Below, one piece after another: positions 1 to 64,000 of a DNA stretch of 64,000 nt (position 1 is the first letter of the stretch; every line of letters starts with the position of its first letter). The stretch is from Thiomicrorhabdus chilensis DSM 12352 (lineage in GTDB: Bacteria; Pseudomonadota; Gammaproteobacteria; Thiomicrospirales; Thiomicrospiraceae). The position numbers and the translations under genes are program-made. Location of the stretch: the NCBI RefSeq assembly GCF_000483485.1, contig NZ_KI519609.1, positions 748,072 through 812,071 on the forward strand, given 5' to 3'. The notes below the pieces were generated by a model. That model ran no database searches, had not been told where the DNA came from, and worked only from the letters and a program-made list of their open reading frames with translations.

Positions 1-327
1 TGCGAAAATTAAGATGACAAGTGTTAACAGTCCGGCGGCCAAAGCGATACCGGCTTCTCCCATAAGGCGCATTGCGATGATCGTGGCAATGGAGGAGGCA
101 AAGATATTGACGAAATTGTTACCCAGTAAAATCACGCCAAGCAGGCGGTCGGGCGATTTAAGCAGTTTTTGAGCTCGAATCGCGGCTTTGTTTCCGGACT
201 TTGCATGATGTTTTAGGCGGTATTTATTGAGCGCCATCATGCCAGTTTCAGAGCTTGAGAAAAGAGCCGACAGTACGATAAGCAAAATCAGGATGCCGAA
301 CAGAATAGGAAGTTCTAGGGAGTTCAA
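1..327 (-). CDS. corB: CorB-like transporter / HlyC-CorC family membrane protein (partial, N-terminus)
   Basis: Only the first 109 codons are inside the window; the gene runs off the left edge. The translation begins with a hydrophobic helix and the family-typical stretch SSSETGMMALNKYRLKH, followed by a further membrane helix (GVILLGNNFVNIFASSIATII). This matches the DUF21 membrane domain of CorB/YfjD proteins, which are linked to magnesium and cobalt resistance or efflux. CBS and CorC domains would lie outside the window. The start is taken as TTG at 327 because an in-frame TGA lies three codons upstream and the N-terminus then matches the family. Its position beside ypjD and ffh is the same as in E. 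coli. Confidence 0.85.
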   Translation of the reverse strand, partial: MNSLELPILFGILILLIVLSALFSSSETGMMALNKYRLKHHAKSGNKAAIRAQKLLKSPDRLLGVILLGNNFVNIFASSIATIIAMRLMGEAGIALAAGLLTLVILIFA

Positions 328-467
328 TGCGGTTCAATTACATTATGGATTGGCTAAGAATTATAACGATTAATGATCCCATTAAAAAGAGTTTATCTCT
401 TTTTTTGTTGCCTTCATATTTGCATTGAGTTCGAGCTAACTGACTATTTTTAAATGGAATATTGGGT

Positions 468-1259
468 TTACTGGTAAATTCCGTATAAAATCAGTTCGGT
501 GCCGATATAACTTAAAACCAGAAAAACGTAAGCCCAGATTGTGTATTTGGCGGCTTTCTGTCCACGCCAGCCACGCTGGAAGTGGCCGACCAGAAAGGTG
601 GCATAAACCAACCAGGCCAAGATGGCGAAAAAGGTCTTGTGAATAAGGTGTTGCGCAAAGAGGTTTTCAATGAAAAACACACCACTCAATAAAGCAAAGC
701 TCAAAAACACAAAGCCGATAATGATCAGTTGAATCAGTATCTTTTCCATTGTCTGGAGCGGTGGCAGGGCTTTAAGCAGTGTCGAGAGCTGTTTTTTTCG
801 GAAGCGACGTTCCTGCAAGCTATATAAAATGGCTTGGGCGGTGGCCAGTCCCATGATGCTGTAGGCGGAGATTGAGATCAATACATGGCTTCCTAACTCA
901 TAAGGTAAAGGATGCATGTCGTTCAGACCAAGAGGGAGAACGGTGGTAAGGGCGGCCAGAGGAAAAATAAAAATGCCCAGTGTTTCCGTCTGTTTATTGA
1001 TGTTGGTAATCAGTAAAATCGAACTTCCGAGTAACGCAATTAAAGACAGTCCGTTTCCAAATCCGAATTGAATCTGATAGCCGTCCAATAAGGTTGTGCT
1101 CAAAGCGAAGCCATGCAGTAAAACCGCAACTAGGGCAATGCCCAGTATCTTGTGGCGAATAGAATCTTGAGTTTGGTTTTGCACTTTTTGCCACAACAGA
1201 AAGCTGGCGTAAAAGTAGAGCAGACTTGCGATCAATGCGCTGAAGCCACTTAGAATCAT
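468..1259 (-). CDS. ypjD: YpjD-type cytochrome c assembly family membrane protein
   Basis: A 263-residue polytopic inner-membrane protein with about eight hydrophobic helices and a central HVLISISAYSIMGLATAQA segment typical of the CcmC/CcsA-like haem-handling superfamily. In enterobacteria the YpjD gene sits between corB and ffh, as here, with ffh divergent. No WWD motif is evident, so a direct role in haem delivery is not shown. The function in the cell is unknown. Family assignment is firm from topology and synteny; biochemical role is not. Confidence 0.85.
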   Translation of the reverse strand: MILSGFSALIASLLYFYASFLLWQKVQNQTQDSIRHKILGIALVAVLLHGFALSTTLLDGYQIQFGFGNGLSLIALLGSSILLITNINKQTETLGIFIFPLAALTTVLPLGLNDMHPLPYELGSHVLISISAYSIMGLATAQAILYSLQERRFRKKQLSTLLKALPPLQTMEKILIQLIIIGFVFLSFALLSGVFFIENLFAQHLIHKTFFAILAWLVYATFLVGHFQRGWRGQKAAKYTIWAYVFLVLSYIGTELILYGIYQ

Positions 1260-1382
1260 GAAGTTGCAACCTTAAACAATGAGTTTATGAGTTTGAAGTC
1301 TGAATGCGTTCAGGTTCAATGCGATTCAGGGGTTATGCCTAACACTGGAGCAGAGGCTCCACTATTGGGCGGAATATTTAGT

Positions 1383-1388
1383 TATAAT
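1383..1388 (+). promoter_or_regulatory. Candidate -10 box of the ffh promoter
   Basis: A perfect TATAAT lies 107 bp before the ffh start, in the divergent ypjD/ffh spacer. No good -35 hexamer is seen at 16-18 bp, so this is only a candidate. Confidence 0.35.
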
Positions 1389-1494
1389 AGCGGAATTACA
1401 GTTTGAATAGAAGACTGATGCGTACTTTGCCTAAAGGATTTTTATAAAAGACCGGATGGCAATGGCATGGAGTCGATTTAGGAGAGTGACCGTC

Positions 1495-2880
1495 ATGTTT
1501 GACAATCTATCGGAACGTTTAACGAAAACCTTTAAATCCCTGAAAGGGCAAGGCCGTTTGACTGAAAGCAATATTAAGGATGCCTTGCGCGATGTGCGTA
1601 GAGCCCTGTTGGAAGCGGACGTTGCGCTGCCGGTGGTGAAGGATTTCATTGCTAAGGTTCAGGATCGCGCCGTCGGTCAGGAGGTTTCGACGAGTTTGAA
1701 TCCGGGTCAGGCATTCATCAAGATTGTTCGTGAACAATTGACAGAAGTCATGGGCCAGGAAGTGGAGCCTCTGAACTTCAATGTGGAACCGCCCGCCGTG
1801 ATTATGGTGGCCGGTTTGCAAGGGGCGGGTAAAACCACTTCTGTGGCCAAACTGGCTAAATGGCTGAAGGAACGTGAAAAGAAAAAGGTCATGGTGGTGT
1901 CGGCCGACGTATACCGTCCGGCCGCGATTAAGCAGTTGGAGACCTTGGCTGAGCAGGTGGATGTCATCTTTTATCCTTCTACGGCGGATCAGGATCCGGT
2001 TACGATCGCCAAGAACGCGCATCAGGAAGCGCGCAAGCAGTTTGCCGACGTATTGATTGTCGATACCGCAGGGCGATTGCACATTGATGATGAGATGATG
2101 CAGGAGATCAAACACCTTCACAGTAACATCAATCCTTGTGAAACCCTGTTTGTTGTCGATTCAATGACCGGGCAGGATGCCGCCAATACGGCCAAGGTGT
2201 TTAATGATGCCTTGCCGTTGACGGGTGTGATTCTGACCAAAACCGACGGGGATGCACGTGGTGGTGCCGCCCTTTCGATTCGCGAAATTACCGGTAAACC
2301 GATCAAGTTCATCGGGGCGGGTGAAAAAACCGATGCGTTGGAAACCTTCCATCCAGATCGTATGGCGGGTCGTATTTTGGGAATGGGCGATGTGCTCAGC
2401 CTGATTGACGAGGCCGAAGCCAAGATTGATAAAAAGAAAGCCGAGAAGTTTGCCAAGAAAATCCAGAAGTCCGGACAGTTTGATTTGGAGGATTTTTTAG
2501 AACAGTTACAGCAGATTCAAAAAATGGGCGGAGTTGGCGGTCTGATGGGCAAACTGCCGGGCATGGGGCAGCTCAAAGGCCAGTTAGATAATGACAAGGC
2601 GGAAGGCGAGTTCAGACGTCTTGAAGCCATTATCAATTCGATGACCAAGCATGAACGTGCGTTTCCCGCTGTGATTAAAGGCTCAAGAAAGCGCCGTATT
2701 GCGATGGGTTCAGGTACTTCAGTCCAGGATGTGAACAAATTGCTAAAACAATTCACCCAGATGCAGAAGATGATGAAGAAAGTCTCCAAAGGCGGTATGA
2801 AGAATATGATGCGCGGTATGGCCGGTAAGTTGCCGCCAGGCATGGGTGGAATGGGCGGTTTGCCGCCCGGTATGCGCTAA
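1495..2880 (+). CDS. ffh: Signal recognition particle GTPase Ffh
   Basis: Ffh binds 4.5S RNA and signal sequences of nascent membrane proteins and delivers ribosomes to FtsY. The 461-residue product shows the N domain, the G domain with P-loop GLQGAGKTT, DTAGRLH and TKTDGDARGG motifs, and a methionine-rich M domain ending in repeated GM/PPGM residues. The start ATG at 1495 is chosen over ATGs at 1456 and 1462 because GGAGAG lies about 8 bp upstream at 1481 and the product then begins MFDNLSERL as in the family. It is followed by the rpsP operon, as in E. coli. Confidence 0.97.
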   Translation: MFDNLSERLTKTFKSLKGQGRLTESNIKDALRDVRRALLEADVALPVVKDFIAKVQDRAVGQEVSTSLNPGQAFIKIVREQLTEVMGQEVEPLNFNVEPPAVIMVAGLQGAGKTTSVAKLAKWLKEREKKKVMVVSADVYRPAAIKQLETLAEQVDVIFYPSTADQDPVTIAKNAHQEARKQFADVLIVDTAGRLHIDDEMMQEIKHLHSNINPCETLFVVDSMTGQDAANTAKVFNDALPLTGVILTKTDGDARGGAALSIREITGKPIKFIGAGEKTDALETFHPDRMAGRILGMGDVLSLIDEAEAKIDKKKAEKFAKKIQKSGQFDLEDFLEQLQQIQKMGGVGGLMGKLPGMGQLKGQLDNDKAEGEFRRLEAIINSMTKHERAFPAVIKGSRKRRIAMGSGTSVQDVNKLLKQFTQMQKMMKKVSKGGMKNMMRGMAGKLPPGMGGMGGLPPGMR

Positions 2881-2948
2881 AGTATTTTAAGATCGGCACT
2901 TAAAGCGTTGAGCGACGATTGTAAATACAAATAAAATGACATAACTGT

Positions 2949-2977
2949 TTGAAACGGCAGTTCTTTATCTGTATAAT
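2949..2977 (+). promoter_or_regulatory. Sigma70 promoter of the rpsP-rimM-trmD-rplS operon
   Basis: TTGAAA at 2949-2954 and TATAAT at 2972-2977 are separated by exactly 17 bp. The expected start of transcription near 2984 leaves a leader of about 85 nt before rpsP. Confidence 0.8.
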
Positions 2978-3069
2978 TCCGCTTTTCGCTCATTGTGGGT
3001 GAAATTTAACTAGAAGAAATTGTTGGAGAGACTCCTCTTCATCGCCTGATTTAAATATTGGAGAACAAA

Positions 3070-3306
3070 ATGGTAGTAGTTCGTTTAGCCCGTGGTGGTT
3101 CAAAAAAGCGTCCTTTTTATAAAATCGTTGTTGCTGATCAGCGTAATTCAACCACTGGCCGTTTCATCGAGCAAGTTGGTTTCTATAACCCTGTAGCAAG
3201 TGGAAATGAAGAAAAAATCCGTTTAGATCAGGCGCGCATTGATCACTGGGTTGCACAAGGTGCACAGCTTAGCCCACGTGTGAAAAGCATCGTTAAAAGC
3301 GCTTAA
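3070..3306 (+). CDS. rpsP: 30S ribosomal protein S16
   Basis: A 78-residue basic protein beginning [21 protein letters not shown], the signature of bS16, an assembly protein of the small subunit 5' domain. The start is placed at 3070 because GGAGAA lies just upstream at 3060 and no homolog carries the four residues that an earlier codon would add. First gene of the rpsP-rimM-trmD-rplS operon behind a near-consensus promoter. Confidence 0.97.
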
Positions 3307-3333
3307 TCTCACACTGAATTGAGCCGATAATTT

Positions 3334-3858
3334 ATGTCTAACAGTTCTGCTGATGAGAAAATAGTTGTTGGCCAAATCAACGGAATTTTTGGTGTTCAGG
3401 GTTGGGTGAAGATTTTTTCCCATACCGATCCGCGCGCCAATATTCTCGACTACTCGCCGTGGTGGATACGCTGCAAAGGTGAGTGGAAACAAGTTAAGGT
3501 ATTGGACAGCAAGGTACAGCAGGGTGGTAAAACCTTAGTCGCCTTGTTGGAAAATGTCCACGATCGCGATCTGGCCCGTGAATTTATGGGATGTGAGATC
3601 GCCATTGAACGCTCCCAGCTGGTGAATCCGGCTGAGGAGCTGTACTGGATAGATTTGATTGGGTGTCAGGTTTCTACTCAAGAGGGCATTGTGCTGGGTG
3701 AAGTGACCGGATTGGTCGAAACCGGAGCGCATGATGTACTTAGGGTAGAAGGGCCGCACGGTGATTTGATTCCGTTTGTGATGGACGAGTTCATTCGTTC
3801 GGTAGACCTGGACACTAAACAGATTGTTGTCAACTGGGAAGTGGAAGCGGAACAGTGA
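3334..3858 (+). CDS. rimM: Ribosome maturation factor RimM
   Basis: A 174-residue protein with the N-terminal RimM beta-barrel ([21 protein letters not shown]) and a C-terminal PRC barrel ([12 protein letters not shown] ... [21 protein letters not shown]). RimM binds S19 and helps mature the 3' domain of 16S rRNA. Its stop codon TGA overlaps the GTG start of trmD, which implies translational coupling. Confidence 0.95.
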
Positions 3859-4535
3859 GGTTTGATGTGATTACCTTATTTCCGGAGATGTTTAGCGCAT
3901 TGACGGAGTCAGGGGTGAGCCGTCGAGCGTTGCAATCTGAATTATACGATTTAAAGACCTGGAATCCTCGTCAGTTTACAACGGATAAACATAAGACGGT
4001 GGATGACCGTCCTTATGGCGGTGGACCGGGCATGGTGATGATGTATCAGCCACTTAAGGATACGATCAGCGCCATTAAGGCAGAGAGTCCGGCCAAGCCT
4101 CACGTGGTGTATTTGTCACCACAAGGCAGGCCTTTGACTCAGGCGAAAGTGGCTGAATTGGCCCAATATGACCAAATAACGTTGTTATGTGGTCGTTATG
4201 AAGGGGTTGACGAGCGCCTGCTGGTTTCTGAGGTGGACGAAGAGATCAGTATTGGCGATTTTGTTGTCAGTGGCGGAGAGTTGCCTGCAATGATGCTGAT
4301 GGACGCCGTGATTCGTTTGATTCCCGGAGCCCTAGGTCATCATCAATCTGCTGAACAGGATTCGTTTTCGGACGGCTTGCTGGATTGCCCGCATTATACT
4401 CGACCCGAAGTTGTCGATGAAATGGCGGTTCCCAGTGTGTTGTTGGAAGGCAATCACGCTAAAATCGATGCCTGGAGGCAGGCGCAAAAGTTGGAGCGCA
4501 CGCAGAAGCGACGTCCTGACTTATTAAACAATTAG
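3855..4535 (+). CDS. trmD: tRNA (guanine-N1-)-methyltransferase TrmD
   Basis: TrmD methylates G37 of tRNAs using S-adenosylmethionine and prevents frameshifting. The sequence has the SPOUT trefoil-knot motifs [21 protein letters not shown] and [17 protein letters not shown]. Translation starts at GTG 3855, overlapping the rimM stop by four bases (GTGA); the product then begins [13 protein letters not shown] as in the family. At 226 residues it is about 30 residues shorter than the E. coli enzyme, the loss being in the C-terminal helical tail. Confidence 0.95.
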
Positions 4536-4657
4536 GGTTCAACCTCTGGCCAGCGAGCCTGGCGAATGTTGGATGAATGCAAGAGAAAATGGACTCAGGT
4601 TGCATTTTCGGGTTTGAATCCAAAAAGGGTTCAGACAAAAAATCGGAGAGCTTAAAG

Positions 4658-5002
4658 ATGAGCGATATCATCAAGCGTATTGAAGCGGAACAAATGACTA
4701 AGGAAATCCCTACATTTGGTCCGGGTGACACAGTGGTTGTTAAAGTTAAAGTAATCGAAGGTAAAAACGAACGTCTTCAGGCTTATGAAGGTGTGGTTAT
4801 CGCGAAGAAAAATCGCGGCATCAACTCTAACTTCATCGTGCGTAAGATTTCACATGGTGTAGGTGTTGAGCGTACTTTCCAAACTTACAGCCCGTTGGTT
4901 GACAGTATTGAAGTTAAGCGTCGCGGTGATGTTCGTCGTGCCAAACTTTACTACCTACGTGACTTGTCTGGTAAAGCGGCTCGTATCAAAGAAAAAGTAT
5001 AA
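4658..5002 (+). CDS. rplS: 50S ribosomal protein L19
   Basis: A 114-residue bL19 ([12 protein letters not shown] ... [16 protein letters not shown] ... [21 protein letters not shown]), which sits at the subunit interface. The start at 4658 follows a GGAGAG site at 4645. The frame stays open for 27 codons upstream with two ATGs, but that part looks unrelated to L19 and lies in an AT-rich leader that can pair weakly around 4612-4636. Last gene of the operon, followed by a strong terminator. Confidence 0.96.
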
Positions 5003-5027
5003 TTTTTCTCGATCATGCCAAATTCAG

Positions 5028-5053
5028 AAAACGCCCTTTTTAGGGCGTTTTTT
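5028..5053 (+). terminator. Rho-independent terminator after rplS
   Basis: AAACGCCC and GGGCGTTT form a perfect stem around a TTTTTA loop, followed by a T-run. Confidence 0.92.
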
Positions 5054-5115
5054 GTATCTGTTTGACGTTTCCGACAACCAGTCGTTTTACATTGGTATTT
5101 GGTATACTTCAGTTT

Positions 5116-6033
5116 ATGCATCACTCCGATTATTCAATAGAAGCCTCCCCCCTTGTTACAGAGTTTTTGGACTATCTGAGGATATCCGAAGGCCTGAGTG
5201 CCAATACCCTTTCCGCTTATCAAAAAGACCTTCAAATCTACCAGGCCTGGTGGTTTTCAAAAGTTCAAAACACCGCAATCGAAACGGTTAGCAAAAACGA
5301 ACTGGAAGATTTTATGTTCGGTCTTCATGAACAAGGTCGCAGTCAAAAGAGTAATGCACGTCTGCTGTCGACCTTAAAGCGTTTTTACCGCTGGGGTGTC
5401 ACTCAGAATCGCTTCGATTCAGATCCGACCACCTTGATGAAGTCCCCCAAAACACCAAAGTCGATTCCGACCGTGATCAGTGAACAGCAGGTTGAAGTTC
5501 TTTTAAATACACCGGATGTAACGACGGCTTTAGGATTGCGCGACCGTGCCATTTTGGAGTTGATGTACGCCTCGGGTTTGAGGGTTTCAGAGGTGGTTGA
5601 ATTGCCGTTTGAACAGTTGAATTTATCGGCGGGCCTGGTGCAGGTGACAGGAAAGGGGAGTAAGGAGCGTATTGTGCCGATTGGTGAGGTGGCAATCGAG
5701 TGGGTTGAACGTTATCTGCAGAGTTCCCGTCCGCTTCTGGTGAGACAAAAGTGGGTATCGACTCTGTTTGTCTCTAGACTGGGTCGTCCCATGACCCGGC
5801 AGACTTTATGGCACAGAGTCAATAATCTGGCATTTCAGGCGGGCATTCAAGGAAAGCTTTCACCACACGGTTTACGTCATGCCTTTGCAACCCATTTGAT
5901 CAATCATGGGGCTGACTTGCGGACGGTTCAATTGTTGTTGGGGCACAGCGATTTATCGACCACGCAGATCTATACGCATGTCGCCAAAGAACGCCTGCAC
6001 CGCATCCATCAACAGCATCATCCTCGTGGTTAG
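5116..6033 (+). CDS. xerD: Site-specific tyrosine recombinase XerD
   Basis: XerD resolves chromosome dimers at dif together with XerC under FtsK control. The 305-residue product has the SAM-like core-binding N-domain (VTEFLDYLRISEGLSANTLSAYQKDL) and the catalytic set: R in GLRVSEVV, K in TGKGSKERIVP, HGLR, the GHS histidine, and the nucleophile Y in TTQIYTHV. XerD rather than XerC is favoured because dsbC follows, as in E. coli. The start at 5116 matches the family; an earlier in-frame ATG at 5062 lies in the terminator region. A TATACT at 5103 would put the transcript start almost on the ATG, so a leaderless message is possible. One CAGGCCTG copy lies inside (5242). Confidence 0.94.
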   Translation: MHHSDYSIEASPLVTEFLDYLRISEGLSANTLSAYQKDLQIYQAWWFSKVQNTAIETVSKNELEDFMFGLHEQGRSQKSNARLLSTLKRFYRWGVTQNRFDSDPTTLMKSPKTPKSIPTVISEQQVEVLLNTPDVTTALGLRDRAILELMYASGLRVSEVVELPFEQLNLSAGLVQVTGKGSKERIVPIGEVAIEWVERYLQSSRPLLVRQKWVSTLFVSRLGRPMTRQTLWHRVNNLAFQAGIQGKLSPHGLRHAFATHLINHGADLRTVQLLLGHSDLSTTQIYTHVAKERLHRIHQQHHPRG

Positions 6034-6106
6034 TTCAGTTGAGTTGTAATATAAATATGTTATAGTTCATTAACTAAATTAATGCTGTGAACAGGAATCT
6101 TATATC

Positions 6107-6823
6107 ATGCACTTTCTTAAAAAGTCGGCGATCGCTTTAGGCTTGGCAACCATATTTTCGTCCATTGCGATTGCAGACGATAAACAGGTCATACAAGCCC
6201 AATTGAATAAAATCATTCCAAATGCTCCTCAGGCACAAATAGAACCCAGTGTGGTTTCAGGCCTGTATGAAGTTTCTGTCGGTCCTATGGTGATCTACAT
6301 GACGGCGGATGGCCAATATGTTTTCAATGGCAGTTTAATCAATCTGGAAACTCGCGAAAACTTGACCGATACCGCTAAGTCCGAGGCTCGTAAACAGGCT
6401 ATGAGTAAAGTCGCAATCGATTCAATGATTGTCTATCCGGCCAAAGGTGATGAGAAGCATCATATTACGGTGTTTACCGATATCGATTGTCCATATTGCC
6501 ATAAAATGCATAAAGAGATTCCCGCTTTGAATGAAGCGGGTATCACGGTGCGTTATTTATCCTATCCTCGTGCGGGCATGGGGTCGCCGTCCTATAAAAA
6601 AGCGGTGTCTGTCTGGTGTTCCGACAAGCCGGCAGAGCAAATGAATCTGGCCATGAAAGGGCAGGCGATTGAGCCTAAAAACTGCAAAAACCCGGTTGCC
6701 GAGCACATGCAGCAGGCGCAGGTATTTGGTGTGAATGGCACACCGAATATCATTTTGGACAATGGTGCTATGTTGCCAGGTTATGTACCGGCTAAAGAGG
6801 TGATTAAGATTTTACAGCGTTAA
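6107..6823 (+). CDS. dsbC: Periplasmic disulfide isomerase DsbC
   Basis: DsbC reshuffles wrong disulfides in the periplasm and is kept reduced by DsbD. The 238-residue precursor has a signal peptide (KKSAIALGLATIFSSIAIA, cleavage before DDKQ), an N-terminal dimerisation domain and a thioredoxin fold with the active site CPYC at residues 128-131. Two further cysteines near residues 174 and 196 fit the structural disulfide. The cis-proline motif is GVNGTPNIIL. Neighbour xerD is typical. One CAGGCCTG copy lies at 6258. Confidence 0.95.
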   Translation: MHFLKKSAIALGLATIFSSIAIADDKQVIQAQLNKIIPNAPQAQIEPSVVSGLYEVSVGPMVIYMTADGQYVFNGSLINLETRENLTDTAKSEARKQAMSKVAIDSMIVYPAKGDEKHHITVFTDIDCPYCHKMHKEIPALNEAGITVRYLSYPRAGMGSPSYKKAVSVWCSDKPAEQMNLAMKGQAIEPKNCKNPVAEHMQQAQVFGVNGTPNIILDNGAMLPGYVPAKEVIKILQR

Positions 6824-6874
6824 AGGTCGTGCTTGCCGCTGTAATGGCAAGGATAGTGAAATCCGGTTGGTACA

Positions 6875-6900
6875 AAAAAGCCCTCTTTCGAGGGCTTTTT
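6875..6900. terminator. Bidirectional terminator between dsbC and the SH3 gene
   Basis: AAAAAGCCCTC and GAGGGCTTTTT form a symmetrical hairpin with A- and T-tracts, so it can stop transcription from both convergent genes. Confidence 0.9.
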
Positions 6901-6918
6901 GGTTGAAGCGACTGGAGT

Positions 6919-7617
6919 TTATATTTCACCCCATTTCTGGCGTTTTTTGGGGATTCGGAAGAATCGACCCAGCAATAAGCCTAATAATAGCACTCCACCA
7001 CCCGTCAGGAACCATTGGCGTTTAATCGCATCATCGGATTGGTCCACCTGCTCACGCATAATGGCATTTTCATCTTCCAATCGTGAAAGACGGGTCTTCA
7101 TCGCCTGATTTTGCTCATCTAGTTGTACCGCATTACTGGAAATCTCTTTGAGGCGATTGAGTTCCTGGGTAATTTCAAACTTGTCCTGTTTGACCGTTTT
7201 AAGTTCGTCGCTGGTTTCGGCATAACGGGTTTGCAAGGTGTCCAATTCTTGTTTGAGGTCATTGAACTTGGCCTCTATAGCCGTTGTTTTCTCAATCTGA
7301 ACCGCGAGTCGTTCTTTGGCAATCGGTTGGTTTTCAAGCATGCTTGAGGGCATCCAGCCGATGCTGCCGCTGTACTGGATTTTGGCCCAGCCTGATTGGT
7401 CGACTTCGAGTAATTTGACCGCCTTGCCGGAAGGAATCATGCGTTTGATGCGGTACTTTGTGCTGGATCCCGAACGCATCGGGACTTCAATCGAATCGGT
7501 AATGTAACGCGTACTGCCCGCTGAAGACTCTGCTGCAGCCACAGGATTCGACAGGCCGAAGCCAATGACTAAGACAGGAATGAGGCCAAGCGTTTTAAAG
7601 TTGTTGAATCTTTTCAT
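6919..7617 (-). CDS. YgiM-like SH3-domain membrane protein (TIGR04211 type)
   Basis: The 232-residue product has a signal peptide ([22 protein letters not shown]), a bacterial SH3 domain at about residues 33-95 ([20 protein letters not shown] ... GWMPSSML), a long coiled coil at about 105-195, and one C-terminal membrane helix ([19 protein letters not shown]) with a basic tail. The architecture matches the YgiM/TIGR04211 family, whose exact role is unknown; SH3b domains often bind cell wall. The start overlaps the last 23 bp of valS, so it is probably translated from the same message. Confidence 0.85.
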
Positions 7618-10366
7618 GCTGTTCCTTTAAGTTTTTCAGCGCTGTTTCATAATCACTAAGTTTTTGACGTTCTTTGTTTACCACGGCTTCCGGTGCTTTG
7701 GCGACAAAGCTTTCGTTATTCAGTTTGCCGCCAAGACGTTTGATTTCACCATCAAGCTTGCCGATTTCTTTGTCGAGTCGTGCCAGTTCCGCAGTTTTGT
7801 CGATGAGACCCGCCATCGGGATCAATACCTTCATCTCTCCAACCAGGCTGACGGCCGATTCCGGTGCATCCGCCTCATTTTCCAGTACGGTAATGTCTTC
7901 GAGTTTGGCCAAGGTTTGCAGGAATATTCGGTTGTTATTTAACCAGGCCTGGTCATTTTCATTCAAGCCCGCCAATAACACCGGAAGTACCTTGCTTGGG
8001 GCGATGTCCATCTCTGAGCGGATTTTGCGTACGCCAACGATGAATTGTTTGACCCATTCCAGTTCAGCAACCGCTGAGGAGTCGATCTTACTTTCATCGG
8101 CCTGAGGGTAAGGCTCCAGCATGATGGTCTCACCCTGCTTGCCAGCGAGGGGAGCGACCGCTTGCCAGGCCTCTTCGGTAATGAATGGAATGATTGGGTG
8201 TAGCAATCGCAACAAGGATTCAAGTACACGCACCAAGGTTTTACGGGTGCCGCGTTTGGCGGTATCAGAGCTGTCAGTGCTGTTTAATATCGGTTTGGAC
8301 AGTTCAAGATACCAGTCACAATATTCGTTCCAGGTGAACTCATAGAGGGTATTGGCCGCCAAATCAAAACGGTAGCTTTCAAAGTGCTTGGCTACTTCTA
8401 TTTCGACTTCCTGCAGGCGCGAGGTAATCCAGCGGTCCGCCAATGAAAGTTCGGTGGCGGCATTCTCGTCTACACCGGTGTCATAACCCTCGGTGTTCAT
8501 TAATACGTAACGCGTGGCGTTCCAGAGTTTGTTACAGAAGTTACGGTAACCTTCGGCGCGATTCAGGTCAAAACGGATGTCACGACCAGTCGATGCCAAG
8601 GAGGCAAAGGTGAAGCGCATTGCATCCGTGCCGTAAGCGGGAATGCCGTCGGCAAACTGTCTGCGGGTCGCTTTTTCGATTTTTGCGGCCTTTTCTGGCT
8701 GCATCATGCCATAGGTACGTTTGGAGACCAGGTCTTCAAGTTCAATGCCGTCAATCAAGTCGATCGGGTCGAGTACGTTGCCTTTTGATTTCGACATCTT
8801 CTGACCTTCACCGTCTCTGACCAGTCCGTGAACGTAAACCTGTTTAAAGGGAACTTCACCGGTGAACTTCAAGGTCATCATGATCATGCGGGCGACCCAG
8901 AAGAAAATGATGTCGAATCCGGTGACCAATACGGAAGTAGGATGGAATTTTTCCAGCTCAGGAGTTTTTTCAGGCCAGCCCAGAGTTGAGAAAGTCCATA
9001 GTGCTGAGCTAAACCAGGTGTCCAGAACATCGTCATCCTGTTTAAGTGGGACGTCAGCCGCAAGATTGTGTTTTTCACGCACTTCCGCTTCTGAGCGACC
9101 TACATAAATCTTGCCGTTTTCATCGTACCAGGCCGGGATGCGGTGCCCCCACCAGATTTGGCGAGAAATACACCAGTCCTGAATATTGTTCATCCATTCA
9201 AAATAGGTATTTTCCCAGTTTTTGGGTACGAACTCGATGTCGCCGTTCTTGACGGCATCAATGGCTGGTTTCGCCAAGGATTCGACCGCAACATACCATT
9301 GGTCGGTAAGCAGAGGTTCAATGACGGCATGGGAGCGGTCGCCGCGAGGCACCATCAAGGTATGAGGTTTGATGTCTTCCATCAAATCCTGGCTTTCCAA
9401 ATCGGCGATGATCTGTTTACGGGCTTCATAACGGTCCAGGCCTTGGTATTTTTCAGGCGCTTCTTCGTTGATGGTGGCATCAATGGTGAAGATGTTAAGC
9501 ATGGGCAGGTTATGGCGTTTCCCCATCTCGTAGTCATTGAAATCGTGCGCCGGGGTGATCTTTACACAACCTGTACCGAATTCAAGATCGACATAGTCAT
9601 CGGCGATAATAGGGATCTCACGGCCGACGAGCGGTAGGGTAATGGTCTTGCCAATCAGGTTCTGGTAACGTTCGTCGTCGGGGTGAACCGCAACGGCCTG
9701 ATCCCCAAGCATGGTTTCGGGACGGGTGGTGGCCACCACCAGATGTCCTGAACCATCGGTGAGCGGATAGCGCATATGCCAAAGGTTGCCTTGCTCTTCT
9801 TCGGAAATAACCTCCAGGTCTGAGACAGCAGTATGCAAAACCGGATCCCAGTTGACCAGACGTTTACCGCGGTAGATGAGGTTTTCTTCATAAAGTTGAA
9901 CAAAGACTTCCTTGACGGCATTGGAAAGGCCGTCATCCATGGTAAAGCGTTCACGAGACCAGTCTGGAGAGGCTCCCAGGCGACGAAGTTGTTTGGTGAT
10001 GGTGCCACCGGATTCTTCTTTCCATTCCCAGATTTTTTCAATGAATGCCTCGCGCCCCACATCGTGACGACTTAGTCCCTTGGCGGCCAGCTGGCGTTCC
10101 ACAACCATCTGTGTGGCGATTCCGGCATGGTCTGTTCCCGGCTGCCAAAGCGTATCATTGCCTTTCATGCGGTGATAACGAACCAAGGTGTCCATGATGG
10201 TGTCCTGGAAGGCATGGCCCATATGCAGGCTCCCCGTGACATTCGGCGGGGGGATCATGATCGAATATGGGGCTGCATCATTGTATTGCGGCTTAAAATA
10301 CCCTTTGTTTTCCCAGGTCTGATACCACTTTGTTTCAATTGTATTGGGGTCGAAATGCTTTTCCAT
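7595..10366 (-). CDS. valS: Valyl-tRNA synthetase
   Basis: ValRS charges tRNA-Val and edits misactivated threonine. The 923-residue protein has the class I signature as [15 protein letters not shown], the KMSKS loop as [10 protein letters not shown], the CP1 editing domain ([13 protein letters not shown] ... [15 protein letters not shown]), an anticodon-binding domain and a C-terminal tRNA-binding coiled coil ([19 protein letters not shown]). Length is normal. No T-box or attenuator is apparent upstream. One CAGGCCTG copy lies at 7944. Confidence 0.97.
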
Positions 10367-10460
10367 TGGTCTCTTGAATTTGTGAAAGTAATAAGCCCAA
10401 AATTATAGCAAAGAGCCGTGGCCCTTGTTGGGCTGTTGAAAGGATTTTTTGAATGAGGAC

Positions 10461-10488
10461 AAAAAAAATCGGCCAGTTTTTGACCGAT
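10461..10488 (-). terminator. Terminator after the flagellin gene
   Basis: Read on the minus strand, ATCGGTC pairs with GGCCGAT (one G-T pair) and is followed by eight T residues. It separates the flagellin gene from valS. Confidence 0.75.
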
Positions 10489-10541
10489 GAATGCTTCTAG
10501 GAGGAAGACATAAAGAAAAGAAAATACAGTCTTGAACTGCG

Positions 10542-11330
10542 TTAGCTGCCTAGAAGTTGTAATACATTGCCGCGTGATTGATTGTTTTGAGCCTGCATGA
10601 CCGCGGAGCTTTCATTGAGAATGCTTTGTCTGACCTGTTCAGTAATGGCTCGTGCAAAGTCTGTGTCGCTGATCTGGCTACGTGTGCTGAGGGTGTTAAG
10701 GTTCTGGTTTCCAATATTTTCAAGCGCGGCCGTTAATCCGTTTTGTTGTGCTCCGAATTGGCTGCGGCTGTCCATAAGCTGCTGGTTTGCCAGATTCAAA
10801 CCTTGCAGTGCCAAACTGGCATTGGCCGGGTCGGAGATGTCCAGGCCGGTGAGTCCCAGGCTATCAGGAGTGAGGTTGGGCAGGGATAGGGTATTGTTGG
10901 ACTCACCCAGCGCAATCTCAATCGAAGCCGTATCGGCATTGAGTAAATTCTGGCCATTGAAGTTTGTGGAATTGGCAAGGTTTCCAATCGTTTCCAAATT
11001 TTGCTGGAACTCTTGATTGAGCATGGCTCTTTGTTCAGTCGTGTAGGTGCCGTTTTGCGCTTGAAGGGCCAACTCGTTCATGCGAAGCAGGCTGTCATTG
11101 ATTCCTTGGCTGCCTGCATCAGCGGTTTGCAGGAGTGATAAGCCGTCATTGGCATTCCTGCTTGCCATGTCTTGCGTGTCAATTTGCGTGTTTAAATTGC
11201 TGACAATCGCTTGCCCTGCCGGATCATCCGCACTTTGGTTGATGCGCATTCCCGACGTTAGGCTGGAAGCCGACGTTAGGTTAGATGTGTAGGCACTGGA
11301 TGGGATTGGGCCGAAAGATTCAATTGCCAT
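10542..11330 (-). CDS. Flagellin (short, orphan)
   Basis: A 262-residue flagellin lacking the variable outer domains. The conserved D0/D1 N-terminus is visible (LTSGMRINQSADDPAGQAIVS ... LQTADAGSQGINDSLLRMNELALQAQNG) and the C-terminal half ends SSAVMQAQNNQSRGNVLQLLGS. Flagellins polymerise into the filament after export by the flagellar type III system. No other motility gene is nearby, no sigma28 promoter is evident, and a terminator follows, so it stands alone. It could be a minor filament subunit or the main one placed away from its cluster. Confidence 0.88.
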   Translation of the reverse strand: MAIESFGPIPSSAYTSNLTSASSLTSGMRINQSADDPAGQAIVSNLNTQIDTQDMASRNANDGLSLLQTADAGSQGINDSLLRMNELALQAQNGTYTTEQRAMLNQEFQQNLETIGNLANSTNFNGQNLLNADTASIEIALGESNNTLSLPNLTPDSLGLTGLDISDPANASLALQGLNLANQQLMDSRSQFGAQQNGLTAALENIGNQNLNTLSTRSQISDTDFARAITEQVRQSILNESSAVMQAQNNQSRGNVLQLLGS

Positions 11331-11405
11331 AATCCAACTCCTGGTTCTAAAATGGTTACTTATAAATAAATTCTACGCCCAATTGGTGCGAAAGGAAAGT
11401 GGAAA

Positions 11406-11837
11406 ATGTCTTGTTGTTCAGGGGGTTACTGTCAGTTCAAGTTTCCGGAGGGCCCACCTTTGGTGGATAACCCCGTGTCGAGCCTGAATGCCAATTATCA
11501 ATTTTTGCCTTACGGTACCCTTCTGGAAGAGGGGGAGGTGGTTCGTATCTGGATGGAATCCGGTCAGTCTAGATCGGTCATTGTTGAAGAGAAAATCGCT
11601 TTATCTTTTTCTGCGGATGGACCCTATTCAGAGGAAAGTGAAGGGCGAGTGTTTCCGTGGCAACTGATTGCGTTGGATTCCGGTATTGATTATGACGAGT
11701 TGATGCATTGGACAACCCACCCTTTATATAATCCGAATGAAACGCCGGTTTTATTGAAGTATTGTCATCCAATAGAAGTGAAGCCGAGTTTGAAGATGAA
11801 GTTTTTGGGGTGGTTGTATAAATTAAGGAATTTGTGA
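11406..11837 (+). CDS. Protein of unknown function, cysteine-rich N-terminus
   Basis: A 143-residue protein I do not recognise. It starts SCCSGGYCQFKFPEG, with three cysteines in the first eight residues and a fourth in KYCHP near residue 120. The middle is acidic and beta-rich, and the last 20 residues are basic and hydrophobic (KMKFLGWLYKLRNL). There is no signal peptide. The site AAGGAAAG lies about 10 bp before the ATG, which supports translation. Divergent from flagellin; the stop is directly followed by a CAGGCCTG palindrome. Confidence 0.65.
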   Translation: MSCCSGGYCQFKFPEGPPLVDNPVSSLNANYQFLPYGTLLEEGEVVRIWMESGQSRSVIVEEKIALSFSADGPYSEESEGRVFPWQLIALDSGIDYDELMHWTTHPLYNPNETPVLLKYCHPIEVKPSLKMKFLGWLYKLRNL

Positions 11838-11845
11838 CAGGCCTG
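11838..11845. repeat. CAGGCCTG copy directly after a stop codon
   Basis: The palindrome starts one base after the stop of the 143-residue gene, within GACAGGCCTGTC, and is followed by a T-rich stretch. Confidence 0.85.
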
Positions 11846-11876
11846 TCGGGTTTTTGTTTTGCCCTGTTTTTGAGGC

Positions 11877-11902
11877 AAAAAAAAGCCCCGATGAATCGGG
11901 GC
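11877..11902 (-). terminator. Terminator of glnK-amtB
   Basis: On the minus strand GCCCCGAT-TC-ATCGGGGC forms a GC-rich stem followed by eight T residues, about 45 bp beyond the amtB stop. Confidence 0.88.
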
Positions 11903-11945
11903 AATAAACTACCGAGGAGTAATTTGTTTTTAGAGTCTAAGTCAC

Positions 11946-13193
11946 TTAGTTTCTCTGAGTAAATTCAGGGTAAGCTTCCATTCCACATTCGGATTGGTCA
12001 ACACCTTCATACTCTTGTTCTTCCGTTACTCGAACACCCATTACCGCTTTAATGATGCTCCAGGTGATCAGGCTGGCAATGAATACCCAGGCAAAGATCA
12101 CTGCAGTACCGATTAACTGAGAACCGATGCTTGCATCTGCGTTAGTGAAGGTTACTGCGATCAGACCCCAGATACCGACAATACCGTGAACCGAGATGGC
12201 ACCCACTGGATCATCGATTTTGAACTTGTTGTCCATTGTAAGGATTGCAAATACAACGATGATACCACCCACAAGACCGATTAAAGTGGCTTCAAGTGGA
12301 GTTGGAGTTAAAGGTTCAGCTGTGATTGAAACCAGACCAGCCAAAGCACCGTTTAGGATCATGGTTAGATCGACTTTGCCGAACAGGATTTTTGAGATGA
12401 TGATCGCACCGATGACACCACCAGCCGCAGCCATATTGGTGTTAACGAAAATCATCGCAACCGCATTTGCTTCTTCGATGTTAGAGATTTTAAGCTCAGA
12501 ACCACCGTTGAAACCGAACCAACCCAACCATAGGATGAAGGTACCTAAGGCGGCAAGTGGCATGTTCGCACCAGGAATAGCGCGTACTTCACCGTTTGGA
12601 CCATATTTCCCTTTACGAGCGCCCAATACCATGACACCAGCTAAGGCAGCAGCGGCACCTGTCATGTGAACGATACCTGAACCAGCGAAGTCAAGGAAAC
12701 CTAGCTCGTCAAGGAAACCGCCACCCCATTTCCAGAAACCTTCTACTGGGTAGATGAAACCGGTCATGACGATTGCGAAGATAAAGAATGACATCAACTT
12801 CATGCGTTCGGCCACAGCACCGGAGACCACAGACATGGCCGTTGCTACGAACACAACCTGGAAGAAGAAGTCAGACATGGCTGAGTAGTAGGTATCGCCG
12901 TTACTGGCCAATACGTCCGCTACGGCATTGTCGCCACCCAATAGGAAACTGATTCCTGGGATGTAGCTGTTGACGCTGTCGCCATACATGATGTTGTAAC
13001 CAACCAACATATACATGACAGAGGCAATCGCAAAAAGCCCGACGTTTTTCGCTAGAATTTCAGTGGTGTTCTTGGTGCGTACCAAGCCGGCTTCCAGCAT
13101 TGCAAAACCGGCAGCCATCCACATAACCAGTGCGCCGGACATCAGGAAGTAGAATGTGTCCAAGGCGTAGCTGAGATGAGTTATTTGTTCCAT
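11946..13193 (-). CDS. amtB: Ammonium transporter AmtB
   Basis: A 415-residue Amt/Rh channel with 11 membrane helices and family motifs MWMAAGFAMLEAGLVRTKN, DFAGSGIVHMTGAAAALAG (pore histidine region) and DDPVGAISVHGIVGIWG (second pore histidine). There is no cleavable signal peptide, unlike the E. coli protein. It follows glnK by 21 bp, the standard operon in which GlnK plugs the channel when nitrogen is plentiful. Confidence 0.96.
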   Translation of the reverse strand: MEQITHLSYALDTFYFLMSGALVMWMAAGFAMLEAGLVRTKNTTEILAKNVGLFAIASVMYMLVGYNIMYGDSVNSYIPGISFLLGGDNAVADVLASNGDTYYSAMSDFFFQVVFVATAMSVVSGAVAERMKLMSFFIFAIVMTGFIYPVEGFWKWGGGFLDELGFLDFAGSGIVHMTGAAAALAGVMVLGARKGKYGPNGEVRAIPGANMPLAALGTFILWLGWFGFNGGSELKISNIEEANAVAMIFVNTNMAAAGGVIGAIIISKILFGKVDLTMILNGALAGLVSITAEPLTPTPLEATLIGLVGGIIVVFAILTMDNKFKIDDPVGAISVHGIVGIWGLIAVTFTNADASIGSQLIGTAVIFAWVFIASLITWSIIKAVMGVRVTEEQEYEGVDQSECGMEAYPEFTQRN

Positions 13194-13214
13194 AATTCCT
13201 TTCCTCTCTTGATT

Positions 13215-13568
<354 letters not shown>

Positions 13569-13599
13569 TTAATTGATATAAATGTTTCGAGTTTCTATA

Positions 13600-13615
13600 A
13601 ACATAATGCATGCCA
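13600..13615 (-). promoter_or_regulatory. Possible sigma54 promoter of glnK-amtB
   Basis: On the minus strand the sequence is TGGCATGCATTATGTT. The -24 part (TGGCATG) is close to consensus; the -12 part has GT where GC is expected, so the match is partial. It lies about 50 bp before glnK and 100 bp from two GGTGCA sites. Confidence 0.4.
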
Positions 13616-13711
13616 TATTCAAAATATATTCTTTAATATCAGTGTCATAGGGTGTTTATTTTATTTTTTAGTTCTGGTTGCTTGTTGTTTCAGAATGTTA
13701 TTGTTTTTAAG

Positions 13712-13739
13712 TGGTGCAATGGTGGTGATAAATGGTGCA
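13712..13739. promoter_or_regulatory. Two candidate NtrC half-sites upstream of glnK
   Basis: GGTGCA occurs at 13712-13717 and 13734-13739, 22 bp or two helical turns apart. The second sits in TGGTGATAAATGGTGCA, which keeps the right half and AT-rich centre of the NtrC consensus TGCAC-N7-GTGCA but has a degenerate left half. Confidence 0.45.
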
Positions 13740-13755
13740 AACATGAATCGGATGG

Positions 13756-14508
13756 GTGAAGCAAGTGTCTAAAGTAATCAAAGCCATCGGTATTCAGTTG
13801 CTTGCTTTATTGATTCTAGCGGTAGCGGTGTATGGGTTGCAGTTCTTGGTGAAACCTCCCTATCCGTGGCTGGCAATCGCACTGATGCAGGGCGTTCTAG
13901 CGGCATTGCTTACTTGTAAGCTGGGCTTGCCTTGTTGGTGGCGATGGATCCAGTTTTTGATTCCTTTGGGTTTTTATGGCGCGTTTTCTCTGCAGGTCAG
14001 TCCATGGCTGGGTCTGGCTGCGTTTATTATCTTGTGGCTGGTTTTTTCCAATGTCAGTAAAGAACGTGTGCCTCTGTATTTAACCAATGCAACAACACGT
14101 CACGCGCTTAAGGCATTAATCAAGCGCCGTAAGGCCGTCGACTTTGTGGACTTGGGATGCGGCTTGGGTGGAAACGTTGTGTTTATGAGTCAGCTCGTCA
14201 ATGTGCGTTCTTCTGTTGGAGTTGAAACCGCGCCTCTGCCTTTTGCCATAGCCAAACTGTTTACTTGGCTCAGAGGTGGCCGGGTTCAAGCTCAAAATCT
14301 ATGGAATGTCGATTTGTCCGACTATGATTTGGTGTATGCGTTTCTGTCCAGCGAGCCGATGCCGAGACTGTGGCAGAAGGTGGTCGAAGAAATGCGGCCA
14401 GGTACTTTATTTGTTTCAAATAGTTTTGCAGTGCCCGGTGTTGAGCCTAGTGAGGTCTGGGAATTGTCCGATTCGAGGAAGACGCGACTCTATATTTACA
14501 CCCTTTGA
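13756..14508 (+). CDS. Membrane-anchored class I SAM-dependent methyltransferase
   Basis: A 250-residue protein with four hydrophobic helices in the first 105 residues and a soluble Rossmann-type domain after them. Motif I is VDLGCGLGGNVVFMSQ and motif II is VGVETAPLPFAIAKL, so it should bind S-adenosylmethionine. This arrangement resembles FAM173-like or other membrane-bound methyltransferases of proteobacteria; the substrate is unknown. The start is GTG at 13756, with GTG 13765 as an alternative; neither has a strong ribosome site. It is divergent from glnK and may share its control region. Confidence 0.75.
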   Translation: MKQVSKVIKAIGIQLLALLILAVAVYGLQFLVKPPYPWLAIALMQGVLAALLTCKLGLPCWWRWIQFLIPLGFYGAFSLQVSPWLGLAAFIILWLVFSNVSKERVPLYLTNATTRHALKALIKRRKAVDFVDLGCGLGGNVVFMSQLVNVRSSVGVETAPLPFAIAKLFTWLRGGRVQAQNLWNVDLSDYDLVYAFLSSEPMPRLWQKVVEEMRPGTLFVSNSFAVPGVEPSEVWELSDSRKTRLYIYTL

Positions 14509-14539
14509 ATTTTTTGGTCTGCGCCGATTTTAAAGTGAG

Positions 14540-14547
14540 CAGGCCTG
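14540..14547. repeat. CAGGCCTG copy, extended form
   Basis: Lies within TGAGCAGGCCTGGTCA (14536-14551), between the methyltransferase gene and glnE. The identical 16-mer recurs at 52938-52953. Confidence 0.9.
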
Positions 14548-14718
14548 GTCATAAAATTTCAGCCTGTAGTCCACGACCATGAACTTGATTAATTTGCATC
14601 AATTCTGCAAACGATTTGTGCCATAGAATGACTTTAAATGGTAGATTTAAAGGTTGAGGGAGTGTTTGCCCGTGCACCACTATAAAACCCACCCTAAGAA
14701 AACAATAGAGGAATCAGG

Positions 14719-17454
14719 ATGAAATTCAGTTTGGAGAAGGCTGTCCAATGGAGTCGCTTTTTGGAGATGGTCGCTCGCCGTTATCCCCAGGTGTTGGAGC
14801 AGGTCAGTTGGCAGGATAAGTTGGCTGATGGTGATTTGTATCAAATGGTTTATGAGCGGATTATCAACAGCCATGATGAGACTGAACTGAAAAGACATTT
14901 ACGCCAGCAGCGCAATCAGGTGATGGCCCGTATCGCCATTCGGGATTTGACCGGTTTGGCGGATTTAGAGGAGTCGATGCGTGATATTTCCGATTTGGCG
15001 GACGCCTTGGTCTCTTCGGCATTGGACTGGCATTACGGGCGGTTTTGTGAGCGTTATGGTACGCCGATTGGCTCAGAGTCCGGTCTGCCTCAAAAATTGA
15101 TTGTTCTGGGGATGGGTAAGTTAGGCGGTCAAGAGCTGAATTTTTCATCGGATATCGATTTGATTTTTGTCTATCCGGAATCGGGTGAAACCCAGGGGGC
15201 GGCGCGGAGCATTTCAAACGAGCAGTTTTTTGTACGTTTAGGGCAGGCGTTGAATAAGTCGTTGGTGGAAGTGACTGAGGACGGTTTTGTTTATCGTGTC
15301 GACATGCGTTTGCGGCCTTTTGGTGATGCCGGGCCTTTAGCCGTTAATTTTGCGGCCATTGAGCATTATTATGAAATTCACGGGCGCGCTTGGGAGCGCT
15401 ACGCTTTGGTGAAGGCGCGTGCTATGGCCGGTGACAAGCAGGAGGCGCAATACCTGTTCAATATATTGCGGCCGTTTGTGTATCGTCGTTACATTGATTT
15501 CAGCGCCATGGAGTCTCTGCGTGAACTCAAGCAGATGATTACGGCCGAGGTTAAAAAGAAAGGCATGCAGGCAAACATCAAGTTGGGTCCTGGTGGGATT
15601 CGAGAAATCGAGTTTATTGTGCAGGCCTTTCAGCTGGTGCATGGTGGTCGCGATCGAACCCTGCAGGGGCGGGCGTTGATGCCAATGCTGCAAACTTTGT
15701 TCTCTCTTGGGTTTATTGACAAGGAAGCGTTTGATGGGTTGATGCAGGCTTATGTGTTTTTGCGCCGCGCCGAAAACCGTCTGCAGGAATGGGCCGATCA
15801 GCAGACCCACGATTTGCCAAAAGAGACCTCTCAGCAAGAAGTTTTAGCCAGTGCGATGGGATTTGAATCCTATGATGCGTTTTTGCTTGAATTAAACCGT
15901 CATCGCGACTATGTGCAGGAACAGTTCAGTGCGGTGTTTGCCGAAGAGGAGGTCAGTGAAGAGGCGAATGAACTGTCTGCACTTTGGTTGGGTAGTTTGG
16001 ACTCTGTGGAAGACTTGGATGGTTTTGAAGTGGAGGATCCCGATTCATTTTTGAGGCATTTGCAGAACTTCAAGCAAAGTCGAGCGGTGGGACACCTGAG
16101 TCGAGAGGGTGTCGAGCGTTTAAACGCCTTGATGCCTTTGCTGCTGGAGGAGTTGCTGAAACAGGGTTACGTTGAGCAAACCTTTGTACGTGTATTGAAA
16201 GTGATTGAGAGTGTGGTGCAGCGTAGCGTCTACCTGGTGCTTTTGAAAGAGAATCCGGTCGCACTCAAGCATTTAGTGTTGCTGTGTGAGGTCAGCCCTT
16301 GGTTGGCTGATATGTTGTTCAAATACCCAGCTTTAATGGATCAGTTGATTGATGAGCGTAACCTCTACGCGCCTTTGGAGCCGGCCGGGCTTAACCGCGA
16401 AATTCAACATCTTCTCCTTGAGGTTGGTGAGGATGAAGAGCGTTTTATGGAGCAGATTCGCCAATGGCGACATGCTCAGGTGTTTAAGGTGGCGGCAGCG
16501 GACATCACTGGTCATCTTCCGATTATGAAGGTGAGTGATTATCTGACCTGGATCGCTGAAGCGGTTTTGGGTGGTGTGGTTGAATTTGCGTGGCAGTTCA
16601 TGCAGAGGCGCAATGGCTTGCCGGGTGGTATGACAAAAGACAATTTGCGTAACCCTTTTTTGGTGCTCGGCTACGGTAAGGTGGGCGGCATAGAGTTGGG
16701 CTACGGGTCCGATTTGGATATCGTGATGCTCTATCAGGGACTCAATCCTGGGGATTTGGCAGTTAACGAAAGAGGGCGTTCCTTGGAGAATTCCCTGTAT
16801 TTTGTGCGCATGGGTCAGAAGGTCATCTCTTTGATGACAACACTCATGCCGGCGGGGGTGCTCTACGAGATCGATACGCGTTTGCGCCCCAATGGAGCCT
16901 CCGGTTTAATGGTCACCGATCTTGAGGGTTATAAAACCTATATCCTCAATAAGGCCTGGAACTGGGAGCATCAGGCATTCGTCAGGGTGCGCGCGGTAGC
17001 GGGTGATGACCAGAGTCGGCAAGCTTTCGATGCCTTTAGGCATGAGTTCTTACAAGCGTCACGCGAACGTGAGAAGGTGAAGTCCGATGTGTTGGAGATG
17101 CGCCAGAAAATGCGAGAGTCGTTGGATAAATCCAATGCAGAAGTGTTTGATTTAAAGCATGGTCGCGGCGGCATTGTTGATATTGAGTTTATGGTGCAGT
17201 ATTTGGTGTTGGCGTTTTCCAGTCAATATCCGGTTTTGTCTGAATTTACCGATAATATTCGTATTCTTGAAACCGTTGAAAGTGTCGGTCTGATGAGTTC
17301 TGAAGAAGTGGGGCAGTTGATCGATTCGTATAAGGTGTATCGCTCCAAGTATCACCGGGTTGCATTACAGAATCAGAAGCCTTTGGTTGAGTCCGGCTGT
17401 TATCTGGCTGAGCGTGAAGCGGTTGAGCGGGTATGGAGTCGTGTCATGGGGTGA
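14719..17454 (+). CDS. glnE: Glutamine synthetase adenylyltransferase / adenylyl-removing enzyme
   Basis: GlnE adds and removes AMP on a tyrosine of glutamine synthetase in response to P-II and glutamine. The 911-residue protein carries two nucleotidyltransferase domains: the N-terminal removing domain with GGQELNFSSDIDLIFVY near residue 142 and the C-terminal transferase domain with GGIELGYGSDLDIVMLY near 660. Length is close to the E. coli protein. AGAGGAATCAGG precedes the ATG. Its target glnA lies next to it, convergent, which is an unusual but logical pairing. Confidence 0.95.
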   Translation: MKFSLEKAVQWSRFLEMVARRYPQVLEQVSWQDKLADGDLYQMVYERIINSHDETELKRHLRQQRNQVMARIAIRDLTGLADLEESMRDISDLADALVSSALDWHYGRFCERYGTPIGSESGLPQKLIVLGMGKLGGQELNFSSDIDLIFVYPESGETQGAARSISNEQFFVRLGQALNKSLVEVTEDGFVYRVDMRLRPFGDAGPLAVNFAAIEHYYEIHGRAWERYALVKARAMAGDKQEAQYLFNILRPFVYRRYIDFSAMESLRELKQMITAEVKKKGMQANIKLGPGGIREIEFIVQAFQLVHGGRDRTLQGRALMPMLQTLFSLGFIDKEAFDGLMQAYVFLRRAENRLQEWADQQTHDLPKETSQQEVLASAMGFESYDAFLLELNRHRDYVQEQFSAVFAEEEVSEEANELSALWLGSLDSVEDLDGFEVEDPDSFLRHLQNFKQSRAVGHLSREGVERLNALMPLLLEELLKQGYVEQTFVRVLKVIESVVQRSVYLVLLKENPVALKHLVLLCEVSPWLADMLFKYPALMDQLIDERNLYAPLEPAGLNREIQHLLLEVGEDEERFMEQIRQWRHAQVFKVAAADITGHLPIMKVSDYLTWIAEAVLGGVVEFAWQFMQRRNGLPGGMTKDNLRNPFLVLGYGKVGGIELGYGSDLDIVMLYQGLNPGDLAVNERGRSLENSLYFVRMGQKVISLMTTLMPAGVLYEIDTRLRPNGASGLMVTDLEGYKTYILNKAWNWEHQAFVRVRAVAGDDQSRQAFDAFRHEFLQASREREKVKSDVLEMRQKMRESLDKSNAEVFDLKHGRGGIVDIEFMVQYLVLAFSSQYPVLSEFTDNIRILETVESVGLMSSEEVGQLIDSYKVYRSKYHRVALQNQKPLVESGCYLAEREAVERVWSRVMG

Positions 17455-17472
17455 GGAAAAATTGAAAACAGG

Positions 17473-17480
17473 CAGGCCTG
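17473..17480. repeat. CAGGCCTG copy after glnE
   Basis: Intergenic, 19 bp after the glnE stop and 45 bp before the shared terminator. Confidence 0.85.
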
Positions 17481-17524
17481 TTGATTTTGACTGTTTCAGA
17501 CATTAACAGACTGAAGTCCGGATA

Positions 17525-17555
17525 CAAAAAAGCCCGCATTTAGCGGGCTTTTTTT
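17525..17555. terminator. Bidirectional terminator between glnE and glnA
   Basis: AAAAAAGCCCGC-ATTTA-GCGGGCTTTTTTT is symmetrical with A- and T-tracts on the two sides, serving both convergent genes. Confidence 0.93.
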
Positions 17556-17569
17556 GTAATCACTGCGAA

Positions 17570-18976
17570 TTAAGCAGAGTAGTACATGTCAAACTCAATT
17601 GGGTGAGTGGTCGCACGCATACGAGTCACTTCTTCCATTTTCAGATTGATGTATGAATCGATGGCTTCATCAGTGAATACGCCACCCGCTTTCAGGAAGT
17701 CACGGTCTTGATCCAGAGCATCCAAAGCTTCTTCCAAAGAGGCACAGACTGTTTTGTAAGTCGCTTCTTCTTCCGGAGGTAGGTCATACAAATCTTTTTC
17801 AGCAGGCGCGCCTGGATCGATTTTGTTGATGATACCGTCAAGCCCGGCCATCAAGCTCGCAGAGAAAGCTAGGTATGGGTTGGCAGTCGGATCCGGGAAA
17901 CGCAACTCAACACGACGTGAACGCTCAGAAGGTGCATACGGGATACGAATCGATGCAGAACGGTTTGAACCGGAATATGCAAGTAGAATCGGTGCTTCAA
18001 AACCTGGGACCAGACGCTTGTATGAGTTGGTTCCTGGGTTGGTGAAAGCGTTCAATGCACGGGCATGCTTCATCAGGCCACCAATGTACCAAATCGCTTC
18101 CTGAGACAGGCCTGCATAAATGTCACCGGCGAAGATGTTTTTGCCGTCTTTAGATAGAGACTGGTTGATGTGCATACCAGAACCGTTATCACCTACAATT
18201 GGCTTAGGCATGAATGTTGCCGTTTTGCCCAGTGCATGACAGGTGTTATGCACCGCGTATTTTAGAACTTGAACTTCATCCGCTTTAGCGGTTAGGGTGT
18301 TCCCTGCAACGGCAAGCTCACACTGTCCGCCTGCGGCCACTTCGTGGTGGTGCGCTTCCAGTTCAAGCCCCATTTCTTCAGCCATGGCACAGATGTCGGC
18401 ACGTACTTCATGAAGCTGGTCAACAGGAGGAACCGGGAAGTAACCACCTTTGACTTTAGGACGGTGACCCATGTTACCGTCGTTGTAGACTTTTTCAGTG
18501 TTCCAAGCGGCTTCATTACCGTCGATCTTAACGAAACAGCCAGACATATCCGCACCCCAGCGTACATCGTCAAAGATGAAGAATTCTGGTTCCGGGCCAA
18601 AGAAGGCTGAGTCTGCAACACCGGTAGACTTCAAGTAGGCTTCCGCTTTCTTAGAGATACCACGAGGATCTTTTTCATAAGACTCCATAGTAGAAGGCTC
18701 TACAATCATACAACGGATAATGATGGTTGGATCATTGGTGAAAGGGTCTAGATAGAAGCCATCTGTTTGCGGCATCAGCAACATGTCTGAATTATGAATT
18801 CCTTTCCAACCAGCGATAGAGGAGCCGTCGAAAGTCTCACCGTCGGTAAAGAAGTCCTCATCGACGCTTGAAGAAGGGATGGTAACGTGTTGCTCTTTAC
18901 CATGCGTGTCGGTAAAGCGTAAGTCGACCCATTTAATGTCGTTCTCTTTGATTGTATCTAAAATAGCTTGTGGCAT
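17570..18976 (-). CDS. glnA: Glutamine synthetase type I
   Basis: GlnA makes glutamine from glutamate, ammonia and ATP as a dodecamer. The 468-residue product shows FDGSSIAGW, the ATP-site region [32 protein letters not shown] and the adenylylation site Y in [10 protein letters not shown], typical of GlnE-controlled GSI-beta. The start is placed at 18976 ([13 protein letters not shown]); 35 more codons are open upstream but cover the candidate sigma54 promoter. One CAGGCCTG copy lies at 18107. Confidence 0.96.
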
Positions 18977-19030
18977 TGTATCTATGTCCTTTCTAGCATG
19001 GTTGTATTGAGAATAAACTGAGTAGATATT

Positions 19031-19046
19031 AGCTGGAACTGTGCCA
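19031..19046 (-). promoter_or_regulatory. Sigma54 promoter of glnA
   Basis: On the minus strand TGGCACAGTTCCAGCT has a perfect -24 TGGCAC and GC at -12 with the obligatory 10 bp between GG and GC. It sits 55-70 bp before the glnA start. Confidence 0.75.
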
Positions 19047-19142
19047 AATTTCCAATATTTTTTATTTATAAGACAAACCATTGAAATGGCGCAATTTTTG
19101 CCATGAAAAAAAAGCGGGTTTTGGCAGTGGGTCTTGAGTTTG

Positions 19143-19180
19143 GGTGCTCAAATGTGGTGCTAACGTCTATTTTTGGTGCA
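19143..19180. promoter_or_regulatory. Candidate NtrC half-sites upstream of glnA
   Basis: GGTGC at 19143 and 19156 and GGTGCA at 19175-19180, about 100-140 bp upstream of the sigma54 promoter, the usual enhancer distance. Individual sites are half-sites, not full dyads. Confidence 0.45.
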
Positions 19181-19226
19181 AAATAAGTGGGATACTTCAT
19201 GGTTTTGAAGGTTCATTTCTTTAGAA

Positions 19227-19261
19227 ATTGAAATTTAATTGTCATATTTGGTCTGTATAGT
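19227..19261 (+). promoter_or_regulatory. Pho box and promoter of pstC
   Basis: Two 11-bp direct repeats, ATTGAAATTTA and ATTGTCATATT (19227-19248), resemble the PhoB-binding repeat CTGTCATAAAT. A -10-like TATAGT follows at 19256-19261, so the box would take the place of the -35. The first repeat is a poor match. Confidence 0.55.
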
Positions 19262-19316
19262 ACATGCTAATTCTAAATCAAGACTCCCGGTAGTTTTTAT
19301 AACAGGTTAGATAAAT

Positions 19317-21587
19317 ATGAACAGTCATGCACAGAAGGTGCTGGATAAAGCACTCAAAGGTCCGGTTTTCGAAAGACGTGTCAAACGTCGAAACGCCAAA
19401 GATTCAGCCGCCAAGTATGGAATCAGTTTTGGTGGTATCGGGGTGATTTTATCCGTGCTGCTGATTATGTTTTTTTTGCTTTATGTCGTGTTGCCATTGT
19501 TTGTGCCGGCGACGGTTGAAAAGCACTCTGAATTCGATCTGCCGGGGGGCAAAACAGAAACGTCTTTGTATTACGGAATGGATGAATATCAGGAAACCGC
19601 TTTGCGTTTCACTGAGTCCGGTCAATTGTTTGGTTTTGATGTCAGTAATGGCCAGCCGATATCAAAAGAGGTTCTACCTCTGGGTGAGGCACAAATCACA
19701 AGTTTTTCCGTAGTTTCTGAAATGAACAATGTATTGGCATTTGGCTTATCAAGTGGCGGGGTTCTCATTGCAAAATATGCATATGAAGTGAGTTATCCGA
19801 ACGATGTGCGCACCATTACTCCAAAGGTTCTATTTCCATTCGGTGAAGAGCCGATTAGCCTGGCCGAAACAAGCATTGAAAGATTGTCGGTCAAGCAGAA
19901 TGATTCGGACTTGGTTTTAGCCTATAAACTTCAGGGCAGTGAGCGCATTGCAATCAAACAATTCGGCATAGTGGAGTCCATGTTGTCCGATAGCCTTATT
20001 TTGGAAGAGGGCTATAGCAGCGAGTTTGAAAGCAATACGGCGGTTGATTGGCTGTTGTTGGACGGCAGCATGCGAAACCTCTATGTGATTTCCAAAAACG
20101 GTGTGACCGATTATTACGATTTGAGTGATCTGGAATCTCCTCGTTTGGTTCAGCATGTGGCTATGCTGAAAAATGAGGAACGTCTGACTACGGTTCGTTT
20201 CCTGTTGGGTGATTATTCATTGATGTTGGGAACCAACCAGGGAAATGTTCTGCAGTGGTTTCCGGTAAGGGACAGTGAAAATAACTTCTCTTTGCAACAC
20301 ATCCGAGATTTCAAAGTCGGTGATGCCGCCATTCAAACCATTGCGATTGAAAAAGCCCGTAAAGGTTTTGTGACCACGGATACTTCCGGTGAATTCAATC
20401 TTTACCACTCAACCGCCGAACGTCACTTAAATTCTACTCAGGTGACCGACGGAATGGCCGGATTCGTAACTATGGCCAACCGTGCAAATGGGGCTTTGGT
20501 GGAGACGGAAGACGGACGTTTGGTACATTATTTAATTGAAAACCATCACCCGGATGTGTCGGTTTCCAGTTTGTGGGGCAAGGTCTGGTATGAAGGCTAC
20601 TCCGAGCCGGATTATGTGTGGCAGTCTTCTTCCGCCAGTTCGGATTTTGAGCCTAAATTCTCAATGACTCCGTTAACCTTCGGAACCATCAAGGCCGCGA
20701 TGTATTCAATGCTGTTTGCTGTTCCGATCGCGGTGCTGGCGGCCATCTTTACTGCTTTCTTTATGGATAAAAAAACCCGTCAGTGGATTAAGCCCTCGGT
20801 TGAATTGATTGAGGCTTTGCCTACCGTTATTCTCGGGTTCTTGGCAGGCCTGTGGCTGGCTCCGTTTATGGAGTCTAATCTGCCGGGATTCTTCTCGTTG
20901 ATTATTATTATTCCATTTGGAATCGTTGCTTTTGGTTTGGCTTGGTCCAAGCTGCCGGAATCGATTCGTTTGATGTTGCCGGTTGGTCGACGAGCGGTAT
21001 TGATGATTCCAGTCGTGATCTTCTTGGGTTGGTTGTCCATGCAGTTGAGCGACCCGATTGAAAACGCCTTCTTCAATGGCGACATGCGCCACTGGTTGAC
21101 CTTTACCGCCGGAATCGATTTTGACCAGCGTAATGCGATGGTCATCGGGTTTGCAATGGGCTTTGCCTTGATTCCGACGATTTTCTCGGTGACGGAAGAC
21201 GCCATCTATAATGTACCAAGTTATTTGGTCAACGGTTCATTGGCACTGGGTGCCAGTGGTTGGCAGACACTAGTCGGTGTGGTTTTGCCAACCGCGAGTC
21301 CGGGTATTTTCTCCGCCATCATGCTCGGTTTCGGGCGCGGTGTCGGTGAGACGATGATTGTATTAATGGCATCGGGTAACACCCCATTAATGAACATGAA
21401 CTTGTTTGAGGGCATGCGCACGCTGTCGGCTAATCTGGCGGTTGAAATGCCCGAAGCGGCGGTGGACAGTTCACATTACCGTGTGTTGTTCCTGTCCGGA
21501 TTGGTACTCTTTATATTCACATTTATCTTTAACACCTTGGCAGAAGTTGTTCGTCAACGTATGCGCCGCAAATACGGGTCGCTTTAG
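19317..21587 (+). CDS. pstC: Phosphate ABC transporter permease PstC, long form
   Basis: At 756 residues this is more than twice the E. coli PstC. One helix near residues 40-62 is followed by about 370 periplasmic residues with a repeated beta pattern resembling a propeller (LFGFDVSNGQ, LAFGLSSGGVLIAKY, DLVLAYKLQGS, LLDGSMRNLYVISKNG, LMLGTNQGNVLQWF). The permease core lies in the C-terminal 300 residues, with EALPTVILGFLAGLWLAP and the EAA-type loop SLALGASGWQTLVGVVLPTASPG. Long PstC proteins occur in Vibrio and Pseudomonas relatives. Eleven bp separate it from pstA. One CAGGCCTG copy lies at 20845. Confidence 0.92.
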   Translation: MNSHAQKVLDKALKGPVFERRVKRRNAKDSAAKYGISFGGIGVILSVLLIMFFLLYVVLPLFVPATVEKHSEFDLPGGKTETSLYYGMDEYQETALRFTESGQLFGFDVSNGQPISKEVLPLGEAQITSFSVVSEMNNVLAFGLSSGGVLIAKYAYEVSYPNDVRTITPKVLFPFGEEPISLAETSIERLSVKQNDSDLVLAYKLQGSERIAIKQFGIVESMLSDSLILEEGYSSEFESNTAVDWLLLDGSMRNLYVISKNGVTDYYDLSDLESPRLVQHVAMLKNEERLTTVRFLLGDYSLMLGTNQGNVLQWFPVRDSENNFSLQHIRDFKVGDAAIQTIAIEKARKGFVTTDTSGEFNLYHSTAERHLNSTQVTDGMAGFVTMANRANGALVETEDGRLVHYLIENHHPDVSVSSLWGKVWYEGYSEPDYVWQSSSASSDFEPKFSMTPLTFGTIKAAMYSMLFAVPIAVLAAIFTAFFMDKKTRQWIKPSVELIEALPTVILGFLAGLWLAPFMESNLPGFFSLIIIIPFGIVAFGLAWSKLPESIRLMLPVGRRAVLMIPVVIFLGWLSMQLSDPIENAFFNGDMRHWLTFTAGIDFDQRNAMVIGFAMGFALIPTIFSVTEDAIYNVPSYLVNGSLALGASGWQTLVGVVLPTASPGIFSAIMLGFGRGVGETMIVLMASGNTPLMNMNLFEGMRTLSANLAVEMPEAAVDSSHYRVLFLSGLVLFIFTFIFNTLAEVVRQRMRRKYGSL

Positions 21588-21598
21588 GAGTTTATGGC

Positions 21599-23245
21599 AT
21601 GAAAGATTGGTTTAAAAAAGGCGAACATTGGATTTGGTTCAGCGCTTCGGCAGTGAGCATCAGCTTGGTGCTTGTTTTTGGTCTGTTGGCGATGATTTCC
21701 TACAAGGGTTTGATTCACTTCTGGCCGCATGAAGTCTATCACATCGAAATCCAGCACTCTGATGGCCAGAAAGAGGTTGTGGTCGGGGAGTTGCATGACT
21801 CTAAAATCAAAGAGGTGGAGGATGCTTCTGCACCCCACGGGAAAGTTGAGGTTCCGCAATACCTGATTAAAACGGGTAACCGTGATGTTTATGGCATCGA
21901 TTTCAGATGGATCAGCAGCGAAGATGTCATCGGCTCGATGGATACACTTGAAAAGGACGTATTTGTCATTGAGCGTTTTGAGTACGGTAATGTATACGGT
22001 TTTATTGATTCTGTCCGGGTCGATGGCCAGGTTTTTAATGATCCGCTTAAACGCGTCGAAGTTTTGAAAACCCAGGTGGAGAAAGGAACGGACTTAAACA
22101 GTGAGATTCGCCATATCGAAAAAGTTGAAATTGGTGCCATCAACTACAAGATCGAGGGGTTGCGTTTAGAAGAGAAGAAACTGCGTGCCAATGACGAGTT
22201 CACTGCCGAAGAGGAAGCGCGCCTGAATGCGGAACGTGCAGAACTGCAAAAAGCTTTTGAAGTCTACCAGGCCCAGGTGCAGATTCTTTATAAGGATTCC
22301 CGAGCTTTGGGCGAGGTGACTTTGAATATTGCGGGTAATCATCAGTTAGTGGTGCCAATCCGTAAAATCGTACATTTTTGGCAACCGAACAACATGAGCT
22401 TGGCAGAAGATATCGGCTTTTTCTTCAATGCAGTGGGTAACTTTTTGTTGGATGACCCTCGCGAAGCCAATACCGAAGGTGGGGTTTTCCCGGCTATTAT
22501 CGGTACGGTCACCATGGTGATGTTGATGGCGGTGTTTGTGACCCCGATGGGGGTCATTGCCGCAATCTACATGAGTGAGTATGCCAGAGAAGGTACGGTT
22601 TTGAGAATGGTGCGTATTTCCATCAATAACCTGGCCGGTGTCCCTTCGATTGTGTTCGGTATTTTCGGTTTAGGGTTTTTCGTCTATATCATGGGTTCGT
22701 CAATTGACGAGTTGTTTTACAGTTACGCTCTGCCGAGCCCGACTTTCGGTAGTCCTGGGTTATTGTGGGCGTCATTGACCATGGCGCTGTTGACTTTGCC
22801 GGTGGTCATCGTTTCCACCCAAGAAGGCTTGTCACGAATTCCACGTGCGCTTCGTGAAGGTGGGTTGGCATTAGGTGCAACCAAGTCCGAAACCATTATG
22901 CGTATCGTCCTGCCAATGACTATGCCGGCTATTATGACCGGTTTGATACTGGCGATTGCACGCGCGGCGGGTGAAGTTGCTCCTTTGATGTTGGTAGGGG
23001 TCGTTAAGTTGGCTCCGGAGTTGCCTTTGGATATGATTTCTCCATTTGTGCATTTAGACCGTAAGTTTATGCACCTTGGTTTCCATATCTACGATGTCGG
23101 TTTCCAAAGTCCAAACGTTGAAGCCTCCCAGCCCTTGGTGTACGCCACCTCGTTGTTGCTGGTCCTGATTATTCTTAGTTTGAATTTTGGGGCGATTATG
23201 ATTCGAAACAGACTGCGTGAAAAATACAAGTCTTTAGATAATTAA
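21599..23245 (+). CDS. pstA: Phosphate ABC transporter permease PstA, long form
   Basis: A 548-residue partner of PstC. A first helix (residues about 15-36) is followed by a roughly 250-residue periplasmic insert that includes a charged coiled-coil segment (about 190-230, IEGLRLEEKKLRANDEFTAEE...). The permease core follows, with NLAGVPSIVFGIFGLGFFV and the EAA loop EGGLALGATKSETIMRIVLPMTMP. The enlarged periplasmic parts of both permeases probably fold together, an inference from their shared enlargement. Confidence 0.92.
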   Translation: MKDWFKKGEHWIWFSASAVSISLVLVFGLLAMISYKGLIHFWPHEVYHIEIQHSDGQKEVVVGELHDSKIKEVEDASAPHGKVEVPQYLIKTGNRDVYGIDFRWISSEDVIGSMDTLEKDVFVIERFEYGNVYGFIDSVRVDGQVFNDPLKRVEVLKTQVEKGTDLNSEIRHIEKVEIGAINYKIEGLRLEEKKLRANDEFTAEEEARLNAERAELQKAFEVYQAQVQILYKDSRALGEVTLNIAGNHQLVVPIRKIVHFWQPNNMSLAEDIGFFFNAVGNFLLDDPREANTEGGVFPAIIGTVTMVMLMAVFVTPMGVIAAIYMSEYAREGTVLRMVRISINNLAGVPSIVFGIFGLGFFVYIMGSSIDELFYSYALPSPTFGSPGLLWASLTMALLTLPVVIVSTQEGLSRIPRALREGGLALGATKSETIMRIVLPMTMPAIMTGLILAIARAAGEVAPLMLVGVVKLAPELPLDMISPFVHLDRKFMHLGFHIYDVGFQSPNVEASQPLVYATSLLLVLIILSLNFGAIMIRNRLREKYKSLDN

Positions 23246-23324
23246 CTTTTAATCAATTGAAATTATAATTTTTAAAATAACTTGGTTTTCCAGCGTTGAA
23301 TCGGGTTAAAAAGGATGAGTAAAC

Positions 23325-24143
23325 ATGAGTGAGAAAAATATAAGCGTTGCTTTGGATCGCGATCATCGCAGTCTTTCATTGCAAGATGAAAAGGTGGCAA
23401 TGGAAGTCAAGGATTGGAACCTTTATTACGGATCAAAGCAAGCCTTGAAAGAGGTCAATATGATTGTCCCGGAACATCGGGTCACGGCATTTATCGGGCC
23501 TTCCGGTTGCGGTAAGTCAACCTTGTTGCGCTGTTTCAACCGCATGAATGACTTGATCGATATTGTCAGCGTAGAAGGTGAAATGACGTTGCATGGTGAT
23601 GACATTTATGCTCGAGAGATGAATGTGGCTTCTTTGCGTCGTCGTGTTGGTATGGTGTTCCAAAAGCCGAACCCTTTTCCGAAAACCATCTATGAGAATG
23701 TCGCATACGGTTTGCGTTTACAGGGAATCAACGATAAAAGCGTATTGGATGAGACCGTTGAATGGGCGCTTAAAGGAGCCGGCCTGTGGGATGAAGCGAA
23801 AGATCGTTTGAATGAAAACGCATTGGGCATGTCAGGTGGGCAGCAGCAACGTTTGTGTATTGCGCGTGCGATTGCCATAAAACCGGAAGTCTTGTTGTTG
23901 GATGAACCGACCTCTGCTTTGGATCCGATCTCAACTTTGGCGATTGAAGAGTTGATTTTCGAGTTGAAGAAAGACTTTACCATTATGATTGTTACGCATA
24001 ATATGCAGCAAGCTGCGCGTGTTTCCGATTATACTGCCTTTATGTATATGGGTGAATTGATTGAATATACGGATACGGACAGTTTGTTTACCAATCCGAG
24101 CCAGAAGCGCACGGAAGACTACATAACAGGGCGTTACGGTTAA
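23325..24143 (+). CDS. pstB: Phosphate ABC transporter ATPase PstB
   Basis: A 272-residue ATPase with Walker [11 protein letters not shown]-loop [19 protein letters not shown], signature MSGGQQQRL, Walker [13 protein letters not shown] and switch histidine in MIVTHNM. The VFQKPNPFP motif is diagnostic of PstB. An N-terminal extension of about 25 residues precedes the ABC core. It lies 79 bp after pstA and before phoU. Confidence 0.96.
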
Positions 24144-24194
24144 GTTAATTCCGCATAAGGATGATGACTGAATCGTACAGTAGAGGATAAAATC

Positions 24195-24923
24195 ATGGAA
24201 AGAACAGAATTTAAAAGCCATATTTCCGAGCAGCTAAACCGTAATTTGGAAGATTTATTCAACCAGGTTTTAGAAATGGGTGGCTTGGTTGAACGTCAAC
24301 TTGAAGATGCGGTCAAGGCCGTACAAAGCGGTGACGTGAATTTGGCGAAAGAGGTGCTGCAACTTGATAAGGTGATCAATAAGGAAGAGATGGAAATCGA
24401 TCGCTTGTGTGCCCGTGTATTGGCGCGACAGCAACCGACGGCTTCCGATTTGCGTCTGATCATTATCGCGATTCGCATTGCGGTGGATTTGGAGCGCATG
24501 GGCGACGAAGTGGTCAAGGCGGCGAAATTGGTTATTAAAATGGCCGACTACGATATTAACTGTTTGGATCTTCCTGGCTATACTAGTCTGATTGAAATCA
24601 CCACCTGTGCCAACACCATGTTGAAAACGGTACTCAACGCCTTTGCACGTTTGGATTTATCCGACTTGATGAGTGTCATTGAAGACGAAGAGCGAATGGA
24701 TGATTCTTTGAGTGCCGCTACGGACGAAGTGCTGGCCGGATTTAAGGAAAGCCATTTTGCGCCGGAATGTTTATTGGAAATGGTCTACTCCCTGCGAGCC
24801 AGTGAACGTGTCACCGATCATGCCGCCAATATTGCCGAAAGCATTATCTATCTGGTCGAAGGGCGTGACGTGCGTAATATCGACCCGGAAAGGCTGTCTG
24901 AGTTCTTATCAAACTTGGATTGA
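24195..24923 (+). CDS. phoU: Phosphate signalling protein PhoU
   Basis: A 242-residue all-helical protein with two PhoU repeats, each carrying an acidic metal-binding motif (ERMGDEVVKAAKL near residue 98 and ERVTDHAANIAESI near 201). PhoU links the Pst transporter to PhoR so that the kinase is silent when phosphate is ample. Placed between pstB and phoB. Confidence 0.95.
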   Translation: MERTEFKSHISEQLNRNLEDLFNQVLEMGGLVERQLEDAVKAVQSGDVNLAKEVLQLDKVINKEEMEIDRLCARVLARQQPTASDLRLIIIAIRIAVDLERMGDEVVKAAKLVIKMADYDINCLDLPGYTSLIEITTCANTMLKTVLNAFARLDLSDLMSVIEDEERMDDSLSAATDEVLAGFKESHFAPECLLEMVYSLRASERVTDHAANIAESIIYLVEGRDVRNIDPERLSEFLSNLD

Positions 24924-24958
24924 TTGCAGATTTCGCAAAAAAGTGGATTTAAAAGGTT

Positions 24959-25657
24959 ATGACAAAACAGACAATTCTGGTCATTGAAGACGAAGCCGCG
25001 ATCCGCGACATGCTCAAGTTTACCTTGACCTCGGCTGAATATGATGTGCTTGAAGCACCGAACGCCGAACAGGGTTGGCAGGTTGCCAATGACAAAAATC
25101 CCGATTTGATTCTGTTGGATTGGATGTTGCCCGGTGTCAGCGGCGTGGCCTTAGCGCAACGCATTCGCCAGAATGAAAAGACCCGTACGATTCCCATTGT
25201 GATGCTCACAGCCAAAAGCGAAGAGGATGATCAGGTCCAAGGCTTTGAAGCCGGAGCGGATGATTATGTGGTCAAACCCTTCTCTCCGCGTGCCTTGGTT
25301 GCCCGAGTCAAGGCTTTGCTCCGTCGCCAGGACGTGGATTCTATGCAGGATGACAAGGTCAGTGCCGGCAAGATGCAGCTTGACCTGAGCAGTCACCGTT
25401 TCTCGGTTGATAATGCCGAGGTCAAGCTAGGACCGACCGAATTCAAACTGATTCAGTTTTTCATGTCACATCCAAACCGTGTCTATTCCAGAATGCAGTT
25501 ATTGGATCATGTCTGGGGTGAAAATGTTGTGGTGGAAGAGCGCACCGTGGACGTTCATATCAGACGTTTACGCAAACTTCTGGAACCGGTAGGGGTGGCT
25601 GACTATATCCAGACCATTCGTGGTTCGGGTTACCGTTTTTCGGTGGTTGAGGAGTAA
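24959..25657 (+). CDS. phoB: Phosphate regulon response regulator PhoB
   Basis: A 232-residue OmpR/PhoB regulator. The receiver domain has acidic residues at IEDEAA, phospho-acceptor D in LLDWMLPG, T in LTAK and K in VVKPFSP. The winged-helix domain (LGPTEFKLIQFFMSHPNRVYSR ... RTVDVHIRRLRKLLEP ... TIRGSGYRF) should bind the Pho boxes found upstream of pstC and pstS. Confidence 0.95.
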   Translation: MTKQTILVIEDEAAIRDMLKFTLTSAEYDVLEAPNAEQGWQVANDKNPDLILLDWMLPGVSGVALAQRIRQNEKTRTIPIVMLTAKSEEDDQVQGFEAGADDYVVKPFSPRALVARVKALLRRQDVDSMQDDKVSAGKMQLDLSSHRFSVDNAEVKLGPTEFKLIQFFMSHPNRVYSRMQLLDHVWGENVVVEERTVDVHIRRLRKLLEPVGVADYIQTIRGSGYRFSVVEE

Positions 25658-25659
25658 TC

Positions 25660-26958
25660 TTGCTGTCCAGTGGAGTCTCCAGAGAACTGACCTGGATTGT
25701 CGCCACCTTGTGGGGACTGTTGTTTTTCTGCTGGTTAACCGGATGGTGGATCGAAGGGTTTATCGCTTATCTGCTGATTTATATGGGCCGTCAGCTTTGG
25801 AGCATGCGCAAATTCGAAAAGTGGATTGAGGGCGGCACCACCAGTGCTTTTCCTCCGGCTTCGGGTTTTTGGAGTGAGCTGACTTATCTGGTTTCCCGTA
25901 AACAGCGGGCTTTGGAAAAACACGCCGATTTGCAGCTGTATAAATCGGAACAATTCAAATCCGCATCCATGCTCATTCCCGATGCCATTGTCTCTTTGGA
26001 CCATGAGAACCACATTGAGTGGTTCAATGCTTCTTCCCGAAAGATTTTAGAGTTGCGCAGTCAGGATGTCGGTCGAAAAATCGAAGGACTCATTCGCCAG
26101 CCTGAATTCATTCACTATCTCAAAGAATCCCAGTATCAGAATGTTTTAAGGATTCACTCTCTGCAGGGGGTGCAGCGTACCTTCAGCGTTAAAATCATCC
26201 CCTATTTTGACAGCCACAAGCTGTTAATAGTCAAAGACATCACCGATCTTTACAATCTGGCTCAGATTCGCCGCGATTTTATTGCCAATGCATCCCACGA
26301 GTTGCGCACCCCCTTGACCGTCTTAAAAGGGTATCTCGAGGCCATGATCGATACGCCGGGCCCGCACCACGATATGTGGCTGCCCGCCCTGCAAAACATG
26401 GAAAACCAGTCGGACCGCATGCAGGCGATAATTGAAGATCTGCTGACTTTGTCAAAGATGGAATCGCAGACCATCACCTCCAAAGCCAATAAGGTCGATG
26501 TTCCGCGTATGCTGGCGAATTTGAAAACTGAAGCTCAGCAGTTCAGTCAGGGCAAACACCAATTTGTTTTCGAAGTGGATGAGTCATTGACCATTCAAGG
26601 CTATGCCGAGCCCCTGAAAAGTGTGTTTATGAACCTGGTGACCAATGCGGTGCGCTATACACCGGATGGCGGGATTATCAAGGTACGTTGGTATGAGGAT
26701 ACCGAGGGCGTGCATTTTGAGGTGGAAGACAACGGCATCGGCATCTCCAAAGAGCATATTCCGCGTCTCACGGAACGTTTTTACCGAGTCGATACCGCCC
26801 GGTCACGTGTCACCGGAGGAACCGGGTTGGGATTGGCAATCGTCAAACATGTACTCGAAAGGCACGGTGCAACCCTTCATGTAGACAGTCTGATCGGCAG
26901 AGGGTCCACCTTCCGGTGTGATTTCCCGACAGCGATGCCTCCTGCCCAGTCAGATTGA
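25660..26958 (+). CDS. phoR: Phosphate regulon sensor kinase PhoR
   Basis: A 432-residue kinase with a membrane hairpin near residues 10-45, a linker, a PAS domain (about 95-200, SMLIPDAIVSLDHENHIEWFNASSRKIL), the dimerisation box NASHELRTPLTVLKG with the phosphorylated histidine, and an ATPase domain with N box NAVRYTPDGG and GTGLGLAIVKH. The start is TTG at 25660, two bases after the phoB stop; GAGGAG at about 6 bp upstream supports it. No large periplasmic domain, as usual for PhoR. Confidence 0.93.
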   Translation: MLSSGVSRELTWIVATLWGLLFFCWLTGWWIEGFIAYLLIYMGRQLWSMRKFEKWIEGGTTSAFPPASGFWSELTYLVSRKQRALEKHADLQLYKSEQFKSASMLIPDAIVSLDHENHIEWFNASSRKILELRSQDVGRKIEGLIRQPEFIHYLKESQYQNVLRIHSLQGVQRTFSVKIIPYFDSHKLLIVKDITDLYNLAQIRRDFIANASHELRTPLTVLKGYLEAMIDTPGPHHDMWLPALQNMENQSDRMQAIIEDLLTLSKMESQTITSKANKVDVPRMLANLKTEAQQFSQGKHQFVFEVDESLTIQGYAEPLKSVFMNLVTNAVRYTPDGGIIKVRWYEDTEGVHFEVEDNGIGISKEHIPRLTERFYRVDTARSRVTGGTGLGLAIVKHVLERHGATLHVDSLIGRGSTFRCDFPTAMPPAQSD

Positions 26959-27088
26959 AGTCTGAGTTTTAATCAAAGCAAAATCAGTCTTGATTGAGTT
27001 GGGCTTTATGGGGGCGTTTCAAGTGATGTTAGGGCGCTTTTCCTGTTCGTTGATATTTCTGCTGACGTTCATACATAACCTTTCCCAG

Positions 27089-27135
27089 AAACAAACAGGC
27101 CTGTCCAAATTGAATTCAGACAGGCCTGTTTGTTT
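27089..27135. terminator. Bidirectional terminator built from two inverted CAGGCCTG copies
   Basis: AAACAAACAGGCCTGTC (27089-27105) and GACAGGCCTGTTTGTTT (27119-27135) are perfect 17-bp inverted repeats around a 13-base loop, flanked by A- and T-rich ends. It lies between the convergent phoR and pit genes. CAGGCCTG copies are at 27096 and 27121. Confidence 0.85.
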
Positions 27136-27159
27136 TTGTCGTTTTGAGAAAGTGGCCGG

Positions 27160-28731
27160 TTAAGGCATCATCATACCGCGAATGGCAAAATAGATGATTG
27201 CCGCCAAAAGAGCCGAGGCGGGAACCGTGATTACCCAAGCGGCGACAATCTTCAGAAAGGCCGAACGTTTGACCAACTCTTTCTGGTAAACCTTATTCAA
27301 AGATTTTCGTTCCTTTTTGGAGAGTGCCACTTCCGCATCTTTCTGTTTAAGCTGCGCCAGCATTATTTTCTTGTCGGCCAATGAGGCTTTTTCAAATTTT
27401 TGGATGAACAGGTCAATTTCAGCTTGGTCCTGACCTTGATGGTGGTCGCGAATCTCCTGGATGGTTTTAGCGTAGCTGCGTTTCAGATACTCTCTTAAAA
27501 AGCCCACGCCAAAGATGCCGCCCACGGCGATATGTGTGGAGCTGACGGGTAATCCAAGCTGTGAGGCGATGATGACGGTGATGGCGGCCGCCATGGCAAC
27601 CGAATAGGCACGCATCTGATCCAGCTCAGTGATTTCGCTGCCGACAGTGCGAATCAGTTTAGGGCCGAACAACAACAGACCCAAACTGATACCGATGGCA
27701 CCAATGAGCATTACCCAAAGCGGAATTTCCGCTTTGGTGGAAACACCATGCGTTTGGATGGCGTCATTAATCGCGGCCAAGGGGCCGACAGCGTTGGCGA
27801 CGTCATTTGCACCGTGGGCGAAACTCAACAAGGCGGCAGCAAAAATCAACGGAATGGTGAATAGGGTGTTGACGCTGTGTTTGTGGTTTTCCAGATTGTC
27901 CGCCTGGCGGGCGATCAAGGGTTTGACCAGAAGGTAGATGGCGCTGGCAAAGGCCAGTCCGACCAGTACGGCAGTTATAAAGTCGACTTTCCAGACTTTT
28001 TTCAGCCCTTTCATGATCAAGTAAGTCGAAAACGCCCATGCCATGATGGCGATCAGCAGTGGCAGCATTTTTTTGGAGGAGGCGATCATGTCGTCTTTAT
28101 AGGTGATGCTGCGTTTGATCCAAAACAGGAAAAGTGCGGCGATGGTCCCGCCGATGACCGGAGAGATGATCCAGCTTGCGGCAATGGCACCCATTTTGTC
28201 CCAGTTGGCGATGCTCCAGCCTGCGGCGGCAATGCCGGCACCCAAAACCCCGCCGACAATCGAATGGGTAGTTGACACCGGAGCGCCCAGCGCCGTTGCC
28301 AGGTTAAGCCAAAGAGCGCCAGCCAGCAGAGCTGCGATCATCAACCAGATAAAGGTGTCGCTGTCGCCGATCAGAGCCGGATCGATAATGCCTTTTTTGA
28401 TGGTGCTGACGACATCGCCACCGGCAATCAGCGCGCCCGATGACTCAAATATGGCCGCAAGGATAATCGCGCCGGTCAGGGTCAGGGCTTTTGAACCCAC
28501 CGCCGGGCCGACGTTGTTGGCCACGTCGTTCGCCCCGATGTTAATCGCCATATAGCCACCGATCATGGCGGCGATCACCAACTCGACACTGACCACCCCG
28601 GTACCCATTTGCAGGTTGGCGGTAAAAAGCATGATGAGGATGATGAAGAGCAGGGCGGTGCCGAATCGGAACATCTCCTTACGGCTTCTTTGGGTGGCGT
28701 TTTCTATATCGTTTATATTGCGGAATTCCAT
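27160..28731 (-). CDS. pit: Inorganic phosphate transporter, Pit family
   Basis: A low-affinity phosphate permease of about 523 residues with the duplicated PiT signature: GANDVANNVGPAVGSKALT in the N-terminal half and HGANDVANAVGPLAAIND in the C-terminal half, plus GAPVSTTHSIVGG and GLPVSSTHIAVGG. A charged cytoplasmic region of about 90 residues follows residue 415. The start is set at 28731 (MEFRNINDIEN); 25 more codons are open upstream but run toward the pstS control region. It faces phoR, so high- and low-affinity uptake sit side by side. Confidence 0.9.
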   Translation of the reverse strand: MEFRNINDIENATQRSRKEMFRFGTALLFIILIMLFTANLQMGTGVVSVELVIAAMIGGYMAINIGANDVANNVGPAVGSKALTLTGAIILAAIFESSGALIAGGDVVSTIKKGIIDPALIGDSDTFIWLMIAALLAGALWLNLATALGAPVSTTHSIVGGVLGAGIAAAGWSIANWDKMGAIAASWIISPVIGGTIAALFLFWIKRSITYKDDMIASSKKMLPLLIAIMAWAFSTYLIMKGLKKVWKVDFITAVLVGLAFASAIYLLVKPLIARQADNLENHKHSVNTLFTIPLIFAAALLSFAHGANDVANAVGPLAAINDAIQTHGVSTKAEIPLWVMLIGAIGISLGLLLFGPKLIRTVGSEITELDQMRAYSVAMAAAITVIIASQLGLPVSSTHIAVGGIFGVGFLREYLKRSYAKTIQEIRDHHQGQDQAEIDLFIQKFEKASLADKKIMLAQLKQKDAEVALSKKERKSLNKVYQKELVKRSAFLKIVAAWVITVPASALLAAIIYFAIRGMMMP

Positions 28732-28842
28732 AACTGAATCTCTGCTGTTTGATTGTCGCGGGCATTGTATATAATCTGCAGGCCAATATTCATCAAATTT
28801 AGCCATAATTTTAAGTGCATATAGTATGCGTTTTTATCCCGG

Positions 28843-28898
28843 CTGTCATGAATATGTCATATTTCCTTAAAAATACTGTTATGGTGGCTCCCTATAAT
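28843..28898 (+). promoter_or_regulatory. Double Pho box and promoter of pstS
   Basis: CTGTCATGAAT and ATGTCATATTT (28843-28864) form a near-consensus Pho box. A second box in the same 11-bp phase, with CTGTTATGGTG at 28876-28886, is followed by TATAAT at 28893-28898. PhoB bound to the second box would replace the -35 element. Confidence 0.8.
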
Positions 28899-28947
28899 TT
28901 GCCCCGTTGAACGAAATTTATTTTTGTATTTATTGGAGACTTATCTC

Positions 28948-29913
28948 ATGATCAAACGTCAAATGCTTTTAGCGTTGGGGCTTGCCTCAGCTGTTGCTTC
29001 TCAAACTGCTTATGCCGCTGTGGATGCTGACCTTCCTACTTACCAGAAGGTTTCTGGTGTTTCTGGTAACCTGAACTCAGTTGGTTCTGATACCTTGGCT
29101 AACCTAATGACTTTGTGGGCTGAAGAGTTCAAGCGTAACTATCCTAACGTGAACATTCAGATCCAGGCAGCGGGTTCTTCTACTGCACCTCCAGCTTTGA
29201 CTGAAGGGACGTCAAACGTCGGTCCTATGAGCCGTAAAATGAAGTCAAAAGAAGAAGTTGGTTTTGAAAAGAAATGGGGTTACAAGCCTACTCCGGTTGC
29301 AGTTGCAATCGATGCGCTAGCGGTTTACGTGAACAAGGACAACCCAATCAAAGGTTTGAGCATTCCTCAGGTTGATGCGATCTTCTCTTCAACTCGTAAG
29401 TGTGGTGCTAAAGCAGACATCAGCACTTGGGGTCAAGCGGGTGTTGAAGGTTCTTTAGCCGATAAGTCTATCCAGATTTATGGTCGTAACTCGGTTTCTG
29501 GTACTTACGGTTACTACAAGAAAAAAGCACTTTGTAAAGGTGACTACAAGTCTTCTGTGAATGAGCAGCCTGGTTCTGCTTCTGTGGTACAGTCTGTATC
29601 TGCTTCTATGAACGCAATCGGTTACTCTGGTATCGGTTACAAGACAGCGGGTGTTAAAGCGGTTCCTCTAACTAAGAAAGAAGGCGGTAAATTTGTTGAA
29701 GCGACCAACGAAAACGCTTTGAACGGTACTTACCCTCTATCTCGTCTACTTTACGTTTACGTAAACAAAGCACCTAACAAAGCGGTTGAGCCGGTTGTAG
29801 GTGAATTCTTCAAGCTTGTTTTGTCTAAGTCTGGTCAGCAAGTTGTTGAGAAAGACGGATATATCCCACTACCAGCTAAGGTAGCGGCTAAAGAGCTTGC
29901 AAAACTTCAGTAA
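28948..29913 (+). CDS. pstS: Phosphate-binding periplasmic protein PstS
   Basis: A 321-residue precursor with a signal peptide cleaved after ASQTAYA. Phosphate-contact motifs include [30 protein letters not shown] and [21 protein letters not shown]. The start at 28948 follows a TGGAGAC site; an ATG eight codons upstream is less well placed. Codon choice is visibly more biased than in neighbours (for example repeated TCT, GGT, CGT), fitting high expression under phosphate limitation. It is separated from pstCAB by about 5 kb. Confidence 0.94.
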
Positions 29914-29936
29914 GATTTGAGTTTGCTCTGATATGA

Positions 29937-29964
29937 AAAGCCCCGCACTGCGGGGCTTTTTTTT
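29937..29964 (+). terminator. Terminator after pstS
   Basis: AAAAGCCCCGC-ACT-GCGGGGCTTTT with a run of eight T residues. Confidence 0.93.
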
Positions 29965-29991
29965 GGCCTGATTTTAAGCTAATAAAATGAG

Positions 29992-29999
29992 CAGGCCTG
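29992..29999. repeat. CAGGCCTG copy between pstS and ferredoxin
   Basis: Within TGAGCAGGCCTGCCTG, between the pstS terminator and the 3' end of the ferredoxin gene. Confidence 0.85.
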
Positions 30000-30021
30000 C
30001 CTGTTTTGGCGGGAGTTGAAT

Positions 30022-30273
30022 TCAGATCAGCTCGATTTCCACATCGGTCAGCGGAATCACGCTACAGGTCAGGATTTCCCCGGCAGCGGCTTCATACGCC
30101 GGACTTTGAATCTCTTCGACTTCTCCGGAAATCAAACGTACCGCACAAGCGCCACAGTTCCCGCCGCGACAGCTGTAAGGCATGTCAAACCCGTTTTCAT
30201 CCAAAGCTTCAAGCATTGAAAATTGCCCGTCAAATTCGCATTCACCTTGTCCAACTACATTGATTTTCGCCAT
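30022..30273 (-). CDS. Plant-type 2Fe-2S ferredoxin
   Basis: An 83-residue soluble electron carrier with the cluster motif CRGGNCGAC (C35, C40, C43) and the fourth ligand C70 in ILTCSVIP. This is the short [2Fe-2S] fold without extra domains. Its redox partner is not visible in the neighbourhood: pstS and an ion channel flank it. A monocistronic gene with stop near the pstS terminator. Confidence 0.88.
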   Translation of the reverse strand: MAKINVVGQGECEFDGQFSMLEALDENGFDMPYSCRGGNCGACAVRLISGEVEEIQSPAYEAAAGEILTCSVIPLTDVEIELI

Positions 30274-30361
30274 TGTGTACCCCTAAGTTTGATTATTCAA
30301 AAAATTATTTTATCAATTTTATTTATAGCCCATTCGAGTAGAATATACAAAAAATTTATCA

Positions 30362-31225
30362 ATGGTTAATAAGAGTTTATATGAAATGATGACTTGGCTT
30401 GATTTTCAACAAAAATTTCAGGTAATTCGTGACAATAAAGCTTTTGAGATGTTTGTGATTACCGTGATCATCTTCTCGTCGTTGATGATCGGCATCCGCA
30501 CTTATAATTTGCATCCCTTCGCCGAAAGCGCTTTGGTGTTTTTGGATTATGCGGTGACGCTGTTCTTTTTGATTGAGATTATTATCCGTATGGCGGCCGA
30601 GCCGAGAGTACGGGATTTCTTCAAAAAAGGTTGGAATATTTTTGATTTTGTAATCGTCGTCGTCAGTTTGATTCCATTGGATGATTCCGAATACGCCCTG
30701 ATTGCACGTATGTTGCGTCTGTTCCGTGTCATGCGTTTGATCTCATTTATTCCAGAATTGCGAGTGTTGGTCAGTGCGTTAATTTCCGCTATGCCGCGAA
30801 TGGGGTATGTGGCACTGCTGATGTTTATTATCTTTTACCTTTATGCGGTCATCGGAAACCTGATGTTTTCGCAGATTAATCCGCAGTTGTGGGGTGATTT
30901 GGGCTTGGCGTTGCTGACGCTTTTCCGAGTGGCCACTTTTGAAGACTGGACGGACGTCATGTATGAAACCATGACGGTCTATGGTCTCAGTTGGATTTAT
31001 TACATCACCTTTATTTTCTTCTCCGCCTTTGTGTTCCTGAATATGATGATCGGGATCGTGGTGGAAGTGCTGGATGAAGAGCACAAGAAAATGGAAGCTG
31101 AAAATCTGTCTGAAGAGTTGGCGGAAGAGCAGTCCGCTCAAGCCAGTTATGAAAGTCGCATCGAATCTGAAATTGCCGATTTGCATGCTAAGTTAGATCT
31201 GCTGATTGCTCAAAAACAGAAATAG
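30362..31225 (+). CDS. Voltage-gated cation channel, one-domain (NaChBac-like)
   Basis: A 287-residue six-helix channel subunit that should form a tetramer. S4 (about residues 114-130) carries R116, R119, R122 and R125 at three-residue spacing; the pore loop holds the filter T192-F-E-D-W-T-D198; S6 is followed by an acidic segment and a C-terminal coiled coil (about 225-285). NaChBac and NavAb have TLESW filters; this one has acidic residues at three positions, like engineered CavAb (TLDDWSD) and eukaryotic calcium-channel repeats, which suggests calcium permeability (inference). The ATG at 30362 has no strong ribosome site; internal ATGs at 30380-30392 are alternatives. Confidence 0.9.
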   Translation: MVNKSLYEMMTWLDFQQKFQVIRDNKAFEMFVITVIIFSSLMIGIRTYNLHPFAESALVFLDYAVTLFFLIEIIIRMAAEPRVRDFFKKGWNIFDFVIVVVSLIPLDDSEYALIARMLRLFRVMRLISFIPELRVLVSALISAMPRMGYVALLMFIIFYLYAVIGNLMFSQINPQLWGDLGLALLTLFRVATFEDWTDVMYETMTVYGLSWIYYITFIFFSAFVFLNMMIGIVVEVLDEEHKKMEAENLSEELAEEQSAQASYESRIESEIADLHAKLDLLIAQKQK

Positions 31226-31244
31226 CTTATAGGTTCTGAGTTCA

Positions 31245-31252
31245 CAGGCCTG
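31245..31252. repeat. CAGGCCTG copy after the channel gene
   Basis: Intergenic, 20 bp after the channel stop, in TTCACAGGCCTGGTGAA, itself an imperfect palindrome. Confidence 0.85.
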
Positions 31253-31264
31253 GTGAAATCAAAC

Positions 31265-31296
31265 AAAAAAGCCCGCTGGAGAACACTCTGCGGGCT
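31265..31296 (-). terminator. Terminator of the lipoprotein gene
   Basis: On the minus strand GCCCGC and GCGGGC pair around a 14-base loop and are followed by TTTTTTGTTT. On the plus strand there is no T-run, so it mainly serves the minus gene. Confidence 0.75.
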
Positions 31297-31370
31297 AAGT
31301 TAATTGATTCAACTTTAAGGAAAAGATCCCTATTTAATTGAAGCTAGGGCCACTTTCCATTAGGCGTTCA

Positions 31371-32570
31371 TTATCGCTCTTGTTGGTTGTTTTCAATAAA
31401 GGCTTCAATCTCAGCGCGATAAGGGTCACACTCTTCCGTTGCCAGAATTTCTTCAGCCGCAAAAGAGTAATCGGTTGAGGTATCGCCTAATCCAAAGAAG
31501 TCATTACTTACGGCATTCGCATGCGCTTTGGTTGCTTCGAAAGAACAGGCATTGTCTGAATCCTTATGCACTTCTACGATACGCTCATCATTGATTGTCA
31601 CGCTGACCTCATAGTTGTGGTTCGATGCAAAATAGGCTTCCATCAGGAAGAGTTTATCCCATGCTCGTGGCGTTGCCCCTTGGTGGGTCTTTGAAGCCAT
31701 AAAGTCGATATGGCGTTTCATATTGGTGGCCTGTTCATCCGTGTTGGCTTGAATGAACCAGGTGACTTTGTAGTTTTCTTCATCAAAAATCGGTGCAGGA
31801 TGTTCACTGCTTTCTGGATGATAATATTCGGCATGGTTTTCTGTCACATAAGGGATGTACGACCCGTCTTGGTTTTCGACGTTTCCACTTTCTGAGCGAT
31901 AGCCGTCTTGCCAGTTTTCTACGCTTTCTGCAAAATGGCTTTCCGCCTCTTCTGTTGAGACATCCAGTTCGCCATCGGCGTCACTGTCAATTTTGCTGGT
32001 TAAGGTGTTGTCATACGCAAGTAAGTCGGTTTCTGATAACGGTGTTTCCTGCAGATTTAACGGTACCGCTTGATCTAATTTTGCACGCACTGTCTCGCTG
32101 ATTTTAATTCCGTTGGCTGGGTTTTTATCTTCATCCATGGATTGCATTAGGCGCAACATTAATCGAGATGGTGCGCTTAATCCTCTCTCCAGAGTGACTT
32201 GGCGCAGTTCTGAAGAAGTGTAAGAATCCTCTTCTGTTAAATCCACTGGTGTTACCAAACCGTCTTCACCTACTGAGGTAGAGCCTAAAACAAGTTGACC
32301 GATACGAAATTCCACGCGGTCTCCTGATTGATAGTTGAATTGACCGTGTTCATTGGTCACGCCGCTTTCACCTGATGAGGTTTGGTATTCAACACCTTCC
32401 ACGGCCGCATCAATAAAAGACCCCGTTAGTACGGTCGATTCACTTGCCTCGTTTACCTCGCTTGACGCATTGTCAGTGCTTTCTGTGCTGGATCCACCGC
32501 AGCCTGATAATAAAAGAGCTGACATTAATACTGATAGCGGAAGGGTTTTATTGTTATTAAATTTTTTCAT
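31371..32570 (-). CDS. Acidic lipoprotein with calcium-binding-like loops
   Basis: A 399-residue lipoprotein with lipobox LLSGC (acylated C24) and a serine/glutamate-rich spacer. Residues about 48-97 form a small beta domain (GSFIDAAVEGVEYQTSSGES ... FRIGQLVLGS) seen in many outer-membrane lipoproteins. Two loops resemble EF-hand sites: DEDKNPANGIKISE near 146 and DSDADGELDVSTEE at 195-208, the latter with D195, D197, D199 and G200. The remainder is unrecognised. It faces the channel gene. No enzymatic function can be assigned. Confidence 0.7.
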   Translation of the reverse strand: MKKFNNNKTLPLSVLMSALLLSGCGGSSTESTDNASSEVNEASESTVLTGSFIDAAVEGVEYQTSSGESGVTNEHGQFNYQSGDRVEFRIGQLVLGSTSVGEDGLVTPVDLTEEDSYTSSELRQVTLERGLSAPSRLMLRLMQSMDEDKNPANGIKISETVRAKLDQAVPLNLQETPLSETDLLAYDNTLTSKIDSDADGELDVSTEEAESHFAESVENWQDGYRSESGNVENQDGSYIPYVTENHAEYYHPESSEHPAPIFDEENYKVTWFIQANTDEQATNMKRHIDFMASKTHQGATPRAWDKLFLMEAYFASNHNYEVSVTINDERIVEVHKDSDNACSFEATKAHANAVSNDFFGLGDTSTDYSFAAEEILATEECDPYRAEIEAFIENNQQER

Positions 32571-32754
32571 TTTTTTATCCTGCTTTTCACTTAATGGTAA
32601 TTTTTTCCATTTGGTCCGGGTGCAGTTTAAGGCTAAAAATACAAACTGTCAAAATTTTTATAAAATTAATTTTATGCAGGGCTAATTTATTTTATGGCTG
32701 GGTTTAAACGTCATTAATCAGCAGCCTTTGTGGGGTGGCTAGTTACGAAATGAA

Positions 32755-32762
32755 CAGGCCTG
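32755..32762. repeat. CAGGCCTG copy in the lipoprotein/ect spacer
   Basis: Within TGAACAGGCCTGATTTC; intergenic. Confidence 0.85.
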
Positions 32763-33084
32763 ATTTCTTTTTTCAGTGTTTTCCGCTTGAAAAGTCGGCC
32801 AGTAAACAAGTGGAGGTTCAGATTCATAAAGAGGTGCGCCGCTGCAAAAACATGAATCCTTAATCCCTTTGCGTAATCTGAACAGTAATCAAGATGAATC
32901 GCGCGATTCCATGGCGTGCCCCCATGGTCGGAGATCGGTGATTGTGAAATAGTTAAATCGAAACAGACATTTCAAGCCTCGACTAGGTAAAGCTCTCAAG
33001 CAGGCTTAAAAAAGATGGTGTGTCTGGGAATTGGCAGTAAAAACCCGGTTTAAAAGTCTTTAAAAAACGTTAATAATTTCATTG

Positions 33085-33102
33085 GGTTAAGGTGGCTTAA
33101 CC
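33085..33102. promoter_or_regulatory. Perfect inverted repeat, possible operator of the ect operon
   Basis: GGTTAAG-GTGG-CTTAACC lies 22 bp upstream of the putative -35 box. Its size suits a dimeric regulator, but no regulator gene (for example ectR) is adjacent. Confidence 0.35.
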
Positions 33103-33123
33103 AAACCTTAATAAACCAAGTCC

Positions 33124-33151
33124 TTGATTTTTGTAATTATTTTGGTTATAC
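33124..33151 (+). promoter_or_regulatory. Sigma70-like promoter of ectABC-ask
   Basis: TTGATT (33124-33129) and TTATAC (33146-33151) with a 16-bp spacer. If used, the message has an untranslated leader of about 285 nt before ectA. Confidence 0.45.
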
Positions 33152-33443
33152 TTCTTCGCAATATTAATAACCCCAAAGGTTAGTTTTATCTTTTTTTCAG
33201 TTGTATTTAATACACTGTCATTTGCGTTTAGGCGCTGTTTTCTTTCAGACCAACGTCGGTCGAGTCTAATCCAAAGGACCAGTCCTGAGGAATCAATCGT
33301 ATGGCATAAAATTGAGCGCCTTGCTCAAGGCTGCTTCGCTGTTTTGCGTTTTGCCATCACTTCTGTTGTGTCCCGAGTGATACACACTCTTTCGCGGTTG
33401 CGATTGGTCGAACTTTTCATCTTTAAACAAAATAGGCAAATAC

Positions 33444-33983
33444 ATGGAATCTGATATGAATGATTCGAAGGATTCACTTATCTTCCGCAAACCGTCATTA
33501 GAAGATGGGCTGGCGATTTACGAGTTGATTAAAAACTCGCCGCCACTGGATGTGAACTCCTCTTACCTCTATTTTTTACAGGCCTCCCATTTTGCGGATA
33601 CCTGCATTGTGGTTGAGAGCCAGCAAAAGATTGTCGGGTTTGTGTCCGCTTATTACCGACCTGATCAGCCAGATTCCTTGTTTGTTTGGCAGGTTGCGGT
33701 GGACGAGTCGATGCGAGGCGTCGGGCTGGCGAAAAGAATGTTAATGGCTTTGGTTGAAAACCAGAAGGGCCACGCAACGCTAAAAGAGCTGTGTTGCACC
33801 ATTAGCCCGTCCAACAAAGCCTCGCAAGGGTTGTTTAAATCCTTTAGCAAACAATATGGACTGAGCTTAACGGTTGCCCCTTTTATTACGGAGGCTCATT
33901 TTGGCGAACAAGCGCATGAAGCGGAAGAGCTGTACGTATTAAAATCAGATAAACAAGAAAACTTAACTAATTTAATCTTTTAA
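33444..33983 (+). CDS. ectA: L-2,4-diaminobutyrate acetyltransferase EctA
   Basis: EctA acetylates diaminobutyrate at N-gamma with acetyl-CoA in ectoine synthesis. The 179-residue GNAT protein has the acetyl-CoA motif VDESMRGVGLAKRMLMALV and EctA-typical FRKPSLEDGLAIYELIKNSPPLDVNSSYLYFLQASHF. The start at 33444 lacks a good ribosome site; ATG 33456 is an alternative. It is 11 bp before ectB. Confidence 0.94.
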   Translation: MESDMNDSKDSLIFRKPSLEDGLAIYELIKNSPPLDVNSSYLYFLQASHFADTCIVVESQQKIVGFVSAYYRPDQPDSLFVWQVAVDESMRGVGLAKRMLMALVENQKGHATLKELCCTISPSNKASQGLFKSFSKQYGLSLTVAPFITEAHFGEQAHEAEELYVLKSDKQENLTNLIF

Positions 33984-33994
33984 GGAAAATAAAG

Positions 33995-35254
33995 ATGGCA
34001 TTACAAACATTTAATAAATATGAATCCGAAGTTCGTGGTTATATCCGATCTTTCCCGGTGATTTTCGAAAGAGCCAAGATGGCTGAAATCTGGGATGAAA
34101 GCGGAAAGCGTTATATTGACTTTTTCGCGGGTGCGGGTGCCTTGAACTACGGCCACAACAACCCGGACATTAATGCGGCTCTAATCGAATACCTGCAGCA
34201 TGACGGAATTGGTCACGCTTTGGATATGGGAACGGTTGCGAAGAAAGAGTTTATTGAGAACTTCGTTCACAACATTCTTGAACCTAGAGATTTGGAATAC
34301 AAATTGCAGTTTGTGGGACCGACAGGTACCAATGCGATTGAAACCGCTTTGAAAATTGCCCGTAAGGTGAAAGGGCGTAAACAGGTGATGTCCTTCACTA
34401 ACGGCTTCCACGGGATGTCCATGGGGTCGCTGAGTATCACCGGTAACAGCTATTATCATGATGAAAGTTATGGTGTTCCTGGTTATACCACCCAGGTGCC
34501 TTTCCATAAATACCTTGGGGACAAGGTCGATACCATTGCCTATCTTCGTAAGATTTTGGAAGATGCCTCAAGTGGAACGGAATTGCCAGCAGCGATCGTC
34601 TTGGAGACCATCCAGGCAGAAGGTGGGATTAACGTTTCCGGCGAACAGTGGTTGAGAGACTTGCGTCAAATCTGTGATGACTTTGATATTTTGATGATCG
34701 CCGATGAGATTCAGGTCGGTAACGGACGTTCATCAGACTTCTTCAGTTTTGAAAGAGCGGGCATCCAGCCTGACATCATCACCTTGTCGAAATCGATCGG
34801 TGCGGGTCAGCCGATGGCGATGGTGCTGTTGAAACCTGAATTGGACCAATGGAGCCCGGGTGAGCACTCAGGTACTTTCCGTGGAAACAACTTGGCGTTT
34901 GTTTCTTCAAGTGTTGCTTTGAAAAAGTACTGGTCGGATGACAGCTTTTCTAAAGAAGTGAAGCAGAAATCTAATCTGGTGCAGGCAAGAATGGAGAAGC
35001 TGGCATTACGTTTCCCGCAATATGTTCGTGAAATTCGTGGTCACGGTATGATTTGGGGTGCGGAATTTAAAGATCCGGACATGACCTCTAAAGTGTGTGC
35101 TCAAGCCTTTGAAGATGGTTTGGTGATTGAAACAGCCGGTGCCGGCGGTGAAGTGATTAAATTCTTGGGGCCATTGGTGATTACCGAAGAATTAATCAAC
35201 GAAGGTTTTGATATTTTGGAAGGCGCGGTCGAGAAAGTCGGTAAAAAGCAATAA
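33995..35254 (+). CDS. ectB: Diaminobutyrate-2-oxoglutarate transaminase EctB
   Basis: EctB converts aspartate semialdehyde to diaminobutyrate using glutamate, the first ectoine-specific step. The 419-residue class III PLP aminotransferase shows FFAGAGALNYGHNN, VGPTGTNAIETALKIARK, the PLP aspartate in MIADEIQVGNGR and the Schiff-base lysine in ITLSKSIGAGQPMA. AAGGAAAAT lies before the ATG. Part of ectABC-ask. Confidence 0.96.
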   Translation: MALQTFNKYESEVRGYIRSFPVIFERAKMAEIWDESGKRYIDFFAGAGALNYGHNNPDINAALIEYLQHDGIGHALDMGTVAKKEFIENFVHNILEPRDLEYKLQFVGPTGTNAIETALKIARKVKGRKQVMSFTNGFHGMSMGSLSITGNSYYHDESYGVPGYTTQVPFHKYLGDKVDTIAYLRKILEDASSGTELPAAIVLETIQAEGGINVSGEQWLRDLRQICDDFDILMIADEIQVGNGRSSDFFSFERAGIQPDIITLSKSIGAGQPMAMVLLKPELDQWSPGEHSGTFRGNNLAFVSSSVALKKYWSDDSFSKEVKQKSNLVQARMEKLALRFPQYVREIRGHGMIWGAEFKDPDMTSKVCAQAFEDGLVIETAGAGGEVIKFLGPLVITEELINEGFDILEGAVEKVGKKQ

Positions 35255-35271
35255 ACACTTAGGAGACGAAA

Positions 35272-35664
35272 ATGATTGTTAAAAACTTATATGACGATGT
35301 AATCGGAACCGATGCCGATGTAGACAGCGCACAATGGAACAGTCGCCGTCTGCTGTTGGCGAGTGACGGAATGGGCTTTTCATTGCACGACACTTTAATC
35401 AAGGCTGGAGAGGACTTGCACCTTTGGTATAAAAACCATTTGGAAGCGGTCTACTGCATTGAAGGCGAAGGTGAGATTGTCGAGAAAAAAGATGGCACCG
35501 TTCACCCGATTCGAGAAGGAACTGTGTACGCCTTGAATGAACACGACCAGCACATTCTGCGTGCCAATAAAGGTGTGCAGATGCGTATGGTCTGCGTGTT
35601 CAATCCGCCGGTCACCGGCCGTGAAGTGCACGATGAAGACGGTTCTTACAAGTTGCCCGAATAA
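35272..35664 (+). CDS. ectC: Ectoine synthase EctC
   Basis: EctC closes the ring of N-acetyl-diaminobutyrate to give ectoine. The 130-residue single-cupin protein has the family stretches WNSRRLLLASDGMGFS, the metal-site region WYKNHLEAVYCIEGEGEI and YALNEHDQHILRA. It follows ectB by 17 bp with AGGAG upstream. No ectoine hydroxylase gene (ectD) is found in the window. Confidence 0.96.
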   Translation: MIVKNLYDDVIGTDADVDSAQWNSRRLLLASDGMGFSLHDTLIKAGEDLHLWYKNHLEAVYCIEGEGEIVEKKDGTVHPIREGTVYALNEHDQHILRANKGVQMRMVCVFNPPVTGREVHDEDGSYKLPE

Positions 35665-35734
35665 ACTGGCTTAATCAACTTGAGAAAAAATAAGGCGCTT
35701 AGGTTTAGTCGCCAATCCCCAGCAGACCTGGTGA

Positions 35735-35742
35735 CAGGCCTG
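35735..35742. repeat. CAGGCCTG copy between ectC and ask
   Basis: Within CAGCAGACCTGGTGACAGG... where CAGCAG and CTGCTG pair; intergenic inside the ectoine operon, which here has a 133-bp gap. Confidence 0.8.
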
Positions 35743-35797
35743 CTGATTTTGCAAAAGCGCCTGACAAAACTAGTCCAAATAAAAAATAAAAGGAACC

Positions 35798-37228
35798 ATG
35801 TCTAATTTAACTGTTGAAAAAATTGGTGGTACTTCAATGAGTAACTACCAAGCGGTACGAGACAATATCATTCTCTATCCGGAAGACCCTTACCACAGAA
35901 TTTTCGTGGTGTCGGCTTATGGCGGCATCACCGATGATCTTCTAGAGCATAAAAAAACCGGCCAGCCTGGCGTTTATGGATTGTTTGCCAATGATGATGT
36001 GGATGATGATTGGCGCATCGCTTTGGATCAGCTCAGTCTTAAACTCAATAAGATCAATGCCGGTCTGTTCGCCGATGATGGTTTACGCACCATGGCCAAT
36101 CAGTTCATTGATGAGCGCATCGCTGAAACCAAACAGCTTTTGAATCACCTTCAGGACCTGTGTAGCCATGGCCACTTTTCATTGGAAAGCCACCTGTTGA
36201 CGGTGCGTGAGCTGCTGGCTAGCTTGGGTGAAGCCCACAGTGCCTGGAACCTGGCGCATTTGCTGCAGACCGAAGGGGTCAATGCCCGTTTTGTGGATCT
36301 GACCGGTTGGCAGGCGAATGAAACCTTGCCTTTGGATGAGATGATTCAGAAATATCTGGGGCATATTGATTTCAGCCAGGAGCTGCCGATTGTGACCGGT
36401 TATGCGCATTGTACGGAAAATCTGATGCACACCTTTGACCGGGGCTACAGTGAGATGACCTTCAGCCGAATTGCGGTCATGACGAATTCTGCTGAAGCGG
36501 TGATTCACAAGGAGTACCATTTGAGTAGCGCTGACCCGCGTCTGGTGGGGGAAGACAATGTGGTGCCGATTGGTAAGACCAATTACGATATTGCCGACCA
36601 GCTTGCCAATCTGGGCATGGAAGCGATTCATCCGCGTGCAGCCAAAGGCTTGCGTCAGGCGCAAATTCCATTGCGTATCAAGAATACCTTTGAACCGGAT
36701 CATCACGGTACTCTGATTACTGATGATTATGTGTCGGAAGCGCCGCAGGTCGAGATTATCGCCGGCATGAAAAACCTGATCGCCTTAGAGGTGTTTGACC
36801 AGGACATGCTCGGTCAGCAAGCGACCTATGAACGGGCTTTGCTGGATATTATCCAACGTCTTAAATGCCAGGTGGTGACCAAGGATTTCAATGCCAATAC
36901 CATCACACTGTATGTCAACGCCAGTCTCAAGAAGGTCAAACAGATGACCTCCCAAATTGAGACCGCTTTAAACGGTGCAACCATTAGCACGCGTAAGGTG
37001 TCCCTAGTGTCGGCGATGGGAAGTGATATGGCGATTCAAGGCCTGTTGTCCAAAGCGGTGACCACTTTGTATGAAAAGGGCATCAATGTTGAAGCGCTGC
37101 ATCAGAATACCCGTCAGGTGGAGATGCAATTCATGGTCAACGAAAGTGATTTTGAAACCGCTGTGCAGGCGATGCACGCCAGACTTATTGAGGTTCATGA
37201 TCACGGAATAGCCATATGCGAACACTGA
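35798..37228 (+). CDS. ask: Ectoine-associated aspartokinase Ask_Ect
   Basis: Phosphorylates aspartate to supply aspartate semialdehyde to EctB. The 476-residue protein begins VEKIGGTSMSNYQAV, the kinase motif, and ends in two ACT domains (about 320-470, VSLVSAMGSDMAIQGLLSKAV). The FVVSAYGGITDDLLEHKKTG region and the gene's position mark it as the ectoine-dedicated clade, which in other bacteria escapes feedback inhibition by lysine and threonine (family knowledge). Confidence 0.93.
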   Translation: MSNLTVEKIGGTSMSNYQAVRDNIILYPEDPYHRIFVVSAYGGITDDLLEHKKTGQPGVYGLFANDDVDDDWRIALDQLSLKLNKINAGLFADDGLRTMANQFIDERIAETKQLLNHLQDLCSHGHFSLESHLLTVRELLASLGEAHSAWNLAHLLQTEGVNARFVDLTGWQANETLPLDEMIQKYLGHIDFSQELPIVTGYAHCTENLMHTFDRGYSEMTFSRIAVMTNSAEAVIHKEYHLSSADPRLVGEDNVVPIGKTNYDIADQLANLGMEAIHPRAAKGLRQAQIPLRIKNTFEPDHHGTLITDDYVSEAPQVEIIAGMKNLIALEVFDQDMLGQQATYERALLDIIQRLKCQVVTKDFNANTITLYVNASLKKVKQMTSQIETALNGATISTRKVSLVSAMGSDMAIQGLLSKAVTTLYEKGINVEALHQNTRQVEMQFMVNESDFETAVQAMHARLIEVHDHGIAICEH

Positions 37229-38088
37229 TTCTAGTCTGTTTTTGTATGCTGTTTTCGAGTGTCGCCAATGCAGCGGAAAGGCACGATAAAGAGACTCATG
37301 ATATCGAAACCCTGCAAGAGCCGATGTATAACCCGTTTATCGAGCGTTATGTAATCGACGAGCTCAAACAGCTGCGGGTGGACATGAATGATCTTCAGGT
37401 TAATTTGACCAAGGAAGTCGTCAACCGTGAACTGGAAGCCACCACCTTGGCGGTGCGTTACGCCACAGATACGGTGACCTATTTCTTTTATTTGATTGCC
37501 GGGGTGAGTTCTATTTTGGTGTTGGTCGGTTGGAACTCAATCCGCGACATCAAGGAAAAAGTTCATAATGTGGCCGATACCAAGGTCAACGAAGTGATTC
37601 TGGAATACGAAAAGCGTCTGGAGCATTTGGAAGATGAATTGAATCGTAAGTCTCGCGGGATCACCAGTGCGCAGAAGCGCATTGCTCAGCATCAGGATAT
37701 CCACAGTCTGTGGCTTAAAGCCGGACAGGAATCCGTGTTGAGCAATCGCATCGCGATTTACGATCAGATTCTGGAGCTGGATCCTGAGAATACCGAAGCC
37801 ATGACCTACAAAGCCGATATTGCGCTTGAAATGGATGAGCCTCAGTGGGCGATTAACTTGTGTAATCAGGCCTTGAATATCGATGCCGAGAACAAGCACG
37901 CCTTTTATCAATTGGCCGGTGCCTATGCCTCCTTAGGGAAGCCGGGCGAGGCGATCGACAACCTCAGAAAGGCGCTGGAAGATTCTGAAGGCTATAAAGA
38001 TCAGGTGAAAAATGATCCGGTGTTCAATTCTTTGCACGATAATGAACATTTTATCGAGTTGATCAATGATGCGCCGCAGGCTGGGTGA
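37216..38088 (+). CDS. TPR-containing membrane protein linked to the ectoine operon
   Basis: A 290-residue protein with a signal peptide (RTLILVCFCMLFSSVANA), a periplasmic segment, one membrane helix near residues 93-112 (TYFFYLIAGVSSILVLVGW), a charged coiled coil (about 115-155) and TPR repeats from about residue 170 to 255 (AIYDQILELDPENTEAMTYKADIAL, AINLCNQALNIDAENKHAFYQLAGAYASLGKPGEAIDNL). The start overlaps the end of ask by 13 bp, so it is probably cotranslated. A function in osmotic response is only suggested by position. Confidence 0.75.
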   Translation: MRTLILVCFCMLFSSVANAAERHDKETHDIETLQEPMYNPFIERYVIDELKQLRVDMNDLQVNLTKEVVNRELEATTLAVRYATDTVTYFFYLIAGVSSILVLVGWNSIRDIKEKVHNVADTKVNEVILEYEKRLEHLEDELNRKSRGITSAQKRIAQHQDIHSLWLKAGQESVLSNRIAIYDQILELDPENTEAMTYKADIALEMDEPQWAINLCNQALNIDAENKHAFYQLAGAYASLGKPGEAIDNLRKALEDSEGYKDQVKNDPVFNSLHDNEHFIELINDAPQAG

Positions 38089-38142
38089 GTCATCTTTTCA
38101 TCTTGATTGAGTCTTCGCATCCGCTCAGTTTGTCGAACTTAT

Positions 38143-38183
38143 AAAAAAGCCGCCGGCGAAATTATTTCGCCAGCGGCTTTTTT
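38143..38183. terminator. Bidirectional terminator between the TPR and DsrE-like genes
   Basis: GCCGCCGGCGAAA and TTTCGCCAGCGGC pair with one mismatch around a short loop; A-run on the left and T-run on the right. Confidence 0.9.
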
Positions 38184-38203
38184 CGTTAAAGGCGGAAGGT
38201 GAT

Positions 38204-38710
38204 TTACCAGACCAGCAGTTTATAACCTTCTTCCTGAAGTTCCATTAAGGCCGCTGCTCCCACTTCTGCGTATTCGGCAAACGGACGCATGTCGGAGTGT
38301 GACCAATGGATGGTATTCATGGTATTGCCGCAGGCAACCCAGCGAACCTTATAATCTTTGGCAAAGCTCTCAATCCGTGCGTAAGTCAATTCCTCAACCT
38401 CACGTTTGGGCTCTTTAGCCAAAGCGTGCAGCCCTGGGCCAATGGCCACCACCGCAATGTCGACATTGTCGCCATAGCGTTTGATCATCGCCTGGATTGA
38501 GTTCAAAATACTGTGTTGATAGGCTGGATCCGCCTTGTTCCACATATAGACCGCTTTGTGCTCAGCTGGGTCTCCTGGAAAGCGGTCGCTGGGTGGGTCT
38601 TGCAGTTCGATAACAGGTTTAAGCTGAAAGGTATTTTGAGCTTCAGCCGCCATAGTGATGCCGCTGAGAGAGGCCAGTCCAAGCAGACAGGCACCGATAA
38701 AAAGTCGCAT
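38204..38710 (-). CDS. Periplasmic DsrE/DsrF-like family protein
   Basis: A 168-residue precursor with signal peptide (LFIGACLLGLASLSGITMA). The mature part has the DsrE-like fold pattern: a strand with VDIAVVAIGPGLHAL after a helix, and a late cysteine in VRWVACGNTM, followed by GAAALMELQEEGYKLLVW. Such secreted DsrE-like proteins are frequent in sulfur-oxidising bacteria; cytoplasmic relatives pass sulfur via a cysteine. Whether this one does so is unknown. It is a single gene with its own terminator. Confidence 0.78.
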   Translation of the reverse strand: MRLFIGACLLGLASLSGITMAAEAQNTFQLKPVIELQDPPSDRFPGDPAEHKAVYMWNKADPAYQHSILNSIQAMIKRYGDNVDIAVVAIGPGLHALAKEPKREVEELTYARIESFAKDYKVRWVACGNTMNTIHWSHSDMRPFAEYAEVGAAALMELQEEGYKLLVW

Positions 38711-38835
38711 TTTAAACTCCTAAAAACGAATCATGGAATCGGTTTCATTATACGTTTATTCGGAATAAAATGTTTTGTGCTGTTTATAGAAAAGTTTTAT
38801 ACTCTGGCGGTTTAGGGTTACTTCAGGAGAGAGAA

Positions 38836-39135
38836 ATGTTGTTACAGCCACAAATAGAAGCAGCGATTCAAAAGCACTTCAGTGTGTTTTTTATGGAGTT
38901 GCTCAACGAGAGCCACATGCATGCCGGACCAGCGGCCGAATCTCATTTCAAGCTGACGTTGGTTTCTGATGACTTCAACGGGCTTAGTCAGGTCAAACGA
39001 CAACAGGCGGTCTATCGAGTCCTTAAAGAGTTGATGCCTCAGTTTCATGCTTTGGCATTACACACCTACAGCCTTGAAGAGTGGGAACAGGTGCAGAAAG
39101 CACCCACCTCACCGCGCTGCACCGGTGGACATTAA
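38836..39135 (+). CDS. BolA family protein
   Basis: A 99-residue BolA-like protein with the class II KH-like fold: QPQIEAAIQKHFSVFFMELLNESHMHAGPAAESHFKLTLVSDDF and the helix-turn region GLSQVKRQQAVYRVLKELM. The histidines in SHMHAG and ALALHTYSLEEW are the usual metal or cluster ligands with monothiol glutaredoxins. AGGAGAG at about 6 bp decides the start at 38836. Single gene. Confidence 0.9.
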   Translation: MLLQPQIEAAIQKHFSVFFMELLNESHMHAGPAAESHFKLTLVSDDFNGLSQVKRQQAVYRVLKELMPQFHALALHTYSLEEWEQVQKAPTSPRCTGGH

Positions 39136-39179
39136 GGATAAATAACTCAACAAAAGCGGCAAGGCCGTGCGCTCAGGCT

Positions 39180-39740
39180 TTAAAACTCGTATTCATCCTG
39201 TGGTGCGAGTTCAGGGTGATTCAGATGCCAGATTTTGGTGAACTTTTCCGTTTCCAGCTTCCTCTGCAAAAGCAAAATCGCCTGAATGTATTGGTCAATA
39301 TACATATAACGTCCCTTTGGTAGGGATTGCCACAGATGACGATATTTGACCGGTAAAAAATGCTTAAAGTGGGGCAGTAGGCCATAATCGCCTTCGGTTG
39401 CGGCAATGCGCTGCATGACCAGTTTGCGTGCTTTGAGGCGATATTGCTGGTCATACTGGTCGAGAATTTTGGCAATGAAATAGACCAGGCCTGCCGAAAA
39501 TAAAAAACTGGCGATGAAATAGTCGAATACAAACGTTCCGATCAAGGTCAGCACCACCAATAAAATGGCGCTGACCGGAATGGTGAGGATTGAGATCCAC
39601 TGTTTATTGCCTTTAAGCTGGTTCGCCACTTCGGAAATGTTAAATTGTTGGATGTCCACAGCGTGCAAGCGTTCCAGCATCTCCTCGGCTGTCGGGTGGG
39701 CCGGGGTTTCAAGTGTTTCATTATCGGTTTCTGTCGCCAT
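39180..39740 (-). CDS. Unknown membrane protein downstream of apaH
   Basis: A 186-residue protein I do not recognise. It has an acidic N-terminus, two adjacent hydrophobic helices at about 50-92 (WISILTIPVSAILLVVLTLIGTF and YFIASFLFSAGLVYFIAKIL), and a soluble basic C-terminal part. It starts three bases after the apaH stop, so it is the last gene of the lptD operon. One CAGGCCTG copy lies at 39486. Confidence 0.7.
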   Translation of the reverse strand: MATETDNETLETPAHPTAEEMLERLHAVDIQQFNISEVANQLKGNKQWISILTIPVSAILLVVLTLIGTFVFDYFIASFLFSAGLVYFIAKILDQYDQQYRLKARKLVMQRIAATEGDYGLLPHFKHFLPVKYRHLWQSLPKGRYMYIDQYIQAILLLQRKLETEKFTKIWHLNHPELAPQDEYEF

Positions 39741-39743
39741 AGG

Positions 39744-40601
39744 TTATTTTTTCTTCGTTTTTTTATCTTTGGGTTTGCTGTTCTGAGGACAGGCTAGCGT
39801 GTGTCTCTGTTTGCTTTCCAAACAGTAAGCAGTAAGCTTGCCACCCCATAAGCATCCGGTGTCGGTGGCGTGAATGTGATAGGCATCCACTGCCCCCAAA
39901 GTGGACCAGTGTCCAAAAAATATCTCGTGGGTCTTGTTTTTACGGCCCGGAAAGACAAACCACGGCTCAAAAGGGGCAGTGGCTTTGCCCGGTGCGGATT
40001 TGAGATGGAATTCCAGTTTGCCGTTGGCATCGCAGTAGCGCATGCGCGCAAAGGCATTGACGATATAACGCAAGCGCTCCCAGCCACGCAGGCTGTCTTG
40101 CCATTCATCCGGTTCGCTGCCAAAGAGGTGTTCACAGACAAACGTCTGCCAGTCGGCAGACTGCAGTTGAACTTCGACCTCTTTCGCGAGTGCTCTGGCT
40201 TGTGTAATCTCCCATTGTGGCGGGATGCCGGCGTGCACCATTACCGCCTCATAGACTGGATGGCACACTATCAAAGGTTGCCGGCGCAGCCAATCGATTA
40301 ATTCGTCGGCATCTTCAGCCTCAAGAATCGGGGTCAGCGTATCGGATTTGGATTGGAATCGTTTCAAACCGGAGTAGGCCGCCAACAGATGGATGTCGTG
40401 GTTGCCGAGTACCATTTGGGCTTTGCCCTGTTGTTGCAATTCTTTCACAAAACGCAGGCATTCCAATGACTTTGGCCCACGATTGACGATATCGCCGACA
40501 AACCAGAGTTGGTCTTCATTTTCTTGATATCGAATCTCTTGCAGCAGTAACTGAAGTTCGTCGAAACAGCCTTGTAAATCACCGATTATGTAAGTAGCCA
40601 T
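39744..40601 (-). CDS. apaH: Symmetrical bis(5'-nucleosyl)-tetraphosphatase ApaH
   Basis: Cleaves Ap4A to two ADP and removes Np4 caps from RNA in E. coli. The 285-residue metallophosphatase has GDLQGCFDEL, GDIVNRGPKSLE, VLGNHDIHLLA and the late histidine motif HVYEAVMVHAG-like stretch at VCHPVYEAVMVHAGIPP. It ends in a lysine-rich tail (KDKKTKKK). The apaG gene usually found between rsmA and apaH is absent. Confidence 0.94.
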   Translation of the reverse strand: MATYIIGDLQGCFDELQLLLQEIRYQENEDQLWFVGDIVNRGPKSLECLRFVKELQQQGKAQMVLGNHDIHLLAAYSGLKRFQSKSDTLTPILEAEDADELIDWLRRQPLIVCHPVYEAVMVHAGIPPQWEITQARALAKEVEVQLQSADWQTFVCEHLFGSEPDEWQDSLRGWERLRYIVNAFARMRYCDANGKLEFHLKSAPGKATAPFEPWFVFPGRKNKTHEIFFGHWSTLGAVDAYHIHATDTGCLWGGKLTAYCLESKQRHTLACPQNSKPKDKKTKKK

Positions 40602-40668
40602 CCGTTTAGAATCCTATTGCTGGCTTGGGCGGATTTGAAAGGCATGAACGATTATCATAGGGCATCCC

Positions 40669-41478
40669 TTATGCTTCACTGTGCATGGATTGGTTTTGAT
40701 GGTATAGGTTAGCAAGTTTGACGAATTGTTCAACCGTCAGGTTTTCGGCGCGCACGCTGGGTTCAATGCAGCAGGCTTCAATCTGCTCCGCATCCAGCAA
40801 GCCCTTGAGGGTATTGCGCAAGGTTTTGCGTTTTTGGCTGAAGGCCTGTTTGACCAGTTTGGCAAACGCCTGTTCATTGTCCGCCACAAAAGGTTTGTTT
40901 TGGTAAGGTAGCAGACGCACAATCGCCGAATCGACCTTGGGCGGCGGGGTGAAGTTCTCAGGCCCGACGGTAAACAGGTATTCGGTTTCACAAGCGTATT
41001 GCAGCATGACGCTCAAACGCCCGTAAGCCTTGATGCCCGGTTGTGCGGTAATGCGATCCACCACCTCTTTTTGCAGCATGAAGTGCATGTCGCGGATGTG
41101 CTCGGCATACTCCAGAAGATGGAATAGCAACGGGCTGGAGATATTGTAGGGCAGGTTGCCGACTACGCGCAGGGTCTGTTTTTCCGGCGTGAGCAGGCTG
41201 GCGTAATCGAATGCCAAGGCATCGGTATGATGCAGGTTAAAAGCCGGGTTGGAACCGAAGCGACGTGACAGAGGTTCGATCAGGTCGGAATCGATTTCGA
41301 TGATGTCCATATGGTTGACCACTTCCAGCAGAGGTTCTGTCAAGGCGGCTTCTCCCGGACCGATTTCCACGATGAAGTCATCCGGCTTGGGACGGATGGA
41401 GGCGACAATTTGCTGAATCACCCTGGGGTTATTCAAGAAATTCTGTCCAAACTGCTTTTTATGTTTGTGTCCTGCCAT
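40669..41478 (-). CDS. rsmA: 16S rRNA dimethyladenosine transferase RsmA
   Basis: Dimethylates A1518 and A1519 of 16S rRNA. The 269-residue protein has KKQFGQNFLNNPRVIQQI, the SAM motif VEIGPGEAALTEPLL, the catalytic NLPYNISSPLLFHLL (NLPY) and TPPPKVDSAIVRL. Order pdxA-rsmA-apaH matches E. coli. Confidence 0.96.
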   Translation of the reverse strand: MAGHKHKKQFGQNFLNNPRVIQQIVASIRPKPDDFIVEIGPGEAALTEPLLEVVNHMDIIEIDSDLIEPLSRRFGSNPAFNLHHTDALAFDYASLLTPEKQTLRVVGNLPYNISSPLLFHLLEYAEHIRDMHFMLQKEVVDRITAQPGIKAYGRLSVMLQYACETEYLFTVGPENFTPPPKVDSAIVRLLPYQNKPFVADNEQAFAKLVKQAFSQKRKTLRNTLKGLLDAEQIEACCIEPSVRAENLTVEQFVKLANLYHQNQSMHSEA

Positions 41479-41508
41479 GGTATTTCCTTGTGTCAGATCG
41501 CGAGTGTG

Positions 41509-42504
41509 TCACATTTTCTGAGTATGTGTCGGAGCCTGAATCATTTCCAGTGCCACTTCAATTGCATAACGGAAGCTGCGGTCATCGGCTTTGCCGCTGC
41601 CTGCCAAATCCAGTGCGGTGCCATGGTCTACCGAGGTGCGCACAAAGGGCAATCCCAAGGTGATATTGACCGCATTGCCAAAGCCCATGTGTTTAAGAAC
41701 CGGCAGTCCCTGATCGTGGTACATCGCCACCACCGCATCGGCCTGTTGCAGATATTTTGGAGTAAACAGGGTGTCGGCAGGCAAAGGGCCGACCAGATCC
41801 ATCTTGGGTTTAAGCTGGTTCATGACCGGCTCAATCACATCGATCTCTTCTCGACCCATATGACCGTCTTCACCGGCATGCGGGTTCAGGCCGGCCACCA
41901 AGATCTTGGGATCGGCAATGCCGAATTGTTGTACCAGCGCCTGATGGGTGATGCTGAATATTTCGTTCAGCAGCTTCTGGGTGATGGCTCGGGGAACCTC
42001 AGACAAAGGCAGGTGGGTGGTCGCCAACGCCACTCTCAACCCGGGAGTCGCCAGCATCATCACCACGCGATCGGTGTGACTGTCTTCGGCGAGCAGTTCG
42101 GTATGGCCGCTGAAAGGCAGTCCCGCTTCATTGATGATGCCTTTATGAACCGGGCCGGTCACCATAGCGGCGAATTCACGATTCATGCACCCCTGAATGG
42201 CGCGTTTGAGCATGGCCACGACCGACATCGCATTGGCCGCATTGAGTTCGCCCGGAACCACGGCTTCATGGACTGGAATCGATTCCAAGGTAAGTTCTCC
42301 GGCACGGCTTGGTTTGGGTGTATGATCCGGGGAATAGGCTATGATCTTCACCTTCAAACCCAGTTGGTCTGCCCGTTGGCGGATGACATCTTCATCTCCG
42401 AGCACAACGAGTTCGACCGGCCAGTCCGACTGGGCCAGTTGCAATACCAAATCCGGGCCGATTCCGGCCGGTTCGCCAGAGGTAATTACCAATCTTGCGG
42501 TCAT
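41509..42504 (-). CDS. pdxA: 4-hydroxythreonine-4-phosphate dehydrogenase PdxA
   Basis: Oxidises 4-phosphohydroxy-threonine in pyridoxal phosphate synthesis. The 331-residue protein shows [37 protein letters not shown], the metal histidine in [13 protein letters not shown], and [39 protein letters not shown]. The start at 42504 follows AGGAAA; the open frame continues 28 codons upstream into the intergenic palindrome. Confidence 0.95.
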
Positions 42505-42574
42505 AAAGTTTCCTAACAGTGTTTTTGGGGGCGCTACCGAGTTTGAAGCAGGATTCGTCCGGCTTGAAAATCGG

Positions 42575-42582
42575 CAGGCCTG
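42575..42582. repeat. CAGGCCTG copy between surA and pdxA
   Basis: Within CGGCAGGCCTGGTGC in the 138-bp surA-pdxA gap. Confidence 0.85.
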
Positions 42583-42642
42583 GTGCAATGTCCAAGGACG
42601 GGCTTGCCCGCTACCTCAGACAATGTGGGTCAGGCCAGGGCG

Positions 42643-43932
42643 TTAAAGGCGGATATCGACAAAGGCTTCATCACGCAAGCGCCGCAACCAGATGTCAAAG
42701 GTTTCATTGGCTTTACGCATACGAATCGCCTGGATCGCCTGCTGCTGTTCATTGGCCTTGTTGATATCGAAATTGCGCACCTCTTCCAAAAAGAACAGCA
42801 CCCAACCCTGTTCACTGGCGATCGGCTCGGCAATCTGATTGGGAGCCAGTTCCAGCAAACTCTGTTTTAGGCCAAACGGTAACTCTTCAAGGGTTTTCCA
42901 GCCCAGGTCGCTGTTTTGGTTGACTTCGGCCGGAATGTCGGCGAAACGTGTGGCGAGTTGTTTGAATTCATCAAGGCTGCGGGTGTCGGCGACAATCTGT
43001 TGGATGTCCATCGGCACTTCGCTCTGTTGGGTTGCATTGTCACTCAAGATAATGAAACGGTGTAAATGATATTGGGTCACCAGTTGTCGGTTGGCATCGC
43101 GCTCTTCAACCAGTTTGATCAGGTGAAAACCGCTTGGGCTGCTGATGACCGGGCTGACCTGGCCCGGTTCGAGTCCGTCCAGCGCGTCGGCAAAAAAGGT
43201 TGGAATCTGCGACTGCTTCAACCAGCCCAAGTCTCCGCCGGTCAGCGCCTTGCTGCCTTTAGAGTAACGTACCGCCAATTGACTGAAAGATTCGCCGCTA
43301 TTCAGGCGCTGCGCCAAGTCGTTTATCTGTTCTTTGGCTTCCAGTCGCTGCGTTTCGGTAGCGGATTCCGGCAGGGTGATGAGGATGTGGCGCAGGCGGT
43401 ATTCAAAACGACTGCTGTCCAGGCGGCTGCGTTGCAGATAGTTGTTGATCTCTTCTTCAGTCACCAGCGTACGGCTGATCACCTCTTGCTGACGCAGTTT
43501 CTGAATCAATAGTTTCTGCTGGATTTTGTTGCGTAATGTGACAAATCCGTTAGGCATTTCCGCATTCAGGCGGTTGCGTAATGTCAGCAATGACATCTTG
43601 TTCTGGGTGGCGATCTGGATCAGCTGTTCGTTGATCTCCTCATCCGATACCTTTAACCCCAGCTGTTGGGCACGTTGTTTTTGCAAGATTTCCAAAATTA
43701 TGTTGTCGAGCACTTTGCTCTGCAGCTCTTGCAGATTATTCACCGGAATATTCTGGCTCATTAATTCTTGGGCGGTCTCACGGGTCCGTGTTTCCAGTTC
43801 ACTTTGCAGGACGATCTGTTCATTGACCACCGCCACCACTCTGTCCAGAAGACGGTCGGCCTGGCTGGGCGAAGAGAAGGCAATCAGCCAAACCAGCAAA
43901 GTGAAAATCAGTGTGTTCGAAACCTTTGTCAT
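42643..43932 (-). CDS. surA: Periplasmic chaperone / peptidyl-prolyl isomerase SurA
   Basis: SurA escorts outer-membrane proteins, LptD among them. The 429-residue precursor has a signal peptide ending SSPSQA, the N-terminal chaperone domain (DRVVAVVNEQIVLQSELETR), and two parvulin domains (about 170-270, YRLRHILITLPESA ... GGDLGWLKQSQIP; and about 280-385 with DLGWKTLEELP). Directly downstream of lptD. Confidence 0.95.
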   Translation of the reverse strand: MTKVSNTLIFTLLVWLIAFSSPSQADRLLDRVVAVVNEQIVLQSELETRTRETAQELMSQNIPVNNLQELQSKVLDNIILEILQKQRAQQLGLKVSDEEINEQLIQIATQNKMSLLTLRNRLNAEMPNGFVTLRNKIQQKLLIQKLRQQEVISRTLVTEEEINNYLQRSRLDSSRFEYRLRHILITLPESATETQRLEAKEQINDLAQRLNSGESFSQLAVRYSKGSKALTGGDLGWLKQSQIPTFFADALDGLEPGQVSPVISSPSGFHLIKLVEERDANRQLVTQYHLHRFIILSDNATQQSEVPMDIQQIVADTRSLDEFKQLATRFADIPAEVNQNSDLGWKTLEELPFGLKQSLLELAPNQIAEPIASEQGWVLFFLEEVRNFDINKANEQQQAIQAIRMRKANETFDIWLRRLRDEAFVDIRL

Positions 43933-43984
43933 TATGAGACCTATTCTATGTTTGAAAGCGATTTTTTAAAAAGTGGGGTACCCG

Positions 43985-46405
43985 TTAAAAATTCAGCTTG
44001 TTATCCAAGTATTGTTTAAATGAAGAGCCGGTTGTGCTCAAGCCTTTAAATTCAATGAAGAACTGAACGCTGTAATTATACAGACCATTTTCCAATTGTG
44101 TTTCCTCTACCGAGAATTCTGTTGCCCAGCAGCAATCATCATAACGCAGGGCGTGCTGCACTTCATTGCGAACTTCATTGGTGAAATCGTAGTTCCAATA
44201 GGTGCCGACTTCCCAGCGCGGTGACAGCCTGAAGGTGGCACCTGCCGACAGTGTCGCCTTGGCGTCCGGCAAATTGTTGTTGTATAAGGTGTGGTTCAGC
44301 AACAGTTTATTGTCTTCGCTTAGCTTCCAACGCAGTCGGCTGTTGGCGTTGACCAATTCGGTATCCTCCTTCGAGAACTGGCTGGTGGAATAGAAATACA
44401 CATCCGGAGTGGTGAGTCCCAGCTTCATGAAATAGTCGGACTGTTCGGCGGTATCGGGTTCCGTTCCGGTCAGGCTGACCTGGCGGTCTTCAAGGTAAAA
44501 AATCTGCCCGATTCCGGCTTCCAGAAAAGGAGCCCCGGCTTGCGTCAGTATCTTGCTGGTCAAGGCGGCCGAAACCTGAGTGGTGTCGCCTATGCGGTCA
44601 TAGCCGGAGAAACGGTTGCTACTGAACAGGTTGGAAAAGTGCAAACTTTTGTTGGTGGTGTCAAACAGCGGCACAAAAGCCTGGTTGACATAGGGCACAT
44701 GCAGGTATTGCAGTTCGGGTTCCAAAGTCTGGATGAACGTTTGTTCCCCAAGGTTGAAATTGCGTTCAAACACCAACCCGCCGTTCAGCGCATATTGCAT
44801 CACCGTGTACTCGAAGTTGTCCTTGCCAGTGGTGTTATTGCCGTTGTCGTGCATCGCATAATTGAGGTGGTTGGCGGCCACGCTGGCCTTGAGGTGGCCA
44901 TATGACTGGTTAATGGCATAACTCAGCTCGGGGACCAAGCGGGTACGTAAGGCTTCGGGTTTGCTGTGGTTGCTTAAAGGCACATCAAATTCGGTGGCCT
45001 CGGTACTGAGGTCAAAACGCAGGTCGCCAAACGATTCATTGTATAACAGACCGATTTCCGGGCGTTTCTCATAGTTGACCGGCGCGTCGCGCAACCGCAG
45101 GTAGCTGTACAGCTGGGCATAGGCCTGTAAGTTTTCTTGACGGTAGTTGAGTCGCGCATAGCGCGGCGTGCTGGTGACGGTTCTGTAGCCGTTCTCCACC
45201 GGGATGTCGGCGAAAAAGTTCTCGTCTGACGTCTCGTGCCAGAGAATGTTACTGCTGAAGCCGTGCCCCCAGTTCTGGCTGGCCAGGAGTTTGGCGCGCC
45301 AGCGCTGTTCGATGGTGTCGCCATAGACCACCTCGTTGCCGTCCAGATAAGCTAATCCGTCCTTTGCGGTCTGTGCATCGTTGAGCGCCGTCAGCGTCAG
45401 TTCGGCCTGGTGGCGCACGTTCCCGCTTTTTTCCATATAACGGAATTCATTTTCCAGAACCGGCCCGCGGTTTTGCATATACATGACGGTCAGAGTGTCG
45501 TCGTAATTGGGGGCGAGATTGAAATAATAAGGCAGCTTGACGTAAAAGCGATTGGTGTCATCGGTGATGGATTTGTAACTGCCGTATTCGGGAATCAGTA
45601 GGCCTGTGGCGCGGTCGTCAAGCGGGAAATCGAAGTAGGGGGTGTAAAAAACCGGCACATCGTGAAAAAACAGGACGGTGTTTTTGCCATAGACCCGGCG
45701 GGTCTGGTTGTTGATTTCCAGGTTTTCAAACTCCAGTTCCCAGGCGACCTGGTCGCTTTTGGCTTCTCCTGAAGCCGGAACCGTTCCCTTGCTTAAGTTT
45801 TGAATCGGGCAGGTGGTGAAGGTCGCTTGTTGCAGGATGGCGATTTCTTGCTGTTTGTCCAAGTCGATGGTTCTGGCATGCCCATGTGCTCGGCTCGGCT
45901 TCATCTGGTAACGGGTTTGAATGAGCTGGGCGGTTTTCTGTTGGTCATCAAAGCTTGCTTGGTCGGCGGTGATGATCAGGTCTTCGCGATGAAATTCAAC
46001 TTGCCCGAATATTTGCGCTCTCTGGCGGAGTTTTTCATAGAGGATTTCATCGCCCAAGACCACCAGTCCGGGTTGTTTGATGAATGCAGACCCGCTTAAT
46101 TGATACACGTCGGCTTGCGGTTGGGTCAGTGAATCGGCCTCCAGATCGGTGGGTTGCTCCGAATCGGATTCCGGCGGCACGCTTTGCGGCGATGTAATCC
46201 ATTGCGGTTGGCAATTCAGCAATTCGGCCGCATGAACCATGTTGGCAGACATAAGCCAGCCGGAAATGACCAGGCCTGCTAAAATGGCAAGTGGGCTCTC
46301 TGCGCGCCGGATTGCATGGCGAAATCGGCTTTTTGGCGAAGCGCTGAGTGGCCGAAAACAGGGCTGTGGGCGGTGAATCAAGTTTGACATCAAGCAGAGA
46401 ATCAT
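43985..46405 (-). CDS. lptD: LPS-assembly protein LptD
   Basis: Outer-membrane barrel that inserts LPS together with LptE. At 806 residues it has the OstA/LptA-like domain (AFIKQPGLVVLGDEILYEKLRQRAQIFGQVEF), the barrel core motif DVPVFYTPYFDFPLDDRATGLLIPEYG, and cysteines for the rearranging disulfides: LNCQPQ, TTCPIQ and the CC pair in YDDCCWATE. The N-terminus is long and arginine-rich before the hydrophobic part, so the true start may be later than 46405 (for example 46390). One CAGGCCTG copy lies at 46271. Divergent from amgK, with only 42 bp between. Confidence 0.94.
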   Translation of the reverse strand: MILCLMSNLIHRPQPCFRPLSASPKSRFRHAIRRAESPLAILAGLVISGWLMSANMVHAAELLNCQPQWITSPQSVPPESDSEQPTDLEADSLTQPQADVYQLSGSAFIKQPGLVVLGDEILYEKLRQRAQIFGQVEFHREDLIITADQASFDDQQKTAQLIQTRYQMKPSRAHGHARTIDLDKQQEIAILQQATFTTCPIQNLSKGTVPASGEAKSDQVAWELEFENLEINNQTRRVYGKNTVLFFHDVPVFYTPYFDFPLDDRATGLLIPEYGSYKSITDDTNRFYVKLPYYFNLAPNYDDTLTVMYMQNRGPVLENEFRYMEKSGNVRHQAELTLTALNDAQTAKDGLAYLDGNEVVYGDTIEQRWRAKLLASQNWGHGFSSNILWHETSDENFFADIPVENGYRTVTSTPRYARLNYRQENLQAYAQLYSYLRLRDAPVNYEKRPEIGLLYNESFGDLRFDLSTEATEFDVPLSNHSKPEALRTRLVPELSYAINQSYGHLKASVAANHLNYAMHDNGNNTTGKDNFEYTVMQYALNGGLVFERNFNLGEQTFIQTLEPELQYLHVPYVNQAFVPLFDTTNKSLHFSNLFSSNRFSGYDRIGDTTQVSAALTSKILTQAGAPFLEAGIGQIFYLEDRQVSLTGTEPDTAEQSDYFMKLGLTTPDVYFYSTSQFSKEDTELVNANSRLRWKLSEDNKLLLNHTLYNNNLPDAKATLSAGATFRLSPRWEVGTYWNYDFTNEVRNEVQHALRYDDCCWATEFSVEETQLENGLYNYSVQFFIEFKGLSTTGSSFKQYLDNKLNF

Positions 46406-46447
46406 TAATTATTCGTAAATTGTTTATTTTAACCGAGTATTTCCTCT

Positions 46448-47530
46448 ATGAATGAAAGATTTCAACAGATGTTGGATTGGCTGGATAAGCTTTCCTTATT
46501 GCAGGACCGTGAGTGGTCCACGCCGGTTTCCGCCTCCAGCGATGCCAGTTTTCGACGTTATTATCGTATCCACATTAATGGCCCGCAAAACGATTCTGGA
46601 AATGAACAGGCCTGGTCCGGCAGCATCAAACCGTCTGCCCAAAGTTACATCATTATGGACGCGCCCCCTGAACATGAGGATTGCCGCCCGTTCATTGAGG
46701 TCTCCAATCAATTGGTGAAAATGGGCTTGCAGGTTCCGCAAGTGATGGCTCAGGATTCGCAGCTGGGGTTTCTGTTGTTGACCGATTTGGGTTCCACCAC
46801 TTATTTGTCGGTGTTGTCCTCAGCCACAGAATCCGAAGCCGATTCTTTGTATCAGGACGCCTTGAAAGCGTTGGTGACCTTGCAGCAAAAAGGGCAAAAA
46901 GCAGCCGCAAGCTTGCCGGCTTATGATGGCAAATTGCTGGATACCGAGATGAATCTGTTTTCAGACTGGTTATTAGACACCCATTTGCAGATGCCGTTGG
47001 CCAAGCTGGCAACAAACCAATGGGGCGAGATGAAAAGTCTTCTGCAACAATCCGCGCTAAACCAGCCCAAAACCTACGTGCATCGTGATTATCACAGCCG
47101 CAACCTGATGCTGACCCCACAGCAGAACCCCGGCATTCTCGATTTTCAGGATGCCGTGCACGGACCCTTGACGTACGATGCGGTGTCGCTGTTGCGCGAC
47201 TGCTATATCGCCTGGCCGGCAGAACAGGTGGTGGAGTGGCAGAGAAGCTATTTTCTGCAGTTGTGTCAGGCGGGGCTGTTGAGCAAATCGGAATGGAATG
47301 GTTTCCAGAAATCAATGGATTGGATGGGAATTCAGCGCCACCTGAAAGCCTCCGGCATCTTTGCGCGACTCTATCATCGTGACGGCAAGGATGGTTATCT
47401 GAACGACATTCCGCTGACCTTGCGCTATATTGTTCAGGTTGGCTCACAGTATCCTGAGTTGAAATTCCTGGTGGACCTGGTGGAAAACCAGATGCTCCCA
47501 CATGCCAGCTTGCAGAAATCCATTGCCTGA
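46448..47530 (+). CDS. amgK: Sugar kinase AmgK (N-acetylmuramate/N-acetylglucosamine anomeric kinase)
   Basis: A 360-residue aminoglycoside-phosphotransferase-fold kinase with ASSDASFRRYYRI, the catalytic loop HRDYHSRNLML and the metal motif ILDFQDAVHGPLTYDAVSLLRD. Followed by murU after 42 bp, it fits AmgK of the Pseudomonas recycling route that converts N-acetylmuramate to UDP-MurNAc and bypasses de novo synthesis (the target of fosfomycin). One CAGGCCTG copy lies at 46607. Confidence 0.88.
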   Translation: MNERFQQMLDWLDKLSLLQDREWSTPVSASSDASFRRYYRIHINGPQNDSGNEQAWSGSIKPSAQSYIIMDAPPEHEDCRPFIEVSNQLVKMGLQVPQVMAQDSQLGFLLLTDLGSTTYLSVLSSATESEADSLYQDALKALVTLQQKGQKAAASLPAYDGKLLDTEMNLFSDWLLDTHLQMPLAKLATNQWGEMKSLLQQSALNQPKTYVHRDYHSRNLMLTPQQNPGILDFQDAVHGPLTYDAVSLLRDCYIAWPAEQVVEWQRSYFLQLCQAGLLSKSEWNGFQKSMDWMGIQRHLKASGIFARLYHRDGKDGYLNDIPLTLRYIVQVGSQYPELKFLVDLVENQMLPHASLQKSIA

Positions 47531-47572
47531 AATGCATGGCAGAAATCCTTTGAAGTCAAACCAAGAGAACCT

Positions 47573-48262
47573 ATGTCTAAACTTCCCGTTAAAGCGATGA
47601 TTTTGGCCGCCGGACGTGGCAACCGTCTGCGGCCCCTGACCGACACCCTTCCCAAACCGTTGGTTCCGCTGTGCGGCAAACCTTTGATCGAATACCATAT
47701 CGAAAAGCTGGTTGCGGCGGGAGTGTCTGACATCATCATCAATCACGCTTGGCTCGGCCAGCAGATCGAGCAGACCTTGGGCAATGGTGAACGCTGGGGA
47801 GTGACCATTCACTATTCCCCGGAACCTGAAGGCGGGCTGGAGACGGCCGGGGGCATTATCAACGCCTTGCCTCTGTTGGGCTCGGAGCCGTTTGTGGTCA
47901 TTAATGGCGATGTCTTTACAGAATTTGATTTTGGCGAACTCATTGAGCAGGCCTGCTCATTTTCAGAAAATCAGCTTGCTCATCTGGTTCTCGTGCCCAG
48001 TCCTCTATTCAATGCTAAAGGGGATTTTGGACTAAACTCGGCAGGCCTGGTGGAAAGCCAAGGTCAATATACTTTTGCCGGTCTCAGCCTGCTCCATCCT
48101 GATCTGTTTAAAGGCATGAATGTTGATTTCATCAAACTTGCGCCGTTATTGCGTGAGGCCATGCTCAAACAGCAAGTCAGCGGGGCGCTTTATTCAGGGC
48201 TCTGGTCTGATATCGGCACCCTGCAACGTCTGCAAGAAACCGAACAGTTACTGTGTCCATGA
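47573..48262 (+). CDS. murU: N-acetylmuramate alpha-1-phosphate uridylyltransferase MurU
   Basis: A 229-residue nucleotidyltransferase with AMILAAGRGNRLRPLTDTLPKPLVPL, EGGLETAGGI and VINGDVFTEFDF. It transfers UMP to MurNAc-1-phosphate made by AmgK. Two CAGGCCTG copies lie inside it (47948 and 48042), 94 bp apart; the first is part of a perfect 16-bp palindrome. Confidence 0.9.
   Translation: MSKLPVKAMILAAGRGNRLRPLTDTLPKPLVPLCGKPLIEYHIEKLVAAGVSDIIINHAWLGQQIEQTLGNGERWGVTIHYSPEPEGGLETAGGIINALPLLGSEPFVVINGDVFTEFDFGELIEQACSFSENQLAHLVLVPSPLFNAKGDFGLNSAGLVESQGQYTFAGLSLLHPDLFKGMNVDFIKLAPLLREAMLKQQVSGALYSGLWSDIGTLQRLQETEQLLCP
47944..47959. repeat. Perfect 16-bp palindrome around CAGGCCTG
   Basis: TGAGCAGGCCTGCTCA is fully self-complementary and lies inside murU. 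It is the most complete form of the repeated palindrome in the window. Confidence 0.9.
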
Positions 48263-48307
48263 ATCCCTGTGCCCTCCGGGCATTCTCAGAGCGATGTTTT
48301 TAAGGCG

Positions 48308-49060
48308 ATGGAATGTGCGCAGAACCTAAACGAACTTAAACCGATCCGAATCAATAAGCTTTTAAGTGAAGCCGGCATTTGCTCGCGCAAACAGGCGGAC
48401 AGGCTCGTTGAGCAGGGGGCGGTTCAGGTAAACGGTGAAACGGCCTTTTTGGGCATGAAGATTCATTACAGCGATTCAGTGCGGGTGCATGGCAGGCCTG
48501 TCGAAAGAAAATTCGAGCCGGTTTATCTCTTGTACCACAAACCCGGCGGCATTACCTGTACGCATGACTTAAGTGTTGCCGGCAATATAGTTGAGGCGGT
48601 CGACTACCCCGGACGCGTGTTTGCGGTAGGGCGTCTGGACAAGGCCTCCGAAGGGCTGATGTTATTGACCAACGACGGCGAGATCGTCAACCGCATATTA
48701 CGCGCCGAAAACGCCCATCAAAAAGAATATGTGGTTACGGTGGACAAGCCGATTACCGCCGAATTTGTGCAAGCCATGCAAAATGGCGTGCCGATTCTGG
48801 ATACCATCACCCGTCCGTGTGAAGTCAGTCGTTTGTCCGACAAGACGTTTCGAATCGTTCTGGTTCAAGGTTTGAACCGGCAGATTCGCAGAATGTGTAA
48901 AGCGCTTGGGTATCGGGTGAATCGCCTGCAACGTCAACGCATCATGCACCTGTTATTGGACGATTTGCCGCTCGGTCGATGGCGTTTTTTAAGCCAAGAC
49001 GAATATTCCATTTTGCAAACTCAGCTGGCTGAATCGAGTAGTTTGGCCATGGCCGAATAA
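48308..49060 (+). CDS. rluF: 23S rRNA pseudouridine synthase, RluF type
   Basis: A 250-residue RsuA/RluB/E/F family enzyme with an S4 domain (IRINKLLSEAGICSRKQADRLVEQGAVQVNG) and the catalytic motif GRLDKASEGLMLLTNDG, where D is the nucleophile. ALGYRVNRLQRQRIMH matches RluF, which modifies U2604 of 23S rRNA. The start is set at ATG 48308; a GTG at 48269 would add 13 unconserved residues. One CAGGCCTG copy lies at 48493. Confidence 0.85.
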   Translation: MECAQNLNELKPIRINKLLSEAGICSRKQADRLVEQGAVQVNGETAFLGMKIHYSDSVRVHGRPVERKFEPVYLLYHKPGGITCTHDLSVAGNIVEAVDYPGRVFAVGRLDKASEGLMLLTNDGEIVNRILRAENAHQKEYVVTVDKPITAEFVQAMQNGVPILDTITRPCEVSRLSDKTFRIVLVQGLNRQIRRMCKALGYRVNRLQRQRIMHLLLDDLPLGRWRFLSQDEYSILQTQLAESSSLAMAE

Positions 49061-49233
49061 AGGGTTTAATTGGTTGTTTACAGTTCGCTTTGAACATGGC
49101 TTTCCGTCGCACGATTAAAACTCTTAATCTAAAATAAGTTTGCTTGCGGTTTTGGTCTGTTCGCGCTGTTTTGTTTTAAAATGAAATTAAAGAAAGGCTT
49201 CAATTAAACATTAAACAAAAAAAGGAACTGAGT

Positions 49234-49500
49234 ATGAGCCATAAGCATAAAGTGATGATTGAAAAGGTTTTTGCACACCCGATTGCAACCAATATTGATT
49301 GGAAAAAGTTGGAGCATGCATTAGAGCATTTTGGAGCGGAGATTGAAATTTCCAATTCAAATCGTGCCAAAATCGTTTTGCGTGATAAAGAGATTGTGAT
49401 TGGACTGCCGCATCACGGGCATGAAATCGCGGATAAAGCAGAAGTCACACAATTACGTCACTTTTTGGAAGAGGTGAAGTTGACGCCGGATACGATTTAA
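49234..49500 (+). CDS. HicA-like small protein (no HicB partner)
   Basis: An 88-residue protein resembling HicA-family mRNA interferases with a dsRBD-like fold: an N-terminal VFAHPIATNIDWKKLEHALEHFGAEI helix-strand unit, SNRAKIVLRDKEIVIGLPHHG and a final helix QLRHFLEEVKLTP. The histidine of canonical HicA may correspond to one in PHHGHE. No hicB antitoxin lies on either side, so a role as a toxin is doubtful. AAAGGAAC precedes the ATG. Confidence 0.65.
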   Translation: MSHKHKVMIEKVFAHPIATNIDWKKLEHALEHFGAEIEISNSNRAKIVLRDKEIVIGLPHHGHEIADKAEVTQLRHFLEEVKLTPDTI

Positions 49501-49518
49501 TTCGCTTAACTTTACGTC

Positions 49519-49547
49519 AAAAAGGCCTGAAATTTCAGGCCTTTTTT
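49519..49547 (+). terminator. Terminator after the HicA-like gene
   Basis: AAAAAGGCCTGAAA-TTTCAGGCCTTTTTT is a perfect hairpin with T-run; its core resembles the CAGGCCTG repeat but has A and T at the ends. Confidence 0.92.
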
Positions 49548-49599
49548 GTATTTGCGTCAGGGTTTAGCGCGTTTTCTGTTTATCACTCAGTGCGTAAAA

Positions 49600-49619
49600 C
49601 CCCATCCTTCAGGTTGGGG
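49600..49619. repeat. Left-end hairpin of the tnpB element
   Basis: CCCCATCC-TTCA-GGTTGGGG forms an imperfect stem, as needed by HUH transposases of this family. Confidence 0.75.
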
Positions 49620-49681
49620 ATATAAGCACAACATGCATAGCCTGTTTGGAACTTTTTTGAAATCTGTTACAATAATTCTAT

Positions 49682-50914
49682 ATGAAAAAAACGATACGTA
49701 AAGCCTTTAAATTCCGACTCAATCCAAATTCTGACCAAGTACAGAAGATGGTTGAGTTTGCGGGTGCCAATCGGTTTGTTTGGAATAAAGCCTTAGCGAT
49801 GAATCTGTTTCGATTAGAGCAGAAGCAACCATTGCTTTGGTACAATGAGTTGGCATTTTGGCTAAAGCTTTGGAAATCCTCAGAAGATTATGGATTTCTA
49901 AAAACCGTTCATTCTCAGCCGTTGCAACAAACCTTAAAAAACTTAGAAAAAGCGTTCAAAGACGGTTTTGATAAAAAACAGCCTTTAAAACGGATTCCAA
50001 AATTCAAGAAAAAAGGTTTGAGTGACAGCTTTCGCTATCCACAAGGATTTAAGCTGGAGCAAGAGTCTAACAAAGTGTTCTTGCCTAAAATAGGTTGGGT
50101 GAAATATCGTAATTCACGCCAAGTCATTGGTGACGTTAAAAACATGACGGTTTCCCATAGAGGAGGTTATTGGTACGTGTCGATTCAGACTGAGTACGAG
50201 GCCGATATAAAGCGTCATAGCTCAACTAGTATGATTGGTATGGATATGGGGATTACCCGTTTTGTAACGCTATCGGATGGTTCATACATCAAACCGTTAA
50301 ACAGTTTTAGAAAGTTATCAAAGAAGTTGGCTTTTGAACAGCGCAAGCTGTCTAAGAAAGTTAAATTCTCTGCTAACTGGAAAAAGCAGAAACAAATCAT
50401 TACACGACTGCATGAGCGTATTGCCAATGCGCGTTTAGACTTCTTACACAAAACCTCAACCAACATCAGCAAAAGCCACGCAATGATTGTTGTTGAAGAT
50501 TTAAAAGTAAGGAATATGTCTAAAAGTGCCAAGGGCAGTATTGAAGTTCATGGGAAAAATGTAAAAGCGAAATCCGGTCTTAACAAATCCATCCTTGACC
50601 AAGGGTGGGGAATGTTCATTTCGTTTTTGGAATATAAACAGGCTTGGTCAGGTGGCGATGTTTTGAGGGTAAACCCTCAATACACCTCTCAAACCTGTCC
50701 AAACTGCAAACATGTTAGTCGTGATAACCGCAAAAGCCAACGTGCTTTTGCATGTACAGAGTGTGGATTTAAAGCCAATGCCGACTTGGCAGGAGCTTTA
50801 AATGTGCTTGCCCGAGGACATCGGGTGCTAGCCTGTGGAGTTGAAACGTTAGTTTCGACTAAGAAGCAGGAACCAGTTGGTAGTAGTGATACACGCCAAC
50901 TCTTAACAGCCTAG
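49682..50914 (+). CDS. tnpB: TnpB, RNA-guided RuvC-like nuclease of IS605 family
   Basis: A 410-residue TnpB (OrfB) related to the ancestors of Cas12. The N-terminal domain KAFKFRLNPNSDQVQKM is typical. The RuvC residues appear intact: D188 in GMDMGITRF, E272 in VVEDLKVRNM and D368 in NADLAGALN. The zinc ribbon has C339, C342, C358 and C361. It is the only gene of the element. A homolog is known to cut DNA matching a guide copied from the flank of the element; here this is inferred. Confidence 0.93.
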   Translation: MKKTIRKAFKFRLNPNSDQVQKMVEFAGANRFVWNKALAMNLFRLEQKQPLLWYNELAFWLKLWKSSEDYGFLKTVHSQPLQQTLKNLEKAFKDGFDKKQPLKRIPKFKKKGLSDSFRYPQGFKLEQESNKVFLPKIGWVKYRNSRQVIGDVKNMTVSHRGGYWYVSIQTEYEADIKRHSSTSMIGMDMGITRFVTLSDGSYIKPLNSFRKLSKKLAFEQRKLSKKVKFSANWKKQKQIITRLHERIANARLDFLHKTSTNISKSHAMIVVEDLKVRNMSKSAKGSIEVHGKNVKAKSGLNKSILDQGWGMFISFLEYKQAWSGGDVLRVNPQYTSQTCPNCKHVSRDNRKSQRAFACTECGFKANADLAGALNVLARGHRVLACGVETLVSTKKQEPVGSSDTRQLLTA

Positions 50915-50957
50915 TGCTGTTAGGAATCCCCGTCCTTTAGGGCGGGGAGGATGTCAA
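50780..50957 (+). ncRNA. Predicted reRNA/omega RNA of the tnpB element
   Basis: In characterised TnpB systems the guide RNA scaffold spans the 3' end of tnpB and the right end of the element, with the guide read from the adjoining flank. The right end here has the expected hairpin at 50929-50947. The 5' limit is a guess; the guide would begin near 50958 and match the end of the symporter gene. Confidence 0.45.
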
Positions 50958-51810
50958 GTTTTTGCCAGACAAATGCACTAAAGGCCGCACCGCTGACAAA
51001 CATCAGCAACGAATAGGTGACCGCCGGAATCATCATCACCTCACTGCCGATCAGTGTGCCGGCCACCACCAAGGCGAGCGTGCCGTTTTGAATGCCGACC
51101 TCAAAGCCGATGGAGACCGCCTGCGGATGCGACAGTCGGCTCAATTTGGCCATTTGATAGCCCAAAATCAATACCAGCGTATTCAGCAACAAGGTTGCCA
51201 GACCCGCTTGGGCAAAGAAATTTGCCATATTGTCGGCGTTTTTCAAGACAATCAGGGTGATGATCAACAGTAAAAACAGTATCGAAAACCATTTCAACAG
51301 ATTCTCAATCTTGGCGGCGGCATTTGGCCAACGGGACAATACCAGCATGCCCAGCGCCACCGGAATGACGGTGATCACCAAAAGCTGCACAATGGTTTTA
51401 AGCAATGGCAGACTGAACACGGCTGCATCCCCCATAAAATAAAGCATGCTCCAGGCGGTCACCAGCGGAATGGTGAAAGGCGTGATCAGACTGACCACCG
51501 CAGTGAGGCTGATGGAGAGCGAAACATCCCCTTTAGACAGGTAGGTGAATAGGTTCGAAGTCGCCCCCCCGGGTGCCAGGGCGATGATCATCAAACCGAC
51601 TGCGATCTCGGGAGAGAGGTTCAAAGACACCGCGATGAAAAAGGCGACGACTGGCAACAGCAACATCTGCCCGATCAAACCGATGCCCACCGCCTTGGGA
51701 GCCTGCAATACGCTTTTGAAGTCTGCTAAGCGCAGGGAAAGCCCCATGCCGAACATGATCAGAAATAGGGCGGCGGGAAGGATGACTTTTGTGAGCAGGT
51801 CTGGAGACAT
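50920..51810 (-). CDS. Bile acid:sodium symporter (BASS) family transporter with transposon-encoded tail
   Basis: A 296-residue polytopic protein with BASS motifs MFGMGLSLRLADFK, GLMIIALAPGGATSNLFTYLSKGDVSLSISLTAV and FEVGIQNGTLALVVA. Substrates in bacteria include organic anions, not only bile acids. The start at 51810 follows GGAAAATCTC. The last residues (DILPALKDGDS) and the stop codon are read from the right end of the tnpB element, so the native C-terminus has been replaced after the last membrane helix (AFSAFVWQK). The ten-helix core looks whole, so activity is likely kept. Confidence 0.85.
   Translation of the reverse strand: MSPDLLTKVILPAALFLIMFGMGLSLRLADFKSVLQAPKAVGIGLIGQMLLLPVVAFFIAVSLNLSPEIAVGLMIIALAPGGATSNLFTYLSKGDVSLSISLTAVVSLITPFTIPLVTAWSMLYFMGDAAVFSLPLLKTIVQLLVITVIPVALGMLVLSRWPNAAAKIENLLKWFSILFLLLIITLIVLKNADNMANFFAQAGLATLLLNTLVLILGYQMAKLSRLSHPQAVSIGFEVGIQNGTLALVVAGTLIGSEVMMIPAVTYSLLMFVSGAAFSAFVWQKLDILPALKDGDS
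50929..50947. repeat. Right-end hairpin of the tnpB element
   Basis: CCCCGTCC-TTTA-GGGCGGGG, a GC-rich stem, followed by AGGATGTCAA. Confidence 0.85.
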
Positions 51811-52092
51811 GAGATTTTCCGGTTTTATGAATGATGAGCTTGGGATTGTATAAGACGGGTTTGAAAACACAATCTTAATTCCCTATCGTTAGCGCTGATG
51901 TTTTTTATGGCGGGGGAAAAATTTTTCAGGTTTGGGGGTTTGTTTAAGGGCAAGGTTATTTTAGACTGCTCAAAAAGACAGAAGCTCAACGCTAAGAGAG
52001 ATGGTTTTGTCGTGTTTAGAGCCGCTTATTTAAATGAATGTTTTATAATGTTTCATCTGAACCGAATATTCATTTTTTAAAGGATTGTCATT

Positions 52093-52869
52093 ATGTTGAT
52101 GCTTGTTTCCCCCGCCAAATCTCTGGACGAAACGACCGCGGTACAAACCGATTTGCATACCGAGTGTGTGTTGTTGGATCAGGCTGCGGAATTGATAGAG
52201 GAATTGAAGCAGATCGGGCCGGTGGAGATCGGGCAGTTGATGCACATCAGCGACAAATTGGCCGAATTGAATTATGAGCGTTTTCAGGATTGGCAGTTGC
52301 CGTTTCCGGCCGGCCAAGCCAAGCAGGCGGCGTGGCTTTTCAAAGGAGATGTCTATCAAGGGTTGGACGCCTACTCTTTGGATGAAAAGGGCGTTGAGTA
52401 CATTCAGGCCCATTTGCGTATTTTGTCCGGTCTTTATGGGCTCTTGAAACCGTGTGACGATATGTTGCCTTATCGGTTGGAGATGGGCACCAAGTTTGCC
52501 AATGCCAAAGGCAAGGATCTTTATGCTTTTTGGGGCAGCCGCATCACCGAACTATTGAATGCCGAGCTGGCCGATTTGGGCAGCCAAACGCTTGTGAACC
52601 TGGCTTCCAATGAGTATTTTAAAGCGGTCAAGAAAAAAGAGTTGAAGGCCCGAATCATCACGCCGATCTTCAAGGACTGGAAAAACGGCCAGTATAAAAT
52701 CATCAGTTTTTATGCCAAAAAAGCGCGTGGCTTGATGGCGCGTTATGCGGCGGACCAGCAGATTGAAAACGCCGAAGAGTTGAAGTATTTTGATGTGGAC
52801 GGCTACCGCTTCGAACCGGAACTGTCCTCTGAGACCGATTGGGTGTTTACCCGCAAGGTCGAGGATTGA
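52093..52869 (+). CDS. yaaA: Peroxide stress protein YaaA
   Basis: A 258-residue member of the YaaA/UPF0246 family, which in E. coli lowers intracellular free iron under peroxide stress and binds DNA. The N-terminus [13 protein letters not shown] and the segments [25 protein letters not shown] and [11 protein letters not shown] are the family signature. AAAGGATTGTC precedes the ATG. The 280 bp before it hold no convincing gene. Confidence 0.93.
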
Positions 52870-52937
52870 TGCCAGTTTACACAAGCGCTTATGGCTTTTA
52901 GAGATAAATATGCTTGCGAAAATGGGGTTGCTGAAAA

Positions 52938-52975
52938 TGAGCAGGCCTGGTCATTCTGGATTTGACCAGGCCTGT
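52938..52975. terminator. Bidirectional terminator built from two inverted CAGGCCTG copies
   Basis: TGAGCAGGCCTGGTCA (52938-52953) faces TGACCAGGCCTGT (52963-52975), giving a 12-13 bp stem with a short loop, followed by TTGTTTTT. It lies between convergent yaaA and hslO. CAGGCCTG copies are at 52942 and 52967. Confidence 0.85.
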
Positions 52976-53024
52976 TTGTTTTTAGTTGAATGCGCTTGTA
53001 AGGATCGATTCCGACGGGATTCGT

Positions 53025-53885
53025 TTATTGCAGGGTGTCGTTATTTTCCGCAAACAAGGCGTCGATATCGGCTTCATTGAAGCGCATGTGGAAATTGCAG
53101 ATTTCGTTGTGAATGACGATTTCTCCTTGCTCTTCGAGAATCTTGCGTACTTCCTTTTCACCGAGCGATTTAAGCATTTCCTCAACTCGTTCACGATCTT
53201 TAGGGCATTCGTAAACCACTTCCTGAGCCGTGAACAATTCAATCAGCTCTTCGTGGAACAGAAGATGCAATAAGGCTTCTGCCGGAAGGGCGCTGAGTTC
53301 TTCATCCTTGACCGTGGTGGTCAGATGAACGACACGTTCCCAGCCATCTTCATCCTGACCGTCGGTATCCGGCATCTTCTGAATCATAACCCCACCCAAA
53401 TTTTTCTCATTCGCCGTCAGCCAGATTTTAGAAGGCAATTGTTCGGATTGGCTCAAAAACAGTTCGAAACATTCTGCAATGGTCGAGCCTTCGCGTGGTA
53501 CATAAGACTGAAAGTGGTGTTGGGTCTGGGTGTTTTCAATGGTCACCAGAATCTGGCCATCGCCAAGCAGCTCGTCGATGCTGGATTCGTCGGTGATGGT
53601 TTGGTTGGTTTTAGCCACCCCGCGGATTTTCAGGTCATGGGTGACTTCTACCACCAACAGGGTAATCGGGCCGGATCCCTGAACCTGCAAGGTAATACGC
53701 CCCCGGTGTTTCATGCCGTTGGCCATCAGTACCGACATGGCAGTCAATTCACCCAGCAAGGAGACAATGGCTTTGGGGTAATGGCGTTCTTCGAGCATCG
53801 CCTGCCAGCTCTCTTCAAGGCGAATGTGTTGGCCACGAATATTGAGTTCTTTAAATAAAAAACGTTGTACGCTGTTGTGTGACAT
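53025..53885 (-). CDS. hslO: Hsp33-like chaperonin HslO with degenerate zinc centre
   Basis: Hsp33 is a redox-activated holdase; oxidation of four zinc-bound cysteines unfolds its linker. This 286-residue protein has the Hsp33 core (VQRFLFKELNIRGQHIRLEESW, PREGSTIAECFELFLSQSEQLPS, GVMIQKMP). At the C-terminal zinc site the pattern CxC...CxxC is reduced to C227-P-K229 and N260-E-I-C263, so two of the four ligands are gone. The last gene of the lipB-lipA-hslO direction. Confidence 0.9.
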   Translation of the reverse strand: MSHNSVQRFLFKELNIRGQHIRLEESWQAMLEERHYPKAIVSLLGELTAMSVLMANGMKHRGRITLQVQGSGPITLLVVEVTHDLKIRGVAKTNQTITDESSIDELLGDGQILVTIENTQTQHHFQSYVPREGSTIAECFELFLSQSEQLPSKIWLTANEKNLGGVMIQKMPDTDGQDEDGWERVVHLTTTVKDEELSALPAEALLHLLFHEELIELFTAQEVVYECPKDRERVEEMLKSLGEKEVRKILEEQGEIVIHNEICNFHMRFNEADIDALFAENNDTLQ

Positions 53886-53928
53886 GGGCTTGTTTACTCT
53901 TTATCTACACGAAGTGGTTGGCGATGGT

Positions 53929-54948
53929 TCAAGAGGCGGCCAGAACCGACTCTTTGGCTTGCAGGTCGGCATGGTAAGACGATCTGACCATTGGCCCGGA
54001 GGCGACATTGGTGAAGCCCATCTGATAGCCGGCTTCCTCGACCTGTTTGAACTCTTCCGGCGTCCAGTATTTTTTGACGGCCAGATGGAAATTACTGGGT
54101 TGCAGATATTGGCCGACCGTGAGCATTTCGACATCGTGGGCGCGCAAGTCTTGCATGACCTGCAACAACTCTTCCATGGTTTCACCCAAGCCCACCATCA
54201 GTCCGGATTTGGTGATAACCTCCGGGTTCATTTCTTTAAAGCGTTTCAGCAAATCCAGTGAGGCCTGGTAGTCGGCTCCGGGGCGTGCCTCTTCATAAAG
54301 GCGTGGCACGGTTTCCAGATTGTGGTTGAGTACATCGGGCGGGACTTGTTGCAGGGTTTCCAGTGCGACACTCAGGCGACCTCTGAAGTCGGGTACCAGG
54401 GTTTCGATTCTTAGCGAGGGCAGGCTTTGACGCAGTGCCGAGACACAGTCGTTGAAGTGTTGGGCTCCACCGTCGCGCAGGTCGTCGCGATCCACCGAGG
54501 TGATGACCACGTACTTGAGCTGCATGGCTTTGACGGTGTCCGCCAGATGCTGGGGTTCTTCTTTATTCAACGGTTTGGGACGTCCGTGAGTCACGTCGCA
54601 GAACGGACATTTTCGGGTGCAGATATCACCCATGATCATGAACGTTGCGGTGCCGTGTCCAAAACATTCGCCCAGATTCGGACAGGACGCTTCCTCGCAC
54701 ACCGAATGCAGACCTTTTTCACGCATGATGGCCTTGAGTTCGGCCACTCGGTGAATGTCTTTGGCTTTAGGCAGCTGGGCTTTGATCCAGCGAGGTTTTT
54801 GCAGTTTCTCCGCATTTGGATCCGGGCGATGCTTTAAGGACTTGGTTTTGTATTGTCCTTTGGGCATGGCTTCATTTCGCGCTTTTAGACTCTCTCGGTT
54901 GCCAATGGAGTCGATGCTGATTTCTTGAAATTGAGGAGGATTTGACAT
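53929..54948 (-). CDS. lipA: Lipoyl synthase LipA
   Basis: Radical SAM enzyme that inserts two sulfurs into octanoyl groups. The 339-residue protein has the auxiliary cluster motif [12 protein letters not shown] and the radical SAM motif CTRKCPFC, then [18 protein letters not shown] and the C-terminal RSSYHAD with the serine ligand. An N-terminal extension of about 60 basic residues precedes the core. It follows lipB, as in E. coli. Confidence 0.96.
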
Positions 54949-55016
54949 GCTCTGAAACCGTCCGCTGCTGTTAATTGACCGCCTATTATAAAGGATTCGC
55001 GGGTTTTTCGCTGAAT

Positions 55017-55652
55017 TTAAGCTTGGCTTGCGTTGGTGTAGCGTTGTAGCCCGGCTTGCAGAATATCTGACAGCTGTTGTCCCAGATCGGAGATGGGTGG
55101 GCAGGCCTGAGATTCCATCAAATCACACAGTTGCGCCATTTGCATGCCTTGCAGTCCACAGGGGTTGATCATCTGAAAAGGGGTGAGATCCATGTTCACA
55201 TTCAGGGCGAGTCCGTGGTAACTTTTTTGACGCCGGATTTTCAGCCCAAGGGAGGCGATTTTGCGTCCCTGGACATAGACACCCGGAGCATCGGCACGCG
55301 CCTTGGAGTCGATGCCGAAGCGCTCAAGCAGTTGGATGATGGATTCTTCCATCAAGGTCACTAAAGCGCGCACCCCGATTTTGGCACGTTTCAAGTCCAC
55401 CAGTACATAGACGACCAGCTGCCCCGGACCATGGTAGGTGATCTGTCCGCCCCGGTCGGTCTGCACCACAGGAATGTCCGGACAGAGGCTGAGTAGATGT
55501 TCGGCTTTGCCGTTCAGGCCTTGGGTGAAAACCGCCGGGTGTTCGACAATCCACAATTCGTCAGGGCTTGAGTCGTCGCGCTGGTTGGTGAAATCCTGCA
55601 TGGCTTGCCAGGTGGTCTGGTAAGGCTGTATGCCCAATTCTCGGATCAGCAT
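55017..55652 (-). CDS. lipB: Octanoyltransferase LipB
   Basis: Transfers octanoyl from acyl carrier protein to lipoyl domains. The 211-residue protein has [37 protein letters not shown] and [38 protein letters not shown], including the catalytic cysteine in NPCG and lysine in SLGLK. It begins 43 bp downstream of a MITE-like element that separates it from ybeD. One CAGGCCTG copy lies at 55102. Confidence 0.95.
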
Positions 55653-55694
55653 ATCAAAGGTGTGCCGTTTAATTCTGTCAGGCGCAAACGCTTA

Positions 55695-55858
55695 AAGAGA
55701 CCTTTGCACGAGTGGGGCGCGCTGAAAAAATGAGGAAAAAATTGACTGATTAAGGCAAAAATCGTAGGCAATAGCGAGCTATTGGCAAGGTTTTTAACGA
55801 AAAGCAGGCGGTTTTTAACCATTTTTACTCGCGTAACCATCTCGTGCAAAGGTCTCTT
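55695..55858. mobile_element. MITE-like element between ybeD and lipB
   Basis: Perfect 18-bp terminal inverted repeats, AAGAGACCTTTGCACGAG at 55695-55712 and its complement at 55841-55858, enclose 128 bp with no transposase. The GAGACCTTTGCA end resembles ends of IS5-group insertion sequences, from memory. The interior contains a CAATAGC/GCTATTG hairpin near 55772. No clear target duplication is visible; both flanks are AT-rich. The right repeat touches the stop codon of ybeD. Confidence 0.75.
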
Positions 55859-56141
55859 ATAGTGTCATCAACACTTGGGGGTGCTTTTTCAGGTCGCCAT
55901 AGATGCCGTGTATCTGCTCAATACATGTGGCGTAAAAGGTGATATTGACCGAAATGAATTTTTTGGCTTTGGAGTCTTTGATATGAATGTTTTCCCGAGT
56001 CACACTGGGGGCATACTTTTGTGTGACCTCGAAAACCAAATCAATGAACTCTTCGGTGTTGTGTCCCATCGCCTTTAGGCAGAAGTCGCACGGAAACTCG
56101 ATCAAACTTTCGTTATCGGGAAGGTGTAAGTCTTTAGTCAT
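55857..56141 (-). CDS. ybeD: YbeD-like protein (DUF493 family)
   Basis: A 94-residue member of the YbeD/DUF493 family, a small ACT-like fold of unknown function conserved beside lipB. Recognisable parts are IEFPCDFCLKAMGHNTEEF and SKAKKFISVNITFYATCIEQIHGIYGDLKKHPQVLMTL. The start at 56141 is preferred; the longer open frame runs back through the dat stop region. The stop codon TAA overlaps the first bases of the MITE-like element. Confidence 0.88.
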   Translation of the reverse strand: MTKDLHLPDNESLIEFPCDFCLKAMGHNTEEFIDLVFEVTQKYAPSVTRENIHIKDSKAKKFISVNITFYATCIEQIHGIYGDLKKHPQVLMTL

Positions 56142-56169
56142 GGCATGTACTCTCTGGTTAAAGGGAGGC

Positions 56170-57060
56170 TCAAGTATATTGCGCGATAAACTCGGCCTTG
56201 TAGTCCTGGTAATGCTGATGCAGTTTCTGCCATACCGGCCCGGGTCGGCCATCTCCGACTTCCTTGCCGTCTAGCTGGGTAACCGGAACCGCTTCTTTGG
56301 TGGAACTGGTCAACCAGATTTCATCGGCCGTTTGCAAATCCGCCAAACTCAGTTCCCGTTCAATAAAAGGAATATGGTGCTGATTGGCGACTTTTTCAAT
56401 CACCAAACGGGTCACTCCGGGCAAAATATGCTGACTGTTTGGCGGGGTCAGCAGTTTTCCCTCTTTAACGATGACGACATTGCTGGCCGAGCCTTCGGTG
56501 ACTTTGCCGTCCCGAGAGATCAGGATGGCGTCGTCGGCACCTTGCTGTTTGGCTGCCAGTTTCATCATAACGTTAGGCAATAGGGTGATTGCTTTGGTGT
56601 CACAGCGTAACCAGCGAATGTCTTCAAGGCTCACCACCTTGATGCCGTGGCTCAATATCTTGGCATCCAATGGTTTGAGGGGATTGGTATAGGCGTAAAT
56701 GGTGGGGTGCAGGCAGTCTGCAGGCATATGGTCGCGTTGCATTTGAATGCCGCGGGTCACTTGCAGGTAGATGAACTGGTTTTCCCATGGGTGTTTTTTG
56801 ACCAGGCCTGTCAACAGATCTAACCACTCTTCATCGGTCAGAGGGTTGGGGATGCTGACCGCTTGCAAACTGTTTTTAAGACGCTGCAAGTGTTCAGGCC
56901 AGGCAAACAGTTTGCGTTGGTAGACCGGAATGACTTCGTAGATGCCGTCCCCAAACAGAAAGCCCCTGTCCTGGGTGGAAATCTTAGAATCGGCCATGGG
57001 GAGATATTCTCCGTTCAGATAGACGATCTGTTGCATGACCGGAGATTCATTTTGACTCAT
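56170..57060 (-). CDS. dat: D-amino-acid transaminase
   Basis: A class IV PLP aminotransferase of 296 residues with VYLNGEYLPMADSKISTQDRGFLFGDGIYEVIPVY, the D-specific-like RGIQMQRDHM loop, the lysine in RCDTKAITLLPNVM and EGSASNVVIVKEG. Such enzymes make D-alanine and D-glutamate for the cell wall, which suits the position between dacA and ybeD. Branched-chain aminotransferase is less likely given the length and loop. One CAGGCCTG copy lies at 56803. Confidence 0.85.
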   Translation of the reverse strand: MSQNESPVMQQIVYLNGEYLPMADSKISTQDRGFLFGDGIYEVIPVYQRKLFAWPEHLQRLKNSLQAVSIPNPLTDEEWLDLLTGLVKKHPWENQFIYLQVTRGIQMQRDHMPADCLHPTIYAYTNPLKPLDAKILSHGIKVVSLEDIRWLRCDTKAITLLPNVMMKLAAKQQGADDAILISRDGKVTEGSASNVVIVKEGKLLTPPNSQHILPGVTRLVIEKVANQHHIPFIERELSLADLQTADEIWLTSSTKEAVPVTQLDGKEVGDGRPGPVWQKLHQHYQDYKAEFIAQYT

Positions 57061-57080
57061 TTGTGTGATTTGTCCTAAAT

Positions 57081-57110
57081 GTGACCGAAAGAATAGGCTC
57101 TTTCGGTCAC
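57081..57110. repeat. Perfect 12-bp hairpin between dacA and dat
   Basis: GTGACCGAAAGA and TCTTTCGGTCAC are exact inverted repeats around the loop ATAGGC. No T-run follows on the minus strand, so it is not a classical terminator. Confidence 0.8.
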
Positions 57111-57119
57111 TGAGTTAAC

Positions 57120-58316
57120 TTAATCCAGAAAACTGAATAGAGAACTGAAGGTGCGTTTGATTTGGTCCATCAGTTTCTTGAAAAACGAGCCTTCTTCGAC
57201 ATTCGACAGAGCGACAAGCGGCTGTTCACTGATGACTTCACCATTGAGTGAGACATGCAATTGCCCAAGTGGCTGGTTGGTTTCGATCGGGGCGACAATG
57301 TCCGGCTCGATGCTGCTTTCAATTTGCAGGTTTTTGTATTGACCGCGTGGAATGGTGACATACAAATCCTGCTGCAGGCCAACCCCAAGAATGTCTTTGC
57401 TGCCTTCCCATACTCGTACGTCGTTCAGACGCTGGTTGGCTTTGTACAGCGGGTGGGTCTCGAAAAAGCGGAAACCGTAATTAAGCAGTTTTTGGGTTTC
57501 TTGAATGCGTTTTTCCATGCTGTTTGTGCCCAGCACAATACTGATGAGTCGCATATCGTCACGTTTGGCAGAGGATACCAGACAGAATCCGGCACTTTCG
57601 GTATGGCCGGTTTTCAGACCGTCAACCGTTGGGTCTTGCCACAACAGTTTATTACGGTTGTATTGGGTGATGCCGTTGAAGGTGAATTTTTTGTCGGAAT
57701 ACCATTTGTACTCTTCTGGAAACTTGGTGATCAGTGCTTTGGTTAAAATCGCCAAGTCGTGTGCGCTTGTATAGTGGTCAGGATGCGGCAAGCCGGTGGC
57801 ATTCATGAAATGGGTGTTTTCCATGCCCAAGTTTTTGGCGTATTTGTTCATGAGCTGGGCAAATACTTCCTCGCTGCCGGCAATATGTTCGGCCAAGGCG
57901 ACACTTGCATCATTACCGGACTGGATGACCATACCCTTGATCAGATCACGAACCGAAACCTGTTTGCCGACTTCAATGAACATCTTCGATCCAGGCATTT
58001 TCCAGGCTTTTTTGCTGATGGTGACCATTTCGTCCATGCTCATGTTGCCGTTGGTCAGTTCGTTGATGACCACGTAGCCGGTCATGATTTTGGTCAAGCT
58101 GGCGGGTTCGATTCGACTGTTAGGTTCCTTTTGCGCCAAAACTTTACCGCTATTGAAGTCAATCAGCAGGTGAGAGGTACCTGAAATCTTGGGTGCGGAA
58201 GGCACCACATGCGGGATAGCCGGTGCCGGAAGCGGCTGTTGGTTCGCTTGTGACAGTAATGGCGTCAGTAATAAAAATAGAAGAATCAATCGAGATTTGA
58301 GTGTTTGCATAATCAT
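57120..58316 (-). CDS. dacA: D-alanyl-D-alanine carboxypeptidase (PBP5/6 type)
   Basis: Trims pentapeptide side chains in peptidoglycan. The 398-residue precursor has a signal peptide (RLILLFLLLTPLLSQA), active-site SLTK in EPASLTKIMTGYVV, SGN in IQSGNDASVALAEHIAGS and KTG in VDGLKTGHTESAG. The C-terminal beta domain ends in an amphipathic anchor (FFKKLMDQIKRTFSSLFSFL). In E. coli rlpA and mltB lie between rodA and dacA; they are absent here. Confidence 0.95.
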   Translation of the reverse strand: MIMQTLKSRLILLFLLLTPLLSQANQQPLPAPAIPHVVPSAPKISGTSHLLIDFNSGKVLAQKEPNSRIEPASLTKIMTGYVVINELTNGNMSMDEMVTISKKAWKMPGSKMFIEVGKQVSVRDLIKGMVIQSGNDASVALAEHIAGSEEVFAQLMNKYAKNLGMENTHFMNATGLPHPDHYTSAHDLAILTKALITKFPEEYKWYSDKKFTFNGITQYNRNKLLWQDPTVDGLKTGHTESAGFCLVSSAKRDDMRLISIVLGTNSMEKRIQETQKLLNYGFRFFETHPLYKANQRLNDVRVWEGSKDILGVGLQQDLYVTIPRGQYKNLQIESSIEPDIVAPIETNQPLGQLHVSLNGEVISEQPLVALSNVEEGSFFKKLMDQIKRTFSSLFSFLD

Positions 58317-58475
58317 CCACTGTGCTCTGTTAAAAGCGTTTTGGTTAATAAAAGGGTCGGTCTTGGCGCGCCAGCTTCGGCGATTTGTTTAAGTGGGTTA
58401 ATTTACCATATCCTAAAGCAAATCGAAATGCCCAGAGTGCCCTTAGCGGGATGAAAAGGGCTTAAGTGGGTTTGG

Positions 58476-59603
58476 TTATTGGGAAAGCAGTTTTTTATGT
58501 GTATGGATCGACATTAAGATGCCGAAACTGATCATTAGGGTAACCAGTGCGCTACCGCCATAACTCATCAGGGGTAGGGGGAGGCCGACGACCGGCAGCA
58601 GGCCACTGACCATGCCGATATTAACAAACACATAAACAAACAATGTCATCATCAGGCTGGATGCTACCAGACGCGAGAAATTCCCTTGAGCCTGGGATGC
58701 GATAAACAGCCCGCGAGCAATGACAAACACATATAAAGTGAGCAAGAGAATGACGCCGATCAGGCCAAATTCTTCCGCCAGTACCGAGAAGATGAAGTCA
58801 GTGGTGCTTTCGGGAAGAAAATCCAAATGGGCTTGGGTGCTGCCCATAAAACCCTTGCCTTCAATCCCACCGGAACCGATTGCGATTTTCGACTGGATAA
58901 TGTGATAACCGCTGCCAAGCGGGTCGGTTTCGGGATCGAGAAAGGTCAATACCCTCTGTTTTTGATAAGCATGCATAAAATGCCAGACAATCGGCAGGCT
59001 CACCACCGTAGCGACAATCGCGCCGAAGATGATTTTCCAAGGCAGGCCTGCGAAAAACAGTACGAACAAACCGCTCATGGCGATCAGCAATGAAGTGCCG
59101 AGATCGGGTTGAACCACAATCAGTCCTGCTGTAAAAGCAATGAGCAGCGCGCCTACCGCCAGCCGTCGATAGCTTGGGGGCAGGTTGCTATGGGCAAATA
59201 ACCAGGCGATGGTCATCGGCAGAACCAGTTTCATCAGTTCGGACGGCTGGAATTTCACCGGCCCAAGATCGAGCCAGCGCTGCGCGCCTTTGCCGACATC
59301 GCCAAACAGAATCACCGCAATCAGCATGAGGATGCCCGCCAAAAATAGCCACGGAGTAAACAGGTAGAGAATATTGGGCGGAATTTGCGCGAAAATCAAC
59401 ATCAAAGCCAAGGCAAACCCAATCCTCAAGATGTGGCGATAAGTGACGTCAATGTCGCCGCCGGAAGCACTGTAAACCAAAAGTGTACTGGCGCTGAGCA
59501 GCATGAGTATTCCTAATAACAGCCAGCCATCAATATGCAGGATGTCGAGAAACCCTTTGTTCCTGCGATAAACATTGTCCGTTTTGGTAAGCGCAATTTT
59601 CAT
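58476..59603 (-). CDS. rodA: Rod-shape peptidoglycan polymerase RodA
   Basis: A SEDS-family glycosyltransferase of 375 residues with about ten membrane helices and family motifs GDVGKGAQRWLDLGPVKFQPSELMKL, VVQPDLGTSLLI and LLPVVGLPLPLMSYGGSALV. It works with PBP2 in the elongasome. It is 17 bp after mrdA. One CAGGCCTG copy lies at 59043. Confidence 0.96.
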   Translation of the reverse strand: MKIALTKTDNVYRRNKGFLDILHIDGWLLLGILMLLSASTLLVYSASGGDIDVTYRHILRIGFALALMLIFAQIPPNILYLFTPWLFLAGILMLIAVILFGDVGKGAQRWLDLGPVKFQPSELMKLVLPMTIAWLFAHSNLPPSYRRLAVGALLIAFTAGLIVVQPDLGTSLLIAMSGLFVLFFAGLPWKIIFGAIVATVVSLPIVWHFMHAYQKQRVLTFLDPETDPLGSGYHIIQSKIAIGSGGIEGKGFMGSTQAHLDFLPESTTDFIFSVLAEEFGLIGVILLLTLYVFVIARGLFIASQAQGNFSRLVASSLMMTLFVYVFVNIGMVSGLLPVVGLPLPLMSYGGSALVTLMISFGILMSIHTHKKLLSQ

Positions 59604-59620
59604 AATGTAAACGCGTTCTC

Positions 59621-61441
59621 TTAAGGGTTGGTCTTTAAATATTCTTTTATGACGTTGACGGCCATGGGCGCGGCGGTACCACTGCCGCTACCGCCGTTTT
59701 CGACGATGACCGCGACGGCGATTTTTGGATTTTTCACTGGGGCAAAACCGATAAACAATGCGTGATCATGCAGGGATTTATCCAGGTTTTCGGCTTCATA
59801 ATCGGCTTCGTTCAAACTGAAAACCTGAGCGGTACCGGTTTTTCCGGCCACTTCGAAGGGCAGGCCTGCGCCGTGACGGCGTGCGGTTCCTTTGGCACCA
59901 TGCATGACATCGCGCATGGCTTTAATGACACGCTCCCAGTTTTTGATGTCTTTAATCTCGATCTGCTGCGGAGAGGCCAGTTCCTGACCTCTTAACAGGT
60001 GAGGCTGTATGATTTTTCCGCCGTTGGCTAGAATCGCAGTGGCTTTGGCCAGCTGCATGGGGGTTGTGAGGTTGTAGCCTTGACCAATCGAGCTGATGAT
60101 GGTTTCTCCGCGATACCAGGGCAGGCCTTTGGTCTCACGTTTCCATTTTTGTGAGGGCAGGATGCCTTTGGATTCGCCCGGTATGTCCACGCCGGTCACG
60201 GCTCCGAAACCGAATGGTGCCATGGCATCATGAATAGCGTCTATCCCCATATCCAGACTGAGTTCATAGAAATAGGTGTCGCAGGATTGGACAATCGCAT
60301 CGCTCATGTCGACCAATCCATGACCGTAGCGTTTCCAGTCACGGTAGCGATGCCCTTTGTATTCGAAATAACCGGGGTCAAATATTTTTTTGGTTGGGGA
60401 GATGTAGTCTTTTTCAATCGCACCCAAAGCGACAAAAGGCTTGATGGTCGAGCCGGGAGGGTATTTGCCGTTGATGCCGCGATTGATGAAAGGTTTGTGC
60501 GGATTATTAAGCAGGCCACTGTAGGATTTCTGGTCAATCCCGTCAACAAACAGGTTGGGGTCAAACGTCGGCATGCTGACGTACGTTAGAATTTCGCCGT
60601 TTCTGGGATCAATGGCAATGATGGAGCCACGTTTGTGCTTGGTAAACAGGGATTCGGCGTACTGTTGGAGTTTGATGTCGAGTGTCAGCTGGATGTCTTT
60701 TCCGGGAACAGCCGGAATGGTTTCCAGTTTACGTAATACGCGACCGCGTGCATTGGTTTCGACTTGCTGAATGCCGGGCTCGCCATGCAGCTTGTCCTCA
60801 TAGTAACGTTCGATTCCCAGCTTTCCGATGACATCGGTGCCTCGGTAACTGCGTTCGTCCAGTCCGCTCATCTCCTTGGTGTTAATGCGCCCGACATAGC
60901 CAATGGCATGGACCCCGCTTGCCCCGAACGGGTAGGTTCGTTTAAGCCTGGCGGTTAAAACCACGCCTGGCATCTTGTGGCTTTGCACGGCAAATTCGGC
61001 CGCCTCGGATTCACTTAGGCTGTAGGGCAGTAATAGCGTTTTTGAACGGCTGGTTTTGCGTAACTTATCAAAGAATTTGCTGCGTTGCGACTCTGAGAAA
61101 TTAGGAAGAAGCTTAGCCAAATGTTGTTCGATTTCGGCTAGGTCCTCAATTTTTTCCCGGGTCAGTTTCAGGGTGAAAACCGGCTGGTTGTCCGCTAATA
61201 ACAGTCGGTTGCGGTCATAGATTTTTCCTCGGGTAGGTGATAGGGTTTCCACCGAGATTCGGTTGTCTTCCGCAAGCAGGTGATAACGCTCAAAGTCGAT
61301 CCATTGCAGGTAGGCCATGCGCCCAATCAAAACCGTAAAGAGAGACAGCACAAACAGGAAAGCGAAAATCAGACGATTGCGGAACAGATTTTTTTCTGCC
61401 TGAGCTTCTGCGTCACTGTTGAACTCTAAGTGTTCATTCAT
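59621..61441 (-). CDS. mrdA: Penicillin-binding protein 2 (elongation transpeptidase)
   Basis: A 606-residue class B PBP with one N-terminal helix, the dimerisation domain, and a transpeptidase domain with GKYPPGSTIKPFVALGA (SxxK), VQSCDTYFYELS (SxN-like SCD) and VAGKTGTAQV (KTG). It cross-links wall along the cell cylinder with RodA. One CAGGCCTG copy lies at 59861. Confidence 0.96.
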   Translation of the reverse strand: MNEHLEFNSDAEAQAEKNLFRNRLIFAFLFVLSLFTVLIGRMAYLQWIDFERYHLLAEDNRISVETLSPTRGKIYDRNRLLLADNQPVFTLKLTREKIEDLAEIEQHLAKLLPNFSESQRSKFFDKLRKTSRSKTLLLPYSLSESEAAEFAVQSHKMPGVVLTARLKRTYPFGASGVHAIGYVGRINTKEMSGLDERSYRGTDVIGKLGIERYYEDKLHGEPGIQQVETNARGRVLRKLETIPAVPGKDIQLTLDIKLQQYAESLFTKHKRGSIIAIDPRNGEILTYVSMPTFDPNLFVDGIDQKSYSGLLNNPHKPFINRGINGKYPPGSTIKPFVALGAIEKDYISPTKKIFDPGYFEYKGHRYRDWKRYGHGLVDMSDAIVQSCDTYFYELSLDMGIDAIHDAMAPFGFGAVTGVDIPGESKGILPSQKWKRETKGLPWYRGETIISSIGQGYNLTTPMQLAKATAILANGGKIIQPHLLRGQELASPQQIEIKDIKNWERVIKAMRDVMHGAKGTARRHGAGLPFEVAGKTGTAQVFSLNEADYEAENLDKSLHDHALFIGFAPVKNPKIAVAVIVENGGSGSGTAAPMAVNVIKEYLKTNP

Positions 61442-61450
61442 GATGCTCGC

Positions 61451-61954
61451 CTAATGGGTATAAAGTTTTTGGGTCAACCACCTGAGGCTGAGCGCCAAAA
61501 TTGGCCAGATAATTAATCCGGTGAATGGCATGAGCCAGAAACGTATGGACTGTTGTTGGTCAAGAACCGGCGCATAGAGAAGATACGACAGGAATTGGTA
61601 AACGAATAGGTAAAACACCATTACGAGCGCTTGCTGAAGCACCGAGTGAGAACGGAACAGTAAACGGTAACGCAGCATAATGAAGGTGATGGTGATGAAG
61701 ATTAATGCATGGGTGCCGAGTATGGTTTGGTAGAGCGCATCCAACAGCAAACCGAGAATGAAGGCCGCAATCAGGTGAGTGTTTTTTAAAAACTGTGCGC
61801 TCCAGTACATTAAAAACAGAAGTGTCATGGGAGGAGCCAACAACTGGGCATCCTGGAGACTCATCATGGTGTCCAGAATCAACCCCAATAGAAGTGTCAA
61901 CAGTACCAGCCAGCGCGCTTGGGCAAGTTCTAGATTCAGAAAACGGTCAGTCAT
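61451..61954 (-). CDS. mreD: Rod shape-determining protein MreD
   Basis: A 167-residue membrane protein with about five helices (LLTLLLGLILDTMMSLQD, LIAAFILGLLLDALYQTILGTHALIFITITFIMLRY) typical of MreD, which links MreC to the elongasome. Its start overlaps the mreC end by eight bases. Confidence 0.92.
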   Translation of the reverse strand: MTDRFLNLELAQARWLVLLTLLLGLILDTMMSLQDAQLLAPPMTLLFLMYWSAQFLKNTHLIAAFILGLLLDALYQTILGTHALIFITITFIMLRYRLLFRSHSVLQQALVMVFYLFVYQFLSYLLYAPVLDQQQSIRFWLMPFTGLIIWPILALSLRWLTQKLYTH

Positions 61955-62786
61955 TTGGATTGACCTTCGGTTTTTGAGTGAGGATCAAGACCTTGTGCGC
62001 CTGACGTGAGTTGGCGACTGGGGTGGCGGTGATTTCCAGATAAGGGTCTTCTTCAAGCTCTTTGATTTTGCTGATTCTGGCGACCGGATAGCCCGATGGA
62101 AATACTTTACCCAAACCGGAACTTTCGATCAGGTCGCCTACTTGCACTGAGCTGTTTTTGGGGATGAATAACAAGGTAACCGAGTCATGGCCGGTTCCGG
62201 TTAAGATGCCTCTTTGTCCGGTGCGTTGGATGCGCACCGGAATCTGATGGTCGGGGTCGGTAATCAGGAGTACGCGAGAGGTGGTGGGGGTGGTGTTGAT
62301 GATTTGCCCCATGATTCCCTGCTCATCAATGACTACTTGTTGCTCCGCGACCTTGTCGAGATTTCCTTTGTTTAAGGTGATGAATTGCGAGAGTGGATTA
62401 CTGCTGAAGAAAGTGACTGTGGCAATCTGTACACTTTGATTGTCCATTTTTCCGGTTGTGCCCAGCAGGCCTTCGAGTCGTGCGATCTCGAGTTCCATGT
62501 TGTTGAACTGTTGCACTTTTGCCTTTAACAACAAGATTTCGGTTTTGAGTTTTTGATTGGTGAGTTTGAGTTCATCCATCGAGGTGAAATCGGTGGTGAC
62601 CAAGTCATAGACCTGTTTTGGAAAAGTGGCCGCCTGTTCAATCGGATTTAAGGTGGTCAGCAATACACTTCGGAAGCTGCCCATCAGCTTGCCGTAATGA
62701 TCAGCCGCCATTAACGCAATCGCTAGAATGAATGCAATGACAAACTGCACGCCTTCTTGTTGTGGTGAGGATGCGCTGAGGTTGAT
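61947..62786 (-). CDS. mreC: Rod shape-determining protein MreC, start uncertain
   Basis: MreC is a bitopic inner-membrane protein with a periplasmic beta domain that activates PBP2-RodA. The sequence has one helix (FVIAFILAIALMAADHYG), a coiled coil (about residues 60-100 of the longer form) and the MreC core (VSSNPLSQFITLNKG-like FFSSNPLSQFITLNKGNLDKV, DEQGIMGQI, GDLIESSGLGKVFPSGYPVARI). The first ordinary start codon is GTG at 62750, with a purine run only one base before it. A better ribosome site, GGAGAG, lies 6 bp before an ATC codon at 62786 that would give MINLSASSPQQEG before the helix; this interval assumes that start. Confidence 0.8.
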   Translation of the reverse strand: MNLSASSPQQEGVQFVIAFILAIALMAADHYGKLMGSFRSVLLTTLNPIEQAATFPKQVYDLVTTDFTSMDELKLTNQKLKTEILLLKAKVQQFNNMELEIARLEGLLGTTGKMDNQSVQIATVTFFSSNPLSQFITLNKGNLDKVAEQQVVIDEQGIMGQIINTTPTTSRVLLITDPDHQIPVRIQRTGQRGILTGTGHDSVTLLFIPKNSSVQVGDLIESSGLGKVFPSGYPVARISKIKELEEDPYLEITATPVANSRQAHKVLILTQKPKVNPND

Positions 62787-62792
62787 GACTTA

Positions 62793-62798
62793 CTCTCC
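62793..62798 (-). promoter_or_regulatory. Ribosome binding site ahead of a possible ATC start of mreC
   Basis: GGAGAG on the minus strand stands 6 bp before ATC (62786-62784), with no ATG, GTG or TTG in frame at proper distance. Confidence 0.5.
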
Positions 62799-62857
62799 AA
62801 GTCGTGTTTTCTCCGGTCCATGCTGGGAATGGTTTTATGAACCGGAAGTGGGTTTGC

Positions 62858-63916
<1,059 letters not shown>

Positions 63917-64000
63917 TTAAAAAACGGTAAAAAATAATCCAGTTATTCTATACCAACTCTTTGGTTTGAGGTGAGAAAAAAAGGGTAGCGGTGTTAAAAA

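Follow-up and report, generated by a model that had tools for sequence, protein, structure and literature searches.

A probable bidirectional terminator between phoR and pit built from two copies of a candidate uptake-type repeat in Thiomicrorhabdus chilensis

The hairpin between phoR and pit

The window, a stretch of 64,000 nucleotides from the genome of Thiomicrorhabdus chilensis DSM 12352, carries phoR and a pit-type phosphate transporter gene pointing toward each other across a short spacer, which is occupied by a hairpin (Table 1). The two arms of the hairpin are exact reverse complements over 17 bp, each contains one copy of the octamer CAGGCCTG, and both outer sides are T-rich. As RNA, the element folds with an energy of -32.7 kcal/mol on the forward strand and -34.1 kcal/mol on the reverse strand (z-scores -7.81 and -7.52), and none of 200 shuffles was equally stable. 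A GC-rich stem-loop followed by a T tract 3′ of a stop codon, the signature of an intrinsic terminator, is thus present. A simple terminator scan limited to loops of 3-8 nt returned no entry for this hairpin, whose loop measures 13 nt, and an Rfam search of positions 20000-34000 gave no match. Judged by sequence and fold, two copies of a genomic repeat very probably form a two-way (bidirectional) intrinsic terminator here.

The initial annotation had placed here a perfect 17-bp stem with A/T tails between convergent phoR and pit genes. Its coordinates and stem agree exactly with the sequence, T-rich DNA does lie outside both arms, and the gene identities and strands are backed by Pfam. Its description of the two copies as inverted holds in a narrower sense. 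CAGGCCTG is its own reverse complement, so every pair of copies is direct and inverted at once, and the information sits in the flanks; for the core the statement is trivial, and it gains content from the flanks, which extend the stem at this site.

Relatives of pit put the window close to Thiomicrorhabdus and Hydrogenovibrio. Among 15 relatives, no close pair of repeats was found in the 300 nt downstream of pit; six have one CAGGCCTG there, and at least seven have an unrelated hairpin with a T tail, as judged by eye. In seven of nine aligned relatives phoR follows pit, and in the other two the aligned DNA ends early. Since other species have an ordinary hairpin downstream of pit, the repeat pair probably fills the same terminator slot, which it seems to have taken over.

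Table 1. Features of the window, with positions counted from its first nucleotide
Feature	Position	Strand	Basis
phoR, phosphate sensor kinase, points toward hairpin	25660-26958	+	Pfam PhoR PF11808, HisKA PF00512, HATPase_c PF02518
T-rich tail TTTGTTTCTGGG, would serve pit-side transcripts, overlaps left arm in part	27084-27095	-	sequence
Stem left arm, 17 nt, with CAGGCCTG copy 1 at 27096-27103	27089-27105	+	sequence, fold
Loop, 13 nt	27106-27118		sequence, fold
Stem right arm, 17 nt, with CAGGCCTG copy 2 at 27121-27128	27119-27135	+	sequence, fold
T-rich tail TTTGTTTTTGT, would serve phoR-side transcripts, overlaps right arm in part	27129-27139	+	sequence
pit-type phosphate transporter gene, points toward hairpin	27160-28806	-	Pfam PHO4 PF01384, E 3e-109
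YaaA-domain gene beside second pair	52093-52869	+	Pfam
Second close pair, CAGGCCTG at 52942 and 52967, gap 17	52942-52974		convergent genes
HSP33-domain gene beside second pair	53025-53885	-	Pfam
Single CAGGCCTG copy	5242-5249		motif count
Single CAGGCCTG copy	6258-6265		motif count
Single CAGGCCTG copy	7944-7951		motif count
Single CAGGCCTG copy	11838-11845		motif count
Single CAGGCCTG copy	14540-14547		motif count
Single CAGGCCTG copy	17473-17480		motif count
Single CAGGCCTG copy	18107-18114		motif count
Single CAGGCCTG copy	20845-20852		motif count
Single CAGGCCTG copy, in spacer	29992-29999		motif count, alignment
Single CAGGCCTG copy	31245-31252		motif count
Single CAGGCCTG copy	32755-32762		motif count
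Single CAGGCCTG copy	35735-35742		motif count
Single CAGGCCTG copy	39486-39493		motif count
Single CAGGCCTG copy	42575-42582		motif count
Single CAGGCCTG copy	46271-46278		motif count
Single CAGGCCTG copy	46607-46614		motif count
Single CAGGCCTG copy	47948-47955		motif count
Single CAGGCCTG copy	48042-48049		motif count
Single CAGGCCTG copy	48493-48500		motif count
Single CAGGCCTG copy	55102-55109		motif count
Single CAGGCCTG copy	56803-56810		motif count
Single CAGGCCTG copy	59043-59050		motif count
Single CAGGCCTG copy	59861-59868		motif count

An abundant palindromic repeat

The window contains 27 copies of the octamer, whereas its shuffled versions average 0.95 and none of 100 holds more than four. 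The 2.443-Mb genome contains 900 copies, compared with 26 of a letter-reversed control palindrome. The genome thus holds one short motif in the hundreds to thousands of copies that mark an uptake sequence, at a density of 0.37 per kb. Copies are spaced slightly more regularly than random placement would give (sd/mean 0.76; variance/mean 0.78 in stretches of 20 kb). The second close pair of the window has the same architecture as the phoR/pit hairpin. The spacer copy at 29992-29999 is matched by a copy at the corresponding alignment position in four of the nine relatives aligned (L001, L002, L005 and L010), with differing flanks.

For a closer view, 28 stretches covering all 34 close pairs of the genome and the window were sampled (611,068 bases, 253 copies), with the 1,037-base second contig (L109) left out. 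Alignment of the sampled copies reveals a symmetric motif of about 24 bp, roughly AAAWYNRV-CAGGCCTG-BYNRWTTT, in which flanks close to BYNRWTTT run outward from both sides of the core and the AT part lies about one helical turn from the centre. Half of the sampled copies (128 of 253) fall outside ORFs, which were called by length alone, without a trained gene finder. Since a sample picked around pairs inflates the paired and intergenic share, single copies were counted apart: the roughly 539 kb of ORFs hold 118 and the remaining 72 kb or so hold 67, or 0.22 versus 0.93 per kb. Within the window, whose coding share is 90%, ORFs contain 15 of the 27 copies. Single copies display no left-right complementarity beyond the null, and single sites were rejected as hairpins.

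Of the 125 ORF-embedded copies of the sample, 49 read Gln-Ala-Cys (25), Gln-Ala-Trp (23) or Gln-Ala-stop (1). The repeat often specifies rare residues and so may shape protein sequence.

Distribution and dialects in the family

Within the family, 32 of 62 genomes carry 236-1173 copies of CAGGCCTG and the other 30 carry 0-74; 27 of the 62 have only 0-67 copies and no dialect was found in them. Outside the family (365 of the 369 sampled genomes of the class), no genome exceeds 338 copies, a maximum reached in 4.1 Mb, and most sampled Gammaproteobacteria have more copies of CAGGCCTG than of its reversed control. Presence of the repeat follows clades, with at least seven changes on a quick tree of one gene, comEC, from 40 of the 62 genomes, on which G026 has a long branch and an unsure place. 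Long end branches are seen in some motif-free or dialect-switched genomes (G026 1.43, G029 1.17, G024 1.15, G016 1.13), which on this single-gene tree may hint at a relaxation of competence genes.

Three genomes use a changed motif. In 260 kb of G026, CCGGCCGG occurs 117 times, against one CAGGCCTG, one CAGGCCGG and no CCGGCCTG, and the whole genome has 1251 CMGGCCKG (reversed control 38) versus 12 CAGGCCTG. In G023 the dialect is the non-palindromic CAGGCCGG, with 120 occurrences on both strands of 260 kb against five CAGGCCTG and 13 CCGGCCGG, and its AT arm is found on the CAGG side only; genome-wide there are 1275 CMGGCCKG (reversed control 189) versus 74 CAGGCCTG. G036, with 745 CMGGCCKG (control 107) versus 62 CAGGCCTG, uses the same dialect as G023, which is also seen in its 14 listed wider pairs. 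GGCC is constant across CAGGCCTG, CCGGCCGG and CAGGCCGG, so that subclade dialects with a conserved inner core, a further mark of uptake sequences, are found. Intergenic density is about four times the coding density in all three motif types, being 1.46 versus 0.32 per kb in G023 and 1.41 versus 0.33 per kb in G026, in stretches chosen regardless of copies.

Among the top k-mers shown for the remaining motif-poor genomes, none was prominent as a dispersed motif, some of these samples spanning only 1-10 kb. The strongest signals in the motif-free G007, G008 and G051 are locally dense repeats, with 18 to 96 copies of a 12-mer, that look like CRISPR arrays. The 20-kb samples of two further motif-free genomes, G043 and G045 (L126 and L128), contain many C/G runs of eight or more, possibly phase-variation tracts or an assembly feature.

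Close pairs at gene ends

Thirty-four pairs of CAGGCCTG are separated by 4-34 bp in the T. chilensis genome, versus 11 by 35-65 bp (binomial p 0.0008). A lack of excess inverted pairs elsewhere had been named in the initial annotation as the outcome that would speak against its reading, and the opposite was observed. Twenty of the close pairs have a convergent and ten a tandem gene context, three are in predicted ORFs, one is at a stretch edge, and none is divergent. The first inner flank base is complementary in 27 of the 34 (cross-pair null 32%) and the first outer one in 22 (null 37%), with most positions further out above the null by a smaller margin. The mean fold of the pairs is -26.5 kcal/mol, versus -20.7 kcal/mol for chimeras of different pairs. 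The 9 nt outside contain 5.0 T beside pairs, 3.5 beside single copies (p 4e-10) and 2.3 in the genome background, meaning that the tails of pairs are T-richer than the motif's own arms.

Close pairs also outnumber wider ones in the three dialect relatives, by 85 to 22 in G023, 49 to 8 in G026 and 47 to 14 in G036. Only the flanks and the asymmetric dialect give weight to the inversion of pairs. Among the 50 close pairs listed of the 85 in G023, 45 are inverted (two of them with one copy in common), one is direct and four are not orientable, while the 22 pairs at 35-65 bp comprise ten inverted, seven direct and five not orientable; inversion thus distinguishes close from wider pairs (45/46 versus 10/17 orientable, the close ones being among those listed; Fisher p 0.0002). 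The AT side points outward, as a terminator needs, in 36 of the 45 inverted pairs listed and in the reverse direction in nine. Successive copies of this genome more than 65 bp apart are of mixed orientation, 57 same versus 43 different. At the sequence level, therefore, inverted close pairs with the features of Rho-independent terminators lie at gene ends, as in known uptake-sequence systems.

Strictness of the consensus and a copy-free island

The sample of the T. chilensis genome contains 253 exact cores and 281 singly mismatched ones, counting all 24 possible variants. The corresponding figures are 150/155 in pooled samples of 20 relatives, 117/31 in G026 and 120/427 in the GC-rich G023. 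Perfect copies are reported to outnumber singly mismatched ones for both USS and DUS (Redfield 2006), and the excess here is weaker than those published, including that of the Pasteurellaceae USS, so that strictness of the consensus is seen in part only. A high background of any 8-mer may partly explain the near-equal counts. With flank weights trained each time on the half of the exact copies not being scored, 128 of 253 held-out exact copies passed the flank threshold, versus 6-7 of 281 singly mismatched cores. This small number indicates that there is hardly any halo of decayed copies.

The longest copy-free stretch of the sample spans 15.5 kb and runs to the end of its sampled stretch (L098 4500-20000; G000:C1 about 1617500-1633000). 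It resembles a genomic island: its GC drops to 35%, and its products include a phage-type tyrosine integrase, an AAA protein of 1544 aa and a GGDEF protein. Of 120 blocks of 5 kb, only the three in this stretch are below 42% GC, and they hold no copies. Copy density rises with GC (Spearman 0.32, p 0.0004); given densities of 0.27-0.34 per kb in the GC classes next to it, zero copies in 15 kb would occur by chance in 0.6-1.7% of cases, so composition explains the missing copies in part at most. Alongside its intergenic enrichment, the repeat is thus absent from apparently acquired DNA, as expected of an uptake sequence, in the one island examined and with a possible contribution from low GC.

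Comparison with known uptake sequences

Uptake sequences are DNA "passwords" with which bacteria of a few families identify DNA from their own kind. The DUS of the Neisseriaceae is read by the minor pilin ComP. The initial annotation had drawn a parallel between the pair and such repeats. This parallel extends to abundance, fixed-core dialects, intergenic preference, inverted pairs at gene ends and the copy-free island, and to strict consensus only in part. Subclade dialects with a fixed inner core are described as marks of DUS and USS (Helsem 2025; Frye 2013). As reported for the Neisseriaceae DUS, the repeat has hundreds to thousands of copies, an intergenic preference and inverted terminator-like pairs (Frye 2013, Treangen 2008, Helsem 2025); its dialects retain an inner core, GGCC in place of the CTG of DUS, and the same family includes some motif-free genomes, as in the accounts of DUS. 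It differs from DUS in its sequence, in its palindromic core, in having AT arms on both sides, in its lower density and in being gammaproteobacterial.

The Pasteurellaceae USS is described as a short GC-containing core with an AT-rich flanking segment that ends in T about one helical turn away (Redfield 2006), an arrangement shared by the repeat, as are subclade dialects and inverted terminator-like pairs in a preferred configuration (Redfield 2006, Kingsford 2007). The cores are unrelated (GCGG in USS), and the USS is asymmetric, with its AT segments on one side, whereas the repeat is symmetric in its main dialect and one-sided in the CAGGCCGG dialect only. Its core is palindromic, unlike known DUS and USS as described by Bakkali 2007, and its density is about a third of the one copy per kb given for both (Redfield 2006). 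The Neisseria DUS 10-mer and 12-mer and two Pasteurellaceae USS cores have no matches in the window. CCTGTCTGAA, whose end is the same as that of DUS, occurs there once, inside the hairpin on the reverse strand, and is taken as a coincidence. In the literature searched, with subscription papers and preprints outside the scope, CAGGCCTG is not mentioned as a whole word and the substring matches listed are unrelated by title; no paper joins Thiomicrospira with "DNA uptake sequence", and none among the matches listed concerns uptake sequences in the group.

Competence machinery is represented by ComEC, which is over the cut-off in 52 of the 62 family genomes, that of T. chilensis included, and which does not separate motif-bearing from motif-free genomes among the 62. 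In G023 it is in two pieces about 37 kb apart (G023:C1:88072-89325, L204, and 50689-51309), and the draft G036 (about 520 contigs) has no clear match. Both CAGGCCGG genomes therefore have a split or no clear ComEC, and those lineages may have lost competence. FimT/GspH (PF12019) was considered as a receptor and rejected, since its matches are confined to three of the 62 genomes, all motif-free, and T. chilensis has none.

Alternative explanations

The possibility that the octamer is common merely through codon usage and that the pair is accidental would agree with its excess over the reversed control in most sampled Gammaproteobacteria, yet it is refuted by the counts (27 versus 0.95 in the window, 900 versus 26 in the genome) and is at odds with the 27 family genomes that hold only 0-67 copies and no dialect; its probability is negligible. 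Repeats existing only as terminators, whether as a spreading terminator or as a REP-like hairpin family, would account for the excess and good folds of close pairs. The 34 close pairs make up only 68 of the 900 copies, however, 118 of 185 single sample copies are inside predicted ORFs, and the lack of left-right complementarity beyond the null in single copies does not suit a hairpin family either. This explanation is very unlikely.

Two other readings are improbable to the same degree. One would make the repeat a HIP1-type highly iterated palindrome, kept by a methylase together with mismatch repair, with close pairs becoming terminators by happenstance. As with cyanobacterial HIP1 and its alternates, a single palindromic octamer dominates in most motif-bearing genomes and related palindromes are found in some relatives (Elhai 2015, PMC4390886); in one of them CCGGCCGG replaces CAGGCCTG, as alternate HIPs are reported to replace HIP1 (PMC4390886). 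Unlike HIP1, the repeat has longer AT flanks, pairs at gene ends and one dialect that is not palindromic, since CAGGCCGG, in contrast to CAGGCCTG and CCGGCCGG, lacks the symmetry and bears its AT arm on one side only. A cytosine-5 methylase was rejected as the driver for want of association with the motif: PF00145 has no match in T. chilensis, in the three dialect genomes or in 21 of the 32 genomes with the standard motif, and it does match in 13 of 27 motif-free ones. The CCGGCCGG core is without adenine, which excludes N6-adenine marking of that core. The other reading would have the roughly 900 sites bound by an abundant nucleoid-type protein that organises or segregates the chromosome. A symmetric 24-bp motif with fairly even spacing would suit a dimer; the asymmetric dialect (120 CAGGCCGG versus 5 CAGGCCTG and 13 CCGGCCGG) is ill-suited to a homodimer, and the scarcity of decayed copies departs from the relaxed consensus described as usual for regulatory sites (Redfield 2006). 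The intergenic bias, the pairing at gene ends and the patchy loss between sister clades also argue against such a protein.

Proposed origin of the terminator and implications

A bidirectional terminator formed by two copies of an uptake-type repeat is the best explanation of the locus and a rather probable one. The probability that the repeat itself is an uptake-type signal like DUS and USS, as far as its sequence tells, is very nearly as good. Each copy brings a GC core and an AT arm, and because every copy has both, two copies near each other make a GC stem that is followed by a T tail whichever strand is read. Between phoR and pit, such a hairpin would stop the transcripts of both genes. 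The repeat is most likely present for another reason, acting like DUS or USS: the type IV pilus/competence machinery would have a surface receptor with a preference for motif-bearing DNA, so that self DNA is taken up, recombination would favour motif-bearing alleles, and the motif would accumulate in permissive places, with close pairs then being kept as terminators. The hairpin, the abundance, consensus and dialects of the repeat, and the excess, orientation and gene context of its pairs are read from the sequence; termination in vivo, the receptor and biased uptake are inferred.

In a broader reading, which is favoured with somewhat more reserve, the repeat would represent a third, independently evolved family of uptake sequences, located in the Thiomicrorhabdus/Hydrogenovibrio group of the Gammaproteobacteria, and the first whose core is palindromic and orientation-free and is flanked by AT arms on both sides. 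As parts of this same joint reading, a symmetric motif would have given way to a one-sided, oriented one among its dialects, and close pairs would act as terminators with each of the three motif types seen.

By kinship, the host group consists of free-living sulfur oxidisers. If the proposal is true, a third origin would mean that uptake "languages" are not peculiar to host-associated bacteria. The many sister species that have the motif, a changed dialect or none would open a comparative search for the receptor, and the same species would allow a test in the debate between selection and molecular drive. The way in which an oriented uptake signal can come about would be illustrated by the palindromic core together with the one-sided dialect, and the terminator would add another instance in which this secondary use has evolved anew.
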